Source: Henricia sp. BOLD:AAB3569
Lineage: Eukaryota; Echinodermata; Asteroidea; Spinulosida; Echinasteridae
Length of the DNA stretch: 64,000 nt
Assembly: GCA_037783545.1 (NCBI GenBank)
Contig: JBBELK010000530.1
Location: 54,687 to 118,686, forward strand
Reading direction: 5' to 3'
Of the stretch, positions 1 through 64,000 are shown in pieces. Below the pieces are notes generated by a model, which saw only the letters and a program-made list of their open reading frames with translations, was not told where the DNA came from and made no database searches. Position 1 is the stretch's first letter. Each line of letters opens with the position of its first letter. Both the position numbers and the translations under genes were made by a program.

Positions 1-90
1 AATTTCAAAGTTTAGAAAAAACTGGGTTGAGGCTTCCTGACTGCTCTCACGCAAACCGTGGCTGTCTGTACACACCTCTTTGGGGTACTC

Positions 91-115
91 CTGAGTTGTG
101 CGCATGCTCAGTCAT
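91..115. promoter_or_regulatory. Dyad CTGAG/CTCAG around TGCGCATGCTCAGTCAT; NRF-1-like and ARE-like words
   Basis: CTGAG (91-95) and CTCAG (107-111) are inverted around TGTGCGCATG. TGCGCATGCTCA (99-110) is close to the animal NRF-1 site (YGCGCAYGCGCR). The minus strand of 105-115 reads ATGACTGAGCA, which fits the antioxidant-response core RTGACNNNGC. The matches are seen directly; binding is only a possibility, since short words like these occur by chance. If real, the array would hold about 200 such sites. Confidence 0.25.
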
Positions 116-180
116 TCGGACTGTCGTTAACGCACCGCAGTTTGGCTCGGCAATTTGGTCAAAGTGTGGTCCAAACGTCG

Positions 181-226
181 GCAAATTTGGAGGTCGAAAA
201 ATGTTCCGACGAACTTCAAATTTTGC
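181..226. other. Imperfect 46-bp dyad (potential hairpin/cruciform) in each monomer
   Basis: The left arm GCAAATTTGGAGGTCG (181-196) pairs with the right arm CGACGAACTTCAAATTTTGC (207-226) around a ten-base loop. I count about 16 pairs including one G-T wobble, with a three-base bulge (GAA) and a single T bulge. The dyad is retained in nearly all clean monomers. It could form a cruciform, a transcript hairpin or a binding site for a dimeric protein. It could also be retained simply because the whole monomer is homogenised. Confidence 0.6.
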
Positions 227-2771
227 ATGCCCTAAACTCTCTATATTGCGCACTTGTCATAAAAAATTGACAGACTTTCGCCGGGAAATGGCAGAGAAAT
301 TTCAAAGTTTAGAAAAAACTGGGTTGAGGCTTCCTGACTGCTCTCACGCAAACCGTGGCTGTCTGTACACACCTCTTTGGGGTACTCCTGAGTTGTGCGC
401 ATGCTCAGTCATTCGGACTGTCGTTAACGCACCGCAGTTTGGCTCGGCAATTTGGTCAAAGTGTGGTCCAAACGTCGGCAAATTTGGAGGTCGAAAAATG
501 TTCCGACGAACTTCAAATTTTGCATGCCCTAAACTCTCTATATTGCGCACTTGTCATAAAAAATTGACAGACTTTCGCCGGGAAATGGCAGAGAAATTTC
601 AAAGTTTAGAAAAAACTGGGTTGAGGCTTCCTGACTGCTCTCACGCAAACCGTGGCTGTCTGTACACACCTCTTTGGGGTACTCCTGAGTTGTGCGCATG
701 CTCAGTCATTCGGACTGTCGTTAACGCACCGCAGTTTGGCTCGGCAATTTGGTCAAAGTGTGGTCCAAACGTCGGCAAATTTGGAGGTCGAAAAATGTTC
801 CGACGAACTTCAAATTTTGCATGCCCTAAACTCTCTATATTGCGCACTTGTCATAAAAAATTGACAGACTTTCGCCGGGAAATGGCAGAGAAATTTCAAA
901 GTTTAGAAAAAACTGGGTTGAGGCTTCCTGACTGCTCTCACGCAAACCGTGGCTGTCTGTACACACCTCTTTGGGGTACTCCTGAGTTGTGCGCATGCTC
1001 AGTCATTCGGACTGTCGTTAACGCACCGCAGTTTGGCTCGGCAATTTGGTCAAAGTGTGGTCCAAACGTCGGCAAATTTGGAGGTCGAAAAATGTTCCGA
1101 CGAACTTCAAATTTTGCATGCCCTAAACTCTCTATATTGCGCACTTGTCATAAAAAATTGACAGACTTTCGCCGGGAAATGGCAGAGAAATTTCAAAGTT
1201 TAGAAAAAACTGGGTTGAGGCTTCCTGACTGCTCTCACGCAAACCGTGGCTGTCTGTACACACCTCTTTGGGGTACTCCTGAGTTGTGCGCATGCTCAGT
1301 CATTCGGACTGTCGTTAACGCACCGCAGTTTGGCTCGGCAATTTGGTCAAAGTGTGGTCCAAACGTCGGCAAATTTGGAGGTCGAAAAATGTTCCGACGA
1401 ACTTCAAATTTTGCATGCCCTAAACTCTCTATATTGCGCACTTGTCATAAAAAATTGACAGACTTTCGCCGGGAAATGGCAGAGAAATTTCAAAGTTTAG
1501 AAAAAACTGGGTTGAGGCTTCCTGACTGCTCTCACGCAAACCGTGGCTGTCTGTACACACCTCTTTGGGGTACTCCTGAGTTGTGCGCATGCTCAGTCAT
1601 TCGGACTGTCGTTAACGCACCGCAGTTTGGCTCGGCAATTTGGTCAAAGTGTGGTCCAAACGTCGGCAAATTTGGAGGTCGAAAAATGTTCCGACGAACT
1701 TCAAATTTTGCATGCCCTAAACTCTCTATATTGCGCACTTGTCATAAAAAATTGACAGACTTTCGCCGGGAAATGGCAGAGAAATTTCAAAGTTTAGAAA
1801 AAACTGGGTTGAGGCTTCCTGACTGCTCTCACGCAAACCGTGGCTGTCTGTACACACCTCTTTGGGGTACTCCTGAGTTGTGCGCATGCTCAGTCATTCG
1901 GACTGTCGTTAACGCACCGCAGTTTGGCTCGGCAATTTGGTCAAAGTGTGGTCCAAACGTCGGCAAATTTGGAGGTCGAAAAATGTTCCGACGAACTTCA
2001 AATTTTGCATGCCCTAAACTCTCTATATTGCGCACTTGTCATAAAAAATTGACAGACTTTCGCCGGGAAATGGCAGAGAAATTTCAAAGTTTAGAAAAAA
2101 CTGGGTTGAGGCTTCCTGACTGCTCTCACGCAAACCGTGGCTGTCTGTACACACCTCTTTGGGGTACTCCTGAGTTGTGCGCATGCTCAGTCATTCGGAC
2201 TGTCGTTAACGCACCGCAGTTTGGCTCGGCAATTTGGTCAAAGTGTGGTCCAAACGTCGGCAAATTTGGAGGTCGAAAAATGTTCCGACGAACTTCAAAT
2301 TTTGCATGCCCTAAACTCTCTATATTGCGCACTTGTCATAAAAAATTGACAGACTTTCGCCGGGAAATGGCAGAGAAATTTCAAAGTTTAGAAAAAACTG
2401 GGTTGAGGCTTCCTGACTGCTCTCACGCAAACCGTGGCTGTCTGTACACACCTCTTTGGGGTACTCCTGAGTTGTGCGCATGCTCAGTCATTCGGACTGT
2501 CGTTAACGCACCGCAGTTTGGCTCGGCAATTTGGTCAAAGTGTGGTCCAAACGTCGGCAAATTTGGAGGTCGAAAAATGTTCCGACGAACTTCAAATTTT
2601 GCATGCCCTAAACTCTCTATATTGCGCACTTGTCATAAAAAATTGACAGACTTTCGCCGGGAAATGGCAGAGAAATTTCAAAGTTTAGAAAAAACTGGGT
2701 TGAGGCTTCCTGACTGCTCTCACGCAAACCGTGGCTGTCTGTACACACCTCTTTGGGGTACTCCTGAGTTG

Positions 2772-5700
2772 CTGCGCATGCTCAGTCATTCGGACTGTCG
2801 TTAACGCACCGCAGTTTGGCTCGGCAATTTGGTCAAAGTGTGGTCCAAACGTCGGCAAATTTGGAGGTCGAAAAATGTTCCGACGAACTTCAAATTTTGC
2901 ATGCCCTAAACTCTCTATATTGCGCACTTGTCATAAAAAATTGACAGACTTTCGCCGGGAAATGGCAGAGAAACTTTCACAAGTTTAGAAAAACTGGGTT
3001 GAGGCTTCCTGACTGCTCTCACGCAAACCGTGGCTGTCTGTACACACCTCTTTGGGGTACTCCTGAGTCTAGTGCGCAATGCCTCAGTCATTCGGACTGT
3101 CGTTAACGCACCGCAGTTTGGCTCGGCAATTTGGTCAAAGTGTGGTCCAAAACGTCGGCAAATTTGGAGGTCGAAAAATGTTCCGACGAACTTCAAATTT
3201 TGCGAATGCCCTAAACTCGTCTATATTGCGCACTTGTCATAAAAAAATTGAACAGACTTTCGCCGGTGAAATGGCAGAGAAAATTTCAAAGTTTAGAAAA
3301 AACTGGGTTGAGGCTTCACTGAACTGCTCTCACGCAAACGTGGCTGTCTGTACACACCTCTTTGGGGTACTCCTGAGTTGTGCGCATGCTCAGTCATTCG
3401 GACTGCCGTTTAACGCACCGCAGTTTGGCTCGGCAATTTGGTCAAAGTGTGGGTCCAAACGTCGGCAAATTTGGAGGTCGAAATATGTTCCGACGAACTT
3501 CAAATTTTGCATGCCCTAACTCTCTATATTGCGCACTTGTCATAAAAAATTGACAGACTTTCGCCGGGAAATGGCAGAGAAATTTCAAAGTTTAGAAAAA
3601 AATGGGTTGAGGCTTCCTGACTGCTCTCACGCAAACCGTGGCTGTCTGTACACACCTCTTTGGGTACTCCTGAGTTGTGCGCATGCTCAGTCATTCGGAC
3701 TGTCGTTAACGCACCGCAGTTTGGCTCGGCAATTTGGTCAAAGTGGCTGGTCCAAACGTCGGCAAATTTGGAGGTCGAAAAATGTTCCGACGAACTTCAA
3801 ATTTTTGCATGCCCTAAACTCTCTATATTGCGCACTTGTCATAAAAAATTGACAGACTTTCGCCGGGAAATGGCAGAGAAATTTCAAAGTTTAGAAAAAA
3901 CTGGGTTGAGGCTTCCTGACTGCTCTCACGCAAACCGTGGCTGCCTGTAACACACCTCTTTGGGGTACTCCTGAGTTGTGCGCATGCTCAGGTCATTCGG
4001 AACTGTCGTTAACGCACCGCAGTTTGGCTCGGAAATTGGTCAAAGTGTGGTCCTAAACGTCGGCAAATTTGGAGGTCGAAAATGTTCGGACGGAACTTCA
4101 AATTTTGCCATGCCTAAACTCTCTATATTGCGCACTTGTCATAAAAAATTTGACAGACCTTTCGCCCGGGAAATGGCAGAGAAATTTCCAAAGTTTAGAA
4201 AAAACTGGGTTGAGGCTTCCTGACTTCTCTCACGCAAACCGTGGATGTCCTGTACACACCTCTTTGGGGTACTCCTGAGTTGTGCGCATGCTCCGTCATT
4301 CGGACTGTCGATAACGCACCGCAGTTTTGGCTCGGCAATTTGGTCAAAGTGTGGTCCAAACGTCGGCAAATTGGAGGTCGAAAATGTTCCGACGAACATC
4401 AAATTTTGCATGCCCTCTAACTCTCTATATTGCGCACTTGTCATAAAAAAATGACAGACTTTCGCCGGAAATGCAGAGAAATTCAAAAGGTTAGAAAAAA
4501 CTGGGTTGAGGCTTCTGACCTGCTCATCACGCAAACCGGGCTGTCCTGTACCACCTCTTTGGGGTACTCCAGGAGTGTGCGCATGCTCAGGTCATTCGGA
4601 CTGTCGTTAACGCACCGCAGTTTGGGCTCGGAATTTGGTCAAAGTGTGGTCCAAACGTCGGCAAATTTGGAGGTCGAAAAATGTTCCGAGAACTTCAAAT
4701 TTTGCATGCCCTAAACTCTCTATATTGCGCACATGTCATAAAAAATTGACAGACTTTCGCCGGGAAATGCAGAGAAATTTCAAAGTTTAGAAAAAACTGG
4801 GTTGAGGCTTCCTGACTGCTCTCACGCAAACGTGGCTGTCTGTACACACCTCTTTGGGGTACTCTGAGTTGTGCGCTATGCTCAGTCATTCGGACTGTCG
4901 TAACGCACCGCAGTCTGGCTCGGCAATTTGGTCAAAGTGTGGGCCAAACGCGGCAAATTTGGAGGTCGAAAATGTTCCGACGAACTTCAAATTTTGCATG
5001 CCCTAAACCTCTCTATATTGCGCACTTGTCAAAAAAAATTTGACAGACTTTCGCCAGGAAATGGCAGAGAAATTTCAAAGTTAGAAAAAAACCTGGGTTG
5101 AGGCTTCCTGACTGCTCTCACGCAAACCGTGGCTGTCTGTACACACCTCTTTGTGGTACTCCTGAGTTGTGCGCATGCTCAGCATCGGACTGTCCGTTAA
5201 CGCACCGCATTTTGGCTCGCAATTTGGTCCAAAGTGTGGTCCAAACGTCCGGCCAGATTTGAGGTCGAAAAATGTTCCGACGAACTTCAAATTTGCAAGC
5301 CTAAACTCTCTATATTGCGCACTTTTCATAAAAAATGACAGACTTTCGCAGGGAAATGGGCAGAGAAATTTCCAAAGTTAGAAAAAACTGGGTTGAGGCT
5401 TCCTGACTGTCTCTCACGCAAACCGTGGCTGTCTGGTACACACTCTTTGGGGTACTCTGAGTTGTGCGCATGCTCAGTCATTCGGACTGTCGTTAACGCA
5501 CTCGCAGTTTGGCTCGGCAATTTGGTCAAAGTGTGGTCCAAACGTCGGCAATTTGGAGGGTCGAAAAATGTTCCGACGAACTTCAAATTTTGCATGCCCC
5601 TAAACTCTCTAATTGCGTCACTTTGTCATAACAAATCGAAAGACTTCGCCGGGGAAATGGCAGAGAAATTTCAAAGTTTGAAAAAACTGGGTGAGGCTTC

Positions 5701-8700
5701 CTGACTGCTCTCACGCAAACCGTGGCTGTCTGTACACACCTCTTTGGGGGTACTCTGAGTTAGTGCGCATGCTCAGTCATTCGGACTGTCGTTAACGCAC
5801 CGCAGTTTGGCTCGGCAATTTGGTCAAAGTGTGGTCCAAACGTCGGCAATTTGGAGGTCGAAAAATGTTCCGACGAACTTCAAAAATTTGCATGCTCCTA
5901 AACTCTCTATATTGCGCACTTGTCATAAAAAAATTGACAGACTTTCGGCCGGGAAATGGCAGAGAAATTTCAAAGTTTAGAAAAAACTGGGTTGAGGGCT
6001 TCCTGACTGCTCTCACCAAAACCGTGGCTGTCTGTACACACTCTTTGGGGTTACTCCTGAGTTGTGCGCATGCTCAGTCATTCGGACTGTCGTTAACGCA
6101 CCGCAGTTTGGCTCGGCATTTGGTCAATGTGTGGTCCAAACGTCGGCAAATTTGGAGGTCGAAAACATGTCCGACGAACTTCAATTTAGCATAGCCCTAA
6201 ACTCTTCATATTGCGCACTTGTCATAAAAAATGACAGACTTTCGCCGGGAAATGGCCCAGAAATACAAAGTTTAGAACAAACTGGGTTGAGGCTTCCTGA
6301 CTGCTCTCACGCAAACCGTGGCTGTCTGTACACACCTCTTTGGGGTACTCCTGAGTTGTGCGCATGCTCAGTCATTTCGGACTGTCGTTAACGCACCGCA
6401 GTTTGGCTCGGCAATTTGGTCAAAGTGTGGTCCAATCGTCGGAAATTTGGATGGTCGAAAATGTTCCGACAAACTTCATAATTTGCATGCCCTAAACTCT
6501 CTATATTGCGCACTTGTCATAAAAATTTGACAGACTTTCGCCGGGAAATGGCAGAGAAATTTCAAAGTTTAGAAAATACTGGGTTGAGGCTTCCTGACTG
6601 CTCTCACGCAAACCGTGGCTGTCCTGTACACACCTCTTTGGGGACTCCTGAGTTGTGCGCATGCTCAGTCATTCGGACTGTCGTTACGCACCGCAGTTTG
6701 GCTCGGGCAATTTGGTCAAAGGTGGTCCAAACGTCGGCAAATTGGAGGTCGAAAAATGTTCCGACGACTTCAAATTTTGCATGCCCTAAACTCTCTATAT
6801 TTGCCACTTGTCATAAAAAATTGACAGACTTTCGCCGGGAAAATGCAGAGAAATTTCAAAGTTTAGAAAAAAACTGGGTGAGGCTCCTGACTGCTCTCAC
6901 GCAAACCGTTGGCTGTCTGTACACACCTTTTGGGGGGGGGGACTCCTGAGTTGTGCGCATGCTCAGTCATCGGGACTGTCGTTAACGCACCGCAGTTTTG
7001 GGCTCGGCAAATTAGGTCAAAGTGTGGTCCAATCGTCGGCAGATTTGAAGGTCGAAAAATGTTCCGACGAACTTCAAATTTTGCATGCCCTAAACTCACT
7101 ATATTGCGCACTTGTCAATAAAAAATTGACAGACTTTCGCCGGGAATGGCAGAGAAATTTCAAGTATAGAAAAAAACTGGGTTGAGGCTTCCTTGACTAG
7201 CTCTCTCGACAAACCGTGGCTGTCTGTACACACCTCTTTGGGGGTACTCCTGAGTAGTGCGCAATGCTCAGTCATTGGACTGTCGTTAACGCACCGCAGT
7301 TTGGCTCGGCATTTGGTCAAAATGTGGTCCAACGTCGGTCAAATTTGGAGGGTCGAAAAATGTTCCGACGAACTTCAAAATTTGCATGCCCTAAACTCTC
7401 TATATTGCGCAATTTTCATAAAAAATTGACAGACTTTCGCCTGGAAATGCAGAGAAATTCAAAGTTTTAGAAAAAACTGGGGATTGAGGCTTCCTGACTG
7501 CTCTCACGCAAACCGTGGCTTCTGTACACACCTCTTTTTGGGTACTCCTGAGTTGGCGCATGCTCAGTCATTCGGACTTGTCGTTAACGCACGCGCTTTG
7601 GCTCGGCAATTTGGTCAAAGTGTGGTCCAAACGTCGGCAAAATTTGGAGGGTCGAAAAATGTCCCGGACGAACACTTCAAATTTGCATTCCCCTAAACAC
7701 TCTAATATTGCGCACTTGTCATAAAAAATTGACAGACTTTCGCGGGAAATTGCAAGAGAAAATTCAAGTTTAGAAAAAACTGTTGAGGCTTCCTGACTGC
7801 TCTCACGCAAACCGTGGCTGTCTGTACAACCCTCTTTGGGGTACTCCTGAGTTGTGCGCTATGCTCAGCATGCGGACGTCGTTAACGCACCGCAGTTTGG
7901 CTCGGCAATTTGGTCAAAGTGTGGTCCAAACGTCGCAATTTGGAGGTCGAAAAATGTTCCGCGAACTTCAATTTTTGCATGCCTAAAACGCTCTATATTG
8001 CGCACTTGTCATAAAAAATTGACAGACTTTCCGCCGGGAAATGGTCAGAGGAAATTTCAAAGTTTAGAAAAAACTGGGTTTTGAGGCTTCCTGACTGCTC
8101 TCACGCAAACCGTGGCTGTCTGTACACACACCTCTTTGGGGTATCCTGAGGTTGTGCGCATGCTCAGTCATTCGGACTGTCGTTAACGCACCGCAGTTTG
8201 GCTCGGCAATTTGGTCAAAGTAGTGGTCTCAAACGTAGGCAAATTTGGAGGTCGAAAAATGTTCGACGAACTTTCAAATGTTGCATGCCCTAAACTCTCT
8301 ATATTGCGCACTTGTCATAAAAAAATTGACAGACTTTCGCCGGAAAAATGGCTAGAGAAATTTAAGTTTAGAAAAAACTGGGGTTGAGGCTCCTGACTGC
8401 TCTCACGCAAACCGTGGCTGTCTGTACACACCTCTTTGGGGTACCCTCTGAGTTATGTGCGCATGCTCAGTCATTCGGGACTGTCGTTAACGCACCGCAG
8501 TTTGACTCGGCAATTTGGTCAAAGTGTGTCCAAACCGTCCGGCAAATTTGGAGGTCGAAAAAATGTTCCGACGACTTCAAATTATGCATGCCCTAAACTC
8601 TCTATATTTGCGCACTTGTCATAAAAATTGACAGACTTTCGCCGGGAAATGGCAGAAAATTTCAAAGTTATAGAAAAAACTGGGGTGAGGCATCCTGACT

Positions 8701-10387
8701 GCTCTCACGCAAACCGTGGCTGTCTGTCCACACCTCTTGGGGTACTCCTGAGTTGTGCGCATGCTCAGTCATTCGACTGTCCTTTAACGCACCGCAGTTT
8801 GGCTCGGGCATCTTTGATCAAGTAGTGGTCCAAACGTCGGCAAATTTGGAGGTCGAAAAATGTTCCGACGAACTCAAATTTTGCATGCTCTAAACTCTCT
8901 ATTTTGCGCACTTGTCATAAAAAAATTGACAGACTTTCGCGGGCGGGAAATGGCAGGAAATTTCAAGTTTAAAAAAACCTGGGTTGAGGCTTCCTGACTG
9001 CTCTCACGCAAACCGTGGGCTGTCTGTACACACCTCTTTGGGGGTACTCCTGAGGTTGGCTCATGCTCAGTCCACGGACTGTCGTTACGCACCGCAGTTT
9101 TGGCTCGGCAATTTGGTAAAGTGTGGTCCAAACGTCGGCAGATTTGAAGGTCGGAAAAATGTTCCGAGAACTTCAAATTTTGATGCCCCCTAAACTCTCT
9201 ATATGCGCACTTGTCATAAAAAATTGACAGACTTTCGCGGGAAATGGCAGAGAAATTTCAAAGTTTAGAAAAAAACTGGGTATGAGGCCTTCCTGACTGC
9301 TCTCACGCAAACCGGTGGCTGTCTGTACACACCTCTTTGGGGTACTCCTGGGTGAGCGCAGCTCAGTCATTCGGACTGTCGTTAACGCAACGCAGTTTGG
9401 CTCGGCAATTGGTCAAAGTGTGGTCGCGTCAAAACGTCGGCAAATTTGGAGGTCGAAAAATGTTCCGACGAACTTCAACTTTTGCCAATGCCCTAAACTC
9501 TCTATATGCGCACTTGTCATAAAAAAAGTTGACAGACTTTCGCCGGAAAAATGGCAGAGAAATTTCAAAGTTAGAAAAAAGACTGGGTTGAGGCTCCTGA
9601 CTGCTCTCACGCAAACGTGGCTGTCTGTACACACTCTTTGGGGTACTCCCTGAGTTGTGCGGCATGCTCAGTCATTCGGACTGTCGTTAACGCACCGCCG
9701 TTTTGGCTCGGCAATTTGGTCAAAGTGTGTCCAAACGTCTGCAAATTGGAGGTCGATAAAAATGTTCCGGACGAACTTCAAATTTTGCATGCCTAAACTC
9801 TCTATATTGCGCACTGTCATAAAAAATTGACAGACTTTCGCCGGGAAATGGCAGAGAGAAATTTCAAAGTTTAGAAAAAAAACTGGGTTGAGGCTTCCTG
9901 ACTGCTCTCACGCAAACCGTGGCTGTCTGTACACACCTCTTTGGGGTACTCCTGAGGTGTGCGCATGCTCAGTCATTCGGACTGTCGTTAACGCACCGCA
10001 GTTTGGCTCGGCAATTTGGTCAAAGTGTGGTCCAAACGTCGGCAAATTTGGAGGTCGAAAATGTTCCGACGAACTTCAAATTTTGCATGCCCTAAACTCT
10101 CTATATTGCGCACTTGTCATAAAAAAAATTGCAGACTTTCGCCGGGAAATGGCAGAGAAAATTTCAAAGTTTAGAAAAAACTGGGTTGAGGCTTCCTGAC
10201 TGCTCTCACGCAAACCGTGGCTGTCTGTACACACCTCTTTGTGGTACTCCTGAGTTGTGCGCATGCTCAGTCATTCGGACTGTCGTTAACGCACCGCAGT
10301 TTGGCTCGGCAATTTGGTCAAAGTGTGGTCCAAACGTCGGCAGATTTGAAGGTCGAAAAATGTTCGACGACTTCAAATTTGCATGCC
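2772..10387 (+). repeat. Monomers with dense single-base indels (likely low-quality consensus)
   Basis: About 25 monomers keep the same order and spacing, but almost every one carries many one-base insertions, deletions and substitutions, often in homopolymers, for example a run of nine or more G near 6943. Both edges are abrupt. Underneath the noise, real subtype markers recur: the CAGATTTGA change in the hairpin's left arm appears near 5253, 7040, 9139 and 10341, and again in cleaner sequence near 11838. The units therefore look genuine while the base calls look unreliable. Decay of old satellite is the alternative. Confidence 0.8.
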
Positions 10388-12607
10388 TAAACTCTCTATA
10401 TTGCGCACTTGTCATAAAAAATTGACAGACTTTCGCCGGGAAATGGCAGAGAAATTTCAAAGTTTAGAAAAAAATGGGTTGAGGCTTCCTGACTGCTCTC
10501 ACGCAAACCGTGGCTGTCTGTACACACCTCTTTGGGGTACTCCTGAGTTGTGCGCATGCTCAGTCATTCGGACTGTCGTTAACGCACCGCAGTTTGGCTC
10601 GGCAATTTGGTCAAAGTGTGGTCCAAACGTCGGCAAATTTGGAGGTCGAAAAAATGTTCCGACGAAACTTCAAATTTTGCATGCCCTAAATTTTGCATGC
10701 CCTAAACTCTCTATATTGCGCACTTGTCATAAAAAATTGACAGACTTTCGCCGGGAAATGGCAGAGAAATTTCAAAGTTTAGAAAAAACTGGGTTGAGGC
10801 TTCCTGACTGCTCTCACGCAAACCGTGGCTGTCTGTACACACCTCTTTGGGGTACTCCTGAGTTGTGCGCATGCTCAGTCATTCGGACTGTCGTTAACGC
10901 ACCGCAGTTTGGCTCGGCAATTTGGTCAAAGTGTGGTCCAAACGTCGGCAAATTTGCAGGTCGAAAAATGTTCCGACGAACTTCAAATTTTGCATGCCCT
11001 AAACTCTCTATATTGCGCACTTGTCATAAAAAATTGACAGACTTTCGCCGGGAAATGGCAGAGAAATTTCAAAGTTTAGAAAAAACTGGGTTGAGGCTTC
11101 CTGACTGCTCTCACGCAAACCGTGGCTGTCTGTACACACCTCTTTGGGGTACTCCTGAGTTGTGCGCATGCTCAGTCATTCGGACTGTCGTTAACGCACC
11201 GCAGTTTGGCTCGGCAATTTGGTCAAAGTGTGGTCCAAACGTCGGCAAATTTGGAGGTCGAAAAATGTTCCGACGAACTTCAAATTTTGCATGCCCTAAA
11301 CTCTCTATATTGCGCACTTGTCATAAAAAATTGACAGACTTTCGCCGGGAAATGGCAGAGAAATTTCAAAGTTTAGAAAAAACTGGGTTGAGGCTTCCTG
11401 ACTGCTCTCACGCAAACCGTGGCTGTCTGTACACACCTCTTTGGGGTACTCTGAGTTGTGCGCATGCTCAGTCATTCGGACTGTCGTTAACGCACTGCAG
11501 TTTGGCTCGGCAATTTGGTCAAAGTGTGGTCCAAACGTCGGCAAATTTGGAGGTCGAAAATGTTCCGACGAACTTCAAATTTTGCATGCCCTAAACTCTC
11601 TATATTGCGCACTTGTCATAAAAAAATTGACAGACTTTCGCCGGGAAATGGCAGAGAAATTTCAAAGTTTAGAAAAAACTGGGTTGAGGCTTCCTGACTG
11701 CTCTCACGCAAACCGTGGCTGTCTGTACACACCTCTTTGGGGTACTCCTGAGTTGTGCGCATGCTCAGTCATTCGGACTGTCGTTAACGCACCGCAGTTT
11801 GGCTCGGCAATTTGGTCAAAGTGTGGTCCAAACGTCGGCAGATTTGAGGTCGAAAAATGTTCCGACGAACTTCAAATTTTGCATGCCCTAAACTCTCTAT
11901 ATTGCGCACTTGTCATAAAAAAATTGACAGACTTTCGCCGGGAAATGGCAGAGAAATTTCAAAGTTTAGAAAAAACTGGGTTGAGGCTTCCTGACTGCTC
12001 TCACGCAAACCGTGGCTGTCTGTACACACCTCTTTGGGGTACTCCTGAGTTGTGCGCATGCTCAGTCATTCGGACTGTCGTTAACGCACCGCAGTTTGGC
12101 TCGGCAATTTGGTCAAAGTGTGGTCCAAACGTCGGCAAATTTGGAGGTCGAAAAATGTTCCGACGAACTTCAAATTTTGCATGCCCTAAACTCTCTATAT
12201 TGCGCACTTGTCATAAAAAAATTGACAGACTTTCGCCGGAAAATGGCAGAGAAATTTCAAAGTTTAGAAAAAACTGGGTTGAGGCTTCCTGACTGCTCTC
12301 ACGCAAACCGTGGCTGTCTGTACACACCTCTTTGGGGTACTCCTGAGTTGTGCGCATGCTCAGTCATTCGGACTGTCGTTAACGCACCGCAGTTTGGCTC
12401 GGCAATTTGGTCAAAGTGTGGTCCAAACGTCGGCAAATTTGGAGGTCGAAAAATGTTCCGACGAACTTCAAATTTTGCATGCCCTAAACTCTCTATATTG
12501 CGCACTTGTCATAAAAAATTGACAGACTTTCGCCGGGAAATGGCAGAGAAATTTCAAAGTTTAGAAAAAATCTGGGTTGAGGCTTCCTGACTGCTCTCAC
12601 GCAAACC
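10388..12607 (+). repeat. Return to clean monomers, one 16-bp internal duplication
   Basis: About seven and a half monomers close to consensus follow the noisy block. A 16-bp word ending GCATGCCCT is tandemly duplicated around 10674-10705, lengthening that monomer. Other private changes include GCAGGTCG near 10956, CACTGCAG near 11493 and CAGATTTGAGG near 11838. Confidence 0.85.
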
Positions 12608-13795
12608 GTGGCTGTCTGTACACACCTCTTTGGTGTACTCCTGAGTTGTGCGCATGCTCAGTCATTCGGACTGTCGTTAACGCACCGCAGTTTGGCTCGG
12701 CAATTTGGTCAAAGTGTGGTCCAAACGTCGGCAAATTTGGAGGTCGAAAAATGTTCCGACGAACTTCAAATTTTGCATGCCCTAAACTCTCTATATTGCG
12801 CACTTGTCATAAAAAATTGACAGACTTTCGCCGGGAAATGGCAGAGAAATTTCAAAGTTTAGAAAAAAACTGGGTTGAGGCTTCCTGACTGCTCTCACGC
12901 AAACCGTGGCTGTCTGTACACACCTCTTTGGGGTACTCCTGAGTTGTGCGCATGCTCAGTCATTCGGACTGTCGTTAACGCACCGCAGTTTGGCTCGGTA
13001 ATTTGGTCAAAGTGTGGTCCAAACGTCGGCAAATTTGGAGGTCGAAAAATGTTCCGACGAACTTCAAATTTTGCATGCCCTAAACTCTCTATATTGCGCA
13101 CTTGTCATAAAAAATTGACAGACTTTCGCCGGAAATGGCAGAGAAATTTCAAAGTTTAGAAAAATCTGGGTTGAGGCTTCCTGACTGCTCTCACGCAAAC
13201 CGTGGCTGTCTGTACACACCTCTTTGGTGTACTCCTGAGTTGTGCGCATGCTCAGTCATTCGGACTGTCGTTAACGCACCGCAGTTTGGCTCGGCAATTT
13301 GGTCAAAGTGTGGTCCAAACGTCGGCAAATTTGGAGGTCGAAAAATGTTCCGACGAACTTCAAATTTTGCATGCCCTAAACTCTCTATATTGCGCACTTG
13401 TCATAAAAAATTGACAGACTTTCGCCGGGAAATGGCAGAGAAATTTCAAAGTTTAGAAAAAAACTGGGTTGAGGCTTCCTGACTGCTCTCACGCAAACCG
13501 TGGCTGTCTGTACACACCTCTTTGGGGTACTCCTGAGTTGTGCGCATGCTCAGTCATTCGGACTGTCGTTAACGCACCGCAGTTTGGCTCGGTAATTTGG
13601 TCAAAGTGTGGTCCAAACGTCGGCAAATTTGGAGGTCGAAAAATGTTCCGACGAACTTCAAATTTTGCATGCCCTAAACTCTCTATATTGCGCACTTGTC
13701 ATAAACAATTGACAGACTTTCGCCGGGAAATGGCAGAGAAATTTCAAAGTTTAGAAAAAAACTGGGTTGAGGCTTTCTGACTGCTCTCACGCAAA
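12608..13795 (+). repeat. Two-monomer higher-order repeat, about 594 bp, two copies
   Basis: Monomers at 12608 and 13202 both carry TTTGGTGTACTCC instead of TTTGGGGTACTCC. The following monomers, at 12906 and 13500, both carry CGGTAATTTGG instead of CGGCAATTTGG. The pair therefore repeats at 594 bp. The CGGTAATTTGG monomer at 13500 also begins the next, three-monomer pattern, so the two periodicities overlap. Confidence 0.8.
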
Positions 13796-15291
13796 CCGTG
13801 GCTGTCTGTACACACCCCTTTGGGGTACTCCTGAGTTGTGCGCATGCTCAGTCATTCGGACTGTCGTTAACGCACCGCAGTTTGGCTCGGCAATTTGGTC
13901 AAAGTGTGGTCCAAACGTCGGCAAATTTGGAGGGTCGAAAAATGTTCCGACGAACTTCAAATTGTGCATGCCCTAAACTCTCTATATTGCGCACTTGTCA
14001 TAAAAAATTGACAGACTTTCGCCGGGAAATGGCAGAGAAATTTCAAAGTTTAGAAAAAACTGGGTTGAGGCTTCCTGACTGCTCTCACGCAAACCGTGGC
14101 TGTCTGTACACACCTCTTTGGGGGTACTCCTGAGTTGTGCGCATGCTCAGTCATTCGGACTGTCGTTAACGCACCGCAGTTTGGCTCGGCAATTTGGTCA
14201 AAGTGTGGTCCAAACGTCGGCAAATTTGGAGGTCGAAAAATGTTCCGACGAACTTCAAATTTTGCATGCCCTAAACTCTCTATATTGCGCACTTGTCATA
14301 AAAAATTGACAGACTTTCGCCGGGAAATGGCAGAGAAATTTCAAAGTTTAGAAAAAAAACTGGGTTGAGGCTTCCTGACTGCTCTCACGCAAACCGTGGC
14401 TGTCTGTACACACCTCTTTGGGGTACTCCTGAGTTGTGCGCATGCTCAGTCATTCGGACTGTCGTTAACGCACCGCAGTTTGGCTCGGTAATTTGGTCAA
14501 AGTGTGGTCCAAACGTCGGCAAATTTGGAGGTCGAAAAATGTTCCGACGAACTTCAAATTTTGCATGCCCTAAACTCTCTATAATGCGCACTTGTCATAA
14601 ACAATTGACAGACTTTCGCCGGGAAATGGCAGAGAAATTTCAAAGTTTAGAAAAAAACTGGGTTGAGGCTTTCTGACTGCTCTCACGCAAACCGTGGCTG
14701 TCTGTACACACCCCTTTGGGGTACTCCTGAGTTGTGCGCATGCTCAGTCATTCGGACTGTCGTTAACGCACCGCAGTTTGGCTCGGCAATTTGGTCAAAG
14801 TGTGGTCCAAATGTCGGCAAATTTGGAGGTCGAAAAATGTTCCGACGAACTTCAAATTGTGCATGCCCTAAACTCTCTATATTGCGCACTTGTCATAAAA
14901 AATTGACAGACTTTCGCCGGGAAATGGCAGAGAAATTTCAAAGTTTAGAAAAAAACTGGGTTGAGGCTTCCTGACTGCTCTCACGCAAACCGTGGCTGTC
15001 TGTACACACCTCTTTGGGGTACTCCTGAGTTGTGCGCATGCTCAGTCATTCGGACTGTCGTTAACGCACCGCAGTTTGGCTCGGCAATTTGGTCAAAGTG
15101 TGGTCCAAACGTCGGCAAATTTGGAGGTCGAAAAATGTTCCGACGAACTTCAAATTTTGCATGCCCTAAACTCTCTATATTGCGCACTTGTCATAAAAAA
15201 TTGACAGACTTTCGCCGGGAAATGGCAGAGAAATTTCAAAGTTTAGAAAAATCTGGGTTGAGGCTTCCTGACTGCTCTCACGCAAACCGTG
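13500..15291 (+). repeat. Three-monomer higher-order repeat, about 896 bp, two copies
   Basis: The order is a CGGTAATTTGG monomer ending ATAAACAATTG, then a monomer with CACCCCTTTGG and AATTGTGCATG, then a near-consensus monomer. It occurs at 13500, 13798 and 14096 and again at 14396, 14694 and 14992. All three matched offsets are 896 bp. The A-run lengths and a few single bases differ, for example the GGGGGTACTCC run only in the first copy. Confidence 0.8.
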
Positions 15292-15584
15292 GCTGTCTGT
15301 ACACACTCTTTGGGGTACTCCTGAGTTGTGCGCATGCTCAGTCATTCGGACTGTCGTTAACGCACCGCAGTTTGGCTCGGCAATTTGGTCAAAGTGTGGT
15401 CCAAACGTCGGCAAATTTGGAGGTCGAAAAATGTTCCGACGAACTTCAAATTGTGCATGCCCTAAACTCTCTATATTGCGCACTTGTCATAAAAAATTGA
15501 CAGACTTTCGCCGGGAAATGGCAGAGAAATTTCAAAGTTTAGAAAAAACTGGGTTGAGGCTTCCTGACTGCTCTCACGCAAACC

Positions 15585-18500
15585 GTGGCTGTCTGTACAC
15601 ACCTCTTTGGGGTACTCCTGAGTTGTGCGCATGCTCAGTCATTCGGACTGTCGTTAACGCACCGCAGTTTGGCTCGGCAATTTGGTCAAAGTGTGGTCCA
15701 AACGTCGGCAAATTTGGAGGTCGAAAAATGTTCCGACGAACTTCAAATTTTGCATGCCCTAAACTCTCTATATTGCGCACTTGTCATAAAAAATTGACAG
15801 ACTTTCGCCGGGAAATGGCAGAGAAATTTCAAAGTTTAGAAAAATCTGGGTTGAGGCTTCCTGACTGCTCTCACGCAAACCGTGGCTGTCTGTACACACC
15901 TCTTTGGGGTACTCCTGAGTTGTGCGCATGCTCAGTCATTCGGACTGTCGTTAACGCACCGCAGTTTGGCTCGGCAATTTGGTCAAAGTGTGGTCCAAAC
16001 GTCGGCAAATTTGGAGTTCGAAAAATGTTCCGACGAACCTTCAAATTTTGCATGCCCTAAACTCTCTATATTGCGCACTTGTCATAAAAAATTGACAGAC
16101 TTTCGCCGGGAAATGGCAGAGAAATTTCAAAGTTTAGAAAAAAACTGGGTTGAGGCTTCCTGACTGCTCTCACGCAAACCGTGGCTGTCTGTACACACCT
16201 CTTTGGGGTACTCCTGAGTTGTGCGCATGCTCAGTCATTCGGACTGTCGTTAACGCACCGCAGTTTGGCTCGGCAATTTGGTCAAAGTGTGGTCCAAACG
16301 TCGGCAAATTTGGAGGTCGAAAAATGTTCCGACGAACTTCAAATTTTGCATGCCCTAAACTCTCTATATTGCGCACTTGTCATAAAAAATTGACAGACTT
16401 TCGCCGGGAAATGGCAGAGAAATTTCAAAGTTTAGAAAAATCTGGGTTGAGGCTTCCTGACTGCTCTCACGCAAACCGTGGCTGTCTGTACACACCTCTT
16501 TGGGGTACTCCTGAGTTGTGCGCATGCTCAGTCATTCGGACTGTCGTTAACGCACCGCAGTTTGGCTCGGCAATTTGGTCAAAGTGTGGTCCAAACGTCG
16601 GCAAATTTGGAGTTCGAAAAATGTTCCGACGAACTTCAAATTTTGCATGCCCTAAACTCTCTATATTGCGCACTTGTCATAAAAAATTGACAGACTTTCG
16701 CCGGGAAATGGCAGAGAAATTTCAAAGTTTAGAAAAAACTGGGGTTGAGGCTTCCTGACTGCTCTCACGCAAACCGTGGCTGTCTGTACACACCTCTTTG
16801 GGGTACTCCTGAGTTGTGCGCATGCTCAGTCATTCGGACTGTCGTTAACGCACCGCAGTTTGGCTCGGCAATTTGGTCAAAGTGTGGTCCAAACGTCGGC
16901 AAATTTGGAGGTCGAAAAATGTTCCGACGAACTTCAAATTTTGCATGCCCTAAACTCTCTATATTGCGCACTTGTCATAAACAATTGACAGACTTTCGCC
17001 GGGAAATGGCAGAGAAATTTCAAAGTTTAGAAAAAACTGGGTTGAGGCTTCCTGACTGCTCTCACGCAAACCGTGGCTGTCTGTACACACCTCTTTGGGG
17101 TACTCCTGAGTTGTGCGCATGCTCAGTCATTCGGACTGTCGTTAACGCACCGCAGTTTGGCTCGGCAATTTGGTCAAAGTGTGGTCCAAACGTCGGCAAA
17201 TTTGGAGGTCGAAAAATGTTCCGACGAACTTCAAATTTTGCATGCCCTAAACTCTCTATATTGCGCACTTGTCATAAAAAATTGACAGACTTTCGCCGGG
17301 AAATGCAGAGAAATTTCAAAGTTTAGAAAAAACTGGGTTGAGGCTTCCTGACTGCTCTCACGCAAACCGTGGCTGTCTGTACACACCTCTTTGGGGTACT
17401 CCTGAGTTGTGCGCATGCTCAGTCATTCGGACTGTCGTTAACGCACCGCAGTTCGGCTCGGCAATTTAGTCAAAGTGTGGTCCAAACGTCGGCAAATTTG
17501 GAGGTCGAAAAATGTTCCGACGAACTTCAAATTTTGCATGCCCTAAACTCTCTATATTGCGCACTTGTCATAAAAAATTGACAGACTTTCGCCGGGAAAT
17601 GGCAGAGAAATTTCAAAGTTTAGAAAAAACTGGGTTGAGGCTTCCTGACTGCTCTCACGCAAACCGTGGCTGTCTGTACACACCTCTTTGGGGTACTCCT
17701 GAGTTGTGCGCATGCTCAGTCATTCGGACTGTCGTTAACGCACCGCAGTTTGGCTCGGCAATTTGGTCAAAGTGTGGTCCAAACGTCGGCAAATTTGGAG
17801 GTCGAAAAATGTTCCGACGAACTTCAAATTTTGCATGCCCTAAACTCTCTATATTGCGCACTTGTCATAAAAAATTGACAGACTTTCGCCGGGAAATGGC
17901 AGAGAAATTTCAAAGTTTAGAAAAATCTGGGTTGAGGCTTCCTGACTGCTCTCACGCAAACCGTGGCTGTCTGTACACACCTCTTGGGGTACTCCTGAGT
18001 TGTGCGCATGCTCAGTCATTCGGACTGTCGTTAACGCACCGCAGTTTGGCTCGGCAATTTGGTCAAAGTGTGGTCCAAACGTCGGCAAATTTGGAGTTCG
18101 AAAAATGTTCCGACGAACTTCAAATTTTGCATGCCCTAAACTCTCTATATTGCGCACTTGTCATAAAAAATTGACAGACTTTCGCCGGGAAATGGCAGAG
18201 AAATTTCAAAGTTTAGAAAAAAACTGGGTTGAGGCTTCCTGACTGCTCTCACGCAAACCGTGGCTGTCTGTACACACCTCTTTGGGGTACTCCTGAGTTG
18301 TGCGCATGCTCAGTCATTCGGACTGTCGTTAACGCACCGCAGTTTGGCTCGGCAATTTGGTCAAAGTGTGGTCCAAACGTCGGCAAATTTGGAGGTCGAA
18401 AAATGTTCCGACGAACTTCAAATTTTGCATGCCCTAAACTCTCTATATTGCGCACTTGTCATAAAAAATTGACAGACTTTCGCCGGGAAATGGCAGAGAA

Positions 18501-21500
18501 ATTTCAAAGTTTAGAAAAATCTGGGTTGAGGCTTCCTGACTGCTCTCACGCAAACCGTGGCTGTCTGTACACACCTCTTTGGGGTACTCCTGAGTTGTGC
18601 GCATGCTCAGTCATTCGGACTGTCGTTAACGCACCGCAGTTTGGCTCGGCAATTTGGTCAAAGTGTGGTCCAAACGTCGGCAAATTTGGAGTTCGAAAAA
18701 TGTTCCGACGAACTTCAAATTTTGCATGCCCTAAACTCTCTATATTGCGCACTTGTCATAAAAAATTGACAGACTTTCGCCGGGAAATGGCAGAGAAATT
18801 TCAAAGTTTAGAAAAAAACTGGGTTGAGGCTTCCTGACTGCTCTCACGCAAACCGTGGCTGTCTGTACACACCTCTTTGGGGTACTCCTGAGTTGTGCGC
18901 ATGCTCAGTCATTCGGACTGTCGTTAACGCACCGCAGTTTGGCTCGGCAATTTGGTCAAAGTGTGGTCCAAACGTCGGCAATTTGGAGGTCGAAAAATGT
19001 TCCGACGAACTTCAAATTTTGCATGCCCTAAACTCTCTATATTGCGCACTTGTCATAAACAATTGACAGACTTTCGCCGGAAATGGCAGAGAAATTTCAA
19101 AGTTTAGAAAAAAACTGGGTTGAGGCTTCCTGACTGCTCTCACGCAAACCGTGGCTGTCTGTACACACCTCTTTGGGGTACTCCTGAGTTGTGCGCATGC
19201 TCAGTCATTCGGACTGTCGTTAACGCACCGCAGTTTGGCTCGGCAATTTGGTCAAAGTGTGGTCCAAACGTCGGCAAATTTGGAGGTCGAAAAAATGTTC
19301 CGACGAACTTCAAATTTTGCATGCCCTAAACTCTCTATATTGCGCACTTGTCATAAAAAATTGACAGACTTTCGCCGGGAAATGGCAGAGAAATTTCAAA
19401 GTTTAGAAAAAACTGGGTTGAGGCTTCCTGACTGCTCTCACGCAAACCGTGGCTGTCTGTACACACCTCTTTGGGGTACTCCTGAGTTGTGCGCATGCTC
19501 AGTCATTCGGACTGTCGTTAACGCACCGCAGTTCGGCTCGGCAATTTAGTCAAAGTGTGGTCCAAACGTCGGCAAATTTGGAGGTCGAAAAATGTTCCGA
19601 CGAACTTCAAATTTTGCATGCCCTAAACTCTCTATATTGCGCACTTGTCATAAAAAATTGACAGACTTTCGCCGGGAAATGGCAGAGAAATTTCAAAGTT
19701 TAGAAAAAACTGGGTTGAGGCTTCCTGACTGCTCTCACGCAAACCGTGGCTGTCTGTACACACCTCTTAGGGGTACTCCTGAGATGTGCGCATGCTCAGT
19801 CATTCGGACTGTCGTTAACGCACCGCAGTTTGCTCGGCAATTTGGTCAAAGTGTGGTCCAAACGTCGGCAAATTTGGAGGTCGAAAAATGTTCCGACGAA
19901 CTTCAAATTTTGCATGCCCTAAACTCTCTATATTGCGCACTTGTCATAAACAATTGACAGACTTTCGCCGGGAAATGGCAGAGAAATTTCAAAGTTTAGA
20001 AAAAACTGGGTTGAGGCTTCCTGACTGCTCTCACGCAAACCGTGGCTGTCTGTACACACCTCTTTGGGGTACTCCTGAGTTGTGCGCATGCTCAGTCATT
20101 CGGACTGTCGTTAACGCACCGCAGTTTGGCTCGGCAATTTGGTCAAAGTGTGGTCCAAACGTCGGCAAATTTGGAGGTCGAAAAATGTTCCGACGAACTT
20201 CAAATTTTGCATGCCCTAAACTCTCTATATTGCGCACTTGTCATAAAAAATTGACAGACTTTCGCCGGAAATGGCAGAGAAATTTCAAAGTTTAGAAAAA
20301 ACTGGGTTGAGGCTTCCTGACTGCTCTCACGCAAACCGTGGCTGTCTGTACACACCTCTTTGGGGTACTCCTGAGTTGTGCGCATGCTCAGTCATTCGGA
20401 CTGTCGTTAACGCACCGCAGTTCGGCTCGGCAATTTAGTCAAAGTGTGGTCCAAACGTCGGCAAATTTGGAGGTCGAAAAATGTTCCGACGAACTTCAAA
20501 TTTTGCATGCCCTAAACTCTCTATATTGCGCACTTGTCATAAAAAATTGACAGACTTTCGCCGGAAATGGCAGAGAAATTTCAAAGTTTAGAAAAAAACT
20601 GGGTGAGGCTTCCTGACTGCTCTCACGCAAACCGTGGCTGTCTGTACACACCTCTTTGGGGTACTCCTGAGTTGTGCGCATGCTCAGTCATTCGGACTGT
20701 CGTTAACGCACCGCAGTTTGGCTCGGCAATTTGGTCAAAGTGTGGTCCAAACGTCGGCAAATTTGGAGGTCGAAAAATGTTCCGACGAACTTCAAATTTT
20801 GCATGCCCTAAACTCTCTATATTGCGCACTTGTCATAAAAAATTGACAGACTTTCGCCGGGAAATGGCAGAGAAATTTCAAAGTTTAGAAAAATCTGGGT
20901 TGAGGCTTCCTGACTGCTCTCACGCAAACCGTGGCTGTCTGTACACACCTCTTTGGGGTACTCCTGAGTTGTGCGCATGCTCAGTCATTCGGACTGTCGT
21001 TAACGCACCGCAGTTTGGCTCGGCAATTTGGTCAAAGTGTGGTCCAAACGTCGGCAAATTTGGAGTTCGAAAAATGTTCCGACGAACTTCAAATTTTGCA
21101 TGCCCTAAACTCTCTATATTGCGCACTTGTCATAAAAAATTGACAGACTTTCGCCGGGAAATGGCAGAGAAATTTCAAAGTTTAGAAAAAAACTGGGTTG
21201 AGGCTTCCTGACTGCTCTCACGCAAACCGTGGCTGTCTGTACACACCTCTTTGGGGTACTCCTGAGTTGTGCGCATGCTCAGTCATTCGGACTGTCGTTA
21301 ACGCACCGCAGTTTGGCTCGGCAATTTGGTCAAAGTGTGGTCCAAACGTCGGCAAATTTGGAGGTCGAAAAATGTTCCGACGAACTTCAAATTTTGCATG
21401 CCCTAAACTCTCTATATTGCGCACTTGTCATAAAAAATTGACAGACTTTCGCCGGGAAATGGCAGAGAAATTTCAAAGTTTAGAAAAATCTGGGTTGAGG

Positions 21501-22715
21501 CTTCCTGACTGCTCTCACGCAAACCGTGGCTGTCTGTACACACCTCTTTGGGGTACTCCTGAGTTGTGCGCATGCTCAGTCATTCGGACTGTCGTTAACG
21601 CACCGCAGTTTGGCTCGGCAATTTGGTCAAAGTGTGGTCCAAACGTCGGCAAATTTGGAGTTCGAAAAATGTTCCGACGAACTTCAAATTTTGCATGCCC
21701 TAAACTCTCTATATTGCGCACTTGTCATAAAAAATTGACAGACTTTCGCCGGGAAATGGCAGAGAAATTTCAAAGTTTAGAAAAAAACTGGGTTGAGGCT
21801 TCCTGACTGCTCTCACGCAAACCGTGGCTGTCTGTACACACCTCTTTGGGGTACTCCTGAGTTGTGCGCATGCTCAGTCATTCGGACTGTCGTTAACGCA
21901 CCGCAGTTTGGCTCGGCAATTTGGTCAAAGTGTGGTCCAAACGTCGGCAAATTTGGAGGTCGAAAAATGTTCCGACGAACTTCAAATTTTGCATGCCCTA
22001 AACTCTCTATATTGCGCACTTGTCATAAACAATTGACAGACTTTCGCCGGGAAATGGCAGAGAAATTTCAAAGTTTAGAAAAAACTGGGTTGAGGCTTCC
22101 TGACTGCTCTCACGCAAACCGTGGCTGTCTGTACACACCTCTTTGGGGTACTCCTGAGTTGTGCGCATGCTCAGTCATTCGGACTGTCGTTAACGCACCG
22201 CAGTTTGGCTCGGCAATTTGGTCAAAGTGTGGTCCAAACGTCGGCAAATTTGGAGGTCGAAAAATGTTCCGACGAACTTCAAATTTTGCATGCCCTAAAC
22301 TCTCTATATTGCGCACTTGTCATAAAAAATTGACAGACTTTCGCCGGGAAATGGCAGAGAAATTTCAAAGTTTAGAAAAAACTGGGTTGAGGCTTCCTGA
22401 CTGCTCTCACGCAAACCGTGGCTGTCTGTACACACCTCTTTGGGGTACTCCTGAGTTGTGCGCATGCTCAGTCATTCGGACTGTCGTTAACGCACCGCAG
22501 TTCGGCTCGGCAATTTAGTCAAAGTGTGGTCCAAACGTCGGCAAATTTGGAGGTCGAAAAATGTTCCGACGAACTTCAAATTTTGCATGCCCTAAACTCT
22601 CTATATTGCGCACTTGTCATAAAAAATTGACAGACTTTCGCCGGGAAATGGCAGAGAAATTTCAAAGTTTAGAAAAAAACTGGGTTGAGGCTTCCTGACT
22701 GCTCTCACGCAAACC
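15585..22715 (+). repeat. Seven-monomer higher-order repeat (about 2081 bp), three copies plus a partial
   Basis: Marker order per copy: consensus ending AAAATCTGGG; GGAGTTCG variant; consensus ending AAAATCTGGG; GGAGTTCG variant; ATAAACAATTG variant; consensus; CAGTTCGG with TTTAGTC variant. Copies start at 15585, 17666 and 20634. Offsets are about 2081 bp between first and second, and 2082 bp from the third to the next phase point. An extra three-monomer piece with the last three markers lies at about 19746-20633, so the second-to-third offset is 2968 bp. This is the ordered variant pattern expected of a true higher-order repeat. Confidence 0.88.
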
Positions 22716-25685
22716 GTGGCTGTCTGTACACACCTCTTTGGGGTACTCCTGAGTTGTGCGCATGCTCAGTCATTCGGACTGTCGTTAACGCACCGCAGTT
22801 TGGCTCGGCAATTTGGTCAAAGTGTGGTCCAAACGTCGGCAAATTTGGAGGTCGAAAAATTTTCCGACGAACTTCAAATTTTGCATGCCCTAAACTCTCT
22901 ATATTGCGCACTTGTCATAAAAAATTGACAGACTTTCGCCGGGAAATGGCAGAGAAATTTCAAAGTTTAGAAAAAAACTGGGTTGAGGCTTCCTGACTGC
23001 TCTCACGCAAACCGTGGCTGTCTGTACACACCTCTTTGGGGTACTCCTGAGTTGTGCGCATGCTCAGTCATTCGGACTGTCGTTAACGCACCGCAGTTTG
23101 GCTCGGCAATTTGGCAAAGTGTGGTCCAAACGTCGGCAAATTTGGAGGTCGAAAAATGTTCCAACGAACTTCAAATTTTGCATGCCCTAAACTCTCTATA
23201 TTGCGCACTTGTCATAAAAAATTGACAGACTTTCGCTGGGAAATGGCAGAGAAATTTCAAAGTTTAGAAAAAAATGGGTTGAGGCTTCCTGACTGCTCTC
23301 ACGCAAACCGTGGCTGTCTGTACACACCTCTTTGGGGTACTCCTGAGTTGTGCGCATGCTCAGTCATTCGGACTGTCGTTAACGCACCGCAGTTTGGCTC
23401 GGCAATTTGGTCAAAGTGTGGTCCAAACGTCGGCAAATTTGGAGGTCGAAAAATGTTCCGACGAACTTCAAATTTTGCATGCCCTAAACTCTCTATATTG
23501 CGCACTTGTCATACAAAATTGACAGACTTTCGCCGGGAAATGGCAGAGAAATTTCAAAGTTTAGAAAAAACTGGGTTGAGGCTTCCTGACTGCTCTCACG
23601 CAAACCGTGGCTGTCTGTACACACCTCTTTGGGGTACTCCTGAGTTGTGCGCATGCTCAGTCATTCGGACTGTCGTTAACGCACCGCAGTTTGGCTCGGC
23701 AATTTGGTCAAAGTGTGGTCCAAACGTCGGCAAATTTGGAGGTCGAAAAATGTTCCGACGAACTTCAAATTTTGCATGCCCTAAACTCTCTATATTGCGC
23801 ACTTGTCATAAAAAATTGACAGACTTTCGCCGGGAAATGGCAGAGAAATTTCAAAGTTTAGAAAAAACTGGGTTGAGGCTTCCTGACTGCTCTCACGCAA
23901 ACCGTGGCTGTCTGTACACACCTCTTTGGGGTACTCCTGAGTTGTGCGCATGCTCAGTCATTCGGACTGTCGTTAACGCACCGCAGTTTGGCTCGGCAAT
24001 TTGGTCAAAGTGTGGTCCAAACGTCGGCAAATTTGGAGGTCGAAAAATGTTCCGACGAACTTCAAATTTTGCATGCCCTAAACTCTCTATATTGCGCACT
24101 TGTCATAAAAAATTGACAGACTTTCGCTGGGAAATGACAGAGAAATTTCAAAGTTTAGAAAAAAATGGGTTGAGGCTTCCTGACTGCTCTCACGCAAACC
24201 GTGGCTGTCTGTACACACCTCTTTGGGGTACTCCTGAGTTGTGCGCATGCTCAGTCATTCGGACTGTCGTTAACGCACCGCAGTTTGGCTCGGCAATTTG
24301 GTCAAAGTGTGGTCCAAACGTCGGCAAATTTGGAGGTCGAAAAATGTTCCGACGAACTTCAAATTTTGCATGCCCTAAACTCTCTATATTGCGCACTTGT
24401 CATACAAAATTGACAGACTTTCGCCGGGAAATGGCAGAGAAATTTCAAAGTTTAGAAAAAACTGGGTTGAGGCTTCCTGACTGCTCTCACGCAAACCGTG
24501 GCTGTCTGTACACACCTCTTTGGGGTACTCCTGAGTTGTGCGCATGCTCAGTCATTCGGACTGTCGTTAACGCACCGCAGTTTGGCTCGGCAATTTGGTC
24601 AAAGTGTGGTCCAAACGTCGGCAAATTTGGAGGTCGAAAAATGTTCCGACGAACTTCAAATTTTGCATGCCCTAAACTCTCTATATTGCGCACTTGTCAT
24701 AACAAATTGACAGACTTTCGCCGGGAAATGGCAGAGAAATTTCAAAGTTTAGAAAAAACTGGGTTGAGGCTTCCTGACTGCTCTCACGCAAACCGTGGCT
24801 GTCTGTACACACCTCTTTGGGGTACTCCTGAGTTGTGCGCATGCTCAGTCATTCGGACTGTCGTTAACGCACCGCAGTTTGGCTCGGCAATTTGGTCAAA
24901 GTGTGGTCCAAACGTCGGCAAATTTGGAGGTCGAAAAATGTTCCGACGAACTTCAAATTTTGCATGCCCTAAACTCTCTATATTGCGCACTTGTCATAAA
25001 AAATTGACAGACTTTCGCCGGGAAATGGCAGAGAAATTTCAAAGTTTAGAAAAAACTGGGTTGAGGCTTCCTGACTGCTCTCACGCAAACCGTGGCTGTC
25101 TGTACACACCCCTTTGGGGTACTCCTGAGTTGTGCGCATGCTCAGTCATTCGGACTGTCGTTAACGCACCGCAGTTTGGCTCGGCAATTTGGTCAAAGTG
25201 TGGTCCAAACGTCGGCAAATTTGGAGGTCGAAAAATGTTCCGACGAACTTCAAATTTTGCATGCCCTAAACTCTCTATATTGCGCACTTGTCATAAAAAA
25301 TTGACAGACTTTCGCCGGGAAATGGCAGAGAAATTTCAAAGTTTAGAAAAAACTGGGTTGAGGCTTCCTGACTGCTCTCACGCAAACCGTGGCTGTCTGT
25401 ACACACCTCTTTGGGGTACTCCTGAGTTGTGCGCATGCTCAGTCATTCGGACTGTCGTTAACGCACCGCAGTTTGGCTCGGCAATTTGGTCAAAGTGTGG
25501 TCCAAACGTCGGCAAATTTGGAGGTCGAAAAATGTTCCGACGAACTTCAAATTTTGCATGCCCTAAACTCTCTATATTGCGCACTTGTCATAAAAAATTG
25601 ACAGACTTTCGCCGGGAAATGGCAGAGAAATTTCAAAGTTTAGAAAAAACTGGGTTGAGGCTTCCTGACTGCTCTCACGCAAACC
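22716..25685 (+). repeat. Clean monomers with a three-monomer repeat (about 891 bp)
   Basis: TTTCGCTGGG with AAAAAAATGGG, followed by a monomer ending CATACAAAATTG, occurs near 23230-23520 and again near 24120-24415, three monomers apart. The monomer near 23111 lacks a T (TTTGGCAAAG) and has TTCCAACG; the same pair of changes recurs near 33216. From 24498 to 25685 the units are close to consensus. Confidence 0.75.
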
Positions 25686-27458
25686 GTGGCTGTCTGTACA
25701 CACCTCTTTTGGGTACTCCTGAGTTGTGCGCATGCTCAGTCATTCGGACTGTCGTTAACGCACCGCAGTTTGGCTCGGCAATTTGGTCAAAGTGTGGTCC
25801 AAACGTCGGCAAATTTGGAGGTCGAAAAATGTTCCGACGAACTTCAAAATTTGCATGCCCTAAACTCTCTATATTGCGCACTTGTCATAAAAAATTGACA
25901 GACTTTCGCCGGGAAATGGCAGAGAAATTTCAAAGTTTAGAAAAAAACTGGGTTGAGGCTTCCTGACTGCTCTCACGCAAACCGTGGCTGTCTGTACACA
26001 CCTCTTTGGGGTACTCCTGAGTTGTGCGCATGCTCAGTCATTCGGACTGTCGTTAACGCACCGCAGTTTGGCTCGGCAATTTGGTCAAAGTGTGGTCCAA
26101 ACGTCGGCAAATTTGGAGGTCGAAAAATGTTCCGACGAACTACAAATTTTGCATGCCCTAAACTCTCTATATTGCGCACTTGTCATAAAAAAATGACAGA
26201 CTTTCGCCGGGAAATGGCAGAGAAATTTCAAAGTTTAGAAAAAACTGGGTTGAGGCTTCCTGACTGCTCTCACGCAAACCGTGGCTGTCTGTACACACCT
26301 CTTTGGGGTACTCCTGAGTTGTGCGCATGCTCAGTCATTCGGACTGTCGTTAACGCACCGCAGTTTGGCTCGGCAATTTGGTCAAAGTGTGGTCCAAACG
26401 TCGGCAAATTTGGAGGTCGAAAAATGTTCCGACGAACTTCAAATTTTGCATGCCCTAAACTCTCTATATTGCGCACTTGTCATAAAAAATTGACAGACTT
26501 TCGCCGGGAAATGGCAGAGAAATTTCAAAGTTTAGAAAAAACTGGGTTGAGGCTTCCTTACTGCTCTCACGCAAACCGTGGCTGTCTGTACACACCTCTT
26601 TTGGGTACTCCTGAGTTGTGCGCATGCTCAGTCATTAGGACTGTCGTTAACGCACCGCAGTTTGGCTCGGCAATTTGGTCAAAGTGTGGTCCAAACGTCG
26701 GCAAATTTGGAGGTCGAAAAATGTTCGGACGAACTTCAAAATTTGCATGCCCTAAACTCTCTATATTGCGCACTTGTCATAAAAAATTGACAGACTTTCG
26801 CCGGGAAATGGCAGAGAAATTTCAAAGTTTAGAAAAAACTGGGTTGAGGCTTCCTGACTGCTCTCACGCAAACCGTGGCTGTCTGTACACACCTCTTTGG
26901 GGTACTCCTGAGTTGTGCGCATGCTCAGTCATTCGGACTGTCGTTAACGCACCGCAGTTTGGCTCGGCAATTTGGTCAAAGTGTGGTCCAAACGTCGGCA
27001 AATTTGGAGGTCGAAAAATGTTCCGACGAACTTCAAATTTTGCATGCCCTAAACTCTCTATATTGCGCACTTGTCATAAAAAATTGACAGACTTTCGCCG
27101 GGAAATGGCAGAGAAATTTCAAAGTTTAGAAAAAACTGGGTTGAGGCTTCCTGACTGCTCTCACGCAAACCGTGGCTGTCTGTACACACCTCTTTGGGGT
27201 ACTCCTGAGTTGTGCGCATGCTCAGTCATTCGGACTGTCGTTAACGCACCGCAGTTTGGCTCGGCAATTTTGTCAAAGTGTGGTCCAAACGTCGGCAAAT
27301 TTGGAGGTCGAAAAATGTTCCGACGAACTACAAATTTTGCATGCCCTAAACTCTCTATATTGCGCACTTGTCATACAAAATTGACAGACTTTCGCCGGGA
27401 AATGGCAGAGAAATTTCAAAGTTTAGAAAAAAACTGGGTTGAGGCTTCCTGACTGCTC
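25686..27458 (+). repeat. Three-monomer repeat (about 892 bp), two copies
   Basis: CTCTTTTGGGTACTCC with TCAAAATTTGC marks the monomers at 25686 and 26578. The GAACTACAAATTT change occurs in the monomers at 25984 and 27172, and again at 27470 where the next block begins. The matching is partial: private changes such as CATTAGGAC and GTTCGGACG occur only in the second copy, so the copies have diverged or been partly converted. Confidence 0.7.
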
Positions 27459-29836
27459 TCACGCAAACCGTGGCTGTCTGTACACACCTCTTTGGGGTAC
27501 TCCTGAGTTGTGCGCATGCTCAGTCATTCGGACTGTCGTTAACGCACCGCAGTTTGGCTCGGCAATTTGGTCAAAGTGTGGTCCAAACGTCGGCAAATTT
27601 GGAGGTCGAAAAATGTTCCGACGAACTACAAATTTTGCATGCCCTAAACTCTCTATATTGCGCACTTGTCATAAAAAATTGACAGACTTTCGCCGGGAAA
27701 TGGCAGAGAAATTTCAAAGTTTAGAAAAAACTGGGTTGAGGCTTCCTGACTGCTCTCACGCAAACCGTGGCTGTCTGTACACACCTCTTTGGGGTACTCC
27801 TGAGTTGTGCGCATGCTCAGTCATTCGGACTGTCGTTAACGCACCGCAGTTTGGCTCGGCAATTTGGTCAAAGTGTGGTCCAAACGTCGGCAAATTTGGA
27901 GGTCGAAAAATGTTCCGACGAACTTCAAATTTTGCATGCCCTAAACTCTCTATATTGCGAACTTGTCATAAAAAATTGACAGACTTTCGCCGGGAAATGG
28001 CAGAGAAATTTCAAAGTTTAGAAAAAACTGGGTTGAGGCTTCCTGACTGCTCTCACGCAAACTGTGGCTGTCTGTACACACCTCTTTGTGGTACTCCTGA
28101 GTTGTGCGCATGCTCAGTCATTCGGACTGTCGTTAACGCACCGCAGTTTGGCTCGGCAATTTGATCAAAGTGTGGTCCAAACGTCGGCAAATTTGGAGGT
28201 CGAAAAATGTTCCGACGAACTTCAAATTTTGCATGCCCTAAACTCTCTATATTGCGCACTTGTCATAAAAAATTGACAGACTTTCGCCGGGAAATGGCAG
28301 AGAAATTTCAAAGTTTAGAAAAAACTGGGTTGAGGCTTCCTGACTGCTCTCACGCAAACCGTGGCTGTCTGTACACACCTCTTTGGGGGTACTCCTGAGT
28401 TGTGCGCATGCTCAGTCATTCGGACTGTCGTTAACGCACCGCAGTTTGGCTCGGCAATTTAGTCAAAGTGTGGTCCAAACGTCGGCAAATTTGGAGGTCG
28501 AAAAATGTTCCGACGAACTTCAAATTTTGCATGCCCTAAACTCTCTATATTGCGCACTTGTCATAAAAAATTTACAGACTTTCGCCGGGAAATGGCAGAG
28601 AAATTTCAAAGTTTAGAAAAAACTGGGTTGAGGCTTCCTGACTGCTCTCACGCAAACCGTGGCTGTCTGTACACACCTCTTTGGGGTACTCCTGAGTTGT
28701 GCGCATGCTCAGTCATTCGGACTGTCGTTAACGCACCGCAGTTTGGCTCGGCAATTTGGTCAAAGTGTGGTCCAAACGTCGGCAAATTTGGAGGTCGAAA
28801 AATGTTCCGACGAACTACAAATTTTGCATGCCCTAAACTCTCTATATTGCGCACTTGTCATAAAAAATTGACAGACTTTCGCCGGGAAATGGCAGAGAAA
28901 TTTCAAAGTTTAGAAAAAACTGGGTTGAGGCTTCCTGACTGCTCTCACGCAAACCGTGGCTGTCTGTACACACCTCTTTGGGGTACTCCTGAGTTGTGCG
29001 CATGCTCAGTCATTCGGACTGTCGTTAACGCACCGCAGTTTGGCTCGGCAATTTGGTCAAAGTGTGGTCCAAACGTCGGCAAATTTGGAGGTCGAAAAAT
29101 GTTCCGACGAACTTCAAATTTTGCATGCCCTAAACTCTCTATATTGCGAACTTGTCATAAAAAATTGACAGACTTTCGCCGGGAAATGGCAGAGAAATTT
29201 CAAAGTTTAGAAAAAACTGGGTTGAGGCTTCCTGACTGCTCTCACGCAAACTGTGGCTGTCTGTACACACCTCTTTGTGGTACTCCTGAGTTGTGCGCAT
29301 GCTCAGTCATTCGGACTGTCGTTAACGCACCGCAGTTTGGCTCGGCAATTTGATCAAAGTGTGGTCCAAACGTCGGCAAATTTGGAGGTCGAAAAATGTT
29401 CCGACGAACTTCAAATTTTGCATGCCCTAAACTCTCTATATTGCGCACTTGTCATAAAAAATTGACAGACTTTCGCCGGGAAATGGCAGAGAAATTTCAA
29501 AGTTTAGAAAAAACTGGGTTGAGGCTTCCTGACTGCTCTCACGCAAACCGTGGCTGTCTGTACACACCTCTTTGGGGGTACTCCTGAGTTGTGCGCATGC
29601 TCAGTCATTCGGACTGTCGTTAACGCACCGCAGTTTGGCTCGGCAATTTAGTCAAAGTGTGGTCCAAACGTCGGCAAATTTGGAGGTCGAAAAATGTTCC
29701 GACGAACTTCAAATTTTGCATGCCCTAAACTCTCTATATTGCGCACTTGTCATAAAAAATTTACAGACTTTCGCCGGGAAATGGCAGAGAAATTTCAAAG
29801 TTTAGAAAAAACTGGGTTGAGGCTTCCTGACTGCTC
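27459..29836 (+). repeat. Four-monomer higher-order repeat, 1189 bp, two near-identical copies
   Basis: Copy one is about 27459-28647 and copy two about 28648-29836. In order the monomers carry GAACTACAAATTT; TTGCGAACTTG; CAAACTGTGG with TTTGTGGTAC and TTTGATCAAAG; and GGGGGTACTCC with TTTAGTCAAAG and AAATTTACAG. All markers recur at exactly 1189 bp (four monomers plus one base), and I saw no difference between the copies. This is a very recent tandem duplication or conversion, or an assembly duplication. Confidence 0.88.
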
Positions 29837-32800
29837 TCACGCAAACCGTGGCTGTCTGTACACACCTCTTTGGGGTACTCCTGAGTTGTGCGCATGCTCA
29901 GTCATTCGGACTGTCGTTAACGCACCGCAGTTTGGCTCGGCAATTTGGTCAAAGTGTGGTCCAAACGTCGGCAAATTTGGAGGTCGAAAAATGTTCCGAC
30001 GAACTTCAAATTTTGCATGCCCTAAACTCTCTATATTGCGCACTTGTCATAAAAAATTGACAGACTTTCGCCGGGAAATGGCAGAGAAATTTCAAAGTTT
30101 AGAAAAAACTGGGTTGAGGCTTCCTGACTGCTCTCACGCAAACCGTGGCTGTCTGTACACACCTCTTTGGGGTACTCCTGAGTTGTGCGCATGCTCAGTC
30201 ATTCGGACTGTCGTTAACGCACCGCAGTTTGGCTCGGCAATTTGGTCAAAGTGTGGTCCAAACGTCGGCAAATTTGGAGTTCGAAAAATGTTCCGACGAA
30301 CTTCAAATTTTGCATGCCCTAAACTCTCTATATTGCGCACTTGTCATAAAAAATTGACAGACTTTCGCCGGGAAATGGCAGAGAAATTTCAAAGTTTAGA
30401 AAAAAACTGGGTTGAGGCTTCCTGACTGCTCTCACGCAAACCGTGGCTGTCTGTACACACCTCTTTGGGGTACTCCTGAGTTGTGCGCATGCTCAGTCAT
30501 TCGGACTGTCGTTAACGCACCGCAGTTTGGCTCGGCAATTTGGTCAAAGTGTGGTCCAAACGTCGGCAAATTTGGAGGTCGAAAAATGTTCCGACGAACT
30601 TCAAATTTTGCATGCCCTAAACTCTCTATATTGCGCACTTGTCATAAAAATTGACAGACTTTCGCCGGGAAATGGCAGAGAAATTTCAAAGTTTAGAAAA
30701 AAACTGGGTTGAGGCTTCCTGACTGCTCTCACGCAAACCGTGGCTGTCTGTACACACCTCTTTGGGGTACTCCTGAGTTGTGCGCATGCTCAGTCATTCG
30801 GACTGTCGTTAACGCACCGCAGTTTGGCTCGGCAATTTGGTCAAAGTGTGGTCCAAACGTCGGAAAATTTGGAGGTCGAAAAATGTTCCGACGAACTTCA
30901 AATTTTGCATGCCCTAAACTCTCTATATTGCGCACTTGTCATAACAAATTGACAGACTTTCGCCGGGAAATGGCAGAGAAATTTCAAAGTTTAGAAAAAA
31001 CTGGGTTGAGGCTTCCTGACTGCTCTCACGCAAACCGTGGCTGTCTGTACACACCTCTTTGGGGGTACTCCTGAGTTGTGCGCATGCTCAGTCATTCGGA
31101 CTGTCGTTAACGCACCGCAGTTTGGCTCGGCAATTTGGTCAAAGTGTGGTCCAAACGTCGGCAAATTTGGAGGTCGAAAAATGTTCCGACGAACTTCAAA
31201 TTTTGCATGGCCCTAAACTCTCTATATTGCGCACTTGTCATAAAAAATTTACAGACTTTCGCCGGGAAATGGCAGAGAAATTTCAAAGTTTAGAAAAAAC
31301 TGGGTTGAGGCTTCCTGACTGCTGTCACGCAAACCGTGGCTGTCTGTACACACCTCTTTGGGGTACTCCTGAGTTGTGCGCATGCTCAGTCATTCGGACT
31401 GTCGTTAACGCACCGCAGTTTGGCTCGGCAATTTGGTCAAAGTGTGGTCCAAACGTCGGCAAATTTGGAGGTCGAAAAATGTTCCGACGAACTTCAAATT
31501 TTGCATGCCCTAAACTCTCTATATTGCGCACTTGTTATAAAAAATTGACAGACTTTCGCCGGGAAATGGCAGAGAAATTTCAAAGTTTAGAAAAAACTGG
31601 GTTGAGGCTTCCTGACTGCTCTCACGCAAACCGTGGCTGTCTGTACACACCTCTTTGGGGTACTCCTGAGTTGTGCGCATGCTCAGTCATTCGGACTGTC
31701 GTTAACGCACCGCAGTTTGGCTCGGCAATTTGGTCAAAGTGTGGTCCAAACGTCGGCAAATTTGGATTTCGAAAAATGTTCCGACGAACTTCAAATTTTG
31801 CATGCCCTAAACTCTCTATATTGCGCACTTGTCATAAAAAATTGACAGACTTTCGCCGGGAAATGGCAGAGAAATTTCAAAGTTTAGAAAAAAACTGGGT
31901 TGAGGCTTCCTGACTGCTCTCACGCAAACCGTGGCTGTCGGTACACACCTCTTTGGTGTACTCCTGAGTTGTGCGCATGCTCAGTCATTCGGACTGTCGT
32001 TAACGCACCGCAGTTTGGCTCGGCAATTTGGTCAAAGTGTGGTCCAAACGTCGGCAAATTTGGAGGTCGAAAAATGTTCCGACGAACTTCAAATTTTGCA
32101 TGCCCTAAACTCTCTATATTGCGCACTTGTCATAAAAAATTGACAGACTTTCGCCGGGAAATGGCAGAGAAATTTCAAAGTTTAGAAAAAACTGGGTTGA
32201 GGCTTCCTGACTGCTCTCACGCAAACCGTGGCTGTCTGTACACACCTCTTTGGGGTACTCCTGAGTTGTGCGCATGCTAAGTCATTCGGACTGTCGTTAA
32301 CGCACCGCAGTTTGGCTCGGCAATTTGGTCAAAGTGTGGTCCAAACGTCGGCAAATTTGGAGGTCGAAAAATGTTCCGACGAACTTCAAATTTTGCATGG
32401 CCTAAACTCTCTATATTGCGCACTTGTCATAAAAAATTTACAGACTTTCGCCGGGAAATGGCAGAGAAATTTCAAAGTTTAGAAAAAACTGGGTTGAGGC
32501 TTCCTGACTGCTCTCACGCAAACCGTGGCTGTCTGTACACACCTCTTTGGGGTACTCCTGAGTTGTGCGCATGCTCAGTCATTCGGACTGTCGTTAACGC
32601 ACCGCAGTTTGGCTCGGCAATTTGGTCAAAGTGTGGTCCAAACGTCGGCAAATTTGGAGGTCGAAAATGTTCCGACGAACTTCAAATTTTGCATGCCCTA
32701 AACTCTCTATATTGCGCACTTGTCATAAAAAATTGACAGACTTTCGCCAGGAAATGGCAGATAAATTTCAAAGTTTAGAAAAAAATGGGTTGAGGCTTCC

Positions 32801-33711
32801 TGACTGCTCTCACGCAAACCGTGGCTGTCTGTACACACCTCTTTGGGGTACTCCTGAGTTGTGCGCATGCTCAGTCATTCGGACTGTCGTTAACGCACCG
32901 CAGTTTGGCTCGGCAATTTGGTCAAAGTGTGGTCCAAACGTCGGCAAATTTGGAGTTCGAAAAATGTTCCGACGAACTTCAAATTTTGCATGCCCTAAAC
33001 TCTCTATATTGCGCACTTGTCATAAAAAATTGACAGACTTTCGCCGGGAAATGGCAGAGAAATTTCAAAGTTTAGAAAAAAACTGGGTTGAGGCTTCCTG
33101 ACTGCTCTCACGCAAACCGTGGCTGTCTGTACACACCTCTTTGGGGTACTCCTGAGTTGTGCGCATGCTCAGTCAATCGGACTGTCGTTAACGCACCGCA
33201 GTTTGGCTCGGCAATTTGGCAAAGTGTGGTCCAAACGTCGGCAAATTTGGAGGTCGAAAAATGTTCCAACGAACTTCAAATTTTGCATGCCCTAAACTCT
33301 CTATATTGCGCACTTGTCATAAAAAATTGACAGACTTTCGCCGGGAAATGGCAGAGAAATTTCAAAGTTTAGAAAAAACTGGGTTGAGGCTTCCTGACTG
33401 CTCTCACGCAAACCGTGGCTGTCTGTACACACCTCTTTGGGGTACTCCTGAGTTGTGCGCATGCTCAGTCATTCGGACTGTCGTTAACGCACCGCAGTTT
33501 GGCTCGGCAATTTGGTCAAAGTGTGGTCCAAACGTCGGCAAATTTGGAGGTCGAAAAATGTTCCGACGAACTTCAAATGTTGCATGCCCTAAACTCTCTA
33601 TATTGCGCACTTGTCATAAAAAATTGACAGACTTTCGCCGGGAAATGGCAGAGAAATTTCAAAGTTTAGAAAAAACTGGGTTGAGGCTTCCTGACTGCTC
33701 TCACGCAAACC
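29837..33711 (+). repeat. Mixed-variant monomers
   Basis: Variants known from elsewhere in the window reappear without a clear higher-order period: GGAGTTCG near 30278 and 32953, GGATTTCG near 31765, GGTGTACTCC near 31955, AAATTTACAG near 31247 and 32438, and TTTGGCAAAG with TTCCAACG near 33216. The last pair matches 23111 at a distance of 10,105 bp, about 34 monomers. Confidence 0.8.
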
Positions 33712-34602
33712 GTGGCTGTCTGTACACACCTCTTTGGGGTACTCCTGAGTTGTGCGCATGCTCAGTCATTCGGACTGTCGTTAACGCACCGCAGTTTGGC
33801 TCGGCAATTTGGTCAAAGTGTGGTCCAAACGTCGGCAAATTTGGAGGTTGAAAAATGTTCCGACGAACTTCAAATTTTGCATGCCCTAAACTCTCTATAT
33901 TGCGCACTTGTCATAAAAAATTGACAGACTTTCGCCGGGAAATGGCAGAGAAATTTCAAAGTTTAGAAAAAACTGGGTTGAGGCTTCCTGACTGCTCTCA
34001 CGCAAACCGTGGCTGTCTGTACACACCTCTTTGGGGTACTCCTGAGTTGTGCGCATGCTCAGTCATTCGGACTGTCGTTAACGCACCGCAGTTTGGCTCG
34101 GCAATTTGGTCAAAGTGTGGTCCAAACGTCGGCAAATTTGGAGGTTGAAAAATGTTCCGACGAACTTCAAATTTTGCATGCCCTAAACTCTCTATATTGC
34201 GCACTTGTCATAAAAAATTGACAGACTTTCGCCGGGAAATGGCAGAGAAATTTCAAAGTTTAGAAAAAACTGGGTTGAGGCTTCCTGACTGCTCTCACGC
34301 AAACCGTGGCTGTCTGTACACACCTCTTTGGGGTACTCCTGAGTTGTGCGCATGCTCAGTCATTCGGACTGTCGTTAACGCACCGCAGTTTGGCTCGGCA
34401 ATTTGGTCAAAGTGTGGTCCAAACGTCGGCAAATTTGGAGGTTGAAAAATGTTCCGACGAACTTCAAATTTTGCATGCCCTAAACTCTCTATATTGCGCA
34501 CTTGTCATAAAAAATTGACAGACTTTCGCCGGGAAATGGCAGAGAAATTTCAAAGTTTAGAAAAAACTGGGTTGAGGCTTCCTGACTGCTCTCACGCAAA
34601 CC
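33712..34602 (+). repeat. Three consecutive identical monomers sharing GAGGTTGAAAA
   Basis: The monomers at 33712, 34009 and 34306 all have GAGGTTGAAAAATG in place of GAGGTCGAAAAATG and otherwise appear identical, each 297 bp apart. The change creates a stop in the frame that is open elsewhere and weakens the GTCG/CGAC core of the hairpin to GTTG/CGAC. This suggests very recent local monomer-by-monomer expansion. Confidence 0.85.
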
Positions 34603-36486
34603 GTGGCTGTCTGTACACAGCTTTTTGGGGTACTCCTGAGTTGCGCGCATGCTCAGTCATTCGGACTGTCGTTAACGCACCGCAGTTTGGCTCGGCAATT
34701 TGGTCAAAGTGTGGTCCAAACGTCGGCAAATTTGGAGGTCGAAAAATGTTCCGACGAACTTCAAATTTTGCATGCCCTAAACTCTCTATATTGCGCACTT
34801 GTCATAACAAATTGACAGACTTTCGCCGGGAAATGGCAGAGAAATTTCAAAGTTTAGAAAAAACTGGGTTTAGGCTTCCTGACTGCTCTCACGCAAACCG
34901 TGGCTGTCTGTACACACCTCTTTGGGGTACTCCTGAGTTGTGCGCATGCTTAGTCATTCGGACTGTCGTTAACGCACCGCAGTTTGGCTCGGCAATTTGG
35001 TCAAAGTGTGGTCCAAACGTCGGCAAATTTGGAGGTCGAAAAATGTTCCGACGAACTTCAAATTTTGCATGCCCTAAACTCTCTATATTGCGCACTTGTC
35101 ATAAAAAATTGACAGACTTTCGCCGGGAAATGGCAGAGAAATTTCAAAGTTTAGAAAAAACTGGGTTGAGGCTTCCTGACTGCGCTCACGCAAACCGTGG
35201 CTGTCTGTACACACCTCTTTGGGGTACTCCTGAGTTGTGCGCATGATCAGTCATTCGGACTGTCGTTAACGCACCGCAGTTTGGCTCGGCAATTTGGTCA
35301 AAGTGTGGTCCAAACGTCGGCAAATTTGGAGGTCGAAAAATGTTCCGACGAACTTCAAATTTTGCATGCCCTAAAATCTCTATATTGCGCACTTGTCATA
35401 AAAAATTTGACAGACTTTCGCCGGGAAATGGCAGAGAAATTTCAAAGTTTAGAAAAAAACTGGGTTGAGGCTTCCTGACTGCTCTCACGCAAACCGTGGC
35501 TGTCTGTACACACCTCTTTGGGGTACTCCTGAGTTGTGCGCATGCTCAGTCATTCGTACTGTCGTTAACGCACCGCAGTTTGGCTCGGCAATTTGGTCAA
35601 AGTGTGGTCCAAACGTCGGCAAATTTGGAGGTCGAAAAATGTTCCGACGAACTTCAAATTTTGCATGCCCTAAACTCTCTATATTGCGCACTTGTCATAA
35701 AAAATTGACAGACTTTCGCCGGGAAATGGCAGAGAAATTTCAAAGTTTAGAAAAAACTGGGTTGAGGCTTCCTGACTGCTCTCACGCAAACCGTGGCTGT
35801 CTGTACACACCTCTTTGGGGTACTCCTGAGTTGTGCGCATGCTCAGTCATTCGGACTGTCGTTAACGCACCGCAGTTTGGCTCGGCAATTTGGTCAAAGT
35901 GTGGTCCAAACGTCGGCAAATTTGGAGGTCGAAAAATGTTCCGACGAACTTCAAATTTTGCATGCCCTAAACTCTCTATATTGCGCACTTGTCATAAAAA
36001 ATTGACAGACTTTCGCCGGGAAGTGGCAGAGAAATTTCAAAGTTTAGAAAAAACTGGGTTGAGGCTTCCTGACTGCTCTCACGCAAACCGTGGCTGTCTG
36101 TACACACCTCTTTGGGGTACTCCTGAGTTGTGCGCATGCTCAGTCATTCGGACTGTCGTTAACGCACCGCAGTTTGGCTCGGCAATTTGGTCAAAGTGTG
36201 GTCCAAACGTCGGCAAATTTGGAGGTCGAAAAATGTTCCGACGAACTTCAAATTTTGCATGCCCTAAACTCTCTATATTGCGCACTTGTCATAAATAATT
36301 GACAGACTTTCGCCGGGAAATGGCAGAGAAATTTCAAAGTTTAGAAAAAAATGGGTTGAGGCTTCCTGACTGCTCTCACGCAAACCGTGGCTGTCTGTAC
36401 ACACCTCTTTGGGGTACTCCTGAGTTGTTCGCATGCTCAGTCATTCGGACTGTCGTTAACGCACCGCAGTTTGGCTCGGCAATTTG
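34603..36486 (+). repeat. Near-consensus monomers
   Basis: Six or so units carry mostly private single-base changes, for example CACAGCTTTTTGG near 34617, GCATGATCAG near 35243, CATTCGTACTG near 35553 and GGGAAGTGGC near 36019. The last recurs near 37505, five monomers away. Confidence 0.8.
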
Positions 36487-39281
36487 GAAAGTGTGGTCCA
36501 AACGTCGGCCAATTTGAAGGTCGAAAAATGTTCCGACGAACTTCAAATTTTGCATGCCCTAAACTCTCTATATTGCGCACTTGTCATAAAAAATTGACAG
36601 ACTTTCGCCGGGAAATGGCAGAGAAATTTCAAAGTTTAGAAAAAACTGGGTTGAGGCTTCCTGACTGCTCTCACGCAAACCGTGGCTGTCTGTACACACC
36701 TCTTTGGGGTACTCCTGAGTTGTGCGCATGCTCAGTCATTCGGACTGTCGTTAACGCACCGCAGTTTGGCTCGGCAATTTGGTCAAAGTGTGGTCCAAAC
36801 GTCGGCAAATTTGGAGGTCGAAAAATGTTCCGACGAACTTCAAATTTTGCATGCCCTAAACTCTCTATATTGCGCACTTGTCATAAAAAAATTGACAGAC
36901 TTTCGCCGGGAAATGGCAGAGAAATTTCAAAGTTTAGAAAAAACTGGGTTGAGGCTTCCTGACTGCTCTCACGCAAACCGTGGCTGTCTGTACACACCTC
37001 TTTGGGGTACTCCTGAGTTGTTCGCATGCTCAGTCATTCGGACTGTCGTTAACGCACCGCAGTTTGGCTCGGCAATTTGGTCAAAGTGTGGTCCAAAAAC
37101 TTCGGCAAATTTGGAGGTCGAAAAATGTTCCGACGAACTTCAAATTTTGCATGCCCTAAACTCTCTATATTGCGCACTTGTCATAAAAAATTGACAGACT
37201 TTCGCCGGGAAATGGCAGAGAAATTTCAAAGTTTAGAAAAAACTGGGTTGAGTCTTCCTGACTGCTCTCACGCAAACCGTGGCTGTCCGTACACACCTCT
37301 CTGGGGTACTCCTGAGTTGTGCGCATGCTCAGTCATTCGGACTGTCGTTAACGCACCGCAGTTTGGCTCGGCAATTTGGTCAAAGTGTGGTCCAAACGTC
37401 GGCAAATTTGGAGGTCGAAAAATGTTCCGACGAACTTCAAATTTTGCATGCCCTAAACTCTTTATATTGCGCACTTGTCATAAAAAATTGACAGACTTTC
37501 GCCGGGAAGTGGCAGAGAAATTTCAAAGTTTAGAAAAAAACTGGGTTGAGGCTTCCTGACTGCTCTCACACAAACCGTGGCTGTCTGTACACACCTCTTT
37601 GGGGTACTCCTGAGTTGTGCGCATGCTCAGTCATTCGGACTGTCGTTAACGCACCGCAGTTTGGCTCGGCAATTTGGTCAAAGTGTGGTCCAAACGTCGG
37701 CAAATTTGGAGGTCGAAAAAATGTTCCGACGAACTTCAAATTTTGCATGCCCTAAACTCTCTATATTGCGCACTTGTCATAAAATAATTGACAGACTTTC
37801 GCCGGGAAATGGCAGAGAAATTTCAAAGTTTAGAAAAAAAAATGGGTTGAGGCTTCCTGACTGCTCTCACGCCAAACCGTGGCTGTCTGTACAACACCTC
37901 TTTGGGGTACTCCTGAGTTGTTCGCATGCTCAGTCATTCGGACTGTCGTTAACGCACCGCAGTTTGGCTCGGCAATTTGGTCAAAGTGTGGTCCAAACGT
38001 CGGCCAATTTGAAGGTCGAAAAATGTTCCGACGAACTTCAAATTTTGCATGCCCTAAACTCTCTATATTGCGCACTTGTCATAAAAAATTGACAGACTTT
38101 CGCCGGGAAATGGCAGAGAAAATTTCAAAGTTTAGAAAAAACTGGGTTGAGGCCTTCGCCGGGTCTGCTGCTCTCACGCAAACCGTGGCTGTCTGTACAC
38201 ACCTCTTGGGGTACTCCTGAGTTGTGCGCATGCTCAGTCATTCGGACTGTCGTTAACGCACCGCAGTTTGGCTCGGCAATTTGGTCAAAGTGTGGTCCAA
38301 AACGTCGGCAAATTTGGAGGTCGAAAAAATGTTCCGACGAACTTCAAATTTTGCATGCCCTAAACTCTCTATATTGCGCACTTGTCATAAAAAAATTGAC
38401 AGACTTTCGCCGGGAAATGGCAGAGAAATTTCAAAAGTTTAGAAAAAAACTGGGTTGAGGCTTCCTGACTGCTCTCACGCAAACCGTGGCTGTCTGTACA
38501 CACCTCTTTGGGGTACTCCTGAGTTGTTCGCATGCTCAGTTCATTCGGACTGTCGTTAACGCACCGCAGTTTGGCTCGGCAATTTGGTCAAAGTGTGGTC
38601 CAAACGTCGGCAAATTTGGAGGTCGAAAAATGTTCCGACGAACTTCAAATTTTGCATGCCCTAAACTCTCTATATTGCGCACTTGTCATAAAAAATTGAC
38701 AGACTTTCGCCGGGAAATGGCAGAGAAATTTCAAAGTTTAGAAAAAAACTGGGTTGAGTCTTCCTGACTGCTCTCACGCAAACCGTGGCTGTCCGTACAC
38801 ACCTCTCTGGGGTACTCCTGAGTTGTGCGCATGCTCAGTCATTTCGGACTGTTCGTTAACGCACCGCAGTTTGGCTCGGCAATTTGGTCAAAGTGTGGTC
38901 CAAACGTCGGCAAATTTGGAGGTCGAAAAATGTTCCGACGAACTTCAAATTTTGCATGCCCTAAACTCTCTATATTGCGCACTTGTCATAAAAAAATTGA
39001 CAGACTTTCGCCGGGAAATGGCAGAGAAATTTAAAAGTTTAGACAAAACTGGGTTGAGGCTTCCTGACTGCTCTCACGCAAACCGTGGCTGTCTGTACAC
39101 ACCTCTTTGGGGTACTTCTGAGTTGTGCGCATGCTCAGTCATTCGGACTGTCGTTTAACGCACCGCAGTTTGGCTCGGCAATTTGGTCAAAGTGTGGGTC
39201 CAAACGTCGGCAAATTTTGGAGGTCGAAAAAATGTTCCGACGAACTTCAAATTTTGCATGCCCTAAACTCTTTTATATTGT
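36487..39281 (+). repeat. Mildly noisy monomers before the first SINE
   Basis: Indels are more frequent than in neighbouring sequence, especially in A runs and at CCAAAAACTTCGG near 37093. Recurrent real markers are GTTCGCATGC (near 36427, 37021, 37921, 38526), CCAATTTGAAGG (near 36510, 38003) and CCGTACACACCTCTCTGG (near 37288, 38792, and again at 42548 inside the SINE domain). Near 38153-38172 the usual CTTCCTGACTGCTC is replaced by a longer segment containing TTCGCCGGG, a word from elsewhere in the monomer. Confidence 0.7.
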
Positions 39282-39565
39282 GGGCGGTCGGGTTGGCGTA
39301 CGGGTTCTTTCCTCGCCTTTCACCTCTGGGGTCCGGGTTCGAATCCGGGGCGTGTATGTGGATTGGGTTTGCAGTCCCTACTTGACAGCGTGGGTTTTTC
39401 CCCTGGGGCATTTCTCTGGGGGTTTTCCTCCCACTTCTAAAACTGTAACTCCTTCTTCGTCATCTCAAGTTGATAATATAGTATAGTTAGCTAAAAACCG
39501 TATAGTTGATGGCATAAAGGGCTTTAGTTGCCGAAGATGCCATAAAATAATACAACAACAACAAC
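39282..39565 (+). mobile_element. SINE copy 1, complete 5' end, slightly degraded
   Basis: It starts GGGCGGTCGGGTTGG and ends in a CAACAACAAC tail. The left flank ACTCTTTTATATTG and the right flank AACTCTCTATATTTGCG are degraded copies of the target-site duplication seen cleanly at 43013 and 43311. The B box is intact, though one C is missing upstream of it. It shares TTGACAGCGTGG with copies 2 and 3. The following satellite reads CACTTGACATAA rather than CACTTGTCATAA, a marker of the amplified lineage. It lies at the edge of noisy sequence, so some small differences may be base-call errors. Confidence 0.82.
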
Positions 39566-39674
39566 AACTCTCTATATTTGCGCACTTGACATAAAAAATT
39601 GACAGACTTTCGCCGGGAAATGGCAGAGAAATTTCAAAGTTTAGAAAAAACTGGGTTGAGGCTTCCTGACTGCT

Positions 39675-39726
39675 CTCACGCAAACCGTGGATGTCTGTAT
39701 CTCACGCAAACCGTGGATGTCTGTAC
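39675..39726 (+). repeat. 26-bp tandem duplication just downstream of SINE copy 1
   Basis: The word beginning CTCACGCAAACCGTGGATG occurs at 39675-39700 and again immediately at 39701-39726. It carries GTGGATGTC, the form found only downstream of SINE copies 1 to 3 among clean monomers. It is probably a replication slip. Confidence 0.85.
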
Positions 39727-40723
39727 ACACCTCTTTGGGGTACTCCTGAGTTGTGCGCATGCTCAGTCATTCGGACTGTCGTTAACGCACCGCAGTTTGG
39801 CTCGGCAATTTGGTCAAAGTGTGGTCCAAACGTCGGCAAATTTGGAGGTCGAAAAATGTTCCGACGAACTTCAAATTTTGCATGCCCTAAACTCTCTATA
39901 TTGCGCACTTGTCATAAAAAATTGACAGACTTTCGCCGGGAAATGGCAGAGAAATTTCAAAGTTTGGAAAAAAATGGGTTGAGGCTTCCTGACTGCTCTC
40001 ACGCAAACCGTGGCTGTCTGTACACACCTCTTTGGGGGTACTCCTGAGTTGTGCGCATGCTCAGTCATTCGGACTGTCGTTAACGCACCGCAGTTTGGCT
40101 CGGCAATTTGGTCAAAGTGTGGTCCAAACGTCGGCAAATTTGGAGGTCGAAAAATGTTCCGACGAACTTCAAATTTTGCATGCCCTAAACTCTCTATATT
40201 GCGCACTTGTCATAAAAAATTGACAGACTTTCGCCGGGAAATGGCAGAGAAATTTCAAAGTTTAGAAAAAACTGGGTTGAGGCTTCCTGACTGCTCTCAC
40301 GCAAACCGTGGCTGTCTGTACACACCTCTTTGGGGTACTCCTGAGTTGTGCGCATGCTCAGTCATTCGGACTGTCGTTAACGCACCGCAGTTTGGCTCGG
40401 CAATTTGGTCAAAGTGTGGTCCAAACGTCGGCAAATTTGGAGGTCGAAAAATGTTCCGACGAACTTCAAATTTTGCATGCCCTAAACTCTCTATATTGCG
40501 CACTTGTCATAAAAAATTGACAGACTTTCGCCGGGAAATGGCAGAGAAATGTCAAAGTTTAGAAAAAACTGGGTTGAGGCTTCCTGACTGCTCTCACGCA
40601 AACCGTGGCTGTCTGTACACACCTCTTTGGGGTACTCCTGAGTTGTGCGCATGCTCAGTCATTCGGACTGTCGTTAACGCACCGCAGTTTGGCTCGACAA
40701 TTTGGTCAAAGTGTGGTCCAAAC

Positions 40724-41000
40724 GTCGGGTTGGCGTACGGGTTCTTTCCTCGCCTTTCACCTCTGGGGTCCCGGGTTCGAATCCGGGGCGTGTATGTGGA
40801 TTGGGTTTGCAGTCCCTACTTGACAGCGTGGGTTTTCCCCTGGGGCATTTCTCTGGGGGTTTTCCTCCCACTTCTAAAACTGTAACTCCTTCTTCGTCAT
40901 CTCAAGTTGATAATATAGTATAGTTAGCTAAAACCGTATAGTTGATGGCATAAAGGGCTTTAGTTGCCGAAGATGCCATAAAATATACAACAACAACAAC
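40724..41000 (+). mobile_element. SINE copy 2, 5'-deleted composite form
   Basis: The satellite word AAACGTCGG runs directly into SINE GTCGGGTTGG, so the first five SINE bases and 74 bp of satellite are missing relative to the complete insertion (79 bp in total). GTCGG is shared by both sides. The A box (40731-40741) and B box (40774-40784) remain. The 3' end is the CAA tail followed by AACTCTCTATATTGCG and CACTTGACATAA. It has the ACAGCG base and is followed by a GTGGATGTC monomer. Confidence 0.88.
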
Positions 41001-41536
41001 AACTCTCTATATTGCGCACTTGACATAAAAAATTGACAGACTTTCGCCGGGAAATGGCAGAGAAATTTCAAAGTTTAGAAAAAACTGGGTTGAGGCTTCC
41101 TGACTGCTCTCACGCAAACCGTGGATGTCTGTACACACCTCTTTGGGGTACTCCTGAGTTGTGCGCATGCTCAGTCATTCGGACTGTCGTTAACGCACCG
41201 CAGTTTGGCTCGGCAATTTGGTCAAAGTGTGGTCCAAACGTCGGCAAATTTGGAGGTCGAAAAATGTTCCGACGAACTTCAAATTTTGCATGCCCTAAAC
41301 TCTCTATATTGCGCACTTGTCATAAAAAATTGACAGACTTTCGCCGGGAAATGGCAGAGAAATTTCAAAGTTTGGAAAAAAATGGGTTGAGGCTTCCTGA
41401 CTGCTCTCACGCAAACCGTGGCTGTCTGTACACACCTCTTTGGGGTACTCCTGAGTTGTGCGCATGCTCAGTCATTCGGACTGTCGTTAACGCACCGCAG
41501 TTTGGCTCGACAATTTGGTCAAAGTGTGGTCCAAAC

Positions 41537-41813
41537 GTCGGGTTGGCGTACGGGTTCTTTCTTCGCCTTTCACCTCTGGGGTCCCGGGTTCGAATCCGGG
41601 GCGTGTATGTGGATTGGGTTTGCAGTCCCTACTTGACAGCGTGGGTTTTCCCCTGGGGCATTTCTCTGGGGGTTTTCCTCCCACTTCTAAAACTGTAACT
41701 CCTTCTTCGTCATCTCAAGTTGATAATATAGTATAGTTAGCTAAAACCGTATAGTTGATGGCATAAAGGGCTTTAGTTGCCGAAGATGCCATAAAATATA
41801 CAACAACAACAAC
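41537..41813 (+). mobile_element. SINE copy 3, 5'-deleted composite form
   Basis: It has the same GTCGG junction and 3' junction as copy 2, 813 bp downstream (one 516-bp composite plus one 297-bp monomer). It differs from copy 2 by TTCTTCGCC for TTCCTCGCC. It has the ACAGCG form and is followed by GTGGATGTC. Just downstream, a 14-bp word (AAAAAACTGGGTTG) is tandemly repeated near 41890-41918. Confidence 0.88.
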
Positions 41814-43012
41814 AACTCTCTATATTGCGCACTTGACATAAAAAATTGACAGACTTTCGCCGGGAAATGGCAGAGAAATTTCAAAGTTTAGAAAAAACTG
41901 GGTTGAAAAAACTGGGTTGAGGCTTCCTGACTGCTCTCACGCAAACCGTGGATGTCTGTACACACCTCTTTGGGGTACTCCTGAGTTGTGCGCATGCTCA
42001 GTCATTCGGACTGTCGTTAACGCACCGCAGTTTGGCTCGGCAATTTGGTCAAAGTGTGGTCCAAACGTCGGCAAATTTGGAGGTCGAAAATGTTCCGACG
42101 AACTTCAAATTTTGCATGCCCTAAACTCTCTATATTGCGCACTTGTCATAAAAAATTGACAGACTTTCGCCGGGAAATGGCAGAGAAATTTCAAAGTTTG
42201 GAAAAAAATGGGTTGAGGCTTCCTGACTGCTCTCACGCAAACCGTGGCTGTCTGTACACACCTCTTTGGGGTACTCCTGAGTTGTGCGCATGCTCAGTCA
42301 TTCGGACTGTCGTTAACGCACCGCAGTTTGGCTCGGCAATTTGGTCAAAGTGTGGTCCAAACGTCGGCAAATTTGGAGGTCGAAAAATGTTCCGACGAAC
42401 TTCAAATTTTGCATGCCCTAAACTCTCTATATTGCGCACTTGTCATAAAAAATTGACAGACTTTCGCCGGGAAATGGCAGAGAAATTTCAAAGTTTAGAA
42501 AAAACTGGGTTGGTCTTCCTGACTGCTCTCACGCAAACCGTGGCTGTCCGTACACACCTCTCTGGGGTACTCCTGAGTTGTGCGCATGCTCAGTCATTCG
42601 GACTGTCGTTAACGCACCGCAGTTTGGCTCGGCAATTTGGTCAAAGTGTGGTCCAAACGTCGGCAAATTTGGAGGTCGAAAAATGTTCCGACGAACTTCA
42701 AATTTTGCATGCCCTAAACTCTCTATATTGCACACTTGTCATAAAAATTGACAGACTTTCGCCGGGAAATGGCAGAGAAATTTAAAAGTTTAGACAAAAC
42801 TGGGTTGAGGCTTCCTGACTGCTCTCACGCAAACCGTGGCTGTCTGTACACACCTCTTTGGGGTACTTCTGAGTTGTGCGCATGCTCAGTCATTCGGACT
42901 GTCATTAACGCACCGCAGTTTGGCTCGGCAATTTGGTCAAAGTGTGGTCCAAACGTCGGCAAATTTGGAGGTCGAAAAATGTTCCGACGAACTTCAAATT
43001 TTGCATGCCCTA

Positions 43013-43028
43013 AACTCTCTATATTGCG
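43013..43028 (+). repeat. Left target-site duplication of SINE copy 4
   Basis: AACTCTCTATATTGCG is an ordinary segment of the satellite monomer and is repeated exactly at 43311-43326 on the other side of the SINE. Sixteen bases is within the usual range for LINE-mediated retroposition. Confidence 0.9.
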
Positions 43029-43310
43029 GGGCGGTCGGGTTGGCGTACGGGTTCTTTCCTCGCCTTTCACCTCTGGGGTCCCGGGTTCGAATCCGGGGCG
43101 TGTATGTGGATTGGGTTTGCAGTCCCTACTTGACCGCGTGGGTTTTCCCCTGGGGCATTTCTCTGGGGGTTTTCCTCCCACTTCTAAAACTGTAACTCCT
43201 TCTTCGTCATCTCAAGTTGATAATATAGTATAGTTAGCTAAAACCGTATAGTTGATGGCATAAAGGGCCTTAGTTGCCGAAGATGCCATAAAATATACAA
43301 CAACAACAAC
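43029..43310 (+). mobile_element. SINE copy 4, complete (282 bp) with perfect 16-bp target-site duplication
   Basis: It is flanked by AACTCTCTATATTGCG on the left (43013-43028) and the right (43311-43326). The layout is a tRNA-like head with A box TGGCGTACGGG (43041-43051) and B box GGTTCGAATCC (43084-43094), a central domain of GTGGGTTTTCCCC and GGGGGTTTTCCTCCCAC, then a unique region with a stem-loop (GGCATAAA... TTAGTTGCC, 43257-43278) and a CAA/ACA tail. CTTTCAC ahead of the B box resembles the anticodon loop of tRNA-Glu(UUC), a weak clue. There is no coding capacity, so it would depend on a partner LINE. It has the ACCGCG form, and the right flank keeps the ordinary CACTTGTCATAA, making this copy closest to the original insertion. 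Confidence 0.9.
43041..43094 (+). promoter_or_regulatory. Internal RNA polymerase III promoter of the SINE (A and B boxes)
   Basis: The A box TGGCGTACGGG fits TGGCNNAGTGG at 9 of 11 positions. The B box GGTTCGAATCC is a perfect match to GGTTCGANTCC. They are separated by 32 bp, a normal tRNA-type spacing. The same boxes are present in the other seven copies, including the deleted ones, because the deletion stops just upstream of the A box. A TTTT run in the central domain might limit Pol III read-through. Confidence 0.8.
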
Positions 43311-43326
43311 AACTCTCTATATTGCG
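43311..43326 (+). repeat. Right target-site duplication of SINE copy 4
   Basis: This is an exact copy of 43013-43028, immediately after the CAA tail. The satellite then continues in phase with CACTTGTCATAA. Confidence 0.9.
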
Positions 43327-45331
43327 CACTTGTCATAAAAAATTGACAGACTTTCGCCGGGAAATGGCAGAGAAATTTCAAAGTTTAGAAAAAACTGGGT
43401 TGAGGCTTCCTGACTGCTCTCACGCAAACCGTGGCTGTCTGTACACACCTCTTTGGGGTACTCCTGAGTTGTGCGCATGCTCAGTCATTCGGACTGTCGT
43501 TAACGCACCGCAGTTTGGCTCGGCAATTTGGTCAAAGTGTGGTCCAAACGTCGGCAAATTTGGAGGTCGAAAAATGTTCCGACGAACTTCAAATTTTGCA
43601 TGCCCTAAACTCTCTATATTGCGCACTTGTCATAAAAAATTGACAGACTTTCGCCGGGAAATGGCAGAGAAATGTCAAAGTTTAGAAAAAACTGGGTTGA
43701 GGCTTCCTGACTGCTCTCACGCAAACCGTGGCTGTCTGTACACACCTCTTTGGGGTACTCCTGAGTTGTGCGCATGCTCAGTCATTCGGACTGTCGTTAA
43801 CGCACCGCAGTTTGGCTCGGCAATTTGGTCAAAGTGTGGTCCAAACGTCGGCAAATTTGGAGGTCGAAAAATGTTCCGACGAACTTCAAATTTTGCATGC
43901 CCTAAACTCTCTATATTGCGCACTTGTCATAAAAAATTGACAGACTTTCGCCGGGAAATGGCAGAGAAATTTCAAAGTTTAGAAAAAACTGGGTTGAGGC
44001 TTCCTGACTGCTCTCACGCAAACCGTGGCTGTCTGTACACACCTCTTTGGGGTACTCCTGAGTTGTGCGCATGCTCAGTCATTCGGACTGTCGTTAACGC
44101 ACCGCAGTTTGGCTCGGCAATTTGGTCAAAGTGTGGTCCAAACGTCGGCAAATATGGAGGTCGAAAAATGTTCCGACGAACTTCAAATTTTGCATGCCCT
44201 AAACTCTCTATATTGCGCACTTGTCATAAAAAATTGACAGACTTTCGCCGGGAAATGGCAGAGAAATTTCAAAGTTTGGAAAAAAATGGGTTGAGGCTTC
44301 CTGACTGCTCTCACGCAAACCGTGGCTGTCTGTACACACCTCTTTGGGGTACTCCTGAGTTGTGCGCATGCTCAGTCATTCGGACTGTCGTTAACGCACC
44401 GCAGTTTGGCTCGGCAATTTGGTCAAAGTGTGGTCCAAACGTCGGCAAATTTGGAGGTCGAAAAATGTTCCGACGAACTTACAATTTTGCATGCCCTAAA
44501 CTCTCTATATTGCGCACTTGTCATAAAAAATTGACAGACTTTCGCCGGGAAATGGCAGAGAAATTTCAAAGTTTAGAAAAAACTGGGTTGAGGCTTCCTG
44601 ACTGCTCTCACGCAAACCGTGGCTGTCTGTACACACCTCTTTGGGGTACTCCTGAGTTGTGCGCATGCTCAGTCATTCGGACTGTCGTTAACGCACCGCA
44701 GTTTGGCTCGGCAATTTGGTCAAAGTGTGGTCCAAACGTCGGCAAATTTGGAGGTCGAAAAATGTTCCGACGAACTTCAAATTTTGCATGCCCTAAACTC
44801 TCTATATTGCGCACTTGTCATAAAAAATTGACAGACTTTCGCCGGGAAATGGCAGAGAAATGTCAAAGTTTAGAAAAAACTGGGTTGAGGCTTCCTGACT
44901 GCTCTCACGCAAACCGTGGCTGTCTGTACACACCTCTTTGGGGTACTCCTGAGTTGTGCGCATGCTCAGTCATTCGGACTGTCGTTAACGCACCGCAGTT
45001 TGGCTCGGCAATTTTGTCAAAGTGTGGTCCAAACGTCGGCAAATTTGGAGGTCGAAAAATGTTCCGACGAACTTCAAATTTTGCATGCCCTAAACTCTCT
45101 ATATTGCGCACTTGTCATAACAAATTGACAGACTTTCGCCGGGAAATGGCAGAGAAATTTCAAAGTTTGGAAAAAAATGGGTTGAGGCTTCCTGACTGCT
45201 CTCACGCAAACCGTGGCTGTCTGTACACACCTCTTTGGGGTACTCCTGAGTTGTGCGCATGCTCAGTCATTCGGACTGTCGTTAACGCACCGCAGTTTGG
45301 CTCGGCAATTTGGTCAAAGTGTGGTCCAAAC

Positions 45332-45608
45332 GTCGGGTTGGCGTACGGGTTCTTTCCTCGCCTTTCACCTCTGGGGTCCCGGGTTCGAATCCGGGGCGTG
45401 TATGTGGATTGGGTTTGCAGTCCCTACTTGACCGCGTGGGTTTTCCCCTGGGGCATTTCTCTGGGGGTTTTCCTCCCACTTCTAAAACTGTAACTCCTTC
45501 TTCGTCATCTCAAGTTGATAATATAGTATAGTTAGCTAAAACCGTATAGTTGATGGCATAAAGGGCTTTAGTTGCCGAAGATGCCATAAAATATACAACA
45601 ACAACAAC
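45332..45608 (+). mobile_element. SINE copy 5, 5'-deleted composite form
   Basis: It has the GTCGG fusion junction and is 277 bp from the junction to the end of the tail. It has the ACCGCG form, followed by AACTCTCTATATTGCG, CACTTGACATAA and a GTGGCTGTC monomer. It closes a run of seven monomers after copy 4. Confidence 0.88.
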
Positions 45609-48600
45609 AACTCTCTATATTGCGCACTTGACATAAAAAATTGACAGACTTTCGCCGGGAAATGGCAGAGAAATTTCAAAGTTTAGAAAAAACTGGGTTG
45701 AGGCTTCCTGACTGCTCTCACGCAAACCGTGGCTGTCTGTACACACCTCTTTGGGGTACTCCTGAGTTGTGCGCATGCTCAGTCATTCGGACTGTCGTTA
45801 ACGCACCGCAGTTTGGCTCGGCAATTTGGTCAAAGTGTGGTCCAAACGTCGGCAAATTTGGAGGTCGAAAAATTTTCCGACGAACTTCAAATTTTGCATG
45901 CCCTAAACTCTCTATATTGCGCACTTGTCATAAAAAATTGACAGACTTTCGCCGGGAAATGGCAGAGAAATTTCAAAGTTTAGAAAAAACTGGGTTGAGG
46001 CTTCCTGACTGCTCTCACGCAAACCGTGGCTGTCTGTACACACCTCTTTGGGGTACTCCTGAGTTGTGCGCATGCTCAGTCATTCGGACTGTCGTTAACG
46101 CACCGCAGTTTGGCTCGGCAATTTGGTCAAAGTGTGGTCCAAACGTCGGCAAGTTTGGAGGTCGAAAAATGTTCCGACGAACTTCAAATTTTGCATGCCC
46201 TAAACTCTCTATATTGCGCACTTGTCATAAAAAATTGACAGACTTTCGCCGGGAAATGGCAGAGAAATTTCAAAGTTTAGAAAAAACTGGGTTGAGGCTT
46301 CCTGACTGCTCTCACGCAAACCGTGGCTGTCTGTACACACCTCTTTGGGGTACTCCTGAGTTGTGCGCATGCTCAGTCATTCGGACTGTCGTTCACGCAC
46401 CGCAGTTTGGCTCGGCAATTTGGTCAAAGTGTGGTCCAAACGTCGGCAAATTTGGAGGTCGAAAAATGTTCCGACGAACTTCAAATTTTGTATGCCCTAA
46501 ACTCTCTATATTGCGCACTTGTCATAAAAAATTGACAGACTTTCGCCGGGAAATGGCAGAGAAATTTCAAAGTTTAGAAAAAACTGGGTTGAGGCTTCCT
46601 GACTGCTCTCACGCAAACCGTGGCTGTCTGTACACACCTCTTTGGGGTACTCCTGAGTTGTGCGCATGCTCAGTCATTCGGACTGTCGTTAACGCACCGC
46701 AGTTTGGCTCGGCAATTTGGTCAAAGTGTGGTCCAAACGTCGGCAAATTTGGAGGTCGAAAAATGTTCCGACGAACTTCAAATTTTGCATGCCCTAAACT
46801 CTCTATATTGCGCACTTGTCATAAAAAATTGACAGACTTTCGCCGGGAAATGGCAGAGAAATTTCAAAGTTTAGAAAAAACTGGGTTGAGGCTTCCTGAC
46901 TGCTCTCACGCAAACCGTGGCTGTCTGTACACACCTCTTTGGGGTACTCCTGAGTTGTGCGCATGCTCAGTCATTCGGACTGTCGTTAACGCACCGCAGT
47001 TTGGCTCGGCAATTTGGTCAAAGTGTGGTCCAAACGTCGGCAAATTTGGAGGTCGAAAAATGTTCCGACGAACTTCAAATTTTGCATGCCCTAAACTCTC
47101 TATATTGCGCACTTGTCATAAAAAATTGACAGACTTTCGCCGGGAAATGGCAGAGAAATGTCAAAGTTTAGAAAAAACTGGGTTGAGGCTTCCTGACTGC
47201 TCTCACGCAAACCGTGGCTGTCTGTACACACCTCTTTGGGGTACTCCTGAGTTGTGCGCATGCTCAGTCATTCGGACTGTCGTTAACGCACCGCAGTTTG
47301 GCTCGGCAATTTGGTCAAAGTGTGGTCCAAACGTCGGCAAATTTGGAGGTCGAAAAATGTTCCGACGAACTTCAAATTTTGCATGCCCTAAACTCTCTAT
47401 ATTGCGCACTTGTCATAAAAAATTGACAGACTTTCGCCGGGAAATGGCAGAGAAATTTCAAAGTTTAGAAAAAACTGGGTTGAGGCTTCCTGACTGCTCT
47501 CACGCAAACCGTGGCTGTCTGTACACACCTCTTTGGGGTACTCCTGAGTTGTGCGCATGCTCAGTCATTCGGACTGTCGTTAACGCACCGCAGTTTGGCT
47601 CGGCAATTTGGTCAAAGTGTGGTCCAAACGTCGGCAAATATGGAGGTCGAAAAATGTTCCGACGAACTTCAAATTTTGCATGCCCTAAACTCTCTATATT
47701 GCGCACTTGTCATAAAAAATTGACAGACTTTCGCCGGGAAATGGCAGAGAAATTTCAAAGTTTGGAAAAAAATGGGTTGAGGCTTCCTGACTGCTCTCAC
47801 GCAAACCGTGGCTGTCTGTACACACCTCTTTGGGGTACTCCTGAGTTGTGCGCATGCTCAGTCATTCGGACTGTCGTTAACGCACCGCAGTTTGGCTCGG
47901 CAATTTGGTCAAAGTGTGGTCCAAACGTCGGCAAATTTGGAGGTCGAAAAATGTTCCGACGAACTTAAAATTTTGCATGCCCTAAACTCTCTATATTGCG
48001 CACTTGTCATAAAAAATTGACAGACTTTCGCCGGGAAATGGCAGAGAAATTTCAAAGTTTAGAAAAAACTGGGTTGAGGCTTCCTGACTGCTCTCACGCA
48101 AACCGTGGCTGTCTGTACACACCTCTTTGGGGTACTACTGAGTTGTGCGCATGCTCAGTCATTCGGACTGTCGATAACGCACCGCAGTTTGGCTCGGCAA
48201 TTTGGTCAAAGTGTGGTCCAAACGTCGGCAAATTTGGAGGTCGAAAAATGTTCCGACGAACTTCAAATTTTGCATGCCCTAAACTCTCTATATTGCGCAC
48301 TTGTCATAAAAAATTGACAGACTTTCGCCGGGAAATGGCAGAGAAATTTCAAAGTTTAGAAAAAACTGGGTTGAGGCTTCCTGACTGCTCTCACGCAAAC
48401 CGTGGCTGTCTGTACACACCTCTTTGGGGTACTCCTGAGTTGTGCGCATGCTCAGTCATTCGGACTGTCGTTAACGCACCGCAGTTTGGCTCGGCAATTT
48501 GGTCAAAGTGTGGTCCAAACGTCGGCAAATTTGGAGGTCGAAAAATGTTCCGACGAACTTCAAATTTTGCATGCCCTAAACTCTCTATATTGCGCACTTG

Positions 48601-49114
48601 TCATAAAAAATTGACAGACTTTCGCCGGGAAATGGCAGAGAAATGTCAAAGTTTAGAAAAAACTGGGTTGAGGCTTCCTGACTGCTCTCACGCAAACCGT
48701 GGCTGTCTGTACACACCTCTTTGGGGTACTCCTGAGTTGTGCGCATGCTCAGTCATTCGGACTGTCGTTAACGCACCGCAGTTTGGCTCGGCAATTTTGT
48801 CAAAGTGTGGTCCAAACGTCGGCAAATTTGGAGGTCGAAAAATGTTCCGACGAACTTCAAATTTTGCATGCCCTAAACTCTCTATATTGCGCACTTGTCA
48901 TAACAAATTGACAGACTTTCGCCGGGAAATGGCAGAGAAATTTCAAAGTTTGGAAAAAAATGGGTTGAGGCTTCCTGACTGCTCTCACGCAAACCGTGGC
49001 TGTCTGTACACACCTCTTTGGGGTACTCCTGAGTTGTGCGCATGCTCAGTCATTCGGACTGTCGTTAACGCACCGCAGTTTGGCTCGGCAATTTGGTCAA
49101 AGTGTGGTCCAAAC

Positions 49115-49391
49115 GTCGGGTTGGCGTACGGGTTCTTTCCTCGCCTTTCACCTCTGGGGTCCCGGGTTCGAATCCGGGGCGTGTATGTGGATTGGGTTTG
49201 CAGTCCCTACTTGACCGCGTGGGTTTTCCCCTGGGGCATTTCTCTGGGGGTTTTCCTCCCACTTCTAAAACTGTAACTCCTTCTTCGTCATCTCAAGTTG
49301 ATAATATAGTATAGTTAGCTAAAACCGTATAGTTGATGGCATAAAGGGCTTTAGTTGCCGAAGATGCCATAAAATATACAACAACAACAAC
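49115..49391 (+). mobile_element. SINE copy 6, 5'-deleted composite form
   Basis: It lies 3783 bp after copy 5 (516 plus 11 monomers) with the same junctions and the ACCGCG form. The preceding monomer has CAATTTTGTCAAAG and ATAACAAATTG, and its end reads TTTGGAAAAAAATGGG, as before copies 5 and 7. Confidence 0.88.
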
Positions 49392-51710
49392 AACTCTCTA
49401 TATTGCGCACTTGACATAAAAAATTGACAGACTTTCGCCGGGAAATGGCAGAGAAATTTCAAAGTTTAGAAAAAACTGGGTTGAGGCTTCCTGACTGCTC
49501 TCACGCAAACCGTGGCTGTCTGTACACACCTCTTTGGGGTACTCCTGAGTTGTGCGCATGCTGAGTCATTCGGACTGTCGTTAACGCACCGCAGTTTGGC
49601 TCGGCAATTTGGTCAAAGTGTGGTCCAAACGTCGGCAAATTTGGAGGTCGAAAAATGTTCCGACGAACTTCAAATTTTGCATGCCCTAAACTCTCTATAT
49701 TGCGCACTTGTCATAAAAAATTGACAGACTTTCGCCGGGAAATGGCAGAGAAATTTCAAAGTTTAGCAAAAACTGGGTTGAGGCTTCCTGACTGCTCTCA
49801 CGCAAACCGTGGCTGTCTGTACACACCTCTTTGGGGTACTCCTGAGTTGTGCGCATGCTCAGTCATTCGGACTGTCGTTAACGCACCGCAGTTTGGCTCG
49901 GCAATTTGGTCAAAGTGTGGTCCAAACGTCGGCAAATTTGGAGGTCGAAAAATGTTCCGACGAACTTCAAATTTTGCATGCCCTAAACTCTCTATATTGC
50001 GCACTTGTCATAAAAAATTGACAGACTTTCGCCGGGAAATGGCAGAGAAATTTCAAAGTTTAGAAACAACTGGGTTGAGGCTTCCTGACTGCTCTCACGC
50101 AAACCGTGGCTGTCTGTACACACCTCTTTGGGGTACTCCTGAGTTGTGCGCATGCTCAGTCATTCGGACTGTCGTTAACGCACCGCAGTTTGGCTCGGCA
50201 ATTTGGTCAAAGTGTGGTCCAAACGTCGGCAAATTTGGAGGTCGAAAAATGTTCCGACGAACTTCAAATTTTGCATGCCCTAAACTCTCTATATTGCGCA
50301 CTTGTCATAAAAAATTGACAGACTTTCGCCGGGAAATGGCAGAGAAATTTCAAAGTTTGGAAAAAAATGGGTTGAGGCTTCCTGACTGCTCTCACGCAAA
50401 CCGTGGCTGTCTGTACACACCTCTTTGGGGTACTCCTGAGTTGTGCGCATGCTCAGTCATTCGGACTGTCGTTAACGCACCGCAGTTTGGCTCGGCAATT
50501 TGGTCAAAGTGTGGTCCAAACGTCGGCAAATATGGAGGTCGAAAAATGTTCCGACGAACTTAAAATTTTGCATGCCCTAAACTCTCTATATTGCGCACTT
50601 GTCATAAAAAATTGACAGACTTTCGCCGGGAAATGGCAGAGAAATTTCAAAGTTTAGAAAAAAACTGGGTTGAGGCTTCCTGACTGCTCTCACGCAAACC
50701 GTGGCTGTCTGTACACACCTCTTTGGGGTACTACTGAGTTGTGCGCATGCTCAGTCATTCGGACTGTCGATAACGCACCGCAGTTTGGCTCGGCAATTTG
50801 GTCAAAGTGTGGTCCAAACGTCGGCAAATTTGGAGGTCGAAAAATGTTCCGACGAACTTCAAATTTTGCATGCCCTAAACTCTCTATATTGCGCACTTGT
50901 CATAAAAAATTGACAGACTTTCGCCGGGAAATGGCAGAGAAATTTCAAAGTTTAGAAAAAACTGGGTTGAGGCTTCCTGACTGCTCTCACGCAAACCGTG
51001 GCTGTCTGTACACACCTCTTTGGGGTACTCCTGAGTTGTGCGCATGCTCAGTCATTCGGACTGTCGTTAACGCACCGCAGTTTGGCTCGGCAATTTGGTC
51101 AAAGTGTGGTCCAAACGTCGGCAAATTTGGAGGTCGAAAAATGTTCCGACGAACTTCAAATTTTGCATGCCCTAAACTCTCTATATTGCGCACTTGTCAT
51201 AAAAAATTGACAGACTTTCGCCGGGAAATGGCAGAGAAATGTCAAAGTTTAGAAAAAACTGGGTTGAGGCTTCCTGACTGCTCTCACGCAAACCGTGGCT
51301 GTCTGTACACACCTCTTTGGGGTACTCCTGAGTTGTGCGCATGCTCAGTCATTCGGACTGTCGTTAACGCACCGCAGTTTGGCTCGGCAATTTTGTCAAA
51401 GTGTGGTCCAAACGTCGGCAAATTTGGAGGTCGAAAAATGTTCCGACGAACTTCAAATTTTGCATGCCCTAAACTCTCTATATTGCGCACTTGTCATAAC
51501 AAATTGACAGACTTTCGCCGGGAAATGGCAGAGAAATTTCAAAGTTTGGAAAAAAATGGGTTGAGGCTTCCTGACTGCTCTCACGCAAACCGTGGCTGTC
51601 TGTACACACCTCTTTGGGGTACTCCTGAGTTGTGCGCATGCTCAGTCATTCGGACTGTCGTTAACGCACCGCAGTTTGGCTCGGCAATTTGGTCAAAGTG
51701 TGGTCCAAAC

Positions 51711-51987
51711 GTCGGGTTGGCGTACGGGTTCTTTCCTCGCCTTTCACCTCTGGGGTCCCGGGTTCGAATCCGGGGCGTGTATGTGGATTGGGTTTGCAGT
51801 CCCTACTTGACCGCGTGGGTTTTCCCCTGGGGCATTTCTCTGGGGGTTTTCCTCCCACTTCTAAAACTGTAACTCCTTCTTCGTCATCTCAAGTTGATAA
51901 TATAGTATAGTTAGCTAAAACCGTATAGTTGATGGCATAAAGGGCTTTAGTTGCCGAAGATGCCATAAAATATACAACAACAACAAC
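51711..51987 (+). mobile_element. SINE copy 7, 5'-deleted composite form
   Basis: It lies exactly 2596 bp after copy 6 (516 plus seven monomers plus one base), with identical junctions and upstream markers. Its downstream flank, CTCTATATTGCG then CACTTGACATAA, is also the start of the 880-bp duplication that follows. Confidence 0.88.
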
Positions 51988-52010
51988 AACTCTCTATATT
52001 GCGCACTTGA

Positions 52011-53770
52011 CATAAAAAATTGACAGACTTTCGCCGGGAAATGGCAGAGAAATTTCAAAGTTTAGAAAAAACTGGGTTGAGGCTTCCTGACTGCTCTCAC
52101 GCAAACCGTGGCTGTCTGTACACACCTCTTTGGGGTACTCCTGAGTTGTGCGCATGCTCAGTCATTCGGACTGTCGTTAACGCACCGCAGTTTGGCTCGG
52201 CAATTTGGTCAAAGTGTGGTCCAAACGTCGGCAAATTTGGAGGTCGAAAAATGTTCCGACGAACTTCAAATTTTGCATGCCCTAAACTCTCTATATTGCG
52301 CACTTGTCATAAAAAATTGACAGACTTTCGCCGGGAAATGGCAGAGAAATTTCAAAGTTTAGCAAAAACTGGGTTGAGGCTTCCTGACTGCTCTCACGCA
52401 AACCGTGGCTGTCTGTACACACCTCTTTGGGGTACTCCTGAGTTGTGCGCATGCTCAGTCATTCGGACTGTCGTTAACGCACCGCAGTTTGGCTCGGCAA
52501 TTTGGTCCAAACGTCGGCAAATTTGGAGGTCGAAAAATGTTCCGACGAACTTCAAATTTTGCATGCCCTAAACTCTCTATATTGCGCACTTGTCATACAA
52601 AATTGACAGACTTTCGCCGGGAAATGGCAGAGAAATTTCAAAGTTTAGAAAAAACTGGGTTGAGGCTTCCTGACTGCTCTCACGCAAACCGTGGCTGTCT
52701 CTACACACCTCTTTGGGGTACTCCTGAGTTGTGCGCATGCTCAGTCATTCGGACTGTCGTTAACGCACCGCAGTTTGGCTCGGCAATTTGGTCAAAGTGT
52801 GGTCCAAACGTCGGCAAATTTGGAGGTCGAAAAATGTTCCGACGAACTTCAAATTTTGCATGCCCTAAACTCTCTATATTGCGCACTTGACATAAAAAAT
52901 TGACAGACTTTCGCCGGGAAATGGCAGAGAAATTTCAAAGTTTAGAAAAAACTGGGTTGAGGCTTCCTGACTGCTCTCACGCAAACCGTGGCTGTCTGTA
53001 CACACCTCTTTGGGGTACTCCTGAGTTGTGCGCATGCTCAGTCATTCGGACTGTCGTTAACGCACCGCAGTTTGGCTCGGCAATTTGGTCAAAGTGTGGT
53101 CCAAACGTCGGCAAATTTGGAGGTCGAAAAATGTTCCGACGAACTTCAAATTTTGCATGCCCTAAACTCTCTATATTGCGCACTTGTCATAAAAAATTGA
53201 CAGACTTTCGCCGGGAAATGGCAGAGAAATTTCAAAGTTTAGCAAAAACTGGGTTGAGGCTTCCTGACTGCTCTCACGCAAACCGTGGCTGTCTGTACAC
53301 ACCTCTTTGGGGTACTCCTGAGTTGTGCGCATGCTCAGTCATTCGGACTGTCGTTAACGCACCGCAGTTTGGCTCGGCAATTTGGTCCAAACGTCGGCAA
53401 ATTTGGAGGTCGAAAAATGTTCCGACGAACTTCAAATTTTGCATGCCCTAAACTCTCTATATTGCGCACTTGTCATACAAAATTGACAGACTTTCGCCGG
53501 GAAATGGCAGAGAAATTTCAAAGTTTAGAAAAAACTGGGTTGAGGCTTCCTGACTGCTCTCACGCAAACCGTGGCTGTCTCTACACACCTCTTTGGGGTA
53601 CTCCTGAGTTGTGCGCATGCTCAGTCATTCGGACTGTCGTTAACGCACCGCAGTTTGGCTCGGCAATTTGGTCAAAGTGTGGTCCAAACGTCGGCAAATT
53701 TGGAGGTCGAAAAATGTTCCGACGAACTTCAAATTTTGCATGCCCTAAACTCTCTATATTGCGCACTTGT
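52011..53770 (+). repeat. 880-bp tandem duplication after SINE copy 7, with 11-bp-deleted monomers
   Basis: Three-monomer blocks at about 52011-52890 and 52891-53770 share TTTAGCAAAAACTGG, an 11-bp deletion (TTTGGTCCAAACG instead of TTTGGTCAAAGTGTGGTCC), ATACAAAATTG and GTCTCTACACAC. The period is 880 bp (three monomers minus 11). The first block ends with CACTTGACATAA at 52885-52896, a sequence otherwise seen only after a SINE, although no SINE is there. The deletion lies between two GGTC repeats, as expected for slippage, and recurs once more at 54782. Confidence 0.88.
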
Positions 53771-53986
53771 CATAACAAATTGACAGACTTTCGCCGGGAA
53801 ATGGCAGAGAAATTTCAAAGTTTGGAAAAAAATGGGTTGAGGCTTCCTGACTGCTCTCACGCAAACCGTGGCTGTCTGTACACACCTCTTTGGGGTACTC
53901 CTGAGTTGTGCGCATGCTCAGTCATTCGGACTGTCGTTAACGCACCGCAGTTTGGCTCGGCAATTTGGTCAAAGTGTGGTCCAAAC

Positions 53987-54263
53987 GTCGGGTTGGCGTA
54001 CGGGTTCTTTCCTCGCCTTTCACCTCTGGGGTCCCGGGTTCGAATCCGGGGCGTGTATGTGGATTGGGTTTGCAGTCCCTACTTGACCGCGTGGGTTTTC
54101 CCCTGGGGCATTTCTCTGGGGGTTTTCCTCCCACTTCTAAAACTGTAACTCCTTCTTCGTCATCTCAAGTTGATAATATAGTATAGTTAGCTAAAACCGT
54201 ATAGTTGATGGCATAAAGGGCTTTAGTTGCCGAAGATGCCATAAAATATACAACAACAACAAC
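53987..54263 (+). mobile_element. SINE copy 8, 5'-deleted composite form (last in window)
   Basis: It lies 2276 bp after copy 7, equal to 516 plus six monomers minus two 11-bp deletions. The junctions, ACCGCG form and CACTTGACATAA flank match copies 5 to 7. No SINE follows in the remaining 9.7 kb. Confidence 0.88.
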
Positions 54264-57200
54264 AACTCTCTATATTGCGCACTTGACATAAAAAATTGAC
54301 AGACTTTCGCCGGGAAATGGCAGAGAAATTTCAAAGTTTAGAAAAAACTGGGTTGAGGCTTCCTGACTTCTCTCACGCAAACCGTGGCTGTCTGTACACA
54401 CCTCTTTGGGGTACTCCTGAGTTGTGCGCATGCTCAGTCATTCGGACTGTCGTTAACGCACCGCAGTTTGGCTCGGCAATTTGGTCAAAGTGTGGTCCAA
54501 ACGTCGGCAAATTTGGAGGTCGAAAAATGTTCCGACGAACTTCAAATTTTGCATGCTCTAAACTCTCTATATTGCGCACTTGTCATAAAAAATTGACAGA
54601 CTTTCGCCGGGAAATGGCAGAGAAATTTCAAAGTTTAGAAAAAACTGGGTTGAGGCTTCCTGACTGCTCTCACGCAAACCGTGGCTGTCTGTACACACCT
54701 CTTTGGGGTACTCCTGAGTTGTGCGCATGCTCAGTCATTCGGACTGTCGTTAACGCACCGCAGTTTGGCTCGGCAATTTGGTCCAAACGTCGGCAAATTT
54801 GGAGGTCGAAAAATGTTCCGACGAACTTCAAATTTTGCATGCCCTAAACTCTCTATATTGCGCACTTGTCATAAAAAATTGACAGACTTTCGCCGGGAAA
54901 TGGCAGAAAAATTTCAAAGTTTAGAAAAAACTGGGTTGAGGCTTCCTGACTGCTCTCACGCAAACCGTGGCTGTCTGTACACACCTCTTTGGGGTACTCC
55001 TGAGTTGTGCGCATGCTCAGTCATTCGGACTGTCGTTAACGCACCGCAGTTTGGCTCGGCAATTTGGTCAAAATGTGGTCTAAACGTCGGCAAATTTGGA
55101 GGTCGAAAAATGTTCCGACGAACTTCAATTTTTGCATGCCCTAAACTCTCTATATTGCGCACTTGTCATAAAAAATTGACAGACTTTCGCCGGGAAATGG
55201 CAGAGAAATTTCAAAGTTTAGAAAAAACTGGGTTGAGGCTTCCTGACTGCTCTCACGCAAACCGTGGCTGTCTGTACACACCTCTTTGGGGTACTCCTGA
55301 GTTGTGCGCATGCTCAGTCATTCGGACTGTCGTTAACGCACCGCAGTTTGGCTCGGCAATTTGGTCAAAGTGTGGTCCAAACGTCGGCAAATTTGGATGT
55401 TGAAAAATGTTCCGACGAACTTCAAATTTTGCATGCCCTAAACTCTCTATATTGCGCACTTGTCATAAAAAATTGACAGACTTTCGCCGGGAAATGGCAG
55501 AGAAATTTCAAAGTTTAGAAAAAAACTGGGTTGAGGCTTCCTGACTGCTCTCACGCAAACCGTGGCTGTCTGTACACACCTCTTTGGGGTACTCCTGAGT
55601 TGTGCGCATGCTCAGTCATTCGGACTGTCGTTAACGCACCGCAGTTTGGCTCGGCAATTTGGTCAAAGTGTGGTCCAAACGTCGGCAAATTTGGAGGTCG
55701 AAAAATGTTCCGACGAACTTCAAATTTTGCATGCCCTAAACTCTCTATATTGCGCACTTGTCATAAAAAAATTGACAGACTTTCGCCGGGAAATGGCAGA
55801 GAAATTTCAAAGTTTAGAAAAAAACTGGGTTGAGGCTACCTGACTGCTCTCACGCAAACCGTGGCTGTCTGTACACACCTCTTTGGGGTACTCCTGAGTT
55901 GTGCGCATGCTCAGTCATTCGGACTGTCGTTAACGCACCGCAGTTTGGCTCGGCAATTTGGTCAAAGTGTGGTCCAAACGTCGGCAAATTTGGAGGTCGA
56001 AAAATGTTCCGACGAACTTCAAATTTTGCATGCCCTAAACTCTCTATATTGCGCACTTGTCATAAAAAATTGACAGACTTTCGCCGGGAAATGGCAGAGA
56101 AATTTCAAAGTTTAGAAAAAACTGGGTTGAGGCTTCCTGACTGCTCTCACGCAAACCGTGGCTGTCTGTACACACCTCTTTGGGGTACTCCTGAGTTGTG
56201 CGCATGCTCAGTCATTCGGACTGTCGTTAACGCACCGCAGTTTGGCTCGGCAATTTGGTCAAAGTGTGGTCCAAACGTCGGCAAATTTGGAGGTCGAAAA
56301 ATGTTCCGACGAACTTCAAATTTTGCATGCCCTAAACTCTCTATATTGCGCACTTGTCATAAAAAATTTACAGACTTTCGCCGGGAAATGGCAGAGAAAT
56401 TTCAAAGTTTAGAAAAAACTGGGTTGAGGCTTCCTGACTGCTCTCACGCAAACCGTGGCTGTCTGTACACACCTCTTTGGGGGTACTCCTGAGTTGTGCG
56501 CATGCTCAGTCATTCGGACTGTCGTTAACGCACCGCAGTTTGGCTCGGCAATTTGGTCAAAGTGTGGTCCAAAGGTCGGCAAATTTGGAGGTCGAAAAAT
56601 GTTCCGACGAACTTCAAATTTTGCATGCCCTAAACTCTCTATATTGCGCACTTGTCATAAAAAATTGACAGACTTTCGCCGGGAAATGGCAGAGAAATTT
56701 CAAAGTTTAGAAAAAACTGGGTTGAGGCTTCCTGACTGCTCTCACGCAAACCGTGGCTGTCTGTACACACCTCTTTGGGGTACTCCTGAGTTGTGCGCAT
56801 GCTCAGTCATTCGGACTGTCGTTAACGCACCGCAGTTTGGCTCGGCAATTTGGTCAAAGTGTGGTCCAAACGTCGGCAAATTTGGAGGTCGAAAAATGTT
56901 CCGACGAACTTCAAATTTTGCATGCCCTAAACTCTCTATATTGCGCACTTGTCATAACAAATTGACAGACTTTCGCCGGGAAATGGCAGAGAAATTTCAA
57001 AGTTTAGAAAAAACTGGGTTGAGGCTTCCTGACTGCTCTCACGCAAACCGTGGCTGTCTGTACACACCTCTTTGGGGGTACTCCTGAGTTGTGCGCATGC
57101 TCAGTCATTCGGACTGTCGTTAACGCACCGCAGTTTGGCTCGGCAATTTGGTCAAAGTGTGGTCCAAACGTCGGCAAATTTGGATGTCGAAAAATGTTCC

Positions 57201-58536
57201 GACGAACTTCAAATTTTGCATGCCCTAAACTCTCTATATTGCGCACTTGTCATAAAAAATTGACAGACTTTCGCCGGGAAATGGCAGAGAAATTTCAAAG
57301 TTTAGAAAAAACTGGGTTGAGGCTTCCTGACTGCTCTCACGCAAACCGTGGCTGTCTGTACACACCTCTTTGGGGTACTCCTGAGTTGTGCGCATGCTCA
57401 GTCATTCGGACTGTCGTTAACGCACCGCAGTTTGGCTCGGCAATTTGGTCAAAGTGTGGTCCAAACGTCGGCAAATTTGGAGGTCGAAAAATGTTCCGAC
57501 GAACTTCAAATTTTGCATGCCCTAAACTCTCTATATTGCGCACTTGTCATAAACAAATTGACAGACTTTCGCCGGGAAATGGCAGAGAAATTTCAAAGTT
57601 TAGAAAAAACTGGGTTGAGGCTTCCTGACTGCTCTCACGCAAACCGTGGCTGTCTGTACACACCTCTTTGGGGTACTCCTGAGTTGTGCGCATGCTCAGT
57701 CATTCGGACTGTCGTTAACGCACCGCAGTTTGGCTCGGCAATTTGGTCAAAGTGTGGTCCAAACGTCGGCAAATTTGGAGGTCGAAAAATGTTCCGACGA
57801 ACTTCAAATTTTGCATGCCCTAAACTCTCTATATTGCGCACTTGTCATAAAAAATTGACAGACTTTCGCCGGGAAATGGCAGAGAAATTTCAAAGTTTAG
57901 AAAAAACTGGGTTGAGGCTTCCTGACTGCTCTCACGCAAACCGTGGCTGTCTGTACACACCTCTTTGGGGTACTCCTGAGTTGTGCGCATGCTCAGTCAT
58001 TCGGACTGTCGTTAACGCACCGCAGTTTGGCTCGGCAACTTGGTCAAAGTGTGGTCCAAACGTCGGCAAATTTGGAGGTCGAAAAATGTTCCGACGAACT
58101 TCAAATTTTGCATGCCCTAAACTCTCTATATTGCGCACTTGTCATAAAAAATTGACAGACTTTCGCCGGGAAATGGCAGAGAAATTTCAAAGTTTAGAAA
58201 AAACTGGGTTGAGGCTTCCTGACTGCTCTCACGCAAACCGTGGCTGTCTGTACACACCTCTTTGGGGTACTCCTGAGTTGTGCGCATGCTCAGTCATTCG
58301 GACTGTCGTTAACGCACTGCAGTTTGGCTCGGCAATTTGGTCAAAGTGTGGTCCAAACGTCGGCAAATTTGGAGGTCGAAAAATGTTCCGACGAACTTCA
58401 AATTTTGCATGCCCTAAACTCTCTATATTGCGCACTTGTCATAACAAATTGACAGACTTTCGCCGGGAAATGGCAGAGAAATTTCAAAGTTTAGAAAAAA
58501 CTGGGTTGAGGCTTCCTGACTGCTCTCACGCAAACC
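54264..58536 (+). repeat. Clean monomers beyond the last SINE
   Basis: About 14 units close to consensus. Markers include the 11-bp deletion at 54782, GGATGTTG near 55396 and the related GGATGTCG near 57183, AAATTTACAG near 56368, GGGGGTACTCC near 56478 and 57073, and AAAGGTCGG near 56572. No SINE or other element is present. Confidence 0.85.
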
Positions 58537-60600
58537 GTGGCTGTCTGTACACACCTCTTTGGGGTACTCCTGAGTTGTGCGCATGCTCAGTCATTCGGAC
58601 TGTCGTTAACGCACCGCAGTTTGGCTCGGCAATTTGGTCAAAGTGTGGTCCAAACGTCGGCAAATTTGGAGGTCGAAAAATGTTCCGACGAACTTCAAAT
58701 TTTGCATGCCCTAAACTCTCTATATTGCGCACTTGTCATAAGAAATTGACAGACTTTCGCCGGGAAATGGCAGAGAAATTTCAAAGTTTAGAAAAAACTG
58801 GGTTGAGGCTTCCTGACTGCTCTCACGCAAACCGTGGCTGTCTGTACACACCTCTTTGGGGTACTCCTGAGTTGTGCGCATGCTCAGTCATTCGGACTGT
58901 CGTTAACGCACCGCAGTTTGGCTCGGCAATTTGGTCAAAGTGTGGTCCAAACGTCGGCAAATTTGGAGGTCGAAAAATGTTCCGACGAACTTCAAATTTT
59001 GCATGCCCTAAACTCTCTATATTGCGCACTTGTCATAAAAAATTGACATACTTTCGCCGGGAAATGGCAGAGAAATTTCAAAGTTTAGAAAAAACTGGGT
59101 TGAGGCTTCCTGCCTGCTCTCACGCAAACCGTGGCTGTCTGTACACACCTCTTTGGGGTACTCCTGAGTTGTGCGCATGCTCAGTCATTCGGACTGTCGT
59201 TAACGCACCGCAGTTTGGCTCGGCAATTTGGTCAAAGTGTGGTCCAAACGTCGGCAAATTTGGAGGTCGAAAAATGTTCCGACGAACTTCAAATTTTGCA
59301 TGCCCTAAACTCTCTATATTGCACACTTGTCATAAAAAATTGACAGACTTTCGCCAGGAAATGGCAGAGAAATTTCAAAGTTTAGAAAAAACTGGGTTGA
59401 GGCTTCCTGACTGCTCTCATGCAAACCGTGGCTGTCTGTACACACCTCTTTGGGGTACTCCTGAATTGTGCGCATGCTCAGTCATTCGGACTGTCGTTAA
59501 CGCACCGCAGTTTGGCTCGGCAATTTGGTCAAAGTGTGGTCCAAACGTCGGCAAATTTGGAGGTCGAAAAATGTTCCGACGAACTTCAAATTTTGCATGC
59601 CCTAAACTCTCTATATTGCGCACTTGTCATAAGAAATTGACAGACTTTCGCCGGGAAATGGCAGAGAAATTTCAAAGTTTAGAAAAAACTGGGTTGAGGC
59701 TTCCTGACTGCTCTCACGCAAACCGTGGCTGTCTGTACACACCTCTTTGGGGTACTCCTGAGTTGTGCGCATGCTCAGTCATTCGGACTGTCGTTAACGC
59801 ACCGCAGTTTGGCTCGGCAATTTGGTCAAAGTGTGGTCCAAACGTCGGCAAATTTGGAGGTCGAAAAATGTTCCGACGAACTTCAAATTTTGCATGCCCT
59901 AAACTCTCTATATTGCGCACTTGTCATAAAAAATTGACATACTTTCGCCGGGAAATGGCAGAGAAATTTCAAAGTTTAGAAAAAACTGGGTTGAGGCTTC
60001 CTGACTGCTCTCACGCAAACCGTGGCTGTCTGTACACACCTCTTTGGGGTACTCCTGAGTTGTGCGCATGCTCAGTCATTCGGACTGTCGTTAACGCACC
60101 GCAGTTTGGCTCGGCAATTTGGTCAAAGTGTGGTCCAAACGTCGGCAAATTTGGAGGTCGAAAAATGTTCCGACGAACTTCAAATTTTGCATGCCCTAAA
60201 CTCTCTATATTGCGCACTTGTCATAAAAAAATTGACAGACTTTCGCCGGGAAATGGCAGAGAAATTTCAAAGTTTAGAAAAAACTGGGTTGAGGCTTCCT
60301 GACTGCTCTCACGCAAACCGTGGCTGTCTGTACACACCTCTTTGGGGTACTCCTGAGTTGTGCGCATGCTCAGTCATTCGGACTGTCGTTAACGCACCGC
60401 AGTTTGGCTCGGCAATTTGGTCAAAGTGTGGTCCAAACGTCGGCAAATTTGGAGGTCGAAAAATGTTCCGACGAACTTCAAATTTTGCATGCCCTAAACT
60501 CTCTATATTGCACACTTGTCATAAAAAATTGACAGACTTTCGCCAGGAAATGGCAGAGAAATTTCAAAGTTTAGAAAAAAACTGGGTTGAGGCTTCCTGA
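58537..60600 (+). repeat. Interleaved three- and four-monomer higher-order repeat
   Basis: Monomers ending ATAAGAAATTG, then TTGACATACTTTC, then CACACTTGTC with CGCCAGG occur at 58537, 58834 and 59131. The first two recur at 59428 and 59725. After one extra ordinary monomer (60022), the CACACTTGTC/CGCCAGG marker recurs at 60320. Offsets are therefore 891 bp before the extra monomer and 1189 bp after it. CTGAATTGTG marks 59428 and 60618, and again near 62440. Confidence 0.8.
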
Positions 60601-63600
60601 CTGCTCTCACGCAAACCGTGGCTGTCCTGTACACACCTCTTTGGGGTACTCCTGAATTGTGCGCATGCTCAGATCATTCGGACTGTCGTTAACGCACCGC
60701 AGTTTGGCTCGGCAATTTGGTCAAAGTGTGGTCCAAACGTCGGCAAATTTGGAGGTCGAAAAATGTTCCGACGAACTTCAAATTTTGCATGCCCTAAACT
60801 CTCTATATTGCGCACTTGTCATAACAAATTGACAGACTTTCGCCGGAAAATGGCAGAGAAATTTCAAAGTTTAGAATAAACTGGGTTGAGGCTTCCTGAC
60901 TGCTCTCACGCAAACCGTGGCTGTCTGTACACACCTCTTTGGGGTACTCCTGAGTTGTGCGCATGCTCAGTCATTCGGGCTGTCGTTAACGCACCGCAGT
61001 TTGGCTCGGCAATTTGGTCAAAGTGTGGTCCAAACGTCGGCAAATTTGGAGGTCGAAAAAATGTTCCGACGAACTTCAAATTTTGCATGCCCTAAACTCT
61101 CTATATTGCGCACTTGTCATAAAAAATTGACAGACTTTCGCCGGGAAATGGCAGAGAAATTTCAAAGTTTAGAAAAAACTGGGTTGAGGCTTCCTGACTG
61201 CTCTCACGCAAACCGTGGCTGTCTGTACACACCTCTTTGGGGTACTCCTGAGTTGTGCGCATTGCTCAGTCATTCGGACTGTCGTTAACGCACCGCAGTT
61301 TGGCTCGGCAATTTGGTCAAAGTGTGGTCCAAACGTCGGCAAATTTGGAGGGTCGAAAAATGTTCCGACGACTTCAAATTTTGCATGCCCTAAACTCTCT
61401 ATATTGCGCACTTGTCATAAAAAATTGACAGACTTTCGCCGGAAAATTTGCAGAGAAATTTCAATGTTTAGAATAAACTGGGTTGAGGCTTCCTGACTGC
61501 TCTCACGCAAACCGTGGCTGTCTGTACACACCTCTTTGGGGTACTCCTGAGTTGTGCGCATGCTCAGTCATTCGGACTGTCGTTAACGCACCGCAGTTTG
61601 GCTCGGCAATTTGGTCAAAGTGTGGTCCAAACGTCGGCAAATTTGGAGGTCGAAAAATGTTCCGACGAACTTCAAATTTTGCATGCCCTAAACTCTCTAT
61701 ATTGCGCACCTTGTCATAAAAAATTGACAGACTTTCGCCGGAAAATGCAGAGAAATTTCAATGTTTAGAATAAACTGGGTTGAGGCTTCCTGACTGCTCT
61801 CACGCAAAACCGTGGCTGTCTGTACACACCTCTTTGGGTACTCCTGAGTTGTGCGCATGCTCAGTCATTCGGACTGTCGTTAACCGCACCGCAGTTTGGC
61901 TCGGCAATTTGGTCAAAGTGTGGTCCAAACGTCGGCAAATTTGGAGGTCGAAAAATGTTCCGACGAACTTCAAATTTTGCATGCCCTAAACTCTCTATAT
62001 TGCGCACTTGTCATACAAAATTGACAGACTTTCGCCGGAAAATGGCAGAGAAATTTCAAAGTTTAGAATAAACTGGGTTGAGGCTTCCTGACTGCTCTCA
62101 CGCAAACCGTGGCTGTCTGTACACACCTCTTTGGGGTACTCCTGAGTTGTGCGCATGCTCAGTCATTCGGACTGTCGTTAACGCACCGCAGTTTGGCTCG
62201 GCAATTTGGTCAAAGTGTGGTCCAAAACGTCCGTAAATTTGGAGGTCGAAAAATGTTCCGACGAACTTCAAATTTTGCATGCCCTAAACTCTCTATATTG
62301 CGCACTTGTCATAAAAAATTGACAGACTTTCGCCGGGAAATGGCAGAGAAATTTCAAAGTTTAGAAAAAACTGGGTTGAGGCTTCCTGACTGCTCACGCA
62401 AACCGTGGCTGTCTGTACACACCTCTTTGGGGTACTCCTGAATTGTGCGCATGCTCAGTCATTCGGACTGTCGTTAACGCACCGCAGTTTGGCTCGGCAA
62501 TTTGGTCAAAGTGTGGGTCCCAAACGTCGGCAAATTTGGAGGGTCGAAAAATGTTCCGACGAACTTCAAATTTTGCATGCCCTAAACTCTCTATATTGCG
62601 CACTTGTCATAAGAAATTGACAGACTTTCGCCGGGAAATGGCAGAGAGAATTTCAAAGTTAGAAAAAACTGGGTTGAGGCTTCCTGACTGCTCTCACGCA
62701 AACCGTGGCTGGTCTGTACACACCTCTTTGGGGTACTCCTGAGTTGTGCGCATGCTCAGTCATTCGGACTGTCGTTAACGCACCGCAGTTTGGCTCGGCA
62801 ATTTGGTCAAAGTGTGGTCCAAACGTCGGCAAATTTGGAGGTCGAAAAATGTTCCGACGAACTTCAAATTTTGCATGCCCTAAACTCTCTATATTGCGCA
62901 CTTGTCATAAAAAATTGACAGACTTTCGCCGGGAAATGGCAGAGAAATTTCAAAGTTTAGAAAAAACTGGGTTGAGGCTTCCTGACTGCTCTCACGCAAA
63001 ACCGTGGCTGTCTGTACACACCTCTTTGGGGTACTCCTGAGTTGTGCGCATGCTAAGTCATTCGGACTGTCGTTAACGCACCGCAGTTTGGCTCGGCAAT
63101 TTGTCAAAGTGTGGTCCAAACGTCGGCAAATTTGGAGGTCGAAAAATGTTCCGACGAACTTCAAATTTTGCATGCCCTATAACTCTCTATATTGCGCACT
63201 TGTCATAAAAAATTGACAGACTTTCGCCGGAAAATGGCAGAGAAATTTCAAAGTTTAGAATAACTGGGTTGAGGCTTCCTGACTGCTCTCACGCAAACCG
63301 TGGCTGTCTGTACACACCTCTTTGGGGGTACTCCTGAGTTAGTGCGCATGCTCAGTCATTCGGGCTGTCGTTAACGCACCGCAGTTTGGCTCGGCAATTT
63401 GGTCAAAGTGTGGTCCAAAACGTCGGCAAATTTGGAGGTCGAAAAATGTTCCGACGAACTTCAATTTGCATGCCCTAAACTCTCTATATTGCGCACTTGT
63501 CATAAAAATTGACAGACTTTCGCCGGGAAATGGCAGAGAAATTTCAAAGTTTAGAAAAAACTGGGTTGAGGCTTCCTGACTGCTCTCACGCAAACCGTGG

Positions 63601-64000
63601 CTGTCTGTACACACCTCTGTTGTGGTACTCCTGAGTTGTGCGCATGCTCAGTCATTCGGACTGTCGTTAACGCACCGCAGTTTGGCTCGGCAATTTGGTC
63701 AAAGTGTGGTCCAAACGTCGGCAAATTTGGAGGTCGAAAAATGTTCCGACGAACTTCAAATTTTGCATGCCCTAAACTCTCTATATTGCGCACTTGTCAT
63801 AAACAATTGACAGACTTTCGCCGGAAAATTGCAGAGAAATTTCAATGTTTAGAATAAACTGGGTTGAGGCTTCCTGACTGCTCTCACGCAAACCGTGGCT
63901 GTCTGTACACACCTCTTTGGGGTACTCCTGAGTTGTGCGCATGCTCAGTCATTCGGACTGTCGTTAACGCACCGCAGTTTGGCTCGGCAATTTGGTCAAA
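60601..64000 (+). repeat. Noisy right-hand monomers with a TTAGAATAAACTG subtype
   Basis: Single-base indels reappear (for example GTCCTGTAC near 60625, CATTGCTCAG near 61260, GTGGGTCCCAAACG near 62514), though less densely than in 2772-10387. A consistent subtype is visible: TTAGAATAAACTGGG, usually with CGCCGGAAAAT, near 60872, 61470, 61766 and 62066, again near 63255 (TTAGAATAACTGGG) and 63850. These recurrent changes are probably real, while the scattered indels are probably not. The window ends inside a monomer. Confidence 0.78.

Follow-up and report, generated by a model that had tools for sequence, protein, structure and literature searches.

Do eight SINE copies at one and the same base of a satellite monomer record a single insertion that was later copied with the satellite, or several separate insertions? 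We analyzed this question in a stretch of 64,000 nucleotides, here called the window (G000:C530:54687-118686), from a 740.7-Mb assembly of 2104 contigs. Except for the eight SINEs, the window was filled by a head-to-tail array of a 297-bp monomer (1..64000), with 210 monomer matches, all on the + strand. To the left of the window, the contig continues for 54.7 kb in the same satellite (185 matches), and the end of the window coincided with the contig end. Positions 2923-10400 formed an error-rich, uncorrected-looking patch with 24 non-homopolymer indels per kb. Positions 36501-39290 formed a homopolymer-rich patch with 9 homopolymer insertions per kb.

Eight SINE copies in a 297-bp satellite

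The SINE is 282 bp long, counted from the end of the left duplication, and has an (ACA)n tail. All eight matches were on the + strand and were 97.9-100% identical to copy 4. Copy 4 (43029-43310; match 43025-43310) is complete. Its left target-site duplication is AACTCTCTATATTGCG (43013-43028, +) and its right one lies at 43311-43326 (+). The preliminary description had given this duplication of satellite sequence as 16 bp. We recovered it and restored the empty site: the flanks joined with one duplication copy reproduced the monomer with 0 differences to the consensus over 240 bp. The first AAC of the duplication may belong to the tail, so its length is better given as 13-16 bp.

Six copies have a deletion-type 5' junction, namely copies 2 (40724-41000), 3 (41537-41813), 5 (45332-45608), 6 (49115-49391), 7 (51711-51987), and 8 (53987-54263). 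The first 5 bases of the SINE are missing from them, as are about 74 bp of satellite, and monomer position 230 meets the SINE at GTCGG, a 5-bp microhomology common to satellite and SINE (40724-40728 in copy 2 and 41537-41541 in copy 3). If this was a simple deletion, 79 bp were lost; an exchange with another monomer would look the same. The junction is a derived form common to the six copies. An intact 5' end had been implied for copy 4 only, but copy 1 (39282-39565) also keeps the full SINE 5' end, with a blurred left duplication. Copy 1 borders the homopolymer-rich patch, and sequencing error probably accounts for some of its divergence. At the 3' side, the ACA tail of all eight copies ran into AACTCTCTATATTGCGCACTTG, with one extra T in copy 1, in agreement with the earlier claim of one 3' junction within the monomer.

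The B box, GGTTCGAATCC (starting at 43084 in copy 4), was perfect in all eight window copies and in 67 of the 69 tabulated copies. For the A box, only a degenerate match was seen, judged by eye. Two TTTT runs lie inside the SINE. ARAGORN with bacterial settings found 0 tRNA genes, and Rfam gave nothing at the gathering score; relaxing the limit to E = 5 did not bring up a tRNA. The element is classed as a SINE on features other than a tRNA head, and a tRNA origin is not claimed. The many Pol III promoters attributed to the array are thus putative, carried by the intact B boxes but with a head that ARAGORN, under those settings, and Rfam did not recognise.

The genome was also searched for this SINE outside the satellite, as had been proposed, and 15 dispersed matches were obtained on 10 contigs. 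A repeat of at least 11 bp flanked the element in 14 of them; in the fifteenth, a fragment, the repeat was 8 bp. Dispersal with target-site duplications that differ between copies is the mark of a LINE-mobilised SINE. These copies occupy unrelated targets, and preference was seen only within the satellite. A site-specific retroelement was rejected because insertion was not confined to one target. Scans of viral contigs with two SINE words and of prokaryote contigs with one word gave 0 matches.

Private bases and flank variants of the eight copies

The eight copies share CTGTAAC, where the other sampled copies have CTGCAAC, and a 2-bp loss (GTTAGCT versus GTTAAAGCT). An exact 54-base search of the genome found 41 carriers of these private changes on 13 contigs, including all eight window copies. 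C313 had 11 carriers, C530 8, C623 5, and C1585 3; C331, C897, C969, C1252, and C1438 had 2 each, and C228, C792, C1138, and C1574 had 1 each. With up to 3 mismatches there were 46 carriers, the added five being on C661 (2), C897, C969, and C1574 (1 each); the pattern is blind to copies whose marker was lost or more strongly changed. The flanks of 44 of the 46 were read, and the other two (C623:197226 and C897:163322) are both on satellite contigs. Of those 44, 43 were at the same satellite position as the eight copies, called site A, on 13 contigs, and one, on C228, was dispersed in non-satellite DNA. The 43 site-A carriers comprised 16 with the full 5' end and 27 of the deletion type. At SINE loci on C501 and C64 the 55-bp left flanks were identical; haplotypes may therefore be uncollapsed, and contig counts do not equal locus counts.

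In the tree, 36 site-A rows and the C228 copy were on one side of a branch with support of 83/78 (not starred), which is modest because the copies differ by few bases. The tree check suggested for the array copies thus grouped them together, along with this one dispersed copy.

The flanks also carried shared variants. Two monomers left of copy 1 (38678..39279, +) contain G81T, T116C, and T129C, and C55A, A66C, and C139T, all of them present again at 42435-43026, left of copy 4. These six variants were in no other monomer compared (for three monomers, only the first 14 variants were compared). A block with T53G and G206T, then A15C, A63G, and C71A up to the SINE (44810..45336, +), was repeated at 48593-49119 and 51189-51715, so that copies 5, 6, and 7 have neighbour blocks in common. 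The shared neighbour variants indicated segmental amplification. The same junctions in many copies, together with shared flank variants, are what a captured and amplified transposable element displays.

The right-flank change T9A was present in every window copy except copy 4 (seven of eight); C111A in addition to T9A distinguished copies 1-3. Among the copies whose flanks were read, T9A was found in 20 of 20 and a further 7 of 7 deletion-type copies and in 1 of 16 copies with the full 5' end, this one being copy 1. The left flank of copy 1 is like that of copy 4, and its right part and right flank are like those of copies 2 and 3. An exchange within the SINE would best account for this mosaic, and copy 1 looks recombinant. 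All four combinations of 5' junction type with ACAGCG or ACCGCG occurred among the eight copies, which requires recombination or recurrent change. Other full-length site-A copies had varied left flanks, and many were without the left variants of copies 1 and 4, implying that flanks were reshuffled or that these variants are younger.

For the eight copies, the private bases, the modestly supported branch, and the shared neighbour variants bore out the proposal of a single retroposition followed by amplification. The argument first given for it, that eight insertions at one base are very unlikely, does not hold here, because site A and a second position, site B, are insertion hotspots. In this satellite a common insertion base does not prove a single insertion; the private bases and flanks do.

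Recurrent insertion points in the satellite

Site A also contained another SINE body. Three copies (L051-L053; two on C1377 and one on C1687) had G85A and a tail change, with the same duplication. A gap pattern for site A gave 75 matches, with lengths of 26 (5 matches), 27 (3), 28 (49), and 29 (18). These match lengths define the site-A junction classes, the letters being seen for 8 of the 75 matches; by hand count, no contig had two lengths. In the length-27 match on C1208, a hand check gave the same spacing to the G85A marker as in the C1377 copies. The marker itself had 105 matches genome-wide, for very few of which flanks were read. By hand count, 36 of the 100 listed were the only match on their contig. 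The three site-A G85A copies were considered as ancestors of the private-base copies and dropped as first choice, given the 105 G85A matches and the lack of G85A in the private-base copies. They may themselves have arisen by independent insertion or through conversion by another SINE.

A third body type occupies site B on C530. Its seven copies there match copy 4 at 95.1-95.8% identity, and their duplication is 12-13 bp long. Eight site-B copies on C1053, C1506, and C1855 had the common body and a 16-17 bp duplication. One copy on C1506 and one on C1855 are flanked by site B on the left and by site A on the right, and each is likely a SINE-SINE hybrid. At site C one copy was seen, on C1425. 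The gap pattern for site B gave 143 matches, and 15 junction strings were found among the 100 listed, on 31 contigs. Among these listed matches, 29 of the 31 contigs had one string, and C500 and C569 had two; a cautious count gave 7 strings pairwise at least 2 edits apart. When the empty site was restored from one copy per class, over 240 bp, there were 0 differences for A, 3 for B2, 0 for B1, and 1 for C. Flanks were read for the pattern matches at site B on C530 and C1053 and for the site-A copies described above; the remaining matches were taken as satellite from their matched satellite bases. All insertions read had a single orientation relative to the monomer, the one orientation to which the patterns respond.

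Identical insertion points are thus common in this satellite, and junction drift could explain part of the classes. The hotspots would be explained most simply if the target is abundant and uniform and is nicked preferentially at few sites. Alternatively, each site might have received one old insertion, and drift or conversion of its 5' junction might have produced the 15 strings at site B and the four lengths at site A. Many site-B strings are one base apart, the largest set at least 2 edits apart pairwise numbering 7, and the site-A lengths change in one-base steps. SINE-SINE hybrids exist, and an AU test did not reject a single clade of B1 and B2 (p-AU 0.826; identical rows occurred on both sides). 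However, body type tracked junction class wherever both were visible. The string without extra bases had the distinct body of about 95% identity on C530, TCG occurred with the common body on C1053, and on C1319 TAG and the G85A marker went together in 9 of 9 cases. The common body is also present in dispersed copies, and G85A in at least one copy read as dispersed (C156:481717). We therefore regard drift from one insertion per site as unlikely, and separate insertions as the preferred reading of the classes.

The hotspots raise the same doubt about the eight window copies, since site A has two body types that share one duplication, and four junction lengths, and site B has 15 strings among the 100 matches listed. 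Several independent insertions are still very unlikely for these eight. All of them have the private changes, which only one copy read as dispersed also carries; an odd 5' junction and T9A occur together in six of them; and copies 1 and 4 have flank variants in common two monomers deep. An assembly artefact behind the whole arrangement is more improbable again. The two error-rich patches, 2923-10400 and 36501-39290, and the stop of the window at a contig end would fit it, but the intact 5' junction was found 18 times across 12 contigs (3 of the 18 with another body type), and the deletion junction was present on 8 contigs. A single insertion, amplified afterwards, remains our reading of the eight copies. 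The C228 copy raises a question of direction. Over 284 bp it matches intact array copies at 100% identity. It is located outside the satellite, has a duplication of its own, ACACTCGGCCTC, and is the sole copy read as dispersed among the 46 private-change carriers (flanks read for 44). These features would suit an offspring of an array copy, a SINE escaping from the satellite. This is a real possibility, against which we lean slightly, as a parent or sibling of the site-A insertion would fit equally well and the sequence gives no direction.

Proposed history and comparison with known systems

We propose that site A of one monomer received the reverse transcript of a single SINE RNA, with a 13-16 bp duplication left behind. 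The SINE-bearing monomer would then have multiplied and moved together with neighbouring monomers, so that descendants are now found on 13 contigs of the satellite. The shorter fusion may have arisen later by joining at the GTCGG microhomology and would have been amplified further, and array copies would recombine within the SINE. SINEs of the same family would have entered the same few satellite bases independently, and several of these insertions would have been amplified too. Taken as a whole, this history of one insertion, amplification, recombination, and separate further insertions is highly probable. It builds on observations: junctions that copies have in common, private bases, variants in the flanks, copies that look recombinant, and several junction classes. 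Target-primed insertion by a partner LINE is the presumed entry route, unequal exchange may have been the mover, and target abundance with nick preference may lie behind the hotspots. A wider view, in which the satellite is a recurrent SINE nursery with repeated nicks by the partner LINE at the same few monomer bases, array multiplication, SINE-SINE recombination, and array copies still exporting (contig 228), is tentative and rather doubtful.

In bovine satellites, inserted elements were later amplified, as here. The Mboumar element comes from an ant. It is mariner-like and was found within satellite DNA (PMC9659126), resembling our case in being a transposon inside a satellite. However, Mboumar is a DNA transposon and not a SINE, and the relevant part of that source does not state repeated capture at the same base for it (PMC9659126). 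Xenopus Satellite 1 and the Hydromantes Hy/Pol III repeats likewise have SINE-like, tRNA-related sequence in tandem repeats, but by the table description the SINE-like part is within the repeat unit itself (PMC9659126). PcH-sat of the limpet Patella caerulea, from Nin-SINE, also contains SINE sequence; in that case a 118-bp piece of the SINE, lacking both box A and box B, forms part of the monomer, whereas here complete SINEs with duplications are in an older monomer (PMC11121367). In squamate SINE-derived satellites, SINE sequence was tandemly multiplied as here, but the tandem unit is, in the account given there, part of a SINE (PMC10702118). Rye pSc200 and pSc250 expanded along with adjacent transposable elements, but according to the pertinent passage these flank the arrays, and solo LTRs are enriched, unlike here (PMC4857426). 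Transposons inside satellites and SINE-built satellites are thus known already. The new part is the repeated capture of complete SINEs at the same monomer bases, several with their own amplification. This was not found in the literature searched, where no paper on this SINE-satellite pair appeared, which is not proof of absence from print.

Retroposition into identical monomers may be replicated many times within one genome. Provided that each junction class is a separate insertion, the classes would be a direct measure of LINE target-site choice and second-strand cleavage, and the diagnostic bases would be tags of satellite array copying, exchange, and spread. Should array copies still act as sources, the satellites would be adding copies of a mobile element by a route other than retroposition.

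Clustered SINE markers

G85A, the marker base of another SINE body type, had 105 matches genome-wide; among the 100 listed, markers were clustered on four contigs of the assembly (C895, C1356, C434, and C659), some of them at satellite-like spacings of 895, 1192, and 1489 bp. The four contigs were absent from the match list of site A, a SINE insertion point within the monomer, and from the 100 listed of the 143 matches to the second such point, site B. The clusters perhaps represent further insertion sites.

A second insert type with a SINE head

The satellite also holds another insert, in which a SINE head of 32–36 bases is followed by unrelated sequence with the end AATAAAACATTTTAGAAAAA. It was observed at C313:38640-39301 and C313:40414-41075 (loci L040 and L041, ~660 bp each) and at C1425:67359-69663 (L050, ~2.3 kb), where a nested element with inverted ends lies inside.

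SINE neighbours and monomer quality

Outside the satellite, SINE copies adjoined in tandem at C266:972855-973653 (L025) and C156:481418-482002 (L030), one starting shortly after the tail of the other. In L023 (C501) and L028 (C64), the SINE insertion adjoined reversed SINE sequence. Their left flanks were identical and their tails differed by one AAC, and the pair represents either allelic contigs or a duplication.

Within the window, the 10 satellite monomers at 1–2922 had zero substitutions relative to the consensus. The monomers at 2923–10400 contained dense indels of a type known from uncorrected long reads.
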